Below, piece by piece: positions 1 to 42,129 of a DNA stretch of 42,129 nucleotides (within the stretch, counting starts at the first letter, position 1; the number at the start of each line of letters is the position of its first letter). Under the pieces are notes generated by a model, which worked only from the letters and a program-made list of their open reading frames with translations, was not told the origin of the DNA and searched no databases. The position numbers were made by a program, and so were the translations under genes. Source of the DNA: a virus. The DNA lies in the IMG/VR virus record IMGVR_UViG_3300021467_000012, positions 1 to 42,129 of that record. The stretch is one strand, 5' to 3'.

Positions 1-127
1 ACTTGGTTGATAAGAAGATATTTTTACACTTGTAATTTTAATTGCTTCACTAACCGCACTTTGTGAAGTTTGGTCTGAAGCATAAGTCAAGCACAATAAC
101 AATCCAATCGGAGATGCCTTTGGAATA
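1..127. repeat. Terminal direct repeat, left copy
   Basis: These 127 bases are identical to 42003-42129. An exact overlap of 127, a common assembler k-mer length, is what a circular contig gives when cut open, so I read it as an assembly overlap and not a biological terminal repeat. One copy should be dropped when the genome is closed. Confidence 0.95.
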
Positions 128-177
128 GTAGTTCCTACTGAACCACCACCTTTTGAAATTCTTATATTTGGTCTCAT
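1..177 (-). CDS. 72-aa hypothetical structural protein, 5' part (gene crosses the circle junction)
   Basis: An ATG at 175-177 opens a frame that runs off the left edge and, on the closed circle, continues from 42002 to a TAA at 41961-41963, giving 72 aa. The protein starts MRPNIRISKGGGS, has a hydrophobic patch (IGLLLCLTYAS) and ends with a repeated ITSVKI motif (around residues 48-54 and 66-71). The stop overlaps the start of the long repeat fibre protein by one base (TAATG), so the two are translationally coupled. Lying between fibre-like genes, it is probably a small virion or fibre-associated protein. No family is recognised. The gene is easily missed because the contig break splits it. 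Confidence 0.75.
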   Translation of the reverse strand, partial: MRPNIRISKGGGSVGTTIPKASPIGLLLCLTYASDQTSQSAVSEAIKITSVKISSYQPS

Positions 178-178
178 T

Positions 179-508
179 TTACTTTACCTCAAAACCAATT
201 CCGGTAATAGTAATTTTTCCAGTTTTCTGGGTTTCAATATATGCTTTCTCGTCATAAGTTCCACTTATAACTGGAGTTCTAAAGTTCAAGTTCACCATCC
301 CTGTTCCATTTTTAATTCCTTCAAAAACAACATTACTTCCAAGTTTTACTTGAAAGGTTCCTATATCCTCTCCTATTAATCCAATTATTAAATCAGTAAT
401 AGCCACTCTTCCACTTGCTGAAGGCGTCCAAAAAGCCACCCCTGAAGTAGCATCAGTGCTATCAGCAAACTTATAAACTGGAGTATTTCCTTTAGCAAAG
501 TATTCCAC
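179..508 (-). CDS. Putative fibre/virion beta-structure protein
   Basis: 109 aa, rich in beta-prone Thr, Gly, Val and Ile, with no transmembrane or enzyme motif. Its makeup resembles the last 100 residues of the 794-aa repeat fibre protein two genes downstream, which suggests a small fibre-tip or decoration domain. The start is GTG; no ATG lies nearby in frame. The leader has no SD but carries AAAGGTCGAG about 32 bases upstream, a variant of the AAGGTCGG junction element. It is followed after one base by the 72-aa gene. Confidence 0.7.
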   Translation of the reverse strand: MEYFAKGNTPVYKFADSTDATSGVAFWTPSASGRVAITDLIIGLIGEDIGTFQVKLGSNVVFEGIKNGTGMVNLNFRTPVISGTYDEKAYIETQKTGKITITGIGFEVK

Positions 509-523
509 GATTTTTTATTTTTT

Positions 524-1198
524 TTATTTTTCTCGACCTTTTTCTTTTTGGAGAAAGCCAAAATTGTAATCTTTTCTCATTTTACAAAAGAATTTATCCT
601 CTTTTGTAAGTTTAATCTCATCAATGTTTATTTCTTCAATAATATCCTGAACTCTAAATCTATAAGCATTGTCAAACTCTAAAAACATACAAACCAAATC
701 TCTTAATTGCCTAACCTTCTCCCTTATTTCTGGGTCTTTCTCTCTTTCAATCATTACATTAAAAACCCGGTAAATCTCTCTTACTGCTTTACAATAACGA
801 TGGGGTTTAATCCTAAACCTTTCTATTACCCGATAAAAGGAATACAATAAACTAAAAGCAATTTTCTTTAAAAACCACATAGAAGGTAATAAAGTAGGTA
901 GTTTCCATTTACTCGTTCTGGCAAAGAAATGAATTCTACCTAAAAAATATCTAAATATCTTTTTTAGAATATCCATTTTCTCCACAAACTCCCAAAAAGG
1001 AAAACCACGATAAGGATATTTATATCCCTTCATATACATTAAAACTCCTCCTTCTTGGGGAAATTCTATCTTCTCTATCAAGGTAGTTTCTTTTGTCTCC
1101 TTCGGTGGTTCTTTGGGTATTTCTCGCAATTCATTAACTACTGCATTTAATACAGAGAGATTGTAAAGAAACGCATCTTTAGGACTTTTCTTTTCCAT
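524..1198 (-). CDS. Hypothetical protein, basic and helical
   Basis: 224 aa, unrecognised. It has a Pro/Glu/Lys-rich linker near residues 27-45, a Tyr/Phe/Trp-rich middle (residues 55-125), then charged helices. No signal peptide or clear membrane helix; the aromatic stretch around residues 105-122 is hydrophobic enough to touch a membrane. The start overlaps the stop of the upstream 143-aa gene, so expression is coupled. Its place among fibre-like genes suggests a virion or virion-assembly role (inference only). Confidence 0.65.
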   Translation of the reverse strand: MEKKSPKDAFLYNLSVLNAVVNELREIPKEPPKETKETTLIEKIEFPQEGGVLMYMKGYKYPYRGFPFWEFVEKMDILKKIFRYFLGRIHFFARTSKWKLPTLLPSMWFLKKIAFSLLYSFYRVIERFRIKPHRYCKAVREIYRVFNVMIEREKDPEIREKVRQLRDLVCMFLEFDNAYRFRVQDIIEEINIDEIKLTKEDKFFCKMRKDYNFGFLQKEKGREK

Positions 1199-1629
1199 TA
1201 TACCCTATCAATTACAATGTAGTTGACCTTTCTTGCATCAATACTAATTGCATTACTTGTTAAGTTAGCAAGAGTCAATTGTAAACTTCCAGAACTTGGA
1301 GTCGCAGCAACTATCGCAATACTATCAGATAAATTCTGAGCAAAACAAGCAATCACAAAATCAGTTGCCTTAACATTAGAATCAACAATTGTAGTTTGTT
1401 TTAAACTTCCTGCCGCAATTCCGCTATAACTTACCGCTGCACTGCCGTGAGCACCAACAAAAACATAACCAGAGTCATCAGGTAAAGTATAAGTCCTATT
1501 AGCAGTTAATTTGCCAGGAGTTGCTCTTAAAACCCCTTTATAATTACCTGATTCTACTAAAATAGAACCATCCTTAACATTAACTGCTCTAAAAGACGTA
1601 TAAGGTTGTCCATCATGCCATTTAGCCAT
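1198..1629 (-). CDS. Tail fibre-like structural protein
   Basis: 143 aa, small-residue and beta rich. The segment RTYTLPDDSGYVF (about residues 45-57) matches a motif common in phage tail-fibre repeats (Y-T-x-P-D-x-S-G). No enzyme motif. The start is preceded by AAAAAAACT directly before ATG, the leader type seen at many genes here, with no SD. It is the first gene after the terminator that follows the capsid gene, so its transcription depends on read-through. Confidence 0.7.
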   Translation of the reverse strand: MAKWHDGQPYTSFRAVNVKDGSILVESGNYKGVLRATPGKLTANRTYTLPDDSGYVFVGAHGSAAVSYSGIAAGSLKQTTIVDSNVKATDFVIACFAQNLSDSIAIVAATPSSGSLQLTLANLTSNAISIDARKVNYIVIDRV

Positions 1630-1644
1630 AGTTTTTTTATTTTC

Positions 1645-1703
1645 TTAAAGAAAAGGGCTCTCTTGGGCTCTCCCCGACCATAGGCAACCCACCAGAGAGC
1701 CCT
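1645..1703 (-). terminator. Intrinsic terminator after the major capsid gene
   Basis: AGGGCTCTC at 1654-1662 pairs with GAGAGCCCT at 1695-1703. Read on the minus strand the hairpin is followed by TTTTCTTT. It lies 15 bases past the capsid stop codon, a position where many phages lower expression of downstream genes. A second GGGCTCTC copy inside the loop could form a competing stem. Confidence 0.75.
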
Positions 1704-1718
1704 GCAAGGTTTTAATTA

Positions 1719-2714
1719 TTAGGCAGAATTAGTAGATTTAGAACCTACCCAGTTTCTGGCATCGTTGTGTCCAATGTCAAACATCATCGTTGCCTTATAC
1801 TGGATCTCACCTGTTCTAAAGACAATATTCGGACCTTCTAACTGAATTGGTTGAGATTCCTTGTATTGCAAGCCATACATCAAATTCTTCTTGGAACTAT
1901 CAAACATATACCAGTAATCAGTGTTATTCATCAACCAAGGCAAGGCAATAATCTTGTAAGCAGGAACACCAGAACCTTCTCTATCAGCCGTAGCAGGTTG
2001 CCAACCTTTTCTTATTGCTCCCAAAATCTCAACTGCTCTAAAGTAATTAGAACTTCCTTTAGCAACAACCAATGTATCAAGATTAATATTCATTGGTTTG
2101 CCTTTAGGATTTCTAATCAAACTTGCGGTTCTGTGAGCCGCCTTTAGAGCATCATATTCAAAGTCCATATTGTAAGTCGTTCCATCATAGACGATGTTGT
2201 TCCAGTTGCTTCCACCATCTTCTCTGGTGTGAGAAGAGGAGAACATAGCAACACCATCTCCACCAGTCACATCAACTGTATAATTACCTGCCTCGTCCTC
2301 GGCTGTATAAGAGGTAGCAAAACCATTTTCTAACCTCTCAGCACATCTCAATTCTCTTAAATCTGCACAAGCATTTCTGGCCTCTTGAGTAATTCTCTCA
2401 AGGTGTCTCTTTTTAATGCCAAAAAACCACATTGGCTTAGTCACCGACAAGAGAACACCAAACTGAACCTGAGTATAAGTTTTGTCAAATCCTTGAACGG
2501 GTGATTGAGCCACAATAGCCGCATTCTCAACAATCCTGCCGGCATAACCTAAACCTGAAAGAGAACTGTCTTTCAAGTAATAATCAGTTACGCCTGACTC
2601 TATGTTGTAATAACCAGCAAAATCCCTACTCTCCTTTTCACTTCCTTTTAACCAAAGTTTTTGGATAGAAACATCTACTAAATCTGCAGCATCAGCAATT
2701 GTCAATGGATTCAT
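1719..2714 (-). CDS. Major capsid protein (HK97-fold type)
   Basis: 331 aa, the right size for a processed HK97-like shell subunit, directly after scaffold and decoration genes and before a terminator. The sequence has the usual mix of an N-terminal helical arm, an E-loop-like central region, and a C-terminal half with conserved-looking segments such as NLDTLVVAKGS and KIIALPWL. The ending resembles Mu-type major head subunits. The leader is A/T rich without an SD. Confidence rests on size, position and composition; no diagnostic active site exists for this family. Confidence 0.82.
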   Translation of the reverse strand: MNPLTIADAADLVDVSIQKLWLKGSEKESRDFAGYYNIESGVTDYYLKDSSLSGLGYAGRIVENAAIVAQSPVQGFDKTYTQVQFGVLLSVTKPMWFFGIKKRHLERITQEARNACADLRELRCAERLENGFATSYTAEDEAGNYTVDVTGGDGVAMFSSSHTREDGGSNWNNIVYDGTTYNMDFEYDALKAAHRTASLIRNPKGKPMNINLDTLVVAKGSSNYFRAVEILGAIRKGWQPATADREGSGVPAYKIIALPWLMNNTDYWYMFDSSKKNLMYGLQYKESQPIQLEGPNIVFRTGEIQYKATMMFDIGHNDARNWVGSKSTNSA

Positions 2715-2719
2715 AATTT

Positions 2720-3151
2720 TTAGTCAGATTTAATAAACTTACCAATGAGTTTTTTGTCAGCAGAGGCACCTTTTCTGTAAATAGCCAAAAATACTCCTGT
2801 CGAAGCAGAATCCTCGTAATGAGTGTTATTAACCGTATCGTGATCAGTCAAGGCGTGTCTCTTCAAAAGGTGATAATCATCAGTATTAGCATTACAATCT
2901 GCTTCCCATAATTGTTCCTCAGTAATAGGAATAACCTTCACTTTGCCGTTTGAAGAGATTGAAGAAACAGCAACACCAAACAAGGTTTTAGTGGTAGAAC
3001 TGCTTGTTGCTCTTCTAACTGGAGCACTACCAGCACTACCATCTAAAGTCATATCAACGGCATCACCAATGTTGATGATTGCTGAACCATCAACCTCAAC
3101 AACGGTAGGTTCTACTACACCTCCACCACAACTAACTAACTTAAAAGCCAT
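2720..3151 (-). CDS. Capsid decoration / cement-like protein
   Basis: 143 aa, rich in Val, Ser, Thr and Gly, with a typical small beta-barrel pattern: an N-terminal GGGVVEPTVVEVDGS segment, then INIGDAVDM and KTLFGVAVSSI. This pattern recurs in phage head-stabilising proteins, and the gene sits between scaffold and major capsid as those do. The leader carries AGAGG about 12 bases before ATG. The exact family is not assigned. Confidence 0.7.
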   Translation of the reverse strand: MAFKLVSCGGGVVEPTVVEVDGSAIINIGDAVDMTLDGSAGSAPVRRATSSSTTKTLFGVAVSSISSNGKVKVIPITEEQLWEADCNANTDDYHLLKRHALTDHDTVNNTHYEDSASTGVFLAIYRKGASADKKLIGKFIKSD

Positions 3152-3159
3152 TTTTGATT

Positions 3160-4002
3160 TTAACCTCTACTTTGCTCTAACTCTTTGATTTCTTCTTCGC
3201 TCCAACCACCCCGACGCAATAAATTTTTTTCTTCTTCAGTGAATGGCCGGGAAGAAGAAGAGCGTTGAGCAACCCCTCCACTACCTTTACTGGCTATTTC
3301 AATTTTTCTTTTGGTAGTTTTCAAGTTGCTTCGCTCACTGACGGGAGATTGGATTGCTCGCCTTGCTCTTTCAAGTAATTTACCTATTTCTCGTGGGTTT
3401 TCTGGTTTTCTGTACCATTTCAATTCTTCTTGAAGAGCCATCCAATTTCTATCATCTGGGTCATTTTCTGGTTTAAATTCAGGATATCTTTCAAGAAATT
3501 TGTTTATCTCATCTTGCTCTATTTGTTCATAGAGTTGACGATTTAACTCCTCTCTTGAAACATATCCCTTTGCTTTGAGAATTCTCTCTATTAGGGCTAC
3601 ATCCTCAGGATGTAAGTCCTTTAAATCGTCAATCTCTTTCTGGGTAATTGGCTCTTCTTTTGGTTTTGTCTTTAACTCTCTCCTCGTTGTTCTTAACTCT
3701 CTAATTTCATTCAATAACCTTTCCCTTTCTTTTTTTAAACCTTCAATATCTTCTGGGCGAACTTTCTCCTCGCCAGTATCTTCACCAACTACTTCTTCTT
3801 CAGAGGTTTCTTCTTCAGGAATTTCCTCTTCAGAAGTTTCATCGGCAGGTTTTTCGCCAGTGGAAGATTCTGGCAGAGTTTCCTTCTCTTCTCCTGAAAC
3901 CTCCTCTTCCAAAGATTCAGTTTCAGGTTGTTTTACTTCCTCCTGATTTACTCCATCTTCAGAAGTAAAATCAGGTATATGTCCAATAACTTGTCTTGGC
4001 AT
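3160..4002 (-). CDS. Scaffold-like head assembly protein
   Basis: 280 aa. The first 90 residues are Glu/Ser/Thr-rich and strongly acidic, followed by a coiled coil (about residues 85-125, heavy in Glu, Arg and Leu) and a basic C-terminal tail with a run of serines. Acidic start, coiled coil and basic capsid-binding tail is the usual layout of phage scaffolds, and the position just upstream of the decoration and capsid genes agrees. It has a real SD (AAGGAG, about 9 bases before ATG). A CTCCT in the preceding hairpin could pair with that SD. Confidence 0.72.
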   Translation of the reverse strand: MPRQVIGHIPDFTSEDGVNQEEVKQPETESLEEEVSGEEKETLPESSTGEKPADETSEEEIPEEETSEEEVVGEDTGEEKVRPEDIEGLKKERERLLNEIRELRTTRRELKTKPKEEPITQKEIDDLKDLHPEDVALIERILKAKGYVSREELNRQLYEQIEQDEINKFLERYPEFKPENDPDDRNWMALQEELKWYRKPENPREIGKLLERARRAIQSPVSERSNLKTTKRKIEIASKGSGGVAQRSSSSRPFTEEEKNLLRRGGWSEEEIKELEQSRG

Positions 4003-4048
4003 AGTTTTACTCCTTTTTTAACCCAGCAGGAGACCTGGGATATGCCGA

Positions 4049-4279
4049 CTATACTTTGACTTTTCCAGTATCACTGGAAAGCCATCTCCTTTTTTTGTTT
4101 TTTCTTAATGGTAAATTTTTTCTTTTTGTCTTGGCAAAATCTTCTAACTGATTAGCAGACATTTTTGACTTGTAAATCTTTAAAGCACTTCCTTTCAAAG
4201 AACTAACAGGAATTTCACCTCGCCTGGCTGCTAAAGCCATTGCAAATGCTGATTGTTGAACCTTACTAACACTTGGCAT
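4049..4279 (-). CDS. DUF3008-like small basic protein
   Basis: 76 aa, basic. The order of segments (MPSVSKVQQSAFAMALAARR, then LKGSALKIYKSKMSANQLED, then AKTKRKNLP) matches my memory of the DUF3008-type small phage proteins of unknown function. The C-terminus RRWLSSDTGKVKV is nearly repeated at the end of the upstream neighbour (KKWISTDTGKMKA), which suggests a shared tail signal, perhaps for head incorporation. It lies in the head gene cluster. Confidence 0.7.
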   Translation of the reverse strand: MPSVSKVQQSAFAMALAARRGEIPVSSLKGSALKIYKSKMSANQLEDFAKTKRKNLPLRKNKKRRWLSSDTGKVKV

Positions 4280-4284
4280 AAGTT

Positions 4285-4602
4285 TTATGCTTTCATTTTG
4301 CCTGTATCAGTAGAAATCCATTTTTTCTTCTTTCTTAAACCATCTACCTCAACATATCCAAACTCTCTCTTTAATATCCTTTCTGCCGCAGTAGCAACTT
4401 GAGGATAATTATGTTGCCTTGCTCTTCCTAAAGCCGCTTTCAAAAGTTTTTTACTATACACCCACTTTCCATTCTTGCGTACTTTCACTGGAAATTTCTT
4501 TTCCTTTGGTAATAAAAACACGTGTGAAGGTTTTTTCTCTCTATCTCCGTATGCTACTGCTTTCTCTTTTTCACCAAATTTAAATGGATTTTTCTTCGTC
4601 AT
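4285..4602 (-). CDS. Small basic head-region protein with leaderless promoter
   Basis: 105 aa, basic, with Lys-rich ends and a central segment KKLLKAALGRARQHNYPQV that looks like a helical DNA- or protein-binding unit. I start it at the ATG at 4602, not at an in-frame ATG at 4680, because a TTGACA-17-TATACT promoter lies between them and its start site would fall within about 3 bases of this ATG. Its C-terminal WISTDTGKMKA nearly matches that of the next gene. Function unknown. Confidence 0.7.
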   Translation of the reverse strand: MTKKNPFKFGEKEKAVAYGDREKKPSHVFLLPKEKKFPVKVRKNGKWVYSKKLLKAALGRARQHNYPQVATAAERILKREFGYVEVDGLRKKKKWISTDTGKMKA

Positions 4603-4611
4603 ATTGCTTTT

Positions 4612-4640
4612 AGTATAAATCCAACTGATTTTTTTGTCAA
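4612..4640 (-). promoter_or_regulatory. Sigma70-type promoter, leaderless
   Basis: TTGACA at 4640-4635 and TATACT at 4617-4612, spaced by 17 bases, read on the minus strand. The predicted start falls about 3 bases before the ATG at 4602. This is an internal promoter that would boost scaffold, decoration and capsid expression from within the long leftward operon. Confidence 0.75.
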
Positions 4641-4657
4641 GCAAGTCGGACGCTTGA

Positions 4658-5140
4658 TTAGTGAGGAATGGCTGCATCACTCTTTATTTTTGCTTTTATT
4701 TCAGAATTAAAATTATTATACACTGTTTCTGCCCATTGCCTGATTCCATTTACTCCATCAGCAATTGAAATAACTTTGCTTCTCAAGTCAACTTTCTTAA
4801 CTTCCTTTTCTTTTTCACTCATATTTGAATACTCTTCTGGGACTACAATCGTAAAAAGAAACTCTGGCCTATCCTTAAAATACTCTACTTCTACACCAAA
4901 CTTTTTATTCAACACTGAATGAACTATCTCTACCCATTCAGGTGGCACAAACGACTTTGAACCTTCTACTTGTTCTGTTTTTTCTTCTTCTTTTTTAACT
5001 TCCTGCTTGGCTTCTTCTTTTTTAACTATTTCTTCTTTAACTAAACCAACCAACTCTTTAAACATTTCTTGAGTTTTCTTAATTTCCTGTCTCAATTCGT
5101 CAATTTCTTTTTTTGTATTATCTTTTTCTTTTTTCTTCAT
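4658..5140 (-). CDS. Coiled-coil hypothetical head-region protein
   Basis: 160 aa. Residues 1-65 are a Lys/Glu coiled coil; residues 70-150 form a separate domain with hydrophobic strands and helices (VPPEWVEIVHSVL, FLFTIVVPEEY). No known motif. Its start overlaps the stop of the upstream gene (ATGA type), so the pair is coupled. The position between portal and scaffold suggests a minor head or assembly factor. Confidence 0.65.
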   Translation of the reverse strand: MKKKEKDNTKKEIDELRQEIKKTQEMFKELVGLVKEEIVKKEEAKQEVKKEEEKTEQVEGSKSFVPPEWVEIVHSVLNKKFGVEVEYFKDRPEFLFTIVVPEEYSNMSEKEKEVKKVDLRSKVISIADGVNGIRQWAETVYNNFNSEIKAKIKSDAAIPH

Positions 5141-5568
5141 CGTGGTATTAAGAAATTTTTAAAATCACCATCTTTTTCGACCTTGAGAGATTTATTTGGT
5201 TTCTTTTTTAGTTCAGCAATTACTTCTTCTGAAACTGCTGGCAAAGTAATATCAACTGGCACTTTAATAATATCACCTGCTCTCATATCCTTTTTAACTT
5301 GAACCCACAAGGTTGTTCGGTAATGTCTAACTTTAGTTATCTTTTGTGGAATCATCTTTCTTTGCTCTTCTGGACGTCCAATAATAAACAGCAACCCCAG
5401 CAACTCCTCTTTCTTTACTAAAGCCGTTTCTCCGTTTGGAAAAGTGAATTTCAAAACCTTACACTCGTTAATAGATTCGTTCTTCTCGTCCCAATTAACT
5501 TCAACAAAAAAATCTTTTCTGGCTGCATTTAAATCTCTAAGACGAAATTTTTGATATTCCTCTAACAT
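5137..5568 (-). CDS. Hypothetical head-region protein
   Basis: 143 aa, mixed alpha/beta with a beta-rich middle (KVLKFTFPNGETALVKKEEL) and a proline-containing tail. No family recognised. It overlaps the small membrane protein upstream by 32 bases and the coiled-coil gene downstream by 4, which fits a tightly packed head operon. Confidence 0.6.
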   Translation of the reverse strand: MLEEYQKFRLRDLNAARKDFFVEVNWDEKNESINECKVLKFTFPNGETALVKKEELLGLLFIIGRPEEQRKMIPQKITKVRHYRTTLWVQVKKDMRAGDIIKVPVDITLPAVSEEVIAELKKKPNKSLKVEKDGDFKNFLIPR

Positions 5569-5653
5569 AATAAAGAAAAATAATTAAACCGACTATCATT
5601 AAGACAACCTTGACAATTTGAATAAAAATGTCAAATTTATCTTTCTTACTCAT
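5537..5653 (-). CDS. 38-aa single-pass membrane protein
   Basis: MSKKDKFDIF start, then a strongly hydrophobic stretch (IVKVVLMIVGLIIFLYYV, about residues 13-30) and a short basic tail: one membrane helix with a cytoplasmic-in charge pattern. The ATG overlaps the TGA of the upstream 72-aa gene, and the end overlaps the next gene by 32 bases, both typical of real coupled phage genes. It could be a holin-like or envelope-acting peptide; there is no direct evidence for either. Confidence 0.6.
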   Translation of the reverse strand: MSKKDKFDIFIQIVKVVLMIVGLIIFLYYVRGISKISS

Positions 5654-5868
5654 TGTTTAATTAACTCATTTAAAAACTCTTTAATTCCTTCAATTTTACC
5701 TTCGGCTATTAAAAAACATTTTAAAGTTTCCCACTGGCTATTTTTACTACCAAGCGTTGCTCTTACTTTTTCTATGTATAAATCTCTTGCCCTCTCTAAC
5801 GACTTCCACTGAGGACTTCTTACTAAATATCTAATTTGTTGTTTTTCTAAATCAGTTAAATCTTTCAT
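5650..5868 (-). CDS. Small helical protein next to portal
   Basis: 72 aa, helical and charged, with conserved-looking segments PQWKSLERARDLYIEK and WETLKCFLIAEGKI. Proteins of this size and makeup often follow portal genes in tailed phages, with no known role. It overlaps the portal stop by one base and the 38-aa membrane gene by four. Confidence 0.65.
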   Translation of the reverse strand: MKDLTDLEKQQIRYLVRSPQWKSLERARDLYIEKVRATLGSKNSQWETLKCFLIAEGKIEGIKEFLNELIKQ

Positions 5869-7937
5869 TATCTAAAAGGAATTGCTTCTTTAATTTGGCT
5901 GGCTAATTTTTGAATAACATTTCTTGGTTTACTTTCTAATTCGGTTGTTGGCACAACCTTTTCTGGTCTTAAAGGAGAAGTTTGAGGAGGTTGAACCGGT
6001 TTCACTAAAGGAGTTCTAATTGTTTCTTTGGTTAACCAGCCATCTGGCAACCAATCCTTTGGATCTTTATCATAAATCCTCAAAAGATTTTTAATTACCT
6101 TACCATAAGTTGTATTATTCAAATTAACTTCTCCACCTGCTTGCTGAATAAGAAGAATTTCCTGATTAACTCTTTCTAATAACGGCGATAAGAGATTTAT
6201 CATCTCTAAATCCATTGCTTTTTGTAATTCTTTGCTAACACTTAAAATTGACTGGGCTTTGACTTTAATTATTCCTTCCCATCTCAAACCACTTGGTTTA
6301 ATTCTGAAAAATCTCGTCTCTTCGCTTTCTATAAAGTTTCCTTGCTCATCTTTTTCTAAATTCATTGGAAATTCCCGATAAACCTTAGCATAAAAGTTTC
6401 CTTCCTCGTCATATTCGTATAACTCCGGATCTGATTGAATTTCTTGTAAATAAGCATTTATTCTCTCTCTATCTGTTATTCTGTAAACCTCAGGAATGGA
6501 ATATAACATCTGCATTAACGAAATCGTAATATAACCATCTTCATCTAAAGCATCAGCAATATTTTCTAATGGAGTTTTTAATCTTTTAAGGGCTGCCTCT
6601 TTTGCTTGGGCTATTTCAAAAGCAGTTTTTCCTGTAATCTCGCCTAATAAAGGAGCAGTCACTCCTGAAGTATTTTCTATATCTTTTTTAAACATTTCTA
6701 TTCCTGCCCACGCTTCTGCTCCTGGTCCTGGCACTTCAAGCCATTTAACATTACTCGGATCTAATACTTGTCTTCCTTTTCCCGGCTCAATTGCTATTTC
6801 TCCTCCTTCTGTTAACTCTGAAGTTCCTGTATAGAAAAACATCTTATAAATTGCTAAAGTCAACTGATCAATCGTCATATTTCTTATCCTATCAAGTAAT
6901 TTTTGGTCTTCTCTAATTGCCTCGTAAATCCCAATTCCATAAGGACAGGTAGCACTTCTTAAAGTCCAATAAGTTTGCCAGCAAGATAGCCTCTTTCTTC
7001 CTTCACTATCAGAAATAGGCAAGGGTTCAATAATAACTGGAATTCCATTAGCAATTACCATATACACATCTTTAATTCTATTCTCGTAAAAATAAACCTC
7101 TACTAAATCTTTTTCTTGGAATTTTCTCTTAATTCCTACATTTAGTTTATCTTCAACTTCTCCTCCTTTCTGAACATATTTTGCCAACCTGTAATTCCCA
7201 AATTCCTCTTGAAAAACATCCCAAGAATAAACCTTCCGCCACGCCCAATCTCTCATTGTTTCTGGTTGGTTTGGTAAAGTCATATCATCTATCCAAGCAT
7301 TCCAAGGATCAAGGTTTTCTCTAAAAACATCATTGTATTCCACAACCTCTTTTTCCTCGTAAATTGATTTTTCTGGCTCTTCTTCGTTATAATCCACCAA
7401 AACCTTAACCTTCCTTTTAACTAATTTAGGATAAGTTCTGGCAATTGCCCAGCCATATTTAGCCAAATTGTAGACAAATAATTTTAGTTGCTGTTTACTT
7501 TTAGCAATTTCCCAGTTTCTTTGATAAAGAGTTTTCATCAAAAGAGTAGTTTGTTCGTATTGTTTACTACCAGGAGTAAAAATACCTTCTGGGTTTCTAT
7601 CAATCAAAATTGAAAGGGCTGTTTGAATTTTAATATAAGGATTTGGCTGTGAAGCATCGGATTGCCAATCACCCGACTTTTCTAAAATCGTTGGCACTCC
7701 ACGCCATCCTTTCTCTTCATCTGTATAGATAACCTTTTTTCCTTTTGTTCTTAATTTGTGGGGAATATAATTCTTATCTGCTTCAGCCCACAGATTTTCT
7801 AAATTGAGACCATAAATATTTTTTCTAACTTCCTTTAAATCTTCAATTCTATTTTTAACATCTTGAAAAAGTTGGTATTTTTCTTTGCCTAAAAGTTTTT
7901 CTAAATTTGGTTTTGGTTTTGGTTTTATCTCATTCAT
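5868..7937 (-). CDS. Portal protein
   Basis: 689 aa, the size of podovirus-type portals. It has an N-terminal helical part, a wing-like middle with segments such as LDPWNAWIDDMTLPNQP, and a crown/stem region with GEITGKTAFEIAQAKEA (about residues 430-450), similar to portal stem helices. The tail is Pro-rich. The portal forms the 12-fold ring through which DNA enters and leaves. Here it is separated from large terminase by an eight-gene sugar cluster, an unusual break in a normally adjacent pair. Its start overlaps the last glycosyltransferase by 4 bases. Confidence 0.88.
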   Translation of the reverse strand: MNEIKPKPKPNLEKLLGKEKYQLFQDVKNRIEDLKEVRKNIYGLNLENLWAEADKNYIPHKLRTKGKKVIYTDEEKGWRGVPTILEKSGDWQSDASQPNPYIKIQTALSILIDRNPEGIFTPGSKQYEQTTLLMKTLYQRNWEIAKSKQQLKLFVYNLAKYGWAIARTYPKLVKRKVKVLVDYNEEEPEKSIYEEKEVVEYNDVFRENLDPWNAWIDDMTLPNQPETMRDWAWRKVYSWDVFQEEFGNYRLAKYVQKGGEVEDKLNVGIKRKFQEKDLVEVYFYENRIKDVYMVIANGIPVIIEPLPISDSEGRKRLSCWQTYWTLRSATCPYGIGIYEAIREDQKLLDRIRNMTIDQLTLAIYKMFFYTGTSELTEGGEIAIEPGKGRQVLDPSNVKWLEVPGPGAEAWAGIEMFKKDIENTSGVTAPLLGEITGKTAFEIAQAKEAALKRLKTPLENIADALDEDGYITISLMQMLYSIPEVYRITDRERINAYLQEIQSDPELYEYDEEGNFYAKVYREFPMNLEKDEQGNFIESEETRFFRIKPSGLRWEGIIKVKAQSILSVSKELQKAMDLEMINLLSPLLERVNQEILLIQQAGGEVNLNNTTYGKVIKNLLRIYDKDPKDWLPDGWLTKETIRTPLVKPVQPPQTSPLRPEKVVPTTELESKPRNVIQKLASQIKEAIPFR

Positions 7938-8842
7938 AAGCCAAATTCTTTTAATTTGTCAAGAGGCACTTTTTTGTCTCTTCGTCTAAAAGGATGGTTC
8001 CAAGTAGTTGAGATATGTTTTCCGTGTAAAACGCAACAATAGTAATAATCTGGCAATTGATAACAATCAAAAATCTTAGGAATATCCTCGTGGCTCTTAA
8101 AACCATCCATATAATCCAAATACTTTTGAGCATCCAAGAAAACATCCTTTGGAAAAATAATCGTGTGAAAAGGCGGATTAGTATTCGGATGCCACTCTAC
8201 CAATTCACCAGTCAAATGATTATAAGCAAGTCCTTTCTGAAAAACCAACGCCTTTCCTTTTTCTGGGAATTGTGAAATAATCGTTCTTATTGCCTCTCTA
8301 TGTAGCATATCATCGCTATCAATCCTTGTCAAGTAAATCCAATCGGCTTCTTGAAAAACTTTTTTCAATCCTTCGTTTCTTAAAAACTCAGCAAAAGTTC
8401 TTTCTAATCTTTCTTTTAAAGTTTTGTTTTTGTGATAAAAAATTTCTTTTAAATCACCTAAACAAACTGACTTTTCTCTGTACCAACCCCTAACCACCCT
8501 TGCCACATTCATTAAAGTTTGCTTTAATCCACCGCCAAATTTATCGTCCCAATACATCAAACCATTAAAAGTAAGAACAACTGGATAATCTTTTAATCCC
8601 TCAAAATACTTTATTAAATCAAAAACTAAAGGGTTTTTCGCTTCCTCTGGTCTAAAAGATAGCCAATGAATAAAACCTCTATGACTTTGGTTCAATAAAC
8701 TTTTCAAAGTATATTTCTTAAAAATCTCAATTCTATACTTAAACCAATCATCACCCCGATAACCTTTCTTTAGACCAACGCCTGTAAATGGTGTATAAAT
8801 TATTGATAAAATTTTAGGTTTTGTATTAATTTCTCTTTCCAT
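7934..8842 (-). CDS. GT-A type glycosyltransferase (rhamnosyltransferase-like)
   Basis: 302 aa. RIDSDDML (residues 173-180) is a DxD-type nucleotide-sugar/metal site. The N-terminal region (IIYTPFTGVG, then FKKYTLKSLLNQ) and the HPF segment near the end resemble putative rhamnosyltransferases that add a sugar to a growing surface glycan in the cytoplasm. The donor and acceptor cannot be read from sequence. Last gene of the cluster, overlapping the portal by 4 bases and the upstream transferase by 43. Confidence 0.75.
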   Translation of the reverse strand: MEREINTKPKILSIIYTPFTGVGLKKGYRGDDWFKYRIEIFKKYTLKSLLNQSHRGFIHWLSFRPEEAKNPLVFDLIKYFEGLKDYPVVLTFNGLMYWDDKFGGGLKQTLMNVARVVRGWYREKSVCLGDLKEIFYHKNKTLKERLERTFAEFLRNEGLKKVFQEADWIYLTRIDSDDMLHREAIRTIISQFPEKGKALVFQKGLAYNHLTGELVEWHPNTNPPFHTIIFPKDVFLDAQKYLDYMDGFKSHEDIPKIFDCYQLPDYYYCCVLHGKHISTTWNHPFRRRDKKVPLDKLKEFGL

Positions 8843-9633
8843 ATTTTTCTAAAAGGATTAGGTTTAATTTGCTTTTTTAAAAGTAATAATTTATCTTTCA
8901 AATCTCTAATATCCTCAAAACTCCAAAGATGCGGATATTTAATTTTTGAAATTGGATATTGCCCTAATAAAATTGACTTTGCAATTACTTCTGAAAAACC
9001 ATCAAAACTATTCAATCTTAAACCACATTGATAATTCTTTATTTCCTCGTCTAATTGTTTTTCTGGTATTTTGCCGTGAAAAACCACATTTTTAGGAAAA
9101 TTCAACGCCTCATAACCTTCAATACCATAAATATGAAAAGTATATTCTGGCAAAAACCTACTCAAAATACTTATTTCTACAATTCCGTATTCTCTCTCTC
9201 TATCTCTATGCATACACAACCAAATATGCGGATTTTCCGAATGTCTATAAGTTTCTGGCAAGTCAATATCTCCAAAGAAAATTGGATTAACTTTTGCTTT
9301 AATTCCGTATTTTTCAAGTTTTTCTTGCTCTGCCTCGTTTTCACAAAAATTCTCTGCCTTTTCAATTCTTGTTATTTTTGCATACAATCTTGTTCTCCAC
9401 TTGCCAAGATTTAAAATATCGCTTCCACACCAAAACACTTTTTTTTCTCCTTGACACCATAAAAACTTTAAATAGTCAAGGATATGATACATTCCAAAAA
9501 ATACTACATTCTTTCGGGGATTATAATTCCATTCTGGCAATCCTGTGGACTTTTCTATTTTTTCTTTAAAATTTCTTATTGATGACGAGCAACAAAAATA
9601 TAACCTAACCTCGCCCAATTTTCGGTTGACCAT
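8800..9633 (-). CDS. GT-B type glycosyltransferase
   Basis: 277 aa. Two Rossmann-like halves: an N-terminal part (VVFFGMYHILDYL, then VFWCGSDILNL) and a C-terminal part with IWLCMHRDRE, YTFHIYGIEG, NVVFHGKIPE and the late GLRLNSFDGFSEVIAKSIL, the usual place of the donor-binding Glu in GT4-like enzymes. Slightly short for the family. Probably transfers a sugar onto the glycan built by this cluster. Overlaps both neighbours. Confidence 0.72.
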   Translation of the reverse strand: MVNRKLGEVRLYFCCSSSIRNFKEKIEKSTGLPEWNYNPRKNVVFFGMYHILDYLKFLWCQGEKKVFWCGSDILNLGKWRTRLYAKITRIEKAENFCENEAEQEKLEKYGIKAKVNPIFFGDIDLPETYRHSENPHIWLCMHRDREREYGIVEISILSRFLPEYTFHIYGIEGYEALNFPKNVVFHGKIPEKQLDEEIKNYQCGLRLNSFDGFSEVIAKSILLGQYPISKIKYPHLWSFEDIRDLKDKLLLLKKQIKPNPFRKIWKEKLIQNLKFYQ

Positions 9634-10205
9634 AAATCTTTTGGTATTTTTAATTCTTTAACATTTTGCCACCCTAACTTTTTCAAAATCTTTCTATAAT
9701 TCCTTGCCCAGTGATGATGCATCACTTTTCCTAAAAAACTTTCACTTTTCCACTCTACCAAAACAATTCCTTTTTTTGCTAAATAAGAAATGTTTTCCAT
9801 TGCTCTTAAAATCCTTTCTGGAGGAATATACATCAACACTGCATCTACTAAAACAATATCAAATTGCCTTTTAATTAAACTATTTTCAATATTATCAATA
9901 TAAATATCAACTTTTGGCAATCTCTGCTTTGCTATCTTTAATGCCTCTATATTAACATCTGAACCAGCCAACTCAACTTTGGGAAATTTGTCTTGAATTA
10001 ATTTCAAGTTTGGTCCAACATTACAGCCAACCTCTAATAAACTTTTAAAAGGATAAAAACTTTCTAATGCTTTCAAAATAAGTTTCCGATGAGGATGATT
10101 GACTGACTGCCAATATCCTTCTAACCAATCCTTTTCTCCTATTCGCCAATCCAATTTTTTATCCTCTCTTTTTCTGTTTATCCAATAACTTACATCTTGG
10201 GGCAT
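9576..10205 (-). CDS. Class I SAM-dependent methyltransferase
   Basis: 209 aa. LLEVGCNVGPNL (residues 56-67) is the SAM-binding motif I; ELAGSDVNIEAL supplies the acidic residue of motif II, and FDIVLVDAVLMYIP is motif IV. The cluster context suggests O- or N-methylation of a sugar. The leader carries both AAGGTCGG (33 bases upstream) and AAGGAAT. It overlaps the upstream dehydratase by 16 bases and the next transferase by 58. Confidence 0.8.
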   Translation of the reverse strand: MPQDVSYWINRKREDKKLDWRIGEKDWLEGYWQSVNHPHRKLILKALESFYPFKSLLEVGCNVGPNLKLIQDKFPKVELAGSDVNIEALKIAKQRLPKVDIYIDNIENSLIKRQFDIVLVDAVLMYIPPERILRAMENISYLAKKGIVLVEWKSESFLGKVMHHHWARNYRKILKKLGWQNVKELKIPKDLWSTENWARLGYIFVARHQ

Positions 10206-11059
10206 ATAAAGTAAATTCCTTGCTTTTTAACCGACCTTTTTTTCTCTTCTTTTGTCATTAATTCTTCTCTTAATTTCTCACCCTTATTTGGTTTAGTAAA
10301 TTTAATAGGCAAAACCTTGCCAGACAAAGCAATCATCAGTTTAGCCAAATCAGTAATATAAATCTCCTTTAATTCTGGCACGCAAATCTGTCCATTCTTT
10401 GCTAAAAGAGTTGCTTTTAATATAAAATCTATTGCTTCGCCCATACTAATAAAATACCTTCTCATCTTTTTGTGAGTAACCGTTAATGGTTCATCTCTTT
10501 CAATTTGTTTTTTAAAAATTGGCACAACACTCCCTCTACTTGCCAAAACATTTCCAAATCTAACAATTATAAATTCTGTCTTACTTGATTTACTTGCCTC
10601 TAAACACAATTTTTCTCCCTCTTTCTTTGTTTTTCCATAATAATTTTTTGGATTTACTGCTTTATCGGTTGAAATAAAAACAAATTTTTTAACTTTTATT
10701 TTTAAAGAAGATTTAACTAAGTTTTCTGTTCCTTTTACATTTGTTGTATAAAATTCATCAGACCATTTTTCGCCCCAAATAACGTGTTTATAAGCGGCAC
10801 AATGAAAAACAATATCTGGTTTATATATCTCAAAAATCCTTTCAATTTTTATTTCGTCTCTTATATCGGCTAAAATCAATTCTGCTTTGGTTTCTTCCCA
10901 TAAATCAAACAAACCTGATTCATTAATATCTAAAATAAAAACCTTTTTAGGTTTAAGTTTAACAATTTGTTTAGTCAAATTGTTTCCTATTGATCCTGCC
11001 GCTCCAGTTATCAACACTTTTTTATTTTTGAAAAAATTCTCTAACTTTTTCAATGACAT
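10190..11059 (-). CDS. CapD/PseB-like nucleotide-sugar 4,6-dehydratase (SDR)
   Basis: 289 aa. The NAD-binding GAAGSIG (19-25), STDKAVNP (130-137), catalytic Tyr141/Lys145 in YYGKTK, VRFGNVLASRGSVVP, MRRYFISMGEA and GEKLREEL are marks of the FlaA1/PseB/CapD short-chain dehydrogenases. These convert UDP-GlcNAc to a 4-keto-6-deoxy sugar, which an aminotransferase like the upstream gene can then aminate. The protein is the cytoplasmic soluble form, without the membrane domain of long CapD proteins. Overlaps the aminotransferase by 38 bases. Confidence 0.85.
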   Translation of the reverse strand: MSLKKLENFFKNKKVLITGAAGSIGNNLTKQIVKLKPKKVFILDINESGLFDLWEETKAELILADIRDEIKIERIFEIYKPDIVFHCAAYKHVIWGEKWSDEFYTTNVKGTENLVKSSLKIKVKKFVFISTDKAVNPKNYYGKTKKEGEKLCLEASKSSKTEFIIVRFGNVLASRGSVVPIFKKQIERDEPLTVTHKKMRRYFISMGEAIDFILKATLLAKNGQICVPELKEIYITDLAKLMIALSGKVLPIKFTKPNKGEKLREELMTKEEKKRSVKKQGIYFICPKM

Positions 11060-12014
11060 AATCTACTTGTTCGTTTGTTAACTCTGGATAAAGAGGTAAA
11101 GATAAAACCCATTCAGTTATACACGGCTTATCAAAAGCATAACCTTTTATTTGGGTTTCAATACCATTGTCTTCAAGAAAAGATTGTAATCTCCTATTAT
11201 TTGCTGTTCTAATAACATAATTCTGCCAATACTCACTTTCTGGTAATGTTATCAATCCCGCTTCTTCTATTTCCTTTAATCCTTCGTGATATCTCAAAGC
11301 AATTTCCTTTCTTCTACTTAAATAAAAAGGCAAATACTTTAATTTAATATTCAAAACTGCTGCTTGAATATTATCTAACCGACTATTAATAAAACCTGCA
11401 TCTCTTAACCATTTCATTCTCTTAAATAAAAACTCGTCATTTGTCACTACTGCCCCGCCATCTCCATAACAACCTAAAATCTTTGCTGGATAAAAACTAT
11501 AAAAAGCACAATTTCCTTCTAATTTTTTAGGAATAGATTGGCAACTATCTTCAACAATATAAAGCCCGTTTCTAACTGCCATATTTTCTATCTTTTCCAT
11601 ATCACAAATCTTCCCATTTAAATGAACGGGGATAATAACTTTTGACATTGTAGTTATTTTCCTTTCAACCTCTTTCTCATCAATAAGAAAATCTTTTTTA
11701 GGGTTTACTAAAACTGGTTTTAAAAAAGCCCTTCTAATTACCCAAATAATACCTTCAAAAGTATGCCAGGTGGTAATTACTTCTCTGCCAACCTCTATTC
11801 CCAAACCTGCCAAAGAAAGATAACAAGCATCTGTGCCACTATTTACTGCCAAACAATATTTTGCCCCTACTAATTTAGCAAAGTTTTCTTCAAATCTTTT
11901 TACTTCATCTCTTAAAATTAAATCTCCGTTCCTTAAACACTTCTTAATTGCCCTATCTATTTCTTTTTCTATTTTTTTGTATTGTAAGCCGTAATTTACA
12001 AATGGAACTTTCAT
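11022..12014 (-). CDS. DegT/DnrJ/EryC1/StrS aminotransferase
   Basis: 330 aa, slightly shorter than the usual 360-390. NSGTDACYLSL (58-68) binds PLP phosphate, VEDSCQS (154-160) holds the Asp that contacts the pyridine, and Lys178 in FYPAKILGCYGDGGAVV is the Schiff-base lysine. The family aminates keto-sugars. Its likely substrate is the 4-keto sugar from the downstream dehydratase, or a ketose made by the transketolase pair. The leader has AAGGTCGG 27 bases upstream. Overlaps the upstream gene by 4 bases. Confidence 0.88.
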   Translation of the reverse strand: MKVPFVNYGLQYKKIEKEIDRAIKKCLRNGDLILRDEVKRFEENFAKLVGAKYCLAVNSGTDACYLSLAGLGIEVGREVITTWHTFEGIIWVIRRAFLKPVLVNPKKDFLIDEKEVERKITTMSKVIIPVHLNGKICDMEKIENMAVRNGLYIVEDSCQSIPKKLEGNCAFYSFYPAKILGCYGDGGAVVTNDEFLFKRMKWLRDAGFINSRLDNIQAAVLNIKLKYLPFYLSRRKEIALRYHEGLKEIEEAGLITLPESEYWQNYVIRTANNRRLQSFLEDNGIETQIKGYAFDKPCITEWVLSLPLYPELTNEQVDYVIEKVREFFQK

Positions 12015-12499
12015 AATCGTATATATGCCGGACCCGACCTTTTGTATTCTTTTAAAATAATTTTTTCAACTTCTTTTAAAGAATTAGGAGCGTAAACTTT
12101 CATATTTGGCAAAGTTCCCATTAAAACCAAATCTAAATTTCCTTCAACGTTATGTGTAAACCCTAAAAATTTGTAATATTGCCTTCCCCCTACTCCAATT
12201 ATTTTTACATTCAAACCTTTTTTTTGATAGCAAATATCATTTCTAACAAACTCATAATTTCTCATTGTCACAAATGGTATAATCCCGTATATCCAAGGTT
12301 TTTTGCCACTTAAAGCCAAACCAGTAGCAATTCCTGTTATAAGTTGCTCTGTAATTCCACAATTAAAATATTGCTTTGGAAATTTTTCGGCAAATTCTTC
12401 AAACAAACTAAATCCTGTATCATCGTTTAAAAGAATGATATCCTTATCTTTTTCTGCTAATTTAATTAGCGTTTTGACAAATATATCTCTTGGCCTCAT
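12011..12499 (-). CDS. Transketolase C-terminal subunit, pyrimidine domain only
   Basis: 162 aa. CGITEQ (47-52) carries the Glu (E51) that activates thiamine diphosphate, followed by GIATGLALSGKKPWIYG and LPNMKVYAP, all typical of the transketolase Pyr domain. Split C-subunits are normally about 300 aa with a further C-terminal domain; this one stops at AYIRL, the end of the Pyr domain, so that last domain is missing. It should pair with the upstream N-subunit. Overlaps both neighbours. Confidence 0.83.
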   Translation of the reverse strand: MRPRDIFVKTLIKLAEKDKDIILLNDDTGFSLFEEFAEKFPKQYFNCGITEQLITGIATGLALSGKKPWIYGIIPFVTMRNYEFVRNDICYQKKGLNVKIIGVGGRQYYKFLGFTHNVEGNLDLVLMGTLPNMKVYAPNSLKEVEKIILKEYKRSGPAYIRL

Positions 12500-13229
12500 T
12501 GTAAAGTTCTTTATTTAAATTAAAATAATGCCACTCAACCCTATTTTCAGCAAAAGGAATTCCTTTTCCTTTAATTGTATTAGCAATAATAACTTTGGGT
12601 CGTTTATGAACCGTTTTTTGCCCAAAAGCACTTATTAAATCATTGAAATTATGCCCATTAACTGGTACTACCCACCAATTAAAACTTTTCCATTTTCTTG
12701 CTAATGGTTCTAATTGTAAAACTTTATTCGTCTCTCCAAAAGCCTGGAGTTGATTGTAATCAATAATTAAAGTCAAGTTATTCAATTTGTAATGAGCGGC
12801 AAACAAAGCCGCCTCCCAAGTTGTTCCACAATTACATTCTCCATCACTTATTAAGCAATAAACCTTTCTATCTCTATCAGCCAAAGCCATTCCGACGGCT
12901 ACTCCTATTCCGTGCCCAGCACTACCAGTTGATAAAACTACTCCTGGCACTTTTTCACTTACCAGTCCTGGGTATTTTTCAGTATAATAGTTTTTTAATA
13001 AATCCTTTTTATTGATAATTCCTTTTTCGGCCAAAACTGCATATAATGCTGCCGCTCCCCAACCTTTTGAGAGAATAAAAATATCCTTTGGCTTCATTAT
13101 TTTAAAATAAAGAGTAACTAAAATCTCAACTTCACTCATATTTGAACCTAAATGGCAAGATTGAGCCCGATAAAGCATCTCAATTACCATTAATCTTATT
13201 TTTTTAGCAATTTCAGTAATGCTTTGCAT
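12462..13229 (-). CDS. Transketolase N-terminal subunit (ThDP-binding)
   Basis: 255 aa from the ATG at 13229; an in-frame TTG at 13253 is also possible but deepens the overlap. STGSAGHGIGVAVG (100-113) and SDGECNCGTTWEAA (128-141) through Asn159 form the thiamine-diphosphate/metal site (GDG-N motif, first Gly replaced by Ser). With the next gene it makes a split transketolase that moves two-carbon units between sugar phosphates. Such split pairs occur beside DegT aminotransferases in surface-sugar and aminosugar clusters. Overlaps the sugar transferase by 34 bases. Confidence 0.85.
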   Translation of the reverse strand: MQSITEIAKKIRLMVIEMLYRAQSCHLGSNMSEVEILVTLYFKIMKPKDIFILSKGWGAAALYAVLAEKGIINKKDLLKNYYTEKYPGLVSEKVPGVVLSTGSAGHGIGVAVGMALADRDRKVYCLISDGECNCGTTWEAALFAAHYKLNNLTLIIDYNQLQAFGETNKVLQLEPLARKWKSFNWWVVPVNGHNFNDLISAFGQKTVHKRPKVIIANTIKGKGIPFAENRVEWHYFNLNKELYNEAKRYICQNAN

Positions 13230-13618
13230 AAAATTTTTAAATTTAAGAGCCAATTTCTTTTTTGAATGTAGAGAATTTGCAATTTTGTTTTTAATCTGCT
13301 TATAGCCAAATAATTTTCTCTCATATCATTTTCTCTTATAAAATGCAAGGTTGCTAAATCTAATAATCCTGGCTTAACTGATAATATTATTTTTCTTTCT
13401 TCTTCGGGAATTAATAAAATATCCTTTAATTCTTCTGGTCTTGGTCCAAAAAAAGCCATCTCACCTTTTAAAATATTTATTACTTGAGGAATTTCATCTA
13501 TTTTCCATCGCCTTAAAAACCTGCCAATCCTTGTTATCTTTCCATTTTCCATTGTTTTAAATTTGTAAATCCAAAAAATCTTTCCGTATTGCCCTACTCT
13601 TAATTGTTTAAAAATCAT
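13196..13618 (-). CDS. Polyprenyl-phosphate sugar phosphotransferase, N-terminally truncated
   Basis: 140 aa. FKQLRVGQYGKIFWIYKFKT, TRIGRFLRRWKIDEIPQ (catalytic Asp41-Glu42) and FFGPRP (57-61) are the hallmarks of WbaP/PglC-type bacterial sugar transferases, which load the first sugar phosphate onto undecaprenyl phosphate. The usual N-terminal re-entrant membrane helix and following segment are absent. The reading frame begins at the exact point where large terminase stops (ATGA overlap), so the gene looks cut at its 5' end when the cluster was joined. It may be inactive or only loosely membrane-bound. Confidence 0.82.
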   Translation of the reverse strand: MIFKQLRVGQYGKIFWIYKFKTMENGKITRIGRFLRRWKIDEIPQVINILKGEMAFFGPRPEELKDILLIPEEERKIILSVKPGLLDLATLHFIRENDMRENYLAISRLKTKLQILYIQKRNWLLNLKILCKALLKLLKK

Positions 13619-15045
13619 AATTCTTCTTGGGGATTGTAATAATCACCTTGATATAATTTATCAAGTTTTTCAGCTAAACTTTCTCTTTTCATTGCCAGTA
13701 ATTTTCTTTCCACTTCAGTTAATGGTTTCGGTCCTTTTCTTTCTCTTAAAGTTTGAAGGAAATATCTTAAAGCATCTGCACAATGGTCTTCACCTCTTGT
13801 ATCTAAATCTTCCGGCTTTTTTTCATCGTGAATTAACATTGGAATCGTTCTAATTGTATTTAAGCAAGTTTTAAAAAACATTATTTTTGGCAATGTACTT
13901 TCATCCCAGTAAAGATACTGATGAACCGTATTCCAACCATCTATCCTTCTATTACTTGCCGGAATAAAGGCAATCCCATTTCTAGCAAATACTTCTGCAA
14001 TTGTTTCGCCGTGTCCCATTTTTGCAAAAATACTTGGATCAGCCACTGAATAAACATAACTTTCACCCTCACTTAATCTATTTATTTCTCTGGCAATCTG
14101 ATCTGCATTCCAACCTTGGACATATAATTCTCGGTAGCAATAAACCCTGCCGTTATAATCTAAAGTAAACCATAAACAACACGCTGGATTTTCTCTGCCG
14201 TGATCATAACCTCTAAATCTTGGCCAACTCACCGGAATTGGAAATGGCTCGCAAACATGTTTTTCTACTCTCCATTCATTAAAGAATTGCCCTTCTAATA
14301 TATCCCAATCTCCTTCTCGCCATGCCTTTCCTAAAGAACCCGGCAAACTTTCAAGATATTCAATATATTCTTTGTTTAAAAATGGATTATCTTTATAAGT
14401 TGCTGGAATAAAAAAGCAATTTTTATCTTCTTTTAAAATGAATTTTCTTTTCACCCATTGCATTCCTATTCCGCCCGGATTAAAACTACAATAAATTCTT
14501 GGTTTCCAATTTTCTTTTGAGGTTCTTAAACTTCCTTTTAATTGCAAAACTTTTTCCTCTGTTAACTGGGTTAATTCCTCTAAAGCCATCAAGTCATATT
14601 CAATCCCTATGTATTTATCAATATCTCTACTATCTTTAAAACCACCTAATACTATTTTGCTTCCATTTGGAAATTGTAAAATGTTCTTGTTTTTATTGTA
14701 TTTATAATCAATCTTACCTGCTAAAAGTTTATTTATTACATCCTCAAAACTTTCTGCGGCTGCTGCTCCAATTTGCCTCAAAAACAAACTTTTTAGTCCT
14801 TTTATTCGTTGAGAGTCATCTAAAGCAATCTGGGCTAAAATAGAATAAGTTTTGCCTGGTCCTCTTGCTCCTCCTAATCCAATTTCAGTTATTGGATTAT
14901 TTCTGTCATCAATTTGCCTGGCTAAAGAATGGAATTCTAATTGCCAAGGAAAAGGAATATACGCAGCGCTTAAAAAGTTTTCAAGTTGGTCTTTTTTAAT
15001 TCCTTTTTCCTTTGCCAACTTGATAAACTTTTCAATCTCCTCCAT
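13615..15045 (-). CDS. terL: Terminase large subunit
   Basis: 476 aa, full length. Walker A GLGGARGPGKT (57-66), Walker B YDLMALEE (150-157), and an RNase H-like nuclease with acidic residues in FRGYDHG (D281), YSVADPS (D336) and EDHCADALRYF (D424). This ATP-driven motor and nuclease packages DNA into the procapsid. No cohesive-end signature is visible; the circular assembly fits headful packaging. Overlaps the small subunit by 14 bases and the sugar transferase by 4. Confidence 0.95.
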   Translation of the reverse strand: MEEIEKFIKLAKEKGIKKDQLENFLSAAYIPFPWQLEFHSLARQIDDRNNPITEIGLGGARGPGKTYSILAQIALDDSQRIKGLKSLFLRQIGAAAAESFEDVINKLLAGKIDYKYNKNKNILQFPNGSKIVLGGFKDSRDIDKYIGIEYDLMALEELTQLTEEKVLQLKGSLRTSKENWKPRIYCSFNPGGIGMQWVKRKFILKEDKNCFFIPATYKDNPFLNKEYIEYLESLPGSLGKAWREGDWDILEGQFFNEWRVEKHVCEPFPIPVSWPRFRGYDHGRENPACCLWFTLDYNGRVYCYRELYVQGWNADQIAREINRLSEGESYVYSVADPSIFAKMGHGETIAEVFARNGIAFIPASNRRIDGWNTVHQYLYWDESTLPKIMFFKTCLNTIRTIPMLIHDEKKPEDLDTRGEDHCADALRYFLQTLRERKGPKPLTEVERKLLAMKRESLAEKLDKLYQGDYYNPQEEL

Positions 15046-15439
15046 CTTTGTATATTTTTTTAATTTTCTCTTTTATTTCTCTGTCTAATTTTATTTTTGT
15101 AGTAGTTTCAGTTTCGGTTTTTTCAATATAGCCGTGCCTTGATAATAAAAGCCTTGTAATACAAGCATTAAATTTGTTTAAAAGTCCTCCGGTAATTAAC
15201 AACTTGGATTGATGAGTATTTAAAAGTTCAATTGTGTCTGAAACTTCTTTATATTTCTTTGCTAAATCATATAAATAAGGACGATGAATTCCTAAAACTG
15301 TTGCTAAACCTTCCACGGTTGGCACAATATCCCCATATTTTTTAGGGTTTTCAATATAATCAAGAGCAATTTTTGTTGCCCTCTCTATCTCTTTTTTAGT
15401 ATATTTTTGAGCGTATTTATTACCTTTTGGAGCAGGCAT
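15032..15439 (-). CDS. terS: Terminase small subunit
   Basis: 135 aa. Starts MPAPKGNKYAQKYTKKEIE, then a helix-turn-helix-like region (TVEGLATVLGIHRPYLYDLA, about 46-65) and a helical oligomerisation part, the usual layout of small terminases, which recognise the packaging site and regulate TerL. It starts 5 bases after the remnant 3' end of a methyltransferase gene, which would once have been its upstream neighbour. No SD; A/T leader. Confidence 0.85.
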   Translation of the reverse strand: MPAPKGNKYAQKYTKKEIERATKIALDYIENPKKYGDIVPTVEGLATVLGIHRPYLYDLAKKYKEVSDTIELLNTHQSKLLITGGLLNKFNACITRLLLSRHGYIEKTETETTTKIKLDREIKEKIKKIYKDGGD

Positions 15440-15444
15440 ATTTT

Positions 15445-15543
15445 TTAATTTATTTTTTTAGCCTTTTTTCCACTAAACTTTTCCCAACGATTTAGTATGA
15501 CCTCAGCATATAAAGGCTCAATTTCAATTGCCCGGCACTTTCT
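15445..15543 (-). pseudogene. C-terminal remnant of a DNA methyltransferase
   Basis: The last 32 codons, RKCRAIEIEPLYAEVILNRW then EKFSGKKAKKIN and stop, match the end of ParB-type phage DNA methyltransferases (motif GRK-C-x-x-I-E-I-x-P-x-Y, then a RWE-x-F-x-GK tail). An in-frame TAA sits directly before it, so it cannot be made as part of a longer protein. The matching N-terminus lies at 16329-16427, on the other side of the HNH gene. The central methylase body is gone. Confidence 0.65.
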
Positions 15544-16297
15544 TTAAATAATTTTCTGTTTTTTTATGACAACCTAAACAAAGTGTGCGTCCATTATTTA
15601 TATCCCAGAGTTTCTCACAATTTAATGCTTCCTCTAATGTTTTAATTTTATACTCTCTTATTATACCAGCAAAGGATTTAGGAAAATGGTCTACTTCTAA
15701 TCTTACACCTCTTTTCCCGCAAATCTGGCAAGTATAATTATCTCTTTCAAAAACCTTCTGACGCCATATTTTATATTCTATACTTTCTCTTATTTTTTTC
15801 ACTAATTTAGTTTTCCCTCCTCGCCATAAATAACACTTTTCTCCTGATATTTCTGGTCTCTTTTTATTTCTCCAATACCCCACCTTCCCTTTATGATTTT
15901 CAATCATCATTGCTTTATATTCTGGATTTTTCCATAATTCCTTCTGCCTCTCTTTTGCTATTTTACTAAATTTTTCTTTTTCTTTTTTTGATTTATTTAA
16001 CCATCTCCTTTTATTACTTGTTCCAATTTTCTTTTTTGTCTCCTCTGTCAGTTTCCGACCCTTCATTCCCCTTATTCTTTTCTCTCTAATTTCAGGATTC
16101 TGCCAACTTTTTTTAGCAAGTTTTCTCCGTTTTTCTTTAAAATCTTGAGACATTTTTTTCCCTTTATTCCACGGAACTCTACCCTTTAGAGCCTCGCTAA
16201 TATGCTTTTTGTGTTCATCAGTAATAATTTGCCTTGCTCTGGCAAGTTTTATTTTTCTTATTCGCTCTTCTGGATTTTTAAAAACTCCTCGTGGCAT
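15524..16297 (-). CDS. HNH homing-type endonuclease with NUMOD3 repeats
   Basis: 257 aa. Residues 1-115 carry repeats of the NUMOD3 type (EALKGRVPWNKGKK, GMKGRKLTEETKKKIG) that bind DNA; residues 175-250 hold the HNH site: YTCQICGKR, LEVDHFPKSF, NNGRTLCLGCHKK. These free-standing nucleases cut DNA and spread themselves. The gene has its own near-perfect promoter and would be leaderless. It lies between the two ends of a methyltransferase gene, so it has replaced that gene's body. Confidence 0.88.
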   Translation of the reverse strand: MPRGVFKNPEERIRKIKLARARQIITDEHKKHISEALKGRVPWNKGKKMSQDFKEKRRKLAKKSWQNPEIREKRIRGMKGRKLTEETKKKIGTSNKRRWLNKSKKEKEKFSKIAKERQKELWKNPEYKAMMIENHKGKVGYWRNKKRPEISGEKCYLWRGGKTKLVKKIRESIEYKIWRQKVFERDNYTCQICGKRGVRLEVDHFPKSFAGIIREYKIKTLEEALNCEKLWDINNGRTLCLGCHKKTENYLKKVPGN

Positions 16298-16303
16298 TCT
16301 TTT

Positions 16304-16332
16304 ATTATAATGCCACTTGCTTTAATTGTCAA
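16304..16332 (-). promoter_or_regulatory. Consensus sigma70 promoter, leaderless, for HNH gene
   Basis: TTGACA (16332-16327), 17 bases, TATAAT (16309-16304), both perfect. Six bases separate the -10 box from the ATG at 16297, so transcription should start at or next to the start codon. The -35 box overlaps the stop codon of the ParB remnant. Terminase lies downstream in the same direction. Confidence 0.85.
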
Positions 16333-16427
16333 CCTTCTTTTAAATTGTTTACCTCTTTTTCGGTCGCCTTTCGTGGATTATATTCACTTGGCTTTAATTT
16401 ATCAATTTTTACTTTAAAAATTTTCAT
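16329..16427 (-). pseudogene. N-terminal remnant of a ParB/DNA-methyltransferase gene
   Basis: 32 codons. The first residues (VKIDKLKPSEYNPRKATEKE) are the start of the ParB-like nuclease domain found at the N-terminus of many phage DNA methyltransferases (I-x-x-L-K-P-x-x-x-N-P-R-x). The frame then stops at TGA, just where the HNH promoter begins. It still has a good promoter and an SD (AAAGGAGAG), so a short peptide may be made. Its partner is the C-terminal remnant beyond the HNH gene. Confidence 0.65.
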
Positions 16428-16437
16428 CTCTCCTTTA

Positions 16438-16466
16438 ATTATACCATATTTTCACTTATTTTTCAA
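16438..16466 (-). promoter_or_regulatory. Sigma70-type promoter for the ParB remnant / terminase operon
   Basis: TTGAAA (16466-16461), 17 bases, TATAAT (16443-16438) on the minus strand, followed by AAAGGAGAG and the ATG at 16427. This was probably the original promoter for the methyltransferase-terminase operon before the HNH gene arrived with its own. Confidence 0.75.
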
Positions 16467-16974
16467 CCTTGAAATGGTATATTTTCCAGTCCGGATACCC
16501 CGCAAACTTTGACTTCCTTCTCTCAAACTCGCCTTTCGTTTCCTTTTCCTTTAACTCTTTTTCGGTTGGTGGTTTTAAATACATTGTCTGCCTGCCAACT
16601 TCCACTATTAACTTTTCTATTTTGTTTTCTCTTGCCTCTTTTAGTAATCTGTCGTTTAAGCCAAACCACCAATCGCCATTCTTTTGGAATGCCTTTTGAA
16701 TGCCAATTCGCCAAAACCGCTTGCCGTCTAAAAGTAATTCTTCAACTTGGATGCCCCTGATTGTTTTGTTAGTGGTTTGTGTTAGAGGTTTTATAATACA
16801 ATTCTCGTATAATTTTTCATTCTTATACCATCCAAAAGCAGGATTACCGCACTTCCCACATTTTCCAATTCCTAAATCTTTTACTTCCTCTAATCTCTTA
16901 ATTACTTCCCGAACTAAAGAATCTGTATTTTTATTATTCAATGTTATTCCTTTTTGCTTCTTCATAAGTTTCAT
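16456..16974 (-). CDS. Zinc-ribbon-like hypothetical protein
   Basis: 172 aa. CGKCGNPAFGWYKNEKLYENC (about 38-58) contains CxxC and a further Cys, a likely zinc site. The rest is mixed, with WWFGLNDRLL and a charged tail ending KIYHFKVEK. No family recognised. The start could also be three codons later. Last intact gene of the early leftward block. Confidence 0.6.
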   Translation of the reverse strand: MKLMKKQKGITLNNKNTDSLVREVIKRLEEVKDLGIGKCGKCGNPAFGWYKNEKLYENCIIKPLTQTTNKTIRGIQVEELLLDGKRFWRIGIQKAFQKNGDWWFGLNDRLLKEARENKIEKLIVEVGRQTMYLKPPTEKELKEKETKGEFERRKSKFAGYPDWKIYHFKVEK

Positions 16975-16983
16975 ATTTTTTAC

Positions 16984-17259
16984 TTAGTTTTTTTTGGTTA
17001 TTTTTTGGATATAATTATTATGAAATCTTTTTCTTAAGGGTTTAATTAGAAATGCTAAAATCTTCCATAGAGAACTTTTACAGCCATAAATTGAGATTAC
17101 GCCTAAATCTATATGGGTTCCGTGCCATCGCCAAATATGAATTTGTGAAAATCCCCACCAAACAATTTCTAAATTTCCTAATTTTAACAAAATTTTTCCT
17201 TTTATTACTGGTAAAGGATAGCCAAAATCTAATTTTCTTTTAATATCTTTGTAATTCAT
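16984..17259 (-). CDS. Hypothetical small protein
   Basis: 91 aa, rich in aromatic and hydrophobic residues (VWWGFSQIHIWRWHGTHID) with a basic C-terminus. Not recognised. Its ATG overlaps the stop of the upstream HTH gene, so it is translated with it. Confidence 0.55.
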   Translation of the reverse strand: MNYKDIKRKLDFGYPLPVIKGKILLKLGNLEIVWWGFSQIHIWRWHGTHIDLGVISIYGCKSSLWKILAFLIKPLRKRFHNNYIQKITKKN

Positions 17260-17573
17260 TATCTTAATAATTTCTTTTTAGCGTAATTCAAATAATACTT
17301 TCTTATTTTTGGATTAGTCCAATATAAAACAGTTGAACGATTAATCTTAAATAATTCTGCAATAATTGTAGCAGGAATTAACTCGGCTAATTTTTTAATT
17401 TTTTCCTTCTCGGTTTTGCTCAATTTCCAACTTTTATTTTCACTCCGTAAGAAAGGATAAAAACGATAAAACTTTCCAGTTATTCTATTTCCTTTTTGAA
17501 AATATTTCCCAATTGCTTTATGGTCTTTAATAAACCGCCCTAATTTATCTCTTTTAATTTTATCTTCTCTCAT
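17259..17573 (-). CDS. HTH-containing DNA-binding protein
   Basis: 104 aa, very basic. A helix-turn-helix is visible in IPATIIAELFKINRSTVLYW (about residues 66-85), similar to HTH units in small phage regulators and homing-nuclease tails. The N-terminus KLGRFIKDHKAIG is of the kind seen beside such units. Probably binds DNA; target unknown. Overlaps the upstream gene by 14 bases. Confidence 0.6.
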   Translation of the reverse strand: MREDKIKRDKLGRFIKDHKAIGKYFQKGNRITGKFYRFYPFLRSENKSWKLSKTEKEKIKKLAELIPATIIAELFKINRSTVLYWTNPKIRKYYLNYAKKKLLR

Positions 17574-17796
17574 AATAAAAATTTTTCAATGTTTCTTTTA
17601 ATGGTTTCCCTCTATCTATGATTCTTTTCAATTCACATCCAAGAGAACTTTTTATTGAAATTTTTTCCATCGCCTCTATAAACTCATCCACTGATTTATA
17701 TTTTTTCACTTCTTTTGCTAATAAGTTTAGTTCCTCTAACCACCTCTTATCCTTTTCTAACATTTCTTCTTTAATTGTTTTCATTTCTTTTTCCAT
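17560..17796 (-). CDS. Hypothetical helical protein
   Basis: 78 aa, charged and helical, likely a short coiled coil (residues 1-50). No motif. Starts with the AAAAACT-ATG leader and overlaps the HTH gene by 14 bases. Confidence 0.55.
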   Translation of the reverse strand: MEKEMKTIKEEMLEKDKRWLEELNLLAKEVKKYKSVDEFIEAMEKISIKSSLGCELKRIIDRGKPLKETLKNFYYERR

Positions 17797-17801
17797 AGTT
17801 T

Positions 17802-18035
17802 TTATTTTATCAAATTCACCCTTTGTGGCGGTTCTCTATACACCACCAACTTTTTCTTTTTCCAACCTCTTATCCTTTTATAATCAACTCGCAATAGGCA
17901 ATTCGGATTCTCGCAGATATAAGTAAAGTTCTGGGTTGGCGTCTTGTCGTCGTCCATTACTCGGACAATCTCGGACATTCTTGACTTGCAAGCGGGGCAA
18001 ATGTTGTTCTTTTTATTTTTGGTTTGGTTTTGCAT
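17802..18035 (-). CDS. Zinc-ribbon protein
   Basis: 77 aa from the ATG at 18035, chosen over an in-frame TTG four codons upstream because AAAACT directly precedes this ATG as at many genes here. CPACKSRM and CENPNCLLR give a CxxC...CxxxxC zinc ribbon. Basic C-terminus. Such proteins often bind nucleic acid or act as small transcription modulators. A three-hairpin RNA element sits just upstream and may control it. Confidence 0.65.
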   Translation of the reverse strand: MQNQTKNKKNNICPACKSRMSEIVRVMDDDKTPTQNFTYICENPNCLLRVDYKRIRGWKKKKLVVYREPPQRVNLIK

Positions 18036-18052
18036 AGTTTTCTTCAAATCCC

Positions 18053-18143
18053 CCGCCAGCCATTGTTCACCTTTCGGTCTTTGTTCTGGCGGTCGAGGAA
18101 AGAAGGTCGATACTTTCCTCTATCCCGACACTCTTCAGTGCCG
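18053..18143 (-). ncRNA. Three-hairpin structured leader RNA
   Basis: In an AT-rich genome this 90-base stretch is GC-rich and folds, on the minus strand, into three tandem hairpins: CGGCACT/AGTGTCG with a GAAG loop (18143-18126), GAGGAAAG/CTTTCCTC (18120-18095), and CCGCCAG/CTGGCGG (18092-18053) capped by ACC-GAAA-GGT, a GNRA tetraloop. A pair that is G-U on the minus strand would be an A-C mismatch on the plus strand, so the minus strand is the likely RNA. It lies between two genes, 18 bases before an ATG: a riboswitch-like leader or small RNA. Confidence 0.6.
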
Positions 18144-18151
18144 AGCAAAAA

Positions 18152-18352
18152 TTATTTTACTTCCTCAGTTCTTGCTATAAAAGCGTCTAAAATATTTGCT
18201 GATTGAGCTAATTCTTCATATGCTTTTTCCCATAATTCATTCAATCCCTCTGTTTTTGATTCTTCCCAAGCTTTTTCTCTTAAAGCAATAAAAAAATTGC
18301 GACCGTGTAAATCTATTAGCTTCTTATAATACTCTATTGAATTTTCTTTCAT
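18152..18352 (-). CDS. Hypothetical small helical protein
   Basis: 66 aa, helical, with AREKAWEES-like charged helices and a hydrophobic end (ANILDAFIART). No motif. Its stop lies 9 bases before the three-hairpin RNA element. Leader TTTACT-ATG. Confidence 0.55.
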   Translation of the reverse strand: MKENSIEYYKKLIDLHGRNFFIALREKAWEESKTEGLNELWEKAYEELAQSANILDAFIARTEEVK

Positions 18353-18382
18353 AGTAAATTTTTATTATGTTGATTATAAATT

Positions 18383-18586
18383 TTAACGACCTTTATAAGT
18401 CTTCTCTAAAAATTCAATTAAAGCCATAACTGTATATTCTAACGACTTAATCTTGTCTTTCTTACAATATTCTTCCCATCCTTCAAAAGAAAAATTATTC
18501 CCAGCCCAACTTATCCAATCATTTCTAATTAACCGTTGTTTTATTTCTTCTATTTCTTCTTTAATCATCTTCTTCTTTTTTTTCAT
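18383..18586 (-). CDS. Hypothetical small protein
   Basis: 67 aa, Lys-rich start, then WISWAGNNFSFEGWEEYC and a helical end. Unrecognised. Its 3' end carries AAAGGTCGT, a variant of the junction element, before the next gene. Preceded by a long-stem hairpin in the leader. Confidence 0.55.
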   Translation of the reverse strand: MKKKKKMIKEEIEEIKQRLIRNDWISWAGNNFSFEGWEEYCKKDKIKSLEYTVMALIEFLEKTYKGR

Positions 18587-18603
18587 ACTTCTTTTTTATT
18601 TCC

Positions 18604-18680
18604 ACACCTTCCAACCGTGACCCGCCACCATTTCCTTGTATCCACAATTTGACAGCGACGGGTCACGAGAAGGAAAGTGT
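18604..18680 (-). promoter_or_regulatory. Long-stem hairpin between two small genes
   Basis: CGTGACCCG at 18616-18624 pairs perfectly with CGGGTCACG at 18659-18667, extended by CACCTTCC / GGAAAGTG with one mismatch. There is no U-tract after it on the minus strand, so it is not an ordinary terminator. It ends 18 bases before the ATG at 18586 and holds GGAAGG, a possible weak SD, in its lower stem, so it could gate translation or protect an RNA end. Confidence 0.5.
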
Positions 18681-18684
18681 TATT

Positions 18685-18840
18685 TTACTCCCCTTCTACC
18701 TCTTCTCCTTCGTTTTCTCCAGTGCTTTCGCCTTCTGGTTGTTGGGCTGGAGTTTCAGGAGAAGATTCAGAAGGTGCCTCGGTTTCTTCTACTGGTTGGG
18801 CTTCAACCTCCTGTTCGTCCTGTAATTTGAACTCAATCAT
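18685..18840 (-). CDS. 51-aa highly acidic protein
   Basis: After MIEFKLQDEQ the protein is almost only Glu, Pro, Ser, Thr, Gln and Gly, strongly negative and disordered. Such acidic peptides can mimic DNA or occupy basic protein surfaces, which in phages is a common anti-host strategy (known of the class, not shown here). The leader is AAGGTCGGTTAAA 26 bases upstream, then an A/T stretch and ATG. Confidence 0.6.
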   Translation of the reverse strand: MIEFKLQDEQEVEAQPVEETEAPSESSPETPAQQPEGESTGENEGEEVEGE

Positions 18841-18867
18841 ATTTTTTTATTTTTTTAACCGACCTTG

Positions 18868-19242
18868 TTAATACAAATTCATTGCTTCACCTTGCTGGGC
18901 TTCAAATGTGGTTCGCAAAGAGGACAACATTTTCTCCATTCCTTTCAACTTCATTTTTAAAGCAATCTCTTTTTTTCCGTATTCAGTCAATTCGTATTCA
19001 ATATCGGCTTTCTTGTCTGACTTCACTTTCTTTCTCACTTCCTTCCAAATTTCTGCCTTCTTTATTAAAATCATTGCTAATTCCATTCCTAAATAGAAAA
19101 ACTCGGCAGACAAATACTCTCTAAATTTTATCACCTCTTGCGGTGTTAACTCGTCTTTATTCTTTAAGTATTCAGCAATTTTTTCAACCGTCAACTCGCT
19201 TTTAGGTTCTTTTTCTTTTAAAATGTCTTTTGCTATTTTCAT
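18868..19242 (-). CDS. Hypothetical helical early protein
   Basis: 124 aa, all helical by composition. The C-terminal half (KADIEYELTEYGKKEIALKM, then KGMEKMLSSLRTTFEAQ) resembles small proteins I associate with phage early or recombination operons, with no known function. It follows the next upstream gene by 2 bases. AAGGTCGG sits directly after its stop and belongs to the next gene's leader. Confidence 0.6.
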   Translation of the reverse strand: MKIAKDILKEKEPKSELTVEKIAEYLKNKDELTPQEVIKFREYLSAEFFYLGMELAMILIKKAEIWKEVRKKVKSDKKADIEYELTEYGKKEIALKMKLKGMEKMLSSLRTTFEAQQGEAMNLY

Positions 19243-19244
19243 TT

Positions 19245-19688
19245 TTAAAAACTTTCTTCAATTGCTTTTTGTTCTATTTCTTTTTCAACTTCCTCTTTGG
19301 TTTTCTCTACTTCACTTTTGAAATCCTTTTTGTATTCTTTCATTCTCTCTACATAAGGCAGTAATTGTTCAAAGGTTTCTTCTGGTTGCTTCAAAACTTC
19401 CACTTCGTAAATTGTCTTTTCGTTGATATACTTTCTCTTAATTTTGATAACGCTTCCTTCTTGAATGTCAGCCAGTTCTTGGATTAACTGATAACTTGCT
19501 GTCAATAAAGTTTTCAACTCTTTATTATGGACTACATATAACCTCAACCCTTTCTTTGTATTTCCGATCGCATCCTTAAACTCAACCATTTCACCACCCA
19601 AAATTGCCACTACAACCTCTTTGTATTCTTTTAAACTTAATTTTGGTAGAAATTTATTTTGTTTTAGCCAATCTCTTGCTATTTGCAT
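19245..19688 (-). CDS. Possible OB-fold / ssDNA-binding-like protein
   Basis: 147 aa. The middle (LTASYQLIQELADIQEGSVI, then KIKRKYINEKTIYEVEVL) has the alternating pattern of an OB-fold strand pair as in phage single-stranded DNA-binding proteins, and the tail is an acidic coiled coil (residues 105-147), also usual for SSBs. No conserved signature confirms this. It sits in the block where replication genes would be expected. Confidence 0.5.
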   Translation of the reverse strand: MQIARDWLKQNKFLPKLSLKEYKEVVVAILGGEMVEFKDAIGNTKKGLRLYVVHNKELKTLLTASYQLIQELADIQEGSVIKIKRKYINEKTIYEVEVLKQPEETFEQLLPYVERMKEYKKDFKSEVEKTKEEVEKEIEQKAIEESF

Positions 19689-19699
19689 AATAGTTTTTT

Positions 19700-20086
19700 T
19701 TAAAATGGTTCAATTTGCTCTTTTTGTTTCATTTCCTCTATTTTTGCTTCGTCTTTCCTTTTCTTTGCCTCAACCGTTTTCTCTAAATAATCTTTCAAAA
19801 CACTAAAAGTATATTCATCGCCAACATCTAACATTGCTTTTAGCCAACTCTTAATCCTTAAAACATCTTTAATTGCTTGTTCAAAATGTTCGTCTTTTAA
19901 GTCATCTTTGTATAATTGCTTCAAAACACAATATATTTGAACTGCATCTCGTTGAACTGATAACGCTCTCATTGAATTCTCTTTCTTTCTGTTTTGCTCC
20001 TCAATCATCTTTTCTTTTCTTTTTTGAGCAAGATATATTTGCCTTGCTTTTTTTTCAACTATCTCTTCAATTTTTTTGTCTTCCAT
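19700..20086 (-). CDS. Hypothetical coiled-coil early protein
   Basis: 128 aa. A basic coiled coil (1-40), a compact helical centre (RALSVQRDAVQIYCVLKQLY, about 39-58) and a Lys/Glu tail. Unrecognised. Followed after 11 bases by the OB-like gene. Confidence 0.55.
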   Translation of the reverse strand: MEDKKIEEIVEKKARQIYLAQKRKEKMIEEQNRKKENSMRALSVQRDAVQIYCVLKQLYKDDLKDEHFEQAIKDVLRIKSWLKAMLDVGDEYTFSVLKDYLEKTVEAKKRKDEAKIEEMKQKEQIEPF

Positions 20087-20126
20087 AATTTTGATTTTTT
20101 TAAAAAGTTTTTCACTTTTTTCTTAC

Positions 20127-20471
20127 TTATTCTTTTATTTCTTTTCTTATCTTTTCCATTTTCTCATCGTATTCTTTTCTCATTTTTTCAGCTAATTTTG
20201 GATTATCTTCCTCTGAAAACCAACAAGGAATTCTTTTTTCTTTGCCATCTTTATAATATATAACAAGCATTGGTGTTGCCCAATAACTCGTAAAATAACA
20301 CTTAAACACTCTCTGTCTCCTCCATTTACCATCACTCCAAATTACTTCGTGATTCCAAAATTCATCACCGTTTAATATAAGTGCTGCTTCTTTAATATTC
20401 TTACTATCTTTTAAAGCTAATTCTTTTTTTAAAATCTCCTTTGCCTTTTTTCTATCTAAATACATTTGCAT
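20127..20471 (-). CDS. Hypothetical early protein
   Basis: 114 aa, with a Trp/Tyr-rich core (DEFWNHEVIWSDGKWRRQRV, then FTSYWATPMLVIYYKDGKE) that is likely a small beta domain, and a helical charged tail. No family recognised. It has the AAAAAACT-ATG leader, preceded by a strong hairpin. Confidence 0.55.
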   Translation of the reverse strand: MQMYLDRKKAKEILKKELALKDSKNIKEAALILNGDEFWNHEVIWSDGKWRRQRVFKCYFTSYWATPMLVIYYKDGKEKRIPCWFSEEDNPKLAEKMRKEYDEKMEKIRKEIKE

Positions 20472-20491
20472 AGTTTTTTGTTTTGATTTTT

Positions 20492-20537
20492 ACAGGATGG
20501 GGCAGGTCTGCTACCGTTCCTCCCCACCCCATCCTGT
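20492..20537 (-). promoter_or_regulatory. Strong leader hairpin
   Basis: ACAGGATGGGG (20492-20502) pairs perfectly over 11 bp with CCCCATCCTGT (20527-20537); the 24-base loop holds a smaller GGT/ACC stem. It lies between two genes, 20 bases upstream of the ATG at 20471, and the AAGGTCGG element is just beyond it. On the minus strand it is followed by AAAAATC, not a U-run, so a terminator is unlikely; a translation control or RNA-stability role is more plausible. Confidence 0.55.
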
Positions 20538-20550
20538 GTAGCCGACCTTT

Positions 20551-20760
20551 TTAATTTGGCATATAACCCCAGTATTTTTCCTCTAAACTCAAGTCAACTT
20601 CGTCGTCCTCTATTGTGTAGTCATCTTTATCTTTGAATTCTATATTTTTAAATTCTCTTTCTAACTTTCCCAGTTCGGCTTCAGCCATTTCAAATGTTCC
20701 CGCTGACCTTTTCGCTAACACTTCTCCTTTTTCGTTTTTGACAATTATTTCAATTAACAT
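20551..20760 (-). CDS. Hypothetical small acidic protein
   Basis: 69 aa. MLIEIIVKNEKGEVLAKRSA looks like a beta hairpin, followed by a helix and an acidic tail. Unrecognised. Leader: AAGGTCGGCTAAA 24 bases upstream and AAAACT directly before ATG, the clearest example of both junction elements together. Confidence 0.6.
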   Translation of the reverse strand: MLIEIIVKNEKGEVLAKRSAGTFEMAEAELGKLEREFKNIEFKDKDDYTIEDDEVDLSLEEKYWGYMPN

Positions 20761-20776
20761 AGTTTTTTTTATTTAG

Positions 20777-20784
20777 CCGACCTT
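20777..20784 (-). repeat. AAGGTCGG gene-junction element (one of eight exact copies)
   Basis: Exact copies, all read on the minus strand, lie at 10231-10238, 12034-12041, 18859-18866, 20542-20549, 20777-20784, 21127-21134, 27472-27479 and 27944-27951. Seven of them are 24-33 bases upstream of a start codon; the copy at 20542-20549 is 78 bases upstream with a hairpin in between. Consensus (A/C)AAGGTCGG(C/T)TAAA. Near copies are at 533-540, 5177-5184 and 18387-18394. Position and strand bias argue for a leader signal. Confidence 0.7.
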
Positions 20785-20785
20785 G

Positions 20786-20932
20786 TTATAAATGCTTATA
20801 TCTTTTCTCTTCCCAGTCCTCGTAGCACTCCTCGCAAATAACAATTCTCATTCCAACTTTATCTTTCGGGCTTTCAGTAATTCTTACTTCCTTTCCTTTT
20901 TTGATTTTTTTATTACATAACTGACACCTCAT
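20786..20932 (-). CDS. 48-aa zinc-ribbon protein
   Basis: MRCQLCNKK near the start and ICEECYEDW near residues 32-39 give two CxxC pairs, a compact zinc ribbon. Such small proteins often act in transcription or nucleic-acid binding. It starts 7 bases after the upstream membrane peptide gene. No SD. Confidence 0.65.
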   Translation of the reverse strand: MRCQLCNKKIKKGKEVRITESPKDKVGMRIVICEECYEDWEEKRYKHL

Positions 20933-20938
20933 ATTTTT

Positions 20939-21109
20939 TTAACTTAACATTAGCAACACAGCAAACATCAACCCTGCCAAAATTATCATTAGAATGCCAG
21001 CCACTATTGTCTCTACCCAATTCTCTTCCTTACAGCAAAGGGTTTTCTTTCGCCATTCGTCCAATTGCTTGTCCCATTCTTTGAAATCTTTTTGTGTGTA
21101 GATGTTCAT
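20939..21109 (-). CDS. 56-aa single-pass membrane protein
   Basis: A soluble charged N-terminus (1-30) followed by one strong membrane helix (VETIVAGILMIILAGLMFAV, about 32-51) to the end: an inside-out tail-anchored layout. Its own promoter and the AAGGTCGG element lie upstream. Function unknown; early small membrane proteins in phages often act in superinfection exclusion or envelope stress (general knowledge, not shown here). Confidence 0.65.
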   Translation of the reverse strand: MNIYTQKDFKEWDKQLDEWRKKTLCCKEENWVETIVAGILMIILAGLMFAVLLMLS

Positions 21110-21159
21110 TTTTGTTTATTTTTTTGCCGACCTTGTTTTTTTAATCTTTTCTTTAATTC

Positions 21160-21187
21160 ATTTTAAGAAAGAAAAATTTTTTGTCAA
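21160..21187 (-). promoter_or_regulatory. Sigma70-type promoter, cassette copy 2
   Basis: TTGACA (21187-21182), 16 bases, TAAAAT (21165-21160). It is followed by AATTAAAGAAAAGATTAAAAA and preceded by a DnaA box, the same layout as the stronger promoter at 21386-21413, so the two look like a duplicated cassette. It drives the 56-aa membrane protein and the small genes below. Confidence 0.6.
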
Positions 21188-21192
21188 GTCAA

Positions 21193-21363
21193 TTATGTGG
21201 ATAACTTTTTAAATGTTTTGTAGTGGTAGTAAACCAGCGGGGCTGACATTTTGAGTTGGTTGCCAATTTCGTAATAGGCAAGATTGTCTTCGTCTCTCAT
21301 TTTAGCAATAATTTTTTTCAATTCTATTTTGACTGGTCTGCCAAGTTTGTTTTTCCTTGCCAT
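21193..21363 (-). CDS. 56-aa HTH / AT-hook-like DNA-binding protein
   Basis: Starts MARKNKLGRPVKIELKKI, where the basic KLGRPVK resembles an AT-hook, then a helix-turn-helix (NLAYYEIGNQLKMSAPLVYY, about 27-46). An in-frame TTG 33 bases upstream is rejected because it lies at the -10 box. Its last codons (LST stop) contain the DnaA box TTATCCACA. A small regulator placed between two copies of a promoter cassette is a good candidate for autoregulation. Confidence 0.65.
   Translation of the reverse strand: MARKNKLGRPVKIELKKIIAKMRDEDNLAYYEIGNQLKMSAPLVYYHYKTFKKLST
21196..21204 (-). promoter_or_regulatory. DnaA box (TTATCCACA)
   Basis: Perfect match to the bacterial DnaA-box consensus, minus strand, 8 bases upstream of the -35 of the promoter at 21160-21187. 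It overlaps the last codons of the HTH gene. Confidence 0.55.
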
Positions 21364-21385
21364 AATTTTTTTTATCTTTTCTTTA

Positions 21386-21413
21386 ATTATACTCAACTTT
21401 TATTTTTTGTCAA
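21386..21413 (-). promoter_or_regulatory. Consensus sigma70 promoter, cassette copy 1
   Basis: TTGACA (21413-21408), 16 bases, TATAAT (21391-21386), minus strand, with a DnaA box 8 bases upstream of the -35. It drives the small HTH gene from about 21379 with a leader of about 16 bases and the early genes beyond. Confidence 0.8.
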
Positions 21414-21421
21414 ATTTTTTA

Positions 21422-21430
21422 TGTGGATAA
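21422..21430 (-). promoter_or_regulatory. DnaA box (TTATCCACA)
   Basis: Second perfect copy, same strand, 226 bases from the first, in the gap after the 196-aa gene and upstream of a consensus promoter. A variant (TTCTCCACA) stands in the same place before the promoter at 24702-24729. It may make these promoters respond to host DnaA, or mark an origin. Confidence 0.55.
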
Positions 21431-21441
21431 CTCAAACTTTT

Positions 21442-22032
21442 TTAAGTCCAATATAATAATACCATTGCATCTTTCTTAATACAATTAATAAATTTTTCAT
21501 CAACCAAATTTGGATTAAAGGGATCTACTATAAAATGCTCGCCATTTTTTGTTGGTATTCTCTCCCATATCTCTATCTTGTTTTCTGACAGAAATCTAAT
21601 AAAATAATTAAGCTCTTCTTCATTATCTACATCTATTAAAAAATAACTTGTCTTCCTACTTGTTGGTTTCATCAATGCTGATATAAACCTATTTCTTATA
21701 TCAATATAAAATTTATTTCTAATACTTATTTGATCATAATCACTTGCCAGCATCATTTCTTTAAATTTCCTTATGGCTTTTTCCATATTTCTGCTATTCA
21801 CGGACATATAAATTCTTTCGCTTTCTCCAATTTGTTCTAATAATGTTTCTATTGCTTCTTCTGCCTCTCTTATATTAGTTGTTATTATTTTCGTAGCCAC
21901 CCTGTCTGGATGATGACTTTTTCCACCTTCTTTATTTCTTTTAGTTAACATAAATACACGAACACCATCAAAAAAGTGTTTATGATTAAATTTTTTTAAA
22001 ATTTTATTTCTAATGTCATCTATGTTATACAT
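21442..22032 (-). CDS. Possible archaeo-eukaryotic primase-like protein
   Basis: 196 aa. YFLIDVDNEEEL (about 130-141) looks like the hhDhD motif I of AEP/PrimPol folds, and TKNGEHFIVDPFN (160-172) like the sxH motif II; no clear third acidic motif follows. The N-terminal part (ERIYMSVNSRNMEKAIRKF) resembles small phage proteins with this layout. If correct, this is the only replication enzyme here. Catalytic ability is doubtful; it could equally be an unrelated alpha/beta protein. Overlaps the upstream gene by 8 bases. Confidence 0.4.
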   Translation of the reverse strand: MYNIDDIRNKILKKFNHKHFFDGVRVFMLTKRNKEGGKSHHPDRVATKIITTNIREAEEAIETLLEQIGESERIYMSVNSRNMEKAIRKFKEMMLASDYDQISIRNKFYIDIRNRFISALMKPTSRKTSYFLIDVDNEEELNYFIRFLSENKIEIWERIPTKNGEHFIVDPFNPNLVDEKFINCIKKDAMVLLYWT

Positions 22033-22402
22033 TTTTAAATTTCTCTTTTATCTCATTTTTAACATCAGTTAAACCAAACTCTCGCCAACTACCTTTTCTC
22101 ATTTCGTTCAAAGCATTGTTGACAACTTTCCAAAACTCACTTTCTCTTTTTCTTTTAATTTCTAAAATAATTTTCAGGACATTTTTACTTAACATTACAT
22201 TTATTTTTGGTTGCAATTTTTTTTCATTCTTAACAAAGTAAACTATTAATTGTTCAACCTCACTTACTGACATTTTTTCTAATACTTTTTTAAGAAATTT
22301 AATATCTCTACCAAAATTTATTTCAACCTTGTCTTGCTTTCTTAATTTTTCAACACATTCTTTAAAAAACCTTATTAAGTTTAGATAATCTTTTCTTTTC
22401 AT
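22025..22402 (-). CDS. Hypothetical helical protein
   Basis: 125 aa, all helical and charged, with repeated short amphipathic helices. No motif. It overlaps the primase-like gene, which suggests joint function, possibly as a helical partner in replication (inference). Its start overlaps the TGA of the 45-aa gene upstream. Confidence 0.6.
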   Translation of the reverse strand: MKRKDYLNLIRFFKECVEKLRKQDKVEINFGRDIKFLKKVLEKMSVSEVEQLIVYFVKNEKKLQPKINVMLSKNVLKIILEIKRKRESEFWKVVNNALNEMRKGSWREFGLTDVKNEIKEKFKNV

Positions 22403-22536
22403 AGATTTTTAAATAATCCACCATTTGGTATAAAATTATAAACTTCTTCAAGTGTTATCTTTCCGTCTGTTAAGAAAAACATTTCTTTATATCCTTCTGG
22501 TGAAATCCATAATTCTAACTTTCCATTCTTTCCCAT
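22399..22536 (-). CDS. 45-aa hypothetical protein
   Basis: Starts MGKNGKLELWISPEGYKEMF and ends NGGLFKNL. The TGA overlaps the next ATG (ATGA), supporting real translation. The frame stays open upstream without a start codon, so the N-terminus is uncertain. Unrecognised. Confidence 0.5.
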   Translation of the reverse strand: MGKNGKLELWISPEGYKEMFFLTDGKITLEEVYNFIPNGGLFKNL

Positions 22537-22600
22537 TCTTGTTTTTAACCATAGAATTTGTTTTTCTTTTTTTTTCTTTAAACTTATAGATATTTTTTCT

Positions 22601-22756
22601 TTTTATTTCTCTCACACCCGGTATCCTGAGCGTGGTGAGGGCTTTTAGGCATTATAAAGAACGCCTAAAAAAATAAGTGCTATCCTTTAAATTCCTTATG
22701 ACACTGGTTTATGTTTTGCCTAAATTCTAAATAAAATTTTATTTCTCTCACACCCG
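22601..22756. repeat. 20-bp direct repeat pair inside the structured RNA
   Basis: TTTTATTTCTCTCACACCCG occurs at 22601-22620 and 22737-22756. On the minus strand each copy closes a hairpin ending GGGTGTGAGAGAAATAAAA, so the RNA seems to hold two versions of one module. Confidence 0.75.
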
Positions 22757-22985
22757 TATATCCGTCGGTGTCTGAGGCTGGCTTAGAGAGTATTAGTTGC
22801 AGGCGATCCGCATTGCAACCACTCTCTGGATTTAGGCTACCCAATTAAGGGTAGAGACCGCCCTCCCCACAAAGCCAAGCCAGCGACCTTGTGGGTTTTT
22901 GGGGATATAAAAGCCCTCACAAACATTGCCCCCGACAAAACACTCACCAGATTTTTAATAAAACAAAGACCTCGCTCCAAGTTAT
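22601..22985 (-). ncRNA. Large structured noncoding RNA
   Basis: No gene fits here and the sequence is far richer in G+C than its surroundings. On the minus strand GTGAGGGCTTTTA (22920-22908) pairs perfectly over 13 bp with TAAAAGCCCTCAC (22647-22635), enclosing about 260 bases with at least four stems: CCCACAA/TTGTGGG (22895-22866), CTACCC/GGGTAG (22854-22837), AGAGAGT/ACTCTCT with an inner GTTGCA/TGCAAC (22827-22785), and ACACC/GGTGT (22771-22750). A related hairpin follows near 22611-22640. Its size, closing helix and phage setting recall large phage RNAs such as GOLLD and ROOL, but I cannot match it to either. It lies just after an HNH gene. Confidence 0.65.
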
Positions 22986-23549
22986 TTAACTAAATCTTTC
23001 TGCTATTTTTAACATTTTTTGAATTCTTTTATTTTGTGCTATTTTTTTACATTTGTCTATAAATTCTTTCTGGGACATATTGTTTTTTAATGTATTACAA
23101 TAATGGCAACACGATACAATATTGTCAATTGTATAACCTTTACCACTATCAATTCTATCTAATCCTATTGTTTTTATTTCAACACCACAATAATAACAAG
23201 GTTTCTGCCAAAATTGCATAAATTGTTCAAATGTCAAATTCCATTCAATACCTCTTCGTTTTGCATCATTTTTTATTTCTCTATATCTTCCTTTAGGAGT
23301 ATAATAAAGTTCTTTTCGTCTTTTTCTAATTTTTTCTATATTTTCCAATCTATATTTTTTTATCTTTTCTTTATTTTTCAAGTAATATTCTTTCCTTTTC
23401 TTTTTTATACATTCTCTACATATATATTTAAATCTTTCGTGATTTGCTCCATTTTTTTTATCATAACCAAAATATTCGTGAGTAAGTGGCAAAATTCTTT
23501 TACAAACATAACATCTTCTAAGTCCTTTTTTAATAAGTGCCTTGCCCAT
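22986..23549 (-). CDS. HNH endonuclease
   Basis: 187 aa. An N-terminal zinc pair (CYVCKRILP, YICRECIKKK), a Lys/Arg-rich linker, then the HNH core: CYYCGVEIKTIGLDRIDSG, YTIDNIVSCCHYCNTLKNN. This is a common free-standing phage HNH nuclease, with a zinc finger for DNA binding. It sits between an attenuator-like leader and a large structured RNA, so it may be a mobile gene tied to that RNA. Leader AAAAAGTT-ATG. Confidence 0.87.
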   Translation of the reverse strand: MGKALIKKGLRRCYVCKRILPLTHEYFGYDKKNGANHERFKYICRECIKKKRKEYYLKNKEKIKKYRLENIEKIRKRRKELYYTPKGRYREIKNDAKRRGIEWNLTFEQFMQFWQKPCYYCGVEIKTIGLDRIDSGKGYTIDNIVSCCHYCNTLKNNMSQKEFIDKCKKIAQNKRIQKMLKIAERFS

Positions 23550-23563
23550 AACTTTTTATATTA

Positions 23564-23626
23564 AAAACACCCGCCTCAATCCCCGCTTAGAGATTGGCAA
23601 GGGCGGGTGTTTTAAGCGGGGATTGA
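23564..23626 (-). promoter_or_regulatory. Attenuator-like pair of competing hairpins
   Basis: Two perfect inverted repeats are interleaved. On the minus strand the order is B1 (TCAATCCCCGCTTA, 23626-23613), A1 (AAAACACCCGCC, 23613-23602), B2 (23589-23576), A2 (23575-23564). A1:A2 is a 12-bp stem followed by TTTTTAAT, a good terminator; B1:B2 is a 14-bp stem that excludes it. This lies between a consensus promoter and the HNH start. A 30-codon frame (MARQTNNINPRL start) runs through the element and could be a leader peptide. Confidence 0.7.
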
Positions 23627-23677
23627 TATTGTTTGTTTGCCTTGCCATTTTTTTATTCACTTTTCAAACTCATCCTT

Positions 23678-23705
23678 ATTATACTCATTTCTATTTTTTT
23701 GTCAA
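23678..23705 (-). promoter_or_regulatory. Consensus sigma70 promoter upstream of the attenuator
   Basis: TTGACA (23705-23700), 16 bases, TATAAT (23683-23678). The -35 box is made of the last codons of the upstream HTH-like gene. Transcripts would start near 23671, run through the competing hairpins, then into the HNH gene and the structured RNA. Confidence 0.8.
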
Positions 23706-23885
23706 ATCTTTTTTCCACTTTTTTGCTTTTCTGTCGTAATGGTAGCCCATTTCGTGCAACCTTTCCTGAATAGCACTATCTGTCAAGCCAGTTAGTTCAC
23801 CTATCAACTTGGTTTTGACACCGATTTCAACTAACTTGTCTAACTTGCTTAAATAAAGGATGTTTCGTCTGGTTAGAGTAGCCAT
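23691..23885 (-). CDS. Small HTH-like protein
   Basis: 64 aa. KLDKLVEIGVKTKLIGELTG (about 14-33) then LTDSAIQERLHEMGYHYD looks like a helix-turn-helix of the kind that reads DNA in small activators. Basic tail. It precedes a strong promoter whose -35 box is within its own last codons, so it could regulate it. Function inferred from fold pattern only. Confidence 0.6.
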   Translation of the reverse strand: MATLTRRNILYLSKLDKLVEIGVKTKLIGELTGLTDSAIQERLHEMGYHYDRKAKKWKKDLTKK

Positions 23886-23904
23886 TTTTGAAACTTTAAT
23901 TTAG

Positions 23905-24288
23905 TTATATTCCCTTACTATCCAGAATTTTAGAAATCAAAAATCCAATCAAAGAAGCAGTTTTTTCTATATCTCTCTCTATTCCCTCCAACTCCCAAAT
24001 ATAGCAATGTCCAATCTCGTGTCCTAAACCATCTTTAATATATTGCTTAAATCCTTCAACCAATCCCTTATCTGGCATTTGGTTAAAAAGGTCTTGATAA
24101 ACATAAATTTCAACGTGGAAAGTTGTAGGGTTATAATTTACTGAAAAAACACCATTACTTGAATTAGTTTCTTGGTCTTCATATCTAATAGTATATGTCC
24201 AAATAAGCGGAACAAAAGTAGATATTTCAGAGATTACTTTATGAATATAATTTTTAATTTCTTTTATCTTTTTCTTATCTTTTTTCAT
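23905..24288 (-). CDS. Small HExxH metallopeptidase-like protein
   Basis: 127 aa. GLGHEIGHCYIWELEG holds HEIGH (residues 90-94), the zinc-binding HExxH motif, with Glu98, Glu100 and Glu102 in the helix that follows as possible third ligands. The core before it is beta-rich (VNYNPTTFHVEIYVYQ), as in small zincin proteases. Located after the transglycosylase; it may cleave host or virion protein, or peptidoglycan cross-links. A chance HExxH cannot be ruled out, but the helix context is right. Confidence 0.6.
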   Translation of the reverse strand: MKKDKKKIKEIKNYIHKVISEISTFVPLIWTYTIRYEDQETNSSNGVFSVNYNPTTFHVEIYVYQDLFNQMPDKGLVEGFKQYIKDGLGHEIGHCYIWELEGIERDIEKTASLIGFLISKILDSKGI

Positions 24289-24301
24289 TTTTCTTTAAAA
24301 G

Positions 24302-24694
24302 TTATCTATCCCAACAAGATTTTGAAGCCAGCCAATGAACCCAGTTCTCTTCGTCCAGCAACCTTTGGCAAGCATATAACTGATGAACAGGATTATTCCT
24401 ATCTAACTTCATTTTCCATTTTTTCTGCACATAATCCCAAGTTTTAGGCAAGAACTGGCAATAGCCAAACGCCCCACTTTCCGGATTTACCTTTTTCCAA
24501 TCCCAATTGCTTTCACACTCAATAATCCTTCTCATTAAAGCACTATTAGAAGTTGTCTTAACTGGCTGATGAACTATCAAAAAAGTTCCTTCTAAATTGT
24601 TTGGAACCTCGCTTACAGGCACTTGGAAGGCATAGACGTTTAGAATTAGTAAAATACCTACTAAAGCACCTATAAGCGGGTCTGAAGCGTCCAT
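24302..24694 (-). CDS. Membrane-anchored lytic transglycosylase (endolysin)
   Basis: 130 aa. An N-terminal hydrophobic helix (LIGALVGILLILNVYAF, about 7-23) acts as a signal anchor, then an SLT-type fold: MRRIIECESNWDW with catalytic Glu61, GAFGYCQFLPKTW, and HQLYACQRLLDEE. It would cut peptidoglycan glycan strands from the outer face of the inner membrane, in the manner of SAR endolysins. Promoter and start are superimposed (leaderless). It lies away from the holin-like genes at 27.3 kb. Confidence 0.82.
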   Translation of the reverse strand: MDASDPLIGALVGILLILNVYAFQVPVSEVPNNLEGTFLIVHQPVKTTSNSALMRRIIECESNWDWKKVNPESGAFGYCQFLPKTWDYVQKKWKMKLDRNNPVHQLYACQRLLDEENWVHWLASKSCWDR

Positions 24695-24701
24695 TGTCTA
24701 T

Positions 24702-24729
24702 ATTATACCTATTTTCCAAAAAAATTCAA
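24702..24729 (-). promoter_or_regulatory. Sigma70-type promoter, leaderless, for the transglycosylase
   Basis: TTGAAT (24729-24724), 16 bases, TATAAT (24707-24702). The predicted start lies at the ATG at 24694. TTCTCCACA, a near DnaA box, overlaps its upstream edge (24738-24730), as at the promoters around 21.2-21.4 kb. Confidence 0.75.
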
Positions 24730-24740
24730 TGTGGAGAACT

Positions 24741-24771
24741 AAAAAAGCCCTCCCCAATTCCAGAGAGGGCT
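24741..24771 (-). terminator. Intrinsic terminator of the protease-nuclease operon
   Basis: AGCCCTC (24746-24752) pairs with GAGGGCT (24765-24771), and on the minus strand the stem is followed by TTTTT. It lies 10 bases after the stop of the Cas4-like gene and just before the next promoter, closing the operon. Confidence 0.85.
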
Positions 24772-24780
24772 TATAGTTTG

Positions 24781-25269
24781 TCAAACCTTAACTTCCGCTT
24801 GGACATCCTTGAACCTCGCCTTGAATTTCTTAATCATTTCTCTTAAAAGTAGGGCTTTTTTAATCAACATTCTGAATTCTCGTAGGTTGAATGACACAAT
24901 CTTCTCTTCGGTTATTTTTTCTGCATCTACGCTATAGAGAACCAATTTGGAAGGCAAGCCGGTAATGAAAGTATAAGTTTTGCACTGAATTTTGCCAACC
25001 TTAATGACTTTTTCCTTTGTCCTTCTGGTATAAGTTTTTAGTTCGTAGCAGTATTTGTCATCAACTCGGTCTGGCATTCCAACTACCAAAACGCTTTCCT
25101 TATTCAATCTCAATACTCGTTGAAAGGTTTTTACATTGTCAAAGCCAAGCCGTGAATGGATTAACCTGCCTCTTGAGATTGCTTCCTGTAAATAATGAGA
25201 GGTAAATTCGTTCACTCTCGGGGGATATCCGAGAAGTCCGGACACCTCGCTACTGGTTATCTTGTTCAT
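24781..25269 (-). CDS. Cas4/RecB-like PD-(D/E)XK nuclease
   Basis: 162 aa. His38 in GRLIHSR, Asp67 in VGMPDRVDD, Glu76-x-Lys78 in YELKT and Gln95 to Tyr99 in QCKTY give the full RecB/Cas4 nuclease signature (H, D, ExK, QxxxY). The four-Cys iron-sulfur cluster of true Cas4 is absent. It probably trims DNA ends, in recombination or in attack on host or rival DNA. Strong SD (AGGAGGAGG). Last gene of the operon, one base after the protease gene. Confidence 0.75.
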   Translation of the reverse strand: MNKITSSEVSGLLGYPPRVNEFTSHYLQEAISRGRLIHSRLGFDNVKTFQRVLRLNKESVLVVGMPDRVDDKYCYELKTYTRRTKEKVIKVGKIQCKTYTFITGLPSKLVLYSVDAEKITEEKIVSFNLREFRMLIKKALLLREMIKKFKARFKDVQAEVKV

Positions 25270-25270
25270 C

Positions 25271-25879
25271 TTACTCTAAACCTCCTCCTAAAATTTTTTT
25301 AGCAAAACTATACAAAGTTTGTGAGCCAATCCCAATGCCAATCACACCTCCAATTGTGGCAGAAATCATACCAACAACCCTGCCTTTGCCATTTAGAATA
25401 GGACTGCCAGAAGTGCCGGGCGGAATTGGGGCTGATACTAAAAGAATCTCATCGTCTTGGTCTGCATAGATGATATTTGACTTTGTAATGCCAATTCTCA
25501 TTCTCTTTTTAATCAAAACGGGAGTGGGAATATACACTTGCTCGAATAACTTGTAGTCATCAAATACTTCCTCAATTTCCCTTTTCTCATTTTCTAAACC
25601 ATTAACATACAATAAAGCCATATCCTTGCCGTAGGTAGTTTTATAGTTTGATTTCTCATAAATTGCCCCGTCTTTTGTTTTCCGATAGAGTTCCTTACCA
25701 ATAATATAGCCAATTGTCCTTGCGTCATACTTTTTTTCCTTGCCGATTGCAAGGATTTCTCTGCTACCGTTAGTGCAATGTCTGCAAGTAAAGATAATCG
25801 CCCCAGTTAATAGAAAGCCAAGACACCAGGTGCCACCGTCCTTGTCATTGACAAGGTAAAGAAAGTCCGTTAACTGCAT
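25271..25879 (-). CDS. Trypsin-like serine protease
   Basis: 202 aa. The chymotrypsin-fold triad is complete: His34 in FTCRHCTNG, Asp86 in GKDMALLYV, Ser157 in PPGTSGSPILNG, followed by the usual VVGMISATIGG strand. No signal peptide, so it should act in the cytoplasm. A perfect SD (AAGGAGGTGA) points to good expression. Cytoplasmic trypsin-like proteases are rare in phages of this size. Next to two nucleases it could be a host-takeover or defence-type effector, or a processing protease (inference). Confidence 0.85.
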   Translation of the reverse strand: MQLTDFLYLVNDKDGGTWCLGFLLTGAIIFTCRHCTNGSREILAIGKEKKYDARTIGYIIGKELYRKTKDGAIYEKSNYKTTYGKDMALLYVNGLENEKREIEEVFDDYKLFEQVYIPTPVLIKKRMRIGITKSNIIYADQDDEILLVSAPIPPGTSGSPILNGKGRVVGMISATIGGVIGIGIGSQTLYSFAKKILGGGLE

Positions 25880-25885
25880 AACATT

Positions 25886-26239
25886 TCACCTCCTTTTTTC
25901 TATTCTTAAATTTCTACAACACAAACATATCATTGACTGAAACCCGTGCCACTTCAATAAAATCCGATGAGTGCAAATTCTGCCGCATTCCTCGCATCTT
26001 CTTTTCACATACTCTGTTTGCTTCCTTCCCTCTGCAACTAAAAAAAACTCCTCCCTTTCTTGTCTCTCTTCCTTTAACTTTGCCATCTCAACGCCATATT
26101 TATACCGATTTCTTATCATATTATCCACCGCTCTTAATTTCCTTTGCAGTTCGTGTTCCCGCTTGAGTAATTTCTCACAAAAACTGCAGTATTCCTCATC
26201 CTCTAACTCTTGCCCGCAAATTACACATAACTTTGCCAT
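25886..26239 (-). CDS. Double zinc-finger protein
   Basis: 117 aa. CVICGQELEDEEYCSFC (5-21) is one four-Cys zinc site. RRCEECGRICTHRI and CLCCRNLR near the C-terminus give a second. The middle is a charged helix. The layout suggests a nucleic-acid or protein adaptor. Strong SD (AAAGGAGGTGA). It lies between the 68-aa gene and the serine protease. Confidence 0.68.
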   Translation of the reverse strand: MAKLCVICGQELEDEEYCSFCEKLLKREHELQRKLRAVDNMIRNRYKYGVEMAKLKEERQEREEFFLVAEGRKQTEYVKRRCEECGRICTHRILLKWHGFQSMICLCCRNLRIEKRR

Positions 26240-26255
26240 TCCCTTTCACCTCCTT

Positions 26256-26462
26256 TCAATTCCAAATAATTTTTTTGCCTTCAACTCTTTTGAAAAGATT
26301 TGCCCGATAAATTTCAACTCTTAACACTCTGCCATTTCTCTTTTGAATTTTCCAAAATACTTCAACCGACTTTTTAACTTCATTCCAGTTTTTACATTTC
26401 CGCCAACCCCTTTTAATACTGCCAGTCATTTTGTCCTCGATTTCAATTAAAATAAGCCACAT
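26256..26462 (-). CDS. Hypothetical small basic protein
   Basis: 68 aa, with a compact pattern (MWLILIEIEDKMTGSIKRGW, then WNEVKKSVEVFWKI and VLRVEIYRANLF) typical of a small alpha/beta domain. The strong SD (AAAGGAGGTGA) supports translation. Function unknown. Confidence 0.65.
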   Translation of the reverse strand: MWLILIEIEDKMTGSIKRGWRKCKNWNEVKKSVEVFWKIQKRNGRVLRVEIYRANLFKRVEGKKIIWN

Positions 26463-26483
26463 AAAAAACTCACCTCCTTTCTT

Positions 26484-26618
26484 TTATTTATTTAAGACCC
26501 ACTCTAATGCTGTAGATAAAACCGCCAAACCTACTACACCAACTACCTTTACAACTATTACACCTGTCCAAAAGCCAAGCCCTGCCTTAAAAAACCACAT
26601 AAAACCTAAATTCTCCAT
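26484..26618 (-). CDS. 44-aa membrane peptide
   Basis: Almost entirely hydrophobic: MWFFKAGLGFWTGVIV, then VGVVGLAVLSTALEWVL, giving one long or two short membrane helices. AGGAGAGGAGGTGA precedes the ATG, a very strong SD, which makes a chance frame unlikely. In an operon with nucleases and a protease, a small membrane protein could be an effector or anchor (inference). Confidence 0.65.
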   Translation of the reverse strand: MENLGFMWFFKAGLGFWTGVIVVKVVGVVGLAVLSTALEWVLNK

Positions 26619-26641
26619 TTTCCTTCACCTCCTCTCCTTAT

Positions 26642-26977
26642 TTATTTTTTAAACTGCTCTATTAAATCTACTACTTCATCTAAACTCCAAACTGCTTTGG
26701 CAACTACGCCATTCAAACCTGCCTTATTTAGCAAGGCAATCATCTCTTGTTGTTTAAGTGAAAGTTTGCCATTGCTTCCTTTTGCCTCTAAAAAAAAGAT
26801 GGGACACTTTTTATGGACTGCCAGCAAATCTGGCAACCCCGAGCATCCCATTTTAATAAAGCGTCCGTTTTTCGCTAAACCGCCACTATGAAGCCGACAA
26901 ACCTGAAAGCCCTGTAAAGTTAAGTAATCTTTAATTGCCTTTAAGTTATCCCTTTCGGGAATTTTCAACTTTGGCAT
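26642..26977 (-). CDS. VRR-NUC nuclease
   Basis: 111 aa. A stand-alone VRR-NUC domain: RLHSGGLAKNGRFIKMGCSG, LPDLLAVH with Asp50, FFLEAKG with Glu64-x-Lys66, then LSLKQQEMIALLNKAG. These PD-(D/E)XK enzymes often act on branched or structured DNA in phage replication and recombination. It overlaps the zinc-ribbon gene upstream by 32 bases. Confidence 0.85.
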   Translation of the reverse strand: MPKLKIPERDNLKAIKDYLTLQGFQVCRLHSGGLAKNGRFIKMGCSGLPDLLAVHKKCPIFFLEAKGSNGKLSLKQQEMIALLNKAGLNGVVAKAVWSLDEVVDLIEQFKK

Positions 26978-27110
26978 TATCCTTTATTTTTACATATTTG
27001 ATATAGCAATCGTGGCAAATTTGTTTGATTTTCCTGCCTTCAATAACGGAGTGAAAAAAATTTGCTTCCTTGCCACAAAAATCACATTTGCCACTCCAAT
27101 TATCAGCCAT
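26946..27110 (-). CDS. 54-aa zinc-ribbon protein
   Basis: MADNWSGKCDFCGKEA and QICHDCYIKY give two CxxC pairs (Cys9/12 and Cys32/35). First gene of the leftward operon, 9 bases after a promoter, with a short AAAGGA SD. It overlaps the nuclease gene. As the first product made from the regulated promoter it may be a regulator of the hub (inference). Confidence 0.65.
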   Translation of the reverse strand: MADNWSGKCDFCGKEANFFHSVIEGRKIKQICHDCYIKYVKIKDNAKVENSRKG

Positions 27111-27118
27111 TTTCCTTT

Positions 27119-27147
27119 ATTTTACCATATTTTTTACCAAAAGTCAA
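27119..27147 (-). promoter_or_regulatory. Leftward promoter of the protease-nuclease operon
   Basis: TTGACT (27147-27142), 17 bases, TAAAAT (27124-27119), minus strand, then AAAGGA and the ATG at 27110. Its -35 lies in one arm of a palindrome shared with the rightward promoter. Confidence 0.75.
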
Positions 27148-27162
27148 GAAACGAACCTTGAC
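27143..27162. promoter_or_regulatory. Palindromic operator between divergent promoters
   Basis: GTCAAG, 8 bases, CTTGAC: a perfect inverted repeat whose arms are the -35 boxes of the two opposite promoters. A dimeric repressor bound here would block both. Part of the symmetry follows from two facing TTGAC boxes, but the match extends to six bases per arm. Confidence 0.55.
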
Positions 27163-27186
27163 ATTTTTCGTTTTATTATATAGAAT
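27158..27186 (+). promoter_or_regulatory. Rightward consensus promoter for a small RNA
   Basis: TTGACA (27158-27163), 17 bases, TAGAAT (27181-27186), plus strand: five to six matches in each box at the ideal spacing. The only plus-strand promoter I can support. The predicted start is near 27193. Confidence 0.8.
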
Positions 27187-27192
27187 AAGAGT

Positions 27193-27266
27193 TTAGCAAT
27201 CGGAGTTGCAACCCGAGCCAGAGGAAGGGGCAAAGCATTCAGGCTTCCCGACCTCTGGCTTTTCTT
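27193..27266 (+). ncRNA. Small RNA of about 70 nt with own promoter and terminator
   Basis: Begins after the rightward promoter and ends in a hairpin AGCCAGAGG (27216-27224) / CCTCTGGCT (27252-27260) followed by TTTTCTTATTTT, a standard intrinsic terminator. A small CGG/CCG stem-loop lies at 27201-27215. No ORF of note. It stops at the stop codon of the convergent holin-like gene and is antisense to any late transcript that reads past it. Possible jobs: antisense control of read-through, decoy, or trans-acting regulator. Its UUGCAACC could pair with GGUUGCAA in the large structured RNA, but 8 bases is weak. Confidence 0.7.
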
Positions 27267-27269
27267 ATT

Positions 27270-27449
27270 TTACGGCAATCTAACACCCCACTTATGCTTC
27301 AAATAGTCATAAATTATCACTAATAAACCACCAATCGTTAATTGAGCGTATTCAGGATAAACTTTGGCAAAACCAGAAATAAATACGCCTAAACCAATAA
27401 TAATGGCATATTTAATACCTTTTTTAACTGACTTTTTATAACTATACAT
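27270..27449 (-). CDS. Holin-like two-helix membrane protein
   Basis: 59 aa. A basic N-terminus (MYSYKKSVKKGIKY), helix one (AIIIGLGVFISGFAKV, about 15-30), a short loop with Pro and Glu, helix two (LTIGGLLVIIYDYL, about 37-50) and a basic tail: a class II holin layout. Its leader contains AAGGTCGGCTAAA inside the end of the upstream gene. Last gene of the late operon before the plus-strand small RNA terminator. Confidence 0.68.
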   Translation of the reverse strand: MYSYKKSVKKGIKYAIIIGLGVFISGFAKVYPEYAQLTIGGLLVIIYDYLKHKWGVRLP

Positions 27450-27450
27450 T

Positions 27451-27708
27451 TTATTTGTTTTTATTGTTTAGCCGACCTTTTAAGTAGCCAACATCGCCTT
27501 TAATAGAAACAACCTCGTTTTCCACATCTCTTAATCTGTCCTCTATACTTTGTAGGCGATGCTCTATTTCGTTGTTGACTTTTTTATTTAGTTGTTGGTA
27601 TTCCTTGCCGTTTTTTCTTTTTAAAAGGAGAATTAAGGCATACAAAGCCAAGCCAGCCAAACCAATGCCAGTTATGTCAATGAATTGTTTCAAGAATTCC
27701 ATTTCCAT
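27451..27708 (-). CDS. Membrane-anchored coiled-coil protein (lysis-associated)
   Basis: 85 aa. One membrane helix (ITGIGLAGLALYALILLL, about 12-29) then a coiled coil (residues 40-78: EHRLQSIEDRLRDVENEVVS). This resembles XhlA-type accessory lysis proteins encoded beside holins. The AAAAAACT-ATG leader is present. The final codons overlap the leader element of the holin gene. Confidence 0.65.
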   Translation of the reverse strand: MEMEFLKQFIDITGIGLAGLALYALILLLKRKNGKEYQQLNKKVNNEIEHRLQSIEDRLRDVENEVVSIKGDVGYLKGRLNNKNK

Positions 27709-27714
27709 AGTTTT

Positions 27715-27924
27715 TTACTTGTAATAAACATCTATTTGCCAACCAAAAGGGAAATCACCTGTAGTTCTATTAGTTTCAATATAAGGAAAAACCTCTCTCC
27801 ACCCTTTTTCTAAATTGTCATTATTTGTATTATTATTCAATTTCCTTAACTCCTCTAAAATCTCCCTCAATAACTGGATTATCTCGTCATTTTTATTTGT
27901 CTTTTTCCTTGTTTTCTTCTTCAT
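27715..27924 (-). CDS. Hypothetical small protein
   Basis: 69 aa. Lys-rich start, a coiled-coil helix (DEIIQLLREILEELRKLN) and an aromatic tail ending GWQIDVYYK. No family. The leader has AAGGTCGGTCTTAAA 27 bases upstream. It lies between the papain-like and lysis genes. Confidence 0.6.
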   Translation of the reverse strand: MKKKTRKKTNKNDEIIQLLREILEELRKLNNNTNNDNLEKGWREVFPYIETNRTTGDFPFGWQIDVYYK

Positions 27925-27952
27925 TTAAAGATTTTGTTTAAGACCGACCTTG

Positions 27953-28492
27953 CTAATTGAATTCAAAGTAATTGTAGTAATACAACCAATTCCAAATTTG
28001 CGTAGGATTATAAGTTAACTCATTCCAGCCGTCAGTTTCTGGCTCATAACCAAATGCCTTTATTTCTCCTTTATCAATTGCTATTATTAAATTAGCCCGA
28101 TGATAACCGACCACCTTTTTAGTTGTTGCATTAATGATTTTAATTCCCTTTGCCAAGCCAGCCGTATTCAAGCCATAAATCTCTGCCATTCTTGCTGAAA
28201 ACGAGCCAGCAAAGTTGTCGCAATCATAAACGGCTTTTCTATACTTTCTTTTATCTGTCCAATCATATTCTATTAAACTTTGCCAAGTTTGCCAATCAGT
28301 TAAGTGATATTCTCCATCAGCACAAATAATCTTGTCCCGTGGCACTTTGTATTTCTTGTTTAGAATATCAACTAATTCCTTCCAAGTAATAATTTTCTTA
28401 ACTTTAACATTATGGGCGGTTTTCAAAAACCAAATGCCCTTATCTATTAAAGTTGCTCCTAATTTTTTGTATAGTTTAAATTTCTTTTCCAT
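27953..28492 (-). CDS. Papain-like cysteine protein, possible peptidoglycan amidase
   Basis: 179 aa. VYDCDNFAGSFSARM (Cys112 region) looks like the catalytic Cys at the start of a helix, VVGYHRANLIIAI supplies a His and FGYEPETDGW a Glu: the Cys-His-Glu order of papain-fold enzymes. Similar phage proteins are annotated as lectin MOA-related or transglutaminase-like. Beside the holin-like genes, a cell-wall or virion-entry role is likely. The A-rich AAAAACT-ATG leader is present. Confidence 0.62.
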   Translation of the reverse strand: MEKKFKLYKKLGATLIDKGIWFLKTAHNVKVKKIITWKELVDILNKKYKVPRDKIICADGEYHLTDWQTWQSLIEYDWTDKRKYRKAVYDCDNFAGSFSARMAEIYGLNTAGLAKGIKIINATTKKVVGYHRANLIIAIDKGEIKAFGYEPETDGWNELTYNPTQIWNWLYYYNYFEFN

Positions 28493-28497
28493 AGTTT

Positions 28498-29823
28498 TTA
28501 AAAATTAATACCATATTTCTTGCCTTTTTTAATTTCCTCTATAACCAAATCTAATCCTCCAGCATCAGTGTCTAATTCTCTCCCTGAAACCATTTTAACT
28601 CTCTCTTTTACTAATCTCACTACTTCTTCAATTGAATTTCCTATTGCAATTACCGAGCAAACACTTGAAAAACCCGGCACTGCATAGTATTTTCCATTAA
28701 GTTGGCAAGCCATTCTAAACTTAATCCATCGTCTCAATTTGGGTGGAAAATCAACGTTTAACCAGTTATTTTCTGCCCACTCACTTTCTAACGCAACCCC
28801 CGCTCCATACCTTGCCAATGGTCTCAAATTTGTTATTTTCCCTTCGCAAGCATTTATAATCGCATTAACTATATTCTCATAAATCTCTAATTCAATTGCA
28901 CCCGGTACTGGCATTGGCAATCTAATTGTCGGATCTATCAAATAACCCTTTCCTTCTTTTGTAATTCTAACCTCTGTTGAAAAAAAGGTTCTTGCTTTTG
29001 TTTTCTGAAAAGCAATACTTAGTTTGTCATTTACTTCTTTTAAAGGTTGAGGTAGTTTTTTATAAGGCACAATTCTGCCAATATAACCTGCTCCTTTTGC
29101 TTCGTAGCCATACATACAAGATGATAAATAATTTCCATCTACTACCATTCCATCAAAGCCCGGTTCTACTCCTTCAATACTATCTTCAATAAGAAATTCC
29201 ACATCATTTCTTTTCGGGCCCAAATCATAACCCAACTTCTCTAAAAATTGTGCCTCTGAAACATCAAAATTCCTATGATGCCAAGTTTCAATTGTGCCTC
29301 TAAAAGTATTAAGTTTTATCCATTTATCTGAAACTTTTTGTAAATACTTTTTTAAAGCATCTAATCCTTTAATAACTTGTGTTTTTTGTGTTGGCAAACC
29401 AACTATTTTCTGCACTTCTCTTCCTTTGATTCTATCCAATTCTAACAATTCTGCTTTAAAGGGAGCAAATACTTTATACCCTTTCTTTCTTAAATATTCT
29501 GCAATATCGTGAGTGTGGGTATCAAAAAAACAAATATAATCAACTTTATCTACATAATCCCAAAAATACTTAATTCTCTTTACTAATCCTTCGCCTATTA
29601 CTGCCTTTCTCATCTCCGGAAATGCATCTTGCCAAGGAACAAAGTAGTAAACTTCGTGTCCGTCTCTGGCTATTCTTTCGGCGACCTCTGTGCATAAGCC
29701 AAAATCGTAAATCAAAAATCTCTTTCTTTTTCTTAATGTTTCAACTGTTTCTTTAAAAAACCTCTCCCTTTTCTCGATTTGGGATAATAAAAGGTTGAAA
29801 ATGTTTTTTCTTACATTTTGCAT
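28498..29823 (-). CDS. ATP-grasp enzyme (PurD-like fold)
   Basis: 441 aa. An N-terminal Rossmann-like domain (RFLIYDFGLCTEVAERI), an ATP-grasp body (WIKLNTFRGTIETWH, VEFLIEDSIEGVEPGFDGMV, then RTFFSTEVRI and GKGYLIDPTIRLPMP with metal-binding Asp) and a C-terminal domain. The order matches phosphoribosylamine-glycine ligase, yet no purine gene lies nearby. Related genes occur in metagenomic tailed phages next to tail genes. ATP-grasp enzymes join an acid to an amine, so peptide or protein modification is another option. Confidence 0.65.
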   Translation of the reverse strand: MQNVRKNIFNLLLSQIEKRERFFKETVETLRKRKRFLIYDFGLCTEVAERIARDGHEVYYFVPWQDAFPEMRKAVIGEGLVKRIKYFWDYVDKVDYICFFDTHTHDIAEYLRKKGYKVFAPFKAELLELDRIKGREVQKIVGLPTQKTQVIKGLDALKKYLQKVSDKWIKLNTFRGTIETWHHRNFDVSEAQFLEKLGYDLGPKRNDVEFLIEDSIEGVEPGFDGMVVDGNYLSSCMYGYEAKGAGYIGRIVPYKKLPQPLKEVNDKLSIAFQKTKARTFFSTEVRITKEGKGYLIDPTIRLPMPVPGAIELEIYENIVNAIINACEGKITNLRPLARYGAGVALESEWAENNWLNVDFPPKLRRWIKFRMACQLNGKYYAVPGFSSVCSVIAIGNSIEEVVRLVKERVKMVSGRELDTDAGGLDLVIEEIKKGKKYGINF

Positions 29824-29842
29824 AGTTTATTACTATAATTTA

Positions 29843-29905
29843 TTACCAACAATAAAATATCAATGCCATCACATATAACATTATTATCACTAATATCCAA
29901 TCCAT
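29843..29905 (-). CDS. 20-aa membrane micropeptide (tentative)
   Basis: MDWILVIIMLYVMALIFYCW, then stop: an unbroken membrane helix. It lies in a 207-base gap that otherwise holds no large gene, after a further 18-codon frame (29914-29970) and another hydrophobic one (29948-30025). No SD. The chance of random hydrophobic frames in AT-rich DNA is high. Confidence 0.3.
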   Translation of the reverse strand: MDWILVIIMLYVMALIFYCW

Positions 29906-29947
29906 ATTAAAATCTACTCAATACTCCACTTTCTATCTTTTATTTGT

Positions 29948-30025
29948 CTAAAAATATCCTTCTTTTCCATCGTGACCTATCGCCCAAATTATAAATAAAA
30001 TTGTTAGTAATGGAATTAAATCCAT
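29948..30025 (-). CDS. 25-aa membrane micropeptide (tentative)
   Basis: Starts MDLIPLLTILFIIWAIGHDG: a short membrane helix with a charged tail, 5 bases after the 558-aa virion gene. Overlaps the 18-codon frame at 29914-29970. The tandem arrangement is suggestive but not proof. Confidence 0.35.
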   Translation of the reverse strand: MDLIPLLTILFIIWAIGHDGKEGYF

Positions 30026-30030
30026 AATTT

Positions 30031-31707
30031 TTATTCTTGTTTTAATCTTCCTGCTTGATATAATCCTACTTCACCCGCTCTAATAAATCCTCCTTTTGAA
30101 GCAATATAATCAATTACTTTTTGCGCTGCTTGATGACTTAATCCCAACGCTCTAACAAATTCTCCTACAATTCTTGGAGAAGTAAAAACTATTCCACTCA
30201 CCAAAAGAGGATCAATAAGAGCACCAATAACATTTGTCATCCTTGCAAGTCCTGCTCCTCCTGCTCCTGCCCAAATACTTCTTCCAATCAATCCTGTAGG
30301 CACTACAGGGTGAAGTAAATGTCCCGAAAGTGCTTCTCGAATACCAAATGGAGTTAATCTATCAATTTCATTTAATAATGCTTGTCTTAATTCATTATCT
30401 GCTTTTAAAGTATTGGTTAATTTTCTTAAAGCGGTATCAGCAGTTGTTCCTGGTTTTAAAGATAAAGTTTTTTCTATTTCTTTAATCAATTCTGATGCTT
30501 CTGCATATTTTCTTGTCATTTCTTTATAACCTGGCACATTTTCATCAAGAACTTTCTTTACTGCTTTTCTAATATTTCCAATCAAGGTTGCACCTTCTCT
30601 TGAAGGAGTATAGAAATCATCAAGTTTTCTTTTAAGAATATCTAAAGCATAAGGAGTTCTGTCACTTTTTCTCAATCCCCAATCTCTAACTATTTCTATC
30701 ACTGCTTTAACTCTTGGCACTTCTGTTTTATCAACGGGAGATCTTGAAAAATCTAATTTTCTTCCTTTAACTTTAATATTAAATTTTTCTAATTCTTCTT
30801 TAAGAGTCTTGAAAATTGGAGAAATATCAAGAGTTTTTACTGGTTTTTCTACTGGTTTCTTTAATATCTTTTCTGCCTCTCTTTGATATTCTGTTGCTCT
30901 TTTATCCTTTAATCTTTGCAATCCTTCTCGGGCAACTGTTAAAATATTTCTTCCTGTAGTTTTTCCTCTTAATGCTTGAGTAAATGCTTTGCCTGGCATT
31001 CTAAAAGCAGTTTTTATTGCTTCTCCTCCTTGCCCAGTGCTTACTCCTAAACTCCAAGCCATTGCTTCTCCTCCTGTTTTTGTAATTGGTCTAACAATCC
31101 TTTTTACTCCTTTCCCTATTGCTCCTAAAGGTTCTATTGTTTTTCCTGTCTTTGATATTATTTTTCCTGCTCTTACTAATTCTGGTATTTTACTTGTTTG
31201 TCCTATTCTTCTCATTAAAGCCCCGCTTCCACCAAAAACAATACTTAAATCTAATGCAGTCCCTACTGGGTCGGTTCTAAATGTATCTTGAAATTTTTCC
31301 CAACTTCCATATCTTTGTTTAAGTAAATCCACAAATTCATCAAAAATCTCTTCTTCTCTTTGTTTACCAGGAATAACTTTTTCTGCTGCTCCTAATCCTA
31401 ATTTTCCTAATGTTTTCATTGTTCTAATTGGATGAACAATTGCAGTAGCAATTCCTCCAACTGTTTCTCCTAAACTACTTGGAATATGTTTTGCAGTTGA
31501 CCATAAATATTCTCTTGGAGATTCTAAAAAAGAAACTCTTTGAGGTTCAGTAGTTTCTTCTTTTTCTCTTTGCAAAAAGGATATTCTTTTAGGTTGAACT
31601 TCCTCTTTGGGTTGAATTTCTTCTTTAGATCGGACTTCAAAACCTTCTCTTGTTAAAGGAGTTTCACTTTTTGGTTTTATTTGTATTGGTATTGGTTTAA
31701 AAGGCAT
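30031..31707 (-). CDS. Putative internal virion / ejection protein with membrane segments
   Basis: 558 aa. A charged, proline-containing N-terminus (1-70), Gly/Ala-rich and helical middle parts (GETVGGIATAIVHPIRTMKT), long helices (250-420), and a hydrophobic Gly/Ala-rich zone near 470-510 (IWAGAGGAGLARM, LIDPLLVSGIVF). Podoviruses eject such proteins to build a channel through the envelope. Third of three consecutive helical virion genes, consistent with that role. Confidence 0.65.
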   Translation of the reverse strand: MPFKPIPIQIKPKSETPLTREGFEVRSKEEIQPKEEVQPKRISFLQREKEETTEPQRVSFLESPREYLWSTAKHIPSSLGETVGGIATAIVHPIRTMKTLGKLGLGAAEKVIPGKQREEEIFDEFVDLLKQRYGSWEKFQDTFRTDPVGTALDLSIVFGGSGALMRRIGQTSKIPELVRAGKIISKTGKTIEPLGAIGKGVKRIVRPITKTGGEAMAWSLGVSTGQGGEAIKTAFRMPGKAFTQALRGKTTGRNILTVAREGLQRLKDKRATEYQREAEKILKKPVEKPVKTLDISPIFKTLKEELEKFNIKVKGRKLDFSRSPVDKTEVPRVKAVIEIVRDWGLRKSDRTPYALDILKRKLDDFYTPSREGATLIGNIRKAVKKVLDENVPGYKEMTRKYAEASELIKEIEKTLSLKPGTTADTALRKLTNTLKADNELRQALLNEIDRLTPFGIREALSGHLLHPVVPTGLIGRSIWAGAGGAGLARMTNVIGALIDPLLVSGIVFTSPRIVGEFVRALGLSHQAAQKVIDYIASKGGFIRAGEVGLYQAGRLKQE

Positions 31708-31712
31708 ATTTT

Positions 31713-33020
31713 TTAATAATCTAATAATTCGTATTGATATATATCAAATTCTTCTGGTTCAATTTGACCGATTTGTTGTGTTTTCCTATCTAAAACTAAT
31801 ATCTTGCCAGGTTCAAGGTATTTCTTTGCTTGCTCGATGGTTTCTGGATCAACCTCTATCTTACTTGCAAATAATCCATAAGTTTTCCAAGGATCAGCAA
31901 AGGTTTTAAATAAGTTCTTTAACTTATTAATTTTATAACTTATCGTTTCCGGACTATCACCAACTTTAGGTAATTGTTCTTTGTAAAATCTCTCTTCGTT
32001 GGCATTAATTGCTGCTCCGGTTCTTAATCTTGTAATAACATCGGCTGCCTCGTCTCTTGCTGATCTATACTTACCAGCCGCTATTCTTCCCACAAAACCA
32101 GGCATCTCTGCTTTCCAAATCACATCTGGGCTTCTATTTATTTCTGATTCTAATGTTGCCAATGCTCTTAATCCTGATTTTGCATTATTTGCTTGTTTCA
32201 TCATTTCTGCACTTGGCTTCCCAGCAATTCCCAACTCAAATTGTTGTAAAACTTGCCCAGTATTCTTATCTATCAATTGCCTGTATAATTTTCCGCCAAT
32301 TGTCACATCTTTAATAGTAGTTTCTGGTTTTTCTGGAGCACTATATAATACTTCGGCTTCTCCTGTTTGTGGATTTATTCTTAAAACCTTATTTCCTACC
32401 GTTTTTATTTCCCACTTTTCTGTCTCAACTTCTGGTAAAGCATCAATAAAACCTTTTGGCAAACCTGCCAACGCTTCCCATTTTCTCTTTTCTTTATCAT
32501 CTAAATGACTAAATGCCTGCTTTCCACCTAACTTATACATACTTTCAATAGTTTTTCTCGCTTCTTGCTTTGCTGTTAGTTGATTTTCTAATACTCGTTG
32601 TTCTAAACTTGCTAAAGTAGTTCCCAATGCTCTCGCTTGTTCTAATGCTGTACCAAACCCTCTTAATTGCTCGGCAAAGGTCTGCCTTCTTTCTCTGGCT
32701 CCAGTTAACAAAGGTTCTAATGAAGAAACCTCAGCACTTCTAATTCTTTGCTGTAAGGTTGGTGGCATTCCTGCTTCAGCAGGTTTTAAAACTTCCTCTG
32801 CCATTCTTTCTCTTGCTGACAACTCTTCCTCCACAAAAGGTGCTGTCCCTAATTGCCGAGATTGAGACAATAAACTCATTATTTGCCTACCAAACTCCAA
32901 AAACACCTCTGGGCTATATTTCAAAGTTTGTGTCGTTTGTTCGGCTTGCTCTCCTCTTACTTCATTAAGAGAAAGAGGGTCGCCTGCTTGTGCTAAAATT
33001 CTTTCTCTTTCTGTAGCCAT
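31713..33020 (-). CDS. Putative internal virion protein (coiled coil)
   Basis: 435 aa, almost all helical: long Gln/Glu/Arg/Leu coiled coils in residues 25-190, a short beta patch (KTVGNKVLRINPQTGEAEVL, about 206-225) and a second helical part. No enzyme motif. Placed between two similar structural genes, it is a likely ejection or internal core protein. AAAAAAACT-ATG leader. Confidence 0.62.
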   Translation of the reverse strand: MATERERILAQAGDPLSLNEVRGEQAEQTTQTLKYSPEVFLEFGRQIMSLLSQSRQLGTAPFVEEELSARERMAEEVLKPAEAGMPPTLQQRIRSAEVSSLEPLLTGARERRQTFAEQLRGFGTALEQARALGTTLASLEQRVLENQLTAKQEARKTIESMYKLGGKQAFSHLDDKEKRKWEALAGLPKGFIDALPEVETEKWEIKTVGNKVLRINPQTGEAEVLYSAPEKPETTIKDVTIGGKLYRQLIDKNTGQVLQQFELGIAGKPSAEMMKQANNAKSGLRALATLESEINRSPDVIWKAEMPGFVGRIAAGKYRSARDEAADVITRLRTGAAINANEERFYKEQLPKVGDSPETISYKINKLKNLFKTFADPWKTYGLFASKIEVDPETIEQAKKYLEPGKILVLDRKTQQIGQIEPEEFDIYQYELLDY

Positions 33021-33027
33021 AGTTTTT

Positions 33028-34392
33028 TTATAAAGATAATTTTCTTAATGCTTGTGTTTGCCTTTTTTCCCTTTCGGCTCCAACTAATTCAGCCTTTCTT
33101 TGTTGAATTGCCGCTTTCTTTTCCCATTCTTTCTCCCCAATAAGCCCTTTGTAAACCTCTGGTCTTAACTCGTATAGATAGGTTTTTCCTACTTCTTGGA
33201 ATACTGGTTGTCCCCATAAAACTCTTACATTTCTAACGGCTGGAATTTCTGTAGTTCTTGGCAATCCTCCTTCACCCCATTCTTGAGTAAATTGTCTTGC
33301 CAAAGTCCCAGTTTCAAATAATGCTCGTCTTCTTGCTTCCTCTAATTGTCTTTGTGTATCCCAAGCCAATTCCCTTTCACTTCTTTTTCTTATACCTGAT
33401 TCAGCAAAACCTCTCTCTGCCATTGTTTCTCCTAATGCTCTTAAATTTTGCTGATATTCTCTCTGGGCTTCTTCTGTTAATCTGTCAATGGTTTCTTGAG
33501 TATATCCTAAACTTCTTAAAAATCCTTCCTTTGCTAATTTTAACTGGGTCGCATAATACGGAGAAATTTCCTGTTCGGCTTGAGTTAGAAATTTAGCAAT
33601 CTCGTCTGGTGTCAAATCCTTTGGTGCTGGTATTTTACCTCTTTTTTGTAATTCTACCAAATAATCCTTTAAAGTATCAAGTAATTCTTGAAATTCTGGC
33701 GGTAAAGTGATAGTGGCAGTTCCCGTATCTTTGTCTTTTAAATCTTCTAAATACTTTTCTGCTTCTTCACTTGTTGTTTTAGAAGTAATTTCTAACCCTT
33801 TCTCTTTTGCTTTTTTTAAAGTAGAGATCTTTCTTGAAATATCTTTGGCTGATTTTTCTGCTTCTTTTAAAGTTTCTGAAATTTGCTTAATTCTTTGCTG
33901 TCTGGTTATTGTTTTAGATTTTGGCTCGCCAAGAACATAATGCCTCCAATTCTTTTGTATCCAATCCGGAAAACTCCCCTTTCCACCAGTTTCTGACTTC
34001 CATAAACTATAAGCCATTGAATGAAAATTCTTTGCCTTTTCATATTCTGTCCGAGTAGCCAATCTAATCTTTCCCTCTCTTATTTGTTTTTCTATTTCCT
34101 TTGTGCCATATACTCTATCTACTACTCCATTTTTTAAATTCAAAGCAAAATAAACTTTATTAGGATCAAGATCAGGAGTTGTTTTTTTGGTCTTTGTTGT
34201 TGGAGTTTCTTCTTTCACCATTAAATCAGCAGCCCCGTATTTCCACGCCATTTTATTAAATTCAGAAATAGGAATTTCACCCCTACTTACTTTTAAAACA
34301 TAAGGAGAAAGCAGTTTCTTAACACTTGGGGTTGCTCTATACCAAGCCGTTTTCTGTTTTGGTGTCCATAATTCAAAAAGTGTTTTTGCCAT
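33028..34392 (-). CDS. Putative internal virion protein (coiled coil)
   Basis: 454 aa. An N-terminal helical domain with VSRGEIPISEFNKMAWKYG, whose RGEIPxS also occurs in the 76-aa DUF3008-like head protein; coiled coils (170-350); and a short C-terminal part rich in aromatic residues. Probably the first of the ejected inner proteins, or a tail adaptor. AAAAAACT-ATG leader. Confidence 0.62.
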   Translation of the reverse strand: MAKTLFELWTPKQKTAWYRATPSVKKLLSPYVLKVSRGEIPISEFNKMAWKYGAADLMVKEETPTTKTKKTTPDLDPNKVYFALNLKNGVVDRVYGTKEIEKQIREGKIRLATRTEYEKAKNFHSMAYSLWKSETGGKGSFPDWIQKNWRHYVLGEPKSKTITRQQRIKQISETLKEAEKSAKDISRKISTLKKAKEKGLEITSKTTSEEAEKYLEDLKDKDTGTATITLPPEFQELLDTLKDYLVELQKRGKIPAPKDLTPDEIAKFLTQAEQEISPYYATQLKLAKEGFLRSLGYTQETIDRLTEEAQREYQQNLRALGETMAERGFAESGIRKRSERELAWDTQRQLEEARRRALFETGTLARQFTQEWGEGGLPRTTEIPAVRNVRVLWGQPVFQEVGKTYLYELRPEVYKGLIGEKEWEKKAAIQQRKAELVGAEREKRQTQALRKLSL

Positions 34393-34405
34393 AGTTTTTT
34401 ATACT

Positions 34406-35506
34406 TTATGGGTCTTGATTAGTAAATGTCTCATCATATTTAAATTGACGAGTATAATAAATTCTAAAATTCTGCACTTCTGCTATATCATCACAAGTCT
34501 CGCTGCTACCCCATTCACTCCACGCATATAATTGAATTAAATCATTTTTCTTAATATCTGTGAAATCCTCACTAAAAGTAGTCCAATCAGCATTAGCCCA
34601 GGATTGTTGAGTTCCCCACGCTTGCCCATTTTTATAGATTTGTGCATAAACATCTCCACCACAAGCACTTGAAGTAGTATTTCGTCTTATATCAAACTTT
34701 ATTCTCATTGCCGGCAAGTCATTATTCATCTTAATTTCCTTTAATTTAACTGGAGTTGTAGAAGTAGTAGTTTTTTTTGCATCATTAGAATGACGCAAAT
34801 CATCACTGGCAACTACTTCTATCCACGCTATATTTCCTTTAACAAACAACTCACTCCCGTCCCAAGTTAATTTATTCTCATCACTATCTCCTATAGAAAA
34901 CTTATAAGCATCTGTGTCATATCCTAAAAAGAAACCAGTTCCTGTGTCATATCCTGTTTGTCCTCCTTTAATCCAACCAGTATTTGGTAAGGTTATTGTC
35001 CCAGCAGTTATTGCCCCTAAATCAGCACTAATTGCCGATAACTGAGAAACATTGATTTCGTTTGCTGTCACCGAATTTGCCTGCAATTTCGGAGTAGAAA
35101 TAGAATCGTCTGCAATAGAAGTTTCGGTTATCTGATTTGAAGTATTAACGCCAGTCACTTTCTTAAACGAAGAGCCATCTGAAATATCATCTAAAGTATT
35201 ATTTACTAAATGAAAATACTGGTTAAAGGTTGCTGAAATTCCAACCACATTTCCTTTCATATCAACTCTAAAAGGGGCATTGTTAAACTCAGTACTACCC
35301 AAATAAAGTCCATTTTCATCAACTTTAAAAACCTGGTCTTCCTTTCCAACTTCTAATTCTCCCCAACTTAATAACCCAACATCTTTTCTGTCTTTTATTG
35401 AATCATAAACAACCGGACTTCCTTGAGGTTTGTTTCGGTACAACCCTTTATCAAAGCCCTCGCTGTAAACATCTTTTTTTGTTGGTGTTGGCAAGGGTAT
35501 TTCCAT
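34406..35506 (-). CDS. Tail fibre / tip protein
   Basis: 366 aa. The middle (SISTPKLQANSVTANEINV, then LGAITAGTITLP, GWIKGGQTGYDTGTGFFLGY and WDGSELFVKGNI) is the DUF1983-like pattern of tail-tip and fibre proteins. The last 130 residues form a beta-sandwich likely to bind a receptor (NDLPAMRIKFDIRRN, IQLYAWSEWG). Lies after the nozzle gene. Confidence 0.75.
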   Translation of the reverse strand: MEIPLPTPTKKDVYSEGFDKGLYRNKPQGSPVVYDSIKDRKDVGLLSWGELEVGKEDQVFKVDENGLYLGSTEFNNAPFRVDMKGNVVGISATFNQYFHLVNNTLDDISDGSSFKKVTGVNTSNQITETSIADDSISTPKLQANSVTANEINVSQLSAISADLGAITAGTITLPNTGWIKGGQTGYDTGTGFFLGYDTDAYKFSIGDSDENKLTWDGSELFVKGNIAWIEVVASDDLRHSNDAKKTTTSTTPVKLKEIKMNNDLPAMRIKFDIRRNTTSSACGGDVYAQIYKNGQAWGTQQSWANADWTTFSEDFTDIKKNDLIQLYAWSEWGSSETCDDIAEVQNFRIYYTRQFKYDETFTNQDP

Positions 35507-35510
35507 AATT

Positions 35511-36965
35511 CTATTCTTTTATTTTGCCCTCAATAATAATATCTGAAGGTAAAAATCCTCTAAAAATAAATGGTTCAACTCTTGAAGCACCCGCTATTTT
35601 GAATCTTATTCTATAATTCTTAATATTCAAACCTCTAAAATAAGTCAAAAATTTTTTAATTTGTCCCAAATCTTTCCACTCATCTTTATCGTTTATTTTA
35701 TACATTAATTTACCACCTTGTGCTTTTTCACATAAAGTTACAATCTCTTTAATAGTTTTTCTTTTTAAAATATCGCTTCCTTCCCACCATTTTGTAATAA
35801 AATGATAATTTATAGGTTCTCCATCATCAGTATAGCCATTATCTAACTCATAAACTACTCCATTATCAGCCCCAACTACTCTTTTTATTTCGCTTCCTGA
35901 ATCATATTCGCCTGCCCATTTAAATTGATAAGCATAAGAATAAATTGTCCAAACTTCACTTGATTCAGTATATCTTAAAACTACATTTTCCCAAGTTTTT
36001 CCATCAATTGTTACATCTCCAACTGACCAATAAATGTGGTCATTATCCTTCCAAGCACATATATCTTCATAATTTGAATAACTGATATTTTCCACAAAAT
36101 CAGAAATTGGTCTTGAAATTTCAATTGGATAACCCCCTGAATACCTATAAAATCCTGTATCGTGATGAAAATATACTCCTTTCTTTCCTTCAATAACTGA
36201 TTCTTGACTTCTCGTTCCTATTCTAATCAATGGATCTGGATCAACTCCTGAAGTTTTAAATTTATAAATATAATTTATTTTAAAAACTAATAATTCTAAT
36301 GAATATCTTTTAAGAGCAGTAATATCTTCTCCATCCTTTGGATTGATATCTACATAATCCTCGCTCGGACTCCAAGTTATATTTCCATTTGAATCAATAA
36401 CTGACGAAAAATATAATCTACTTGGATAATTGCTATCGCCGGCTAAATAAACTCTTGATTTATAAACTTCGCCAAACTTTGGTTTTATTCCTGCATTTGA
36501 AATTTGTTGAGGATTTATAGGATTTCCGGTATATTCCCAATAACTTGGTCCATCATCAACCCCTGTCCAAACTCTTATTGAAGAATCTATTCCATTTACT
36601 CTTATTGTTCTTCCAGCAAAATCTATAAACCTTGTTTTAGCATCTTTTGTATCATCTTCTAAACATTTAGACCAACCAGTTCCTGTATAACGGTAAATAT
36701 CATTATTAGTTCCATCTGAAAAAACTACCAGTAATGTTGAATGAAAAGCATTATGCACTCCTAAACAAGGATAACCTGCTGAAACTGTTCCACCTAAATT
36801 TGAAATTCCTAATCTTAAAGTCACGGCTCCAATTCTATCAAAATGAACATTTTTTGCTTCTACAACCGCTCCATCTGGAATTAAGTTATCATCAACACTT
36901 GCTTCCCTAATCAAGCCGTAAGTCCCTAAATTCCTTATTTGAATTGTTTCAATTTTCGTTGCCAT
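35511..36965 (-). CDS. Tail nozzle / packaged-DNA stabilisation protein (P22 gp10, T7 gp12-like)
   Basis: 484 aa from MATKIETIQIRNL. A beta-propeller pattern: repeats of aromatic-rich strands (YLAGDSNYPSRLYFSSV, ITWSPSEDYVDINPKDGEDI, KRYSLELLVFKINYIYKF, VVGADNGVVYELDNG). This is the layout of podovirus nozzle proteins that plug the tail. I chose the ATG at 36965, one base after the upstream stop, over an in-frame ATG at 36995 that would overlap that gene by 29 bases. Confidence 0.78.
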   Translation of the reverse strand: MATKIETIQIRNLGTYGLIREASVDDNLIPDGAVVEAKNVHFDRIGAVTLRLGISNLGGTVSAGYPCLGVHNAFHSTLLVVFSDGTNNDIYRYTGTGWSKCLEDDTKDAKTRFIDFAGRTIRVNGIDSSIRVWTGVDDGPSYWEYTGNPINPQQISNAGIKPKFGEVYKSRVYLAGDSNYPSRLYFSSVIDSNGNITWSPSEDYVDINPKDGEDITALKRYSLELLVFKINYIYKFKTSGVDPDPLIRIGTRSQESVIEGKKGVYFHHDTGFYRYSGGYPIEISRPISDFVENISYSNYEDICAWKDNDHIYWSVGDVTIDGKTWENVVLRYTESSEVWTIYSYAYQFKWAGEYDSGSEIKRVVGADNGVVYELDNGYTDDGEPINYHFITKWWEGSDILKRKTIKEIVTLCEKAQGGKLMYKINDKDEWKDLGQIKKFLTYFRGLNIKNYRIRFKIAGASRVEPFIFRGFLPSDIIIEGKIKE

Positions 36966-36966
36966 T

Positions 36967-38319
36967 TTATAGTAAGTGGTCAATTTCGGGTACAAACCTA
37001 ACTGTTTGCCCTAATCTTTCTTTTTTCAAAGCATCATTCTTTTTTGCCAACCATAAAGTATAATCTGGGTCATCTAATGGTTGCAATCCCTCGTTTTTTC
37101 TTTTTTTAATTTTCCACGCTAAATAATTTACAAACATATCGTATTCTGGCTCATCTAATTCATCGGCATCTGAATCATAAGTTGGTAAAGTTCTGTAATA
37201 ATCTATCCAAATGTTTTGGTCTTCATAATCATCATCAATTGGTCTGTTAAAGTAAATATAATAATTTGTCCCATCTTCGGTAAAAACCGTATATTTTGTT
37301 GGTAGTCCATAATCAACATTTTGCCATACATCATCGCCACTTGAATGATTGGAACTTCCATCTTCTGAAATAGTTAAAACTCCAGTTGACCTGTTATTTG
37401 CTGAATACTCAATTGTATCATCGCCTATTTTAATTGAACCAGAATCATCAAAATCTCTTGAATTTGTTAAAGTTATTGTGCTATCTCCCACCGTATAATC
37501 ACTTGCTAAAGTTGTATGTGCTACATCTCTATAATCCTCATCCCATTCTTTTTTATCATAGTATTTTAGATTTTCACTTGTGCCAATTCTAATTCCAAAG
37601 ATATTTTCTGCGGTATAAGGTTTTTCTAAATCAGAAGGTACAGCAATTTTATACATTCCAACTGTCACATTTCCTAAATCTACATTAAACTTCTTTCTAA
37701 AAGGTCTTTTACCTGGGGCTTTGTGATATTCTCTCCTTGCTTCCCATAAACTTTCATTTAGATATTCGTGAGTTATTAAATCTCCTATTTTTTCATTTAT
37801 TGCCTTTAATGCTCTATCTTTTATTGCCCAAACCGTGTTATCTCCATAACCTGAATAAGGAATTGGGTCTGAATAATCAGAATAAAGAGTATTTATGCTA
37901 TCTTTGAACCTAACAAAATAATATCCTGAACTTTTAGTTGTATCTTTGTAAATTGTCTCTTTTTGGTCTGCTTGAATACTAATCGTTGCTAAAACTGATT
38001 TGCTTCCCGTTGTACTTTCCGCCCAACTAATTTCTACCTGGTCAAAATCAATAATATAAACTTTTGTATCTTGTGGATGGTCAAAAGTTAAAGCACTTGC
38101 TAATGTAATTGTATTTCCAGATGGAGCAGTTGAAGAATGAGTTTTTACAATTTCTGTCTTTTCACTTCCAATTTCTCCAATGCATAAAATTTGATTAGTT
38201 GAAAAACCAACTATTGATTGAACTTCAATAGTTGTAGAACTACTTGAAGCATCACTTTGCAAATAAGTGAATTTCTTGTCTTGTGTTAAAATTGTATTGT
38301 CAGTATAAAGTGTTTTCAT
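36967..38319 (-). CDS. Tail adaptor-like structural protein (T7 gp11-like region)
   Basis: 450 aa. An N-terminal beta-rich part (residues 1-150, with VEISWAESTTGSK like a fibronectin-type strand set), then a helical adaptor core (NTVWAIKDRALKAINEKIGD) and a C-terminal helical segment (DMFVNYLAWKIKKRKNEGLQ, DDPDYTLWLAKKNDALKKER) that is typical of head-tail adaptors. Paired with the nozzle gene directly downstream, as gp11/gp12 in T7-like phages. Confidence 0.7.
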   Translation of the reverse strand: MKTLYTDNTILTQDKKFTYLQSDASSSSTTIEVQSIVGFSTNQILCIGEIGSEKTEIVKTHSSTAPSGNTITLASALTFDHPQDTKVYIIDFDQVEISWAESTTGSKSVLATISIQADQKETIYKDTTKSSGYYFVRFKDSINTLYSDYSDPIPYSGYGDNTVWAIKDRALKAINEKIGDLITHEYLNESLWEARREYHKAPGKRPFRKKFNVDLGNVTVGMYKIAVPSDLEKPYTAENIFGIRIGTSENLKYYDKKEWDEDYRDVAHTTLASDYTVGDSTITLTNSRDFDDSGSIKIGDDTIEYSANNRSTGVLTISEDGSSNHSSGDDVWQNVDYGLPTKYTVFTEDGTNYYIYFNRPIDDDYEDQNIWIDYYRTLPTYDSDADELDEPEYDMFVNYLAWKIKKRKNEGLQPLDDPDYTLWLAKKNDALKKERLGQTVRFVPEIDHLL

Positions 38320-38320
38320 A

Positions 38321-39577
38321 TTAGTTGCCTACTCCTAATAAGTTTAAAGTTTGATTTGGAGACGGTGCTTCTTCTTCTCCTCCCCCTGCTGTATAGGTGC
38401 AGTAGATGGAGACTTTTCTATCATAAGTCGCCTCAACAGTAGGAAATGTGTCTGGTAAATCGCCGTATTCTAAAGTGTCTGTCCTTTTTGTAGTTGCTCC
38501 TGCATCATAATAATAATACATATATCCTTCCCAGTGAGCCAACCAGTATGTTGTAGAGCCTGTTAAATTCGGGTTAGCAGTAGTTAAAGAAAGTTCTTTC
38601 CAATCATCCCAATCAGCAGGAACTGTCCAAGTATCAGTTCTCGCTAATAAATTTGCTGGCTCTCCATTATCATCTGTGTAGATTCCATATTGTTTATTAT
38701 TATCGTCAGACCCGTAATATTTTACATATTGAGTTAAACTTGTTGCTTGTCCATCTTCAGAAATAGTATAAGCAGTTGCATATATCGCTTGCCCTGCCCA
38801 ACTACTATAATACGTCTCACTTCCCCCTTTCGTATCATACCCAAAAGTTGGGTCAACCTTCACAGGATAAACCGCATTATCCAAGAAATTCTGGTCAATT
38901 TCTATTGTTAAAATTCCGCTTTTCTCATCTATGTTTAATTTTCCCCAAGTCCAGTTGCCGTTGGCGTCTGTTATTTTCGGTCTGTAGATGTGAAATGCTT
39001 TGCCCACTCGGTATAATTTCCCACCTTTTACATTATTCATTGCCCCTTTTGTAGCGTGATAAACAGCGTAAGAACCAACTACATTTTCGGGTCTATGGGT
39101 AACTGAAATCAATTCTCCTTTCTCATTTTTGGCATAAACATCGGTCTCTGTCACTTTGACAATCCTTCCGTTCTTATCGCCAACTTTTATTTCTTCCGTT
39201 AAAGGTGGCTGGTAGTAAAACTTTAATCCTTTCGTTCTAATCGTGAACCTTAACTTATTCGTGCTTGGCTTTTCTTTTAGGACAACCTCAAACTCATAAC
39301 CACCCTCTCTTAATTTTTCATTCGGTTCTATATTGTAAAAGTGCAGTTCTTTTTTGTTTTTGATATACTTTAATTTTTTGCCAACTTTTTTGATAACTGG
39401 CAAAACTTTCTCATCATCAACTAACCTGAACGAAGCATTACACTCGTTTGACCACTTTAAAATCTTTATCTGTGGCTTAAAATCTGGCTGTTTGTCATCG
39501 CCAATAATAACTTCAAGACGCTCTCTCCAATCGTCTTTCTGAACATGTTTCCAAGTTGTGGAATTTAACTTAATCAT
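38321..39577 (-). CDS. Tail surface protein with carbohydrate-binding-like end
   Basis: 418 aa. Residues 1-250 follow a pattern I know from metagenomic phage surface proteins (GSYAVYHATKG, GKAFHIYRPKITDANGNWTW, YPVKVDPTFGY). Residues 255-400 form a lectin-like beta sandwich (SSWAGQAIYATAYTISEDGQ, LTGSTTYWLAHWEG). A likely receptor or glycan-binding role. The end is a flexible Gly/Glu/Pro linker with a short hydrophobic tail. Confidence 0.68.
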   Translation of the reverse strand: MIKLNSTTWKHVQKDDWRERLEVIIGDDKQPDFKPQIKILKWSNECNASFRLVDDEKVLPVIKKVGKKLKYIKNKKELHFYNIEPNEKLREGGYEFEVVLKEKPSTNKLRFTIRTKGLKFYYQPPLTEEIKVGDKNGRIVKVTETDVYAKNEKGELISVTHRPENVVGSYAVYHATKGAMNNVKGGKLYRVGKAFHIYRPKITDANGNWTWGKLNIDEKSGILTIEIDQNFLDNAVYPVKVDPTFGYDTKGGSETYYSSWAGQAIYATAYTISEDGQATSLTQYVKYYGSDDNNKQYGIYTDDNGEPANLLARTDTWTVPADWDDWKELSLTTANPNLTGSTTYWLAHWEGYMYYYYDAGATTKRTDTLEYGDLPDTFPTVEATYDRKVSIYCTYTAGGGEEEAPSPNQTLNLLGVGN

Positions 39578-41961
39578 TATCCACTTTCCTTAAAATAACT
39601 AACTGAATAATGAGTTTCTTCTGCACTATCTAAAACAATACAAAGGGTATTTCCTGTTCCTGTAGCAAAGAGATAACCAGGCGGAGTTACTGCTAAATTC
39701 GCTCCTGCCATTCCTCCTGAAGGGGCTAATAATTTATATCTCCACTTCTCATTTGCTCCATCAGTAAATTTAACTACCACCCCTGCACTTGTTGTTGAAG
39801 TCAAAGAGAAAGCATACACTTTTATATTATGTCCTGTTTCTGGACTAACTATTACTCCTCCTTCTTGAGATACTGCTGTTGTTGAACCTGAAACTACTGA
39901 AGGGATAATACTCGTAGCAAAAAGGTCTTTTACTTGGACTGTGGGTTCTGAAGGACTAAACTGAACCGCCATTGTTCCACTTCCTGCATTTGCGGTCACT
40001 GTTCCATCTACTGTCAAAGAACTTCCTCCATCATCTACTGAAATTACATTACCTCCATCTTGAATTGAAACCGTATTACCTACTGCAACTTCTAACTGGT
40101 TGGAAGCATTAACCGAAGCAACTTCTGTGCCGTCTGTTAGTTTTACCCTGCCAATCGTATTATCTCCTGCTGGAATGGCTGAAGCAATATCCACATCACC
40201 TATATTATTACTTCCAGCAGGTAAAGCACTACCAATACTTATCGTTCCGTCAACTACATTGAAAACCCTCTGAATATCCGCTCTTTCACCATCTAAAGTT
40301 ATTTTTACATCATTAGTATTTCCACCCTCTACTTTTACACTATCCGTAGAACTTGAGAGATTTCTTATATCTAAATCCGTTGCCTGCACATCCACTGTAT
40401 TTGACACCGACATCGTTCCATCAACCACATTATATACTCTTTGAACATCAATCCTCTCTCCGTCTAAACTAACCTTAACATCATTTGTATTCCCACCTTC
40501 TACCTTCACGCTATCTGTAGTGCTTGATAAATCTCTAATATCTAAATCAGTGGCTTGAACATCTACCGTTCCTTGTTGAGCAACTTTTAGATTTTTTGAA
40601 GCATCTAATTGTAAAGGATAAAGAGTATCACTCCCTCCTTCTCCCATCATTGCTGTTCCTGTAATAGTCGTGTCTGTATCTCCCTCTGTATATTGAGTTC
40701 CACCGCCACCTCCAGATAATACATCAACCTGTAAATGTCCATCAGCATCAACTAAAGGAATATAATTAGTTCCAGAACCATCTTTAGCAGTATTTGCCCA
40801 AATTTGAACACTATCTTGAGTTTTACTTAAATCTCTAATATCTAAATCAGTGGCTGAAACTGTCACTGTATTTCCCACTGAAACTGTTCCATCAACTAAA
40901 TTAAATACTCTTTGCACATCAACTCTTTCTCCATCAAGAGTAATCTTTACATCATTTGTTTGAGTTCCTTTAGATATATCTCCAATACTTATTGTTCCAT
41001 CTATTACATTAAAAACTCTATTAACATCAGGACGGTTATTAACATCTACTCCTCCATCTACTGTTATTGAACTACCGCCATCATCTATTGAGATTTTATT
41101 TCCACCATCACATATTTTAAGAGCATCTACGCTATCATCATATAATTTTGTTCCACTTCCTGTTACTGGAACTGCTTCAATTGAACCTGAAAAAGTAGCA
41201 TTTACAGAAGGATTAGAAGGAGAGAAATAAACCGCCATTGTTCCCTCTGAATGAGGAGTAACCACTAAAGCATTTTTAGTTTCATCATAAATACTATCTC
41301 CTGAACCTGTTTCTGGCACTGCTGATATACTTCCTGAAAATGTTGCATTAACTGAAGGATTTGAAGGGCTAAAATAAACTGCAATTGTTTCTCCTGTTTT
41401 TACCTTAACCGTTGGCTCGGAAGGAGAAAACTGAACTGCCATCGTTCCTGAACCAGCATTAGCAGTTACTGTTCCATCTACCGTAATTGAATTTCCACCA
41501 TCTTGAACGGTAACTGTTCCATCTACCAAGTTATGCACTCTTTGAATATCGGGTCTCTCTCCATCTAAAGTGATTTTAACATCATTAGTTTGTGTTCCCT
41601 TTGAAATATCACCGATATTTATTGTTCCGTCCACTACATTATGAACCCTTTGAACATCTACTCTTTCATTATCCAATGTCACCTTAACATCGCTGGTATT
41701 TCCCCCTTCCACTTTTACACTATCAGAAGTGCTTGAGAGATTTCTTATATCCAAATCAGTAGCAGAAACAGGCACAGTTATAGAACTTGCTATATTTCTT
41801 ACATCAACTGATAAACCATAAGAAGAATGAACTGGGGCTACACCAGCCGTTGCTGAAGGGTCACCAATAACAATAACTTGACGATGTTCCCCTTCTGCAT
41901 TAGTTCTGGTATCAATATCGGTTCCTGTTCCTTGTGTAATTGTTACTTTTGAGTCAGCCAT
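39577..41961 (-). CDS. Long repeat-built tail fibre / virion protein
   Basis: 794 aa, built from repeats: ATDLDIRDLSSTTDSVKVEG, NTNDVKVSLDGERIDVQRVY, NVVDGTISIG, and SGTMAVQFSPSEPTV occur in several copies each. About residues 1-690 form a beta-rich shaft; the last 100 residues (PETGHNIKVYAFSLTSTTSA, RYKLLAPSGGMAG) are a separate compact tip. Such proteins form trimeric fibres. The DNA is also repetitive, so recombination could change fibre length. The start overlaps the 72-aa gene's stop. Confidence 0.78.
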   Translation of the reverse strand: MADSKVTITQGTGTDIDTRTNAEGEHRQVIVIGDPSATAGVAPVHSSYGLSVDVRNIASSITVPVSATDLDIRNLSSTSDSVKVEGGNTSDVKVTLDNERVDVQRVHNVVDGTINIGDISKGTQTNDVKITLDGERPDIQRVHNLVDGTVTVQDGGNSITVDGTVTANAGSGTMAVQFSPSEPTVKVKTGETIAVYFSPSNPSVNATFSGSISAVPETGSGDSIYDETKNALVVTPHSEGTMAVYFSPSNPSVNATFSGSIEAVPVTGSGTKLYDDSVDALKICDGGNKISIDDGGSSITVDGGVDVNNRPDVNRVFNVIDGTISIGDISKGTQTNDVKITLDGERVDVQRVFNLVDGTVSVGNTVTVSATDLDIRDLSKTQDSVQIWANTAKDGSGTNYIPLVDADGHLQVDVLSGGGGGTQYTEGDTDTTITGTAMMGEGGSDTLYPLQLDASKNLKVAQQGTVDVQATDLDIRDLSSTTDSVKVEGGNTNDVKVSLDGERIDVQRVYNVVDGTMSVSNTVDVQATDLDIRNLSSSTDSVKVEGGNTNDVKITLDGERADIQRVFNVVDGTISIGSALPAGSNNIGDVDIASAIPAGDNTIGRVKLTDGTEVASVNASNQLEVAVGNTVSIQDGGNVISVDDGGSSLTVDGTVTANAGSGTMAVQFSPSEPTVQVKDLFATSIIPSVVSGSTTAVSQEGGVIVSPETGHNIKVYAFSLTSTTSAGVVVKFTDGANEKWRYKLLAPSGGMAGANLAVTPPGYLFATGTGNTLCIVLDSAEETHYSVSYFKESG
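39950..41780. repeat. Degenerate repeats in the fibre gene
   Basis: The 794-aa gene holds many near-identical DNA blocks encoding DLDIR(N/D)LSS, NDVK(I/V)(T/S)LDGER and VDGT(I/V)S. Near-copies are visible around 40260-40380, 40430-40560, 40890-41030 and 41510-41770. Repeat-driven slippage or recombination is possible, and assembly collapse of copies cannot be excluded. Confidence 0.7.
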
Positions 41962-42129
41962 TAAAGAATTTTTACACTTGTAATAGTTTTTTCACTTCTT
42001 ATACTTGGTTGATAAGAAGATATTTTTACACTTGTAATTTTAATTGCTTCACTAACCGCACTTTGTGAAGTTTGGTCTGAAGCATAAGTCAAGCACAATA
42101 ACAATCCAATCGGAGATGCCTTTGGAATA
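41961..42129 (-). CDS. 72-aa hypothetical structural protein, 3' part
   Basis: The same gene as the one opening at 177: the right-hand 127 bases repeat the left end, and 41961-42002 supply the last 13 codons and the stop (ending IRSEKTITSVKIL). The TAA shares its last A with the ATG of the 794-aa fibre gene. Annotate once when the circle is closed. Confidence 0.75.
   Translation of the reverse strand, partial: IPKASPIGLLLCLTYASDQTSQSAVSEAIKITSVKISSYQPSIRSEKTITSVKIL
42003..42129. repeat. Terminal direct repeat, right copy
   Basis: Exact copy of bases 1-127; see the left copy. Shows the contig is circular, with 42,002 unique bases. Confidence 0.95.

Follow-up and report, generated by a model that had tools for sequence, protein, structure and literature searches.

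Organisation and conservation of the cassette

The window analysed here covers a linear virus record of 42,129 bases (IMGVR_UViG_3300021467_000012). Between its large terminase (TerL) and portal genes lie eight intact open reading frames, all on the minus strand and spanning positions 7934–13618 (Table 1). From the TerL side, the genes encode a phosphoglycosyl transferase (PGT), two subunits of a transketolase-like enzyme (TktN and TktC), a DegT-family aminotransferase, a dehydratase, a methyltransferase, and the glycosyltransferases GTb and GTa. A first-pass annotation had reported an eight-gene cluster with overlapping gene ends, and both points hold. Each cassette gene overlaps the next, there are no frameshifts, and the overlaps extend to both flanks, with the outer TerL/PGT and GTa/portal junctions each formed by ATGA. 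These ATGA overlaps suggest that translation of the cassette may be coupled to that of TerL and the portal gene. Co-transcription with the packaging and head genes is likely, expression would be late, and a sigma-70-type site upstream of the terminase genes is a possible start of an operon that includes the cassette. The GC content of the cassette (∼0.31) is no different from that of the rest of the phage, and none of the eight proteins has a transmembrane segment.

Table 1. Positions of the cassette genes and flanking features in the window
Feature	Position	Strand	Evidence and remarks
Putative promoter, TTGACA-17-TATAAT	16304..16332	−	Exact sigma-70 consensus match only
Large terminase (TerL)	13615..15045	−	PF04466, E = 7e-19; upstream context
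PGT, phosphoglycosyl transferase catalytic domain, 140 aa	13196..13618	−	PF02397, E = 1e-32
TktN, ThDP-binding subunit of two-subunit transketolase-like enzyme	12462..13253	−	PF00456, E = 1e-27
TktC, pyrimidine-binding (Pyr) domain subunit, 162 aa	12011..12499	−	PF02779, E = 4e-18
DegT-family PLP aminotransferase, 330 aa	11022..12014	−	PF01041, E = 3e-74
PseB/CapD-type UDP-GlcNAc 4,6-dehydratase	10190..11059	−	PF02719, E = 1e-88
SAM-dependent methyltransferase	9576..10205	−	PF08242, E = 7e-9
GTb, GT-B-fold glycosyltransferase	8800..9633	−	Structure model, mean pLDDT 88.5
GTa, probable GT-A-type glycosyltransferase	7934..8842	−	RIDSDD motif, weak PF11316
Portal protein	5868..7937	−	PF16510, E = 5e-7; PHROG 156; downstream context

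One related contig, L003, carries all eight genes in identical order between TerL and portal, at 46–83% identity. Against L003, dN/dS is 0.12–0.49 across the eight cassette genes, with 0.10 for portal and 0.31 for TerL, all approximate values because dS is about 0.8–1.5. For GTa, dN/dS is 0.10 against L025, a contig that begins inside GTb and runs on through GTa to portal. A shared set of eight genes, identical in order and location and with dN/dS values of this size, excludes chance. A degraded cassette was considered and ruled out, since the reading frames are intact and all eight genes are under purifying selection.

The cassette had been described as an insertion, and the comparison with relatives lacking it bears this out in part. 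In L021 and L007, whose portals are 59–61% identical to that of the window, the terminase gene directly adjoins the portal gene (in L021 via a TAATG overlap). Elsewhere on the L021 contig is a partial kit (locus L029) comprising DegT, methyltransferase, GTb, a second methyltransferase-like gene and GTa, and L075 has its kit on the upstream side of TerL. Other relatives have a chaperonin gene at the junction: GroEL in L011 (PF00118, E = 8e-65) and GroES in L005 (PF00166, E = 4e-7), with probable cases in L002 (slightly below the cut-off) and L008 (judged by eye). Because the junction holds the cassette, a chaperonin or nothing, depending on the relative, we regard it as a recurrent accessory slot. 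A fresh insertion from a host is the part of the description that did not stand, as the module appears old and its position moves.

The encoded enzymes

Pfam and structural models support the enzyme functions named previously, with the qualifications that the transketolase has only two of three domains and the PGT is without its membrane part. Catalytic residues are kept across the cassette enzymes, with a single exception in TktN.

The PGT match covers positions 36–178 of the 179 in PF02397, and the protein retains the Asp-Glu dyad and GPRP motif of monotopic PGTs such as PglC and WbaP. Unlike these, it is without the N-terminal re-entrant membrane helix, its maximum hydropathy being 1.2 versus 2.9 in the PGT of L076. 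The protein starts at the identical point in the window, L003, L032, L091 and others. A helix-less PGT is found in 10 of the 11 contigs where a PGT accompanies a Tkt-type or other ThDP enzyme: with Tkt in the window, L003, L032, L091, L118, L119, L122, L124 and L125, and with an E1-type ThDP pair in L126. The exception is L076, whose PGT is of the membrane type, and the helix is also present in the other well-covered viral PGTs that were found. In cells, all 66 PGT matches listed, from 59 genomes, have open frames of at least 191 aa. The membrane helix is thought to bind polyprenyl phosphate and has been termed essential (PMC6133551), a view with which helix-less PGTs conflict.

The PGT and Tkt genes overlap in the window, L003, L032, L091, L118, L119, L122 and L124. 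The helix-less PGT of L126 overlaps the gene of a different ThDP enzyme (PF00676 E1 alpha with a Pyr-only beta subunit), as though the PGT–ThDP pairing itself mattered. A speculative proposal, which we consider unlikely, is that the PGT without its helix and the trimmed ThDP enzyme act as a single soluble complex that would transfer sugar-1-phosphate directly onto protein or another soluble acceptor, not a membrane lipid, and thus start glycans in the cytoplasm on the phage's own particle.

TktN and TktC together supply the PP and Pyr domains of a transketolase, and the C-terminal domain is absent. The ThDP/Mg ligands Asp137 and Asn167 in TktN and the catalytic Glu51 in TktC are kept, as are the equivalent residues in nearly all phage enzymes of this kind. 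TktC stops right after the Pyr domain in 25 of 25 phage contigs of the window's type (two of the proteins are even shorter, and two are truncated by the contig start), whereas 19 of 20 cellular homologues are full-length subunits of at least 307 aa; a longer form occurs in L035, another kind of phage. The window TktN has Trp65 where a conserved histidine is expected, in a column that we take to be that of yeast transketolase His69. At this position, 19 of 20 phage contigs have a replacement (Trp in 11 and Ser in 8, with His only in L124), and 18 of 18 cellular enzymes have His. The nearest cellular TktN/TktC pairs examined are likewise split into two subunits, with TktC 48–50% identical, and they sit in bacterial sugar clusters of one small-genome phylum; one such pair (L114) occurs together with CDP-hexose enzymes and an apparent flippase. 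Unlike these pairs, the phage enzymes are without the C-terminal domain and, in 19 of 20 contigs, the histidine. By sequence comparison, the domain loss, the histidine replacement and the loss of the PGT helix look phage-specific. The pared-down ThDP enzyme poses a new substrate puzzle. The start of TktN is perhaps an ATG at 13229.

The dehydratase and DegT aminotransferase match the first two steps of the PseB–PseC and PglF–PglE pathways. DegT keeps the PLP lysine (Lys178) and has a shortened substrate loop; its best NCBIfam match, PseC, is below the cut-off (154 bits versus a cut-off of 424), as is the best match of the dehydratase, PseB (193 versus 408). The best match of the methyltransferase, TIGR03587 (pseudaminic acid-associated methylase), is also below its cut-off. 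The cassette further departs from the pseudaminic acid pathway in that PseH, PseG, PseI and PseF were not seen in the window cluster. The dehydratase active site is SYK, with Tyr, in the window and L003, and has Met in the other 17 alignment rows; Tyr marks the C5-inverting PseB group and Met the PglF/WbpM group (motif table, PMC8987622). Different phages may therefore make different sugars, although the linkage of motif to product is not strict.

Neither GTa nor GTb gives a significant Pfam match. For GTb, almost all of the 50 PDB matches listed for the model are GT-B-type glycosyltransferases (best E ∼ 1e-9), including SenB, BshA, SdgB, TarM and GtfA. Protein glycosyltransferases are represented by SdgB and GtfA, and the best fold matches are SenB (the top match) and BshA, both small-molecule enzymes. 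The GTa model is weak (pLDDT 68), and a fold search with it returned no match below 0.001. From its SDD motif, a sub-threshold rhamnosyltransferase match (PF11316) and its conserved company, GTa is probably a GT-A-type glycosyltransferase, an assignment of low confidence.

Distribution in phages and cells

With two closely related TktN sequences as queries, an initial scan of viral contigs found L003 only; alignments of GTa, TktC, GTb and PGT matched dozens of viral contigs. Among these, 43 loci have a strong match to GTa or GTb (some being near-copies or on a common contig), and 38 of them have both. As in virion glycosylation systems, the glycosyltransferase genes are linked to structural genes: the GTa/GTb core is within 6 kb of TerL, portal or the major capsid protein (MCP) gene, on the same strand, in 37 of the 43. 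The terminases of the 43 loci fall into four unrelated groups, with no between-group BLAST match above 80 bits. Exceptions to the linkage include L091, where the capsid gene runs on the other strand, and L029, where the partial kit sits among 7-deazaguanine genes, between QueC and GTP cyclohydrolase I; the kit is therefore not always in the head operon.

Two arrangements recur. The long form comprises PGT, the Tkt pair, DegT and dehydratase, often a WbuX amidotransferase (scoring above its NCBIfam cut-off), a GATase and an acetyltransferase, then GTb, methyltransferase and GTa, before TerL or portal. In the MCP form, MCP is followed by another glycosyltransferase, GTb, GTa, another glycosyltransferase and the connector. 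L088 has one operon with the sugar-making genes before TerL and the glycosyltransferases after MCP. In the GTb tree, the MCP form is monophyletic (support 100/99), with GTb always within ∼2 kb after MCP, and the window, L003, L075 and L029 cluster with weak support (71/18).

Neither GTa nor GTb had a match in 50,697 phage records, and none was found in cultured phages. A GTa scan of 84,980 species' genomes returned one phage-like contig only, and none of 379 other genomes of the phylum of the metagenome-assembled genome (MAG) with that contig had a match; both of these cellular scans had GTa as query, and more distant cellular homologues are possible. TktN matches in cultured phages (33 records, mostly unannotated fragments or host-looking contigs) were set aside. 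The sugar-making enzymes, taken alone, have clear cellular relatives, in a gene order that differs from that of the phages. A host-like cluster, and with it a host lineage sharing the gene order, were thus not borne out. Recent capture from a host cluster was rejected for GTa and GTb, given the GTa scans, and is unsupported for the other genes, whose cellular order differs. As GTa and GTb are without a cellular counterpart found and GTb tracks phage lineage, the tree and related comparisons favour an old, lineage-following phage module that has changed place. Degraded active sites across the cluster, or an ancient core module carried by all relatives and lacking a host counterpart, had been named as evidence against the original reading; of these, the former is seen only at the His69 equivalent, yet the module is old and shared, not a new acquisition.

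Proposed pathway and alternatives

An amino-sugar pathway had been suggested for the cluster, and the gene content supports it. We propose, with slightly better than even confidence, that the cassette encodes a phage-owned glycosylation pathway that operates in the cytoplasm in step with particle assembly; it would make an amino sugar and glycosylate a virion protein. The PseB-type dehydratase would convert UDP-GlcNAc to UDP-4-keto-6-deoxy-HexNAc, which DegT would aminate to a 4-amino-4,6-dideoxy sugar; synthesis from UDP-GlcNAc by a dehydratase and an aminotransferase is established chemistry of both families. TktN, TktC and the methyltransferase would tailor the amino sugar, and GTb and GTa would put sugars on a capsid, portal or tail protein to give a glycan-coated particle. 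What the ThDP pair, PGT and methyltransferase do is a guess, and we infer the reactions, their order, the acceptor and what the phage gains, be it attachment, shielding or stability. Since GTa and GTb are repeatedly encoded next to capsid, portal and terminase genes, a virion protein is the acceptor that requires the fewest assumptions, and of the three proposals made at first pass, virion glycosylation fits best.

Another of those proposals, that the cassette changes the host surface polysaccharide and so blocks competing phages or helps release, is weakened, and we consider it unlikely. The enzymes resemble those of O-antigen and capsule clusters, the sugar-cluster setting of the nearest cellular TktN/TktC pairs and the membrane PGT of L076 fit it, and cyanophage LPS clusters provide a precedent (PMC3037559). 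Against this, the 20 contigs had no Wzx flippase (PF01943; control 13/14), unlike a Wzx/Wzy pathway, and no GtrA (PF04138; control 7/14), unlike gtrABC serotype conversion. Because the records are fragmentary, every absence result is limited and the missing flippase counts as weak evidence. Taken with the lack of any transmembrane segment in the eight proteins, these results make the pathway look soluble. Most PGTs in this setting are also without the lipid-carrier helix (PMC6133551), and placement among virion genes fits neither early exclusion nor a long-lived change.

Somewhat less likely still is the attachment of the sugars to phage DNA as hypermodification against restriction. Phage glycosyltransferases acting on DNA are known (Pyle et al. 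2024, as cited in PMC12619734), YerA41 is an example (PMC9023294), and the L029 kit lies within 7-deazaguanine pathway genes. Yet thymidylate synthase (PF00303) was found in none of the 20 contigs, and QueC is genuine in the contig of L029 alone, other weak matches coinciding with WbuX-type genes; the usual base-hypermodification routes are thus missing outside that contig. A scan of 20 further window proteins also found no base-modifying enzyme.

The small-molecule enzymes that head the GTb fold matches, SenB above all, make a non-protein acceptor possible, and the glycan could be placed on a small thiol or selenol, a tRNA or a host cytoplasmic protein, with no structural role. We hold this improbable, as it leaves unexplained why unrelated phages repeatedly pack these genes beside those for capsid, portal and terminase. 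That the cassette is a functionless passenger or filler, a doubt voiced for the cyanophage LPS clusters (PMC3037559), is very improbable given purifying selection in eight genes, no frameshifts, seamless overlaps and recurrence across lineages.

The proposed pathway has relatives among known systems. In mycobacteriophages (Freeman et al. 2023), glycans occur on capsid and tail tube subunits and phage glycosyltransferases are thought responsible, as cited in PMC12619734; the window phage differs in also encoding a nucleotide-sugar pathway and in its GTa and GTb, which match none of the 50,697 phage records. The fibril clusters of Megavirinae are likewise virus-encoded (6–33 genes) and combine rare bacterial-type amino sugars with glycosyltransferases for the particle surface (PMC10117803). 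Unlike in those eukaryotic giant viruses, the cassette lies in ∼40-kb phage contigs, inside the packaging/head operon, and includes a helix-less PGT and a minimal ThDP pair, which are its most surprising parts. If the proposal is true, small phages can, like giant viruses, produce the glycans of their own surface. The sugar clusters of cyanophages P-SSM2, S-SM2 and S-SSM7 are similar in their unproven function, but they lie near hli03/phoH and tRNAs, whereas window-type kits lie by terminase, portal and capsid genes (PMC3037559). Function versus filler has been an open question since those clusters, and a compact, recurrent, particle-linked cassette makes it testable. In the open-access papers searched, we found no description of the cassette.

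A kit-bearing contig (L028) was binned with one MAG, which is weak evidence for a host. That MAG has a small genome and falls among phylum members of 0.5–2 Mb, which tentatively suggests Patescibacteria.

Accessory genes at the terminase-portal junction

The junction of the large terminase and portal genes, which holds the glycan cassette in the window, is a slot used repeatedly for accessory genes related to assembly. GroEL- or GroES-like genes occupy it in distant relatives (table).

Features in the window and in related loci
Feature	Locus	Position	Remark
GroEL/GroES-like	L011	10655-12187	terminase-portal junction
GroEL/GroES-like	L005	1416-1691	terminase-portal junction
GroEL/GroES-like	L002	2566-2850	terminase-portal junction
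GroEL/GroES-like	L008	2305-2607	terminase-portal junction
QueC	L029	within 2940-15122	profile match
QueE-like radical SAM protein	L029	within 2940-15122	
GTP cyclohydrolase I	L029	within 2940-15122	
QueD	L029	within 2940-15122	by eye
Putative homing endonuclease	window	15524-16297	HNH-type with NUMOD3; immediately upstream of terminase genes
Trypsin-like protease	window	25271-25879	PF13365
441-aa protein	window	28498-29823	ATP-grasp-like by eye

Sugar-related genes in other phages

The glycan genes of L029, a relative with a partial kit, sit among queuosine-type genes, and this gene set, comprising QueC, QueE-like, GTP cyclohydrolase I and, judged by eye, QueD genes, suggests DNA modification with 7-deazaguanine. 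Another phage (L035, 4865-9198) encodes a split transketolase that retains the histidine equivalent to yeast His69, has a longer C subunit, and adjoins portal and apparent sugar kinase and nucleotidyltransferase genes. In locus L126 (5962-8653), an E1-alpha-type ThDP enzyme gene is overlapped by one for a helix-less phosphoglycosyl transferase, followed by a Pyr-only beta subunit; the pairing is the same as in the window, with another ThDP family. WbuX and glutamine amidotransferase, a known pair for acetamidino sugars, occur in phages L032, L087, L091, L093-L096, L102 and L153.

Other genes in the window

Pfam and PHROG searches with the 441-aa protein returned nothing significant. Promoter-like sites (16304-16466) lie by the putative homing endonuclease gene.

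Follow-up and report, generated by a model that had tools for sequence, protein, structure and literature searches.

Either of two strong interlocked hairpins, predicted to block each other, nearly equal in computed stability and one of them probably a transcription stop signal, can form in the RNA that leads into an HNH endonuclease gene of an uncultivated phage, and phages related to it carry the same interlocked layout, in other sequences, before their capsid genes, probably as attenuators. The DNA analysed (the window) is the whole of a 42,129-nucleotide stretch, IMG/VR record IMGVR_UViG_3300021467_000012.

Interleaved repeats upstream of the HNH gene

On the minus strand of the window, positions 23626-23563 hold two perfect inverted repeats that are interleaved in the order B1 A1 B2 A2. 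The parts of this HNH leader and its surroundings are as follows.

23705-23678, minus strand: sigma-70-type promoter, TTGACA-16-TATAAT, 12/12 consensus matches
ATG 23648 to stop 23556, minus strand: open frame of 30 codons, MARQTNNINPRLKHPPLPISKRGLRRVFLI (translation of the sequence), crossing the whole element
23626-23613, minus strand: B1 arm, TCAATCCCCGCTTA, perfect 14-bp inverted repeat with B2
23613-23602, minus strand: A1 arm, AAAACACCCGCC, perfect 12-bp inverted repeat with A2
23590..23601, minus strand: spacer between A1 and B2
23589-23576, minus strand: B2 arm, pairing with B1
23575-23564, minus strand: A2 arm, terminator-like 3' side, running into U5 at 23567-23563
23549-22986, minus strand: HNH/endonuclease VII-like gene, 187 amino acids (phrog_1035, E=9.5e-32)

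The arms match at 14/14 positions in B and 12/12 in A, and AAUAU comes after the UUUUU of A2 (23567-23563). Base 23613 is common to B1 and A1, the linker there being 0 if either stem is counted one pair shorter. Neighbouring arms are separated by linkers of 0-1 bases and the two arms of each stem by 23-26 bases, so that the "loops of 0-1 bases" described in an earlier note on this DNA hold as linkers between arms and not as stem loops. That note had also placed a consensus promoter ahead of the element, as is found, and a possible leader peptide within it, of which the open frame through the element stands while a peptide role has nothing beyond that frame in its favour. The promoter, promoter-like by sequence match, lies upstream of the HNH gene and on its strand. 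It has a perfect counterpart at 21413-21386, with 83% identity over 35 bases, which precedes a small gene also beginning ATGGCAAGG. The DnaA-box-like sequence TTATCCACA is repeated at 21432-21402 and 21206-21176 of the window, shortly before TTGACA promoters.

The HNH leader scored 39 when the window was scanned for interleaved stems, and none of 100 shuffled versions of the window exceeded 27. The interleaved 12- and 14-bp repeats of the earlier note are confirmed and lie well outside chance. The 14-bp repeat is the longest perfect inverted repeat in the window (at least 10 bp, loops up to 80), and the 12-bp repeat is equalled there by a single AT-rich case with a 74-base loop. Interleaved-stem scoring with G-U pairs on GC-rich contigs returned mostly chance matches, and a scan restricted to Watson-Crick pairs was therefore used, while in the whole-contig detector described below hits were filtered by GC content and U-run; over 1.81 Mb of phage DNA the strict Watson-Crick scan found long, GC-rich, near-perfect linkerless stems only in the HNH leader and at one other place in the window:

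20548-20492, minus strand: sister element, AGGTCGGCTAC / ACAGGATGGGG / 12 nt / GTAGCAGACCT / 1 nt / CCCCATCCTGT, without a U-run

The near-perfect, GC-rich stems of the sister element score 31 against the same shuffle maximum of 27, and its two states differ widely in energy (-13 and -31). Because it has the B1 A1 B2 A2 layout but no U-run, the layout alone does not mean an attenuator. One further minus-strand place, 18676-18616, exceeded all shuffles in the interleaved-stem scan, and was rejected as a third interleaved candidate since a nested hairpin (-45 kcal/mol) dominates there; a plus-strand candidate at 25152-25224 lies inside a gene and was set aside as coding.

Other structured places were seen on the minus strand. 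The intergenic segments 18676-18616, 18150-18045 and 27290-27190 stand out as structured, GC-rich islands in a genome rich in AT. On the 3' side of the HNH gene, 22920-22635 is a large structured region with a perfect 13-bp closing stem and a folding z-score of -5.9, which has no match in Rfam; this region and the bases just beyond it contain two copies of GTGTGAGAGAAATAAAA. The motif AAGGTCGG is found at 27951, 27479, 21134, 20784, 20549 and 18866, and also in relatives, typically directly 3' of a stop codon and a short distance 5' of the next start; in related contigs the coding strand has 13 instances of a stop codon followed by 0-3 bases and AAGGTCG, where shuffles give about 2. A hairpin near 18110 has a loop, UAUCGACCUU, complementary to the motif.

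The HNH leader is present once in the genome and its 23-base core has no match in IMG/VR, which rules out a mobile repeat element; the plain mobile repeat at unrelated sites that the earlier note had raised against its own reading was thus not seen. GenBank phages searched with the HNH leader region matched its coding part only. A search of IMG/VR with the HNH protein gave no close relatives; an alignment-based search recovered distant ones, near which no comparable element was found, and an HNH search in 60 related records returned a single match, a distant relative already known. Relatives of the genes adjoining the HNH leader and the sister element were searched for and none found, and Rfam, in strict and permissive modes, gave nothing meaningful, with no window match at the curated threshold. 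By these searches the HNH leader is not a mobile repeat, nor can it be traced through relatives as a feature linked to HNH, and since it has no homologue in the collections searched the switch cannot be checked by covariation at the HNH locus.

Predicted folding and proposed action of the HNH leader

The computed energies of the two hairpins, -28.9 kcal/mol for B and -30.6 kcal/mol for A, make them near-isoenergetic, with A slightly more stable. For a transcript taken to start near 23671, simulated co-transcriptional folding gives B a probability of 0.99-1.00 at transcript lengths of 92-102, and A a probability of 0.93-0.97 at lengths of 108-124, A being the lowest-energy fold once A2 is complete. 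The predicted barrier from B to A is about 30 kcal/mol (29.6) along paths without pseudoknots; the energies refer to 37 C with pseudoknots left out, and the amino-acid composition hints, by a simple formula, at a warm host. It is likely, on these computations, that B forms first and persists with A1 held in its loop. In this co-transcriptional check, of a kind that the earlier note had proposed, its two alternative folds come out as comparable in stability and as formed in order, B before A.

Hairpin A has a 12-bp GC-rich stem followed by U5, with a 26-base loop interrupted by a third small stem that part of the bases between the arms can form in the A state. By a score formula it would be a borderline intrinsic terminator: the stem and U-run of the terminator that the earlier note saw in A1:A2 are there, and its strength, with five U and a long loop, is marginal.

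We tentatively favour, at slightly less than even confidence, a leader RNA with two stable states, transcribed from a promoter of its own, in which B prevents the terminator A before the HNH gene. B would close once B2 is transcribed and would trap A1 in its loop, because B1 and A1, and B2 and A2, are joined without linkers; the terminator hairpin would then not form fully, and polymerase would read through into the HNH gene. If a ribosome on the leader frame kept B1 from pairing, or if a protein or a pause did so, A would form and transcription would stop before HNH. We infer from the model both that A terminates and that B prevents A in the cell, and the trigger of the change is named on the same basis; exclusion of one stem by the other through interlocking is likewise a computed prediction. 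The minimum-energy fold that includes the HNH start codon pairs A2 with the start region while B is formed. This pairing is weak, being rich in G-U and A-U, and B may also be an off state if it occurs. Attenuation is a reasonable candidate reading of the HNH leader, and the earlier interpretation as an attenuator-like switch is partly supported.

The interleaved layout in related phages

Related uncultured phages were collected by terminase and capsid searches, and their "scaffold" and "capsid" genes are so named by position and conservation, not by family match. The strict scan led to an intergenic gap in one of them (L038, 16009-16064), upstream of a scaffold-like gene that itself precedes a putative major capsid gene. 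When 38 gaps before the scaffold-like gene were taken together with the two window elements, 21 of the 40 sequences contained an interleaved B/A pair at p <= 0.025, the L1 and L3 linkers being mostly 0 in the strong cases. Sixteen distinct versions, mostly unrelated in sequence, combine B stems of 8-15 bp with A arms of 22-53 nt and linkers mostly of 0, and have an intrinsic-terminator stem with a U-run that re-uses the 3' part of A2; one of the 16 (L009) was found by the detector described next, and its location before a scaffold gene is putative.

A detector was run over whole contigs, 2.24 Mb in all. With a cut-off of -46 kcal/mol it picked out 22 places, including some elements counted twice (overlapping loci) and a few that look coding, where three shuffled sets of that size yielded 0, 0 and 1; the HNH leader scores -44. 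In distant prophages, scanned over 1.2 Mb, the detector showed no excess (10 against 5 and 10). The large element is absent at the scaffold gap in the window and in L212, L213, L214 and L216, which are nearest to it in the capsid protein. Elements of 13 related loci gave no Rfam match at the curated threshold, one tRNA only being reported. A search with the capsid protein gave no relatives in GenBank phages or bacterial genomes, and a terminase search of bacterial genomes gave relatives of at most 48% identity, in mixed MAGs. The relatives' elements were picked by a detector that rewards complementarity, and the support for them is their excess over shuffles, their clustering at one gene gap and their coupling to a terminator, not independent covariation. 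Another phage contig, L166, has at 868 on the minus strand a 37-nt hairpin with A- and U-tracts; the apical loop is complementary over 12 bp to the sequence immediately preceding the hairpin, which is the layout of the HNH leader.

The best reading of the relatives' elements is attenuation in three steps: B would form and trap A1, and A2 would then make the terminator, whose stem is built from the 3' part of A2 together with what follows. If B1 were masked, A1:A2 would form and transcription would continue; termination would thus go with B and read-through with A. Shared bases make A1:A2 and the A2 terminator mutually exclusive, and coexistence of B1:B2 with A1:A2 is implausible because B1 lies at the base of a helix of ~20-40 bp and B2 in its apical loop. 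In many relatives B1 starts 3 to 28 bases past the stop codon of the upstream frame, so that a ribosome finishing the upstream gene could mask it. The logic proposed for the HNH leader, in which B permits and A stops, is the opposite; it is without the last step of the relatives' order, and A itself is the terminator-like stem. Attenuation at the HNH leader has no comparative support within the collections searched, the layout recurring in relatives at another locus.

It is possible, if slightly under an even chance, that an uncultivated phage lineage carries a class of attenuators whose layout is conserved while their sequence is not. In these a short upstream stem, B1:B2, would interlock with a long antiterminator, A1:A2, and block it without having bases in common with it, so releasing a terminator before the capsid genes; the HNH leader would be a compact offshoot of inverted logic. 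If so, natural phages use the interlocked layout repeatedly at one gene junction while its sequence changes freely, which would explain why searches for RNA families by sequence (Rfam) miss such elements, and would provide a testable model for co-transcriptional folding and for the setting of capsid gene expression. If the switch works, two RNA stems can be made mutually exclusive by topology and order of synthesis, without competition for bases.

Alternative readings and known systems

The alternative that survives best, unlikely as it is, holds that the two strong hairpins are mere barriers that protect an mRNA end, terminate in part or insulate HNH from upstream read-through, with no switching. 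The sister element, which shares the layout without a U-run, and the other GC-rich structured islands between genes of the region fit such a role, as does the weak terminator of T4 mobE, which simply halts about 30% of transcripts (PMC2988022). A barrier would not, however, call for two perfect, linkerless interleaved stems of almost the same energy, and in the relatives each of three stems excludes the next, with the terminator last.

Less probable again is control of translation, in which the B state would shut the HNH start, either through pairing of A2 (GGGUGUUUU with AAGGCACUU) or through CCUUGCC:GGCAAGG from the B loop, and the A state would free it. The spacer sequence CCTTGCC (from 23602) lies in that loop and is an exact complement of GGCAAGG at the start codons of the leader frame (23646) and of HNH (23546); the fold already described combines A2-start pairing with B; and structures that hide the RBS are reported for I-TevI, I-TevII, I-TevIII, Aeh1 mobE and T4 segB (PMC3014915, PMC2988022). 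Against this, the A2 pairing is the weak one noted above, GGCAAGG is found 12 times on the HNH strand, and a search upstream of the HNH ATG gave no Shine-Dalgarno sequence to hide.

There is a small chance that the repeats are a DNA-level site, or a mutational product of template switching, recombination or replication, rather than an RNA device. Perfect repeats absent from every relative would fit a recent origin, and single-stranded DNA folds too; but the promoter and U-run are strand-consistent, in the relatives the layout keeps to the coding strand, within a single gene gap, and is coupled to a terminator, and the order B1 A1 B2 A2 cannot be made by one contiguous snap-back copy. Least probable, and called unlikely in the earlier note too, is simultaneous formation of both stems as a long, threaded, knot-like pseudoknot: similar stem lengths (14 and 12; 11 and 11 in the sister element) would by length allow side-by-side helices joined at opposite ends, but zero linkers with stems of more than one helical turn would force the 3' end to thread through, knots are rare exceptions among solved RNA structures (PMC11218946), and with the relatives' A arms of 22-53 nt a basal B1 cannot reach B2 in the apical loop.

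That leader hairpins or terminators control phage homing endonucleases is established in T4 and its relatives (PMC2988022, PMC3014915), and the earlier note's view that attenuation of such a nuclease would be unusual was too strong. As proposed for the HNH leader, RNA structure or a terminator limits expression of a phage nuclease in T4 I-TevI, mobE, segB and segF and in Aeromonas seg43(25); the T4-type leaders are single hairpins that hide or precede the RBS, or in-gene terminators, and no two interleaved stems are described in the passages on them (PMC2988022, PMC3014915). Interleaved stems in a phage leader are common to the HNH leader and the autoregulatory pseudoknot of T4/T2 gene 32, a true H-type with stems stacked on each other (PMC3014915). 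The H-type needs loops long enough for both stems, and in the HNH leader the linkers are 0 and the stems 12 and 14 bp; the gene 32 pseudoknot resembles instead a small element before the scaffold gene.

That element, a candidate H-type pseudoknot directly 5' of the scaffold-like gene, occurs at 4041-4003 of the window (minus strand) and at about 25 related loci (e.g. L213, L215, L220, L245). It has a 5-bp stem, an 8-nt loop with a C/U-rich arm, an A-rich linker and a Shine-Dalgarno-like GNNG pairing with the loop arm, and would hide the Shine-Dalgarno sequence. In an alignment of 22 sequences chosen for the pattern, with linkers trimmed, 97% of cells pair, 55 cells are changed on both sides, and the covariation score of 0.72 compares with 0.17 at the highest when the versions are slid. 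It has no Rfam match at the curated threshold. An interleaved attenuator was found neither in Rfam nor in the literature searched, which lay mostly outside subscription journals, so its absence is not proven.

Among the closest known systems are the trp and other leader-peptide attenuators, which likewise place ordered, mutually exclusive stems before a gene and end in an intrinsic terminator. Their order of anti-antiterminator, antiterminator and terminator is the three-step order proposed for the relatives; the HNH leader differs in having neither a run of regulatory codons nor the last step. In classical attenuators the segments exclude one another through common bases, whereas B and A of the HNH leader share at most one base, and their predicted exclusion would come from interlocking without linkers.
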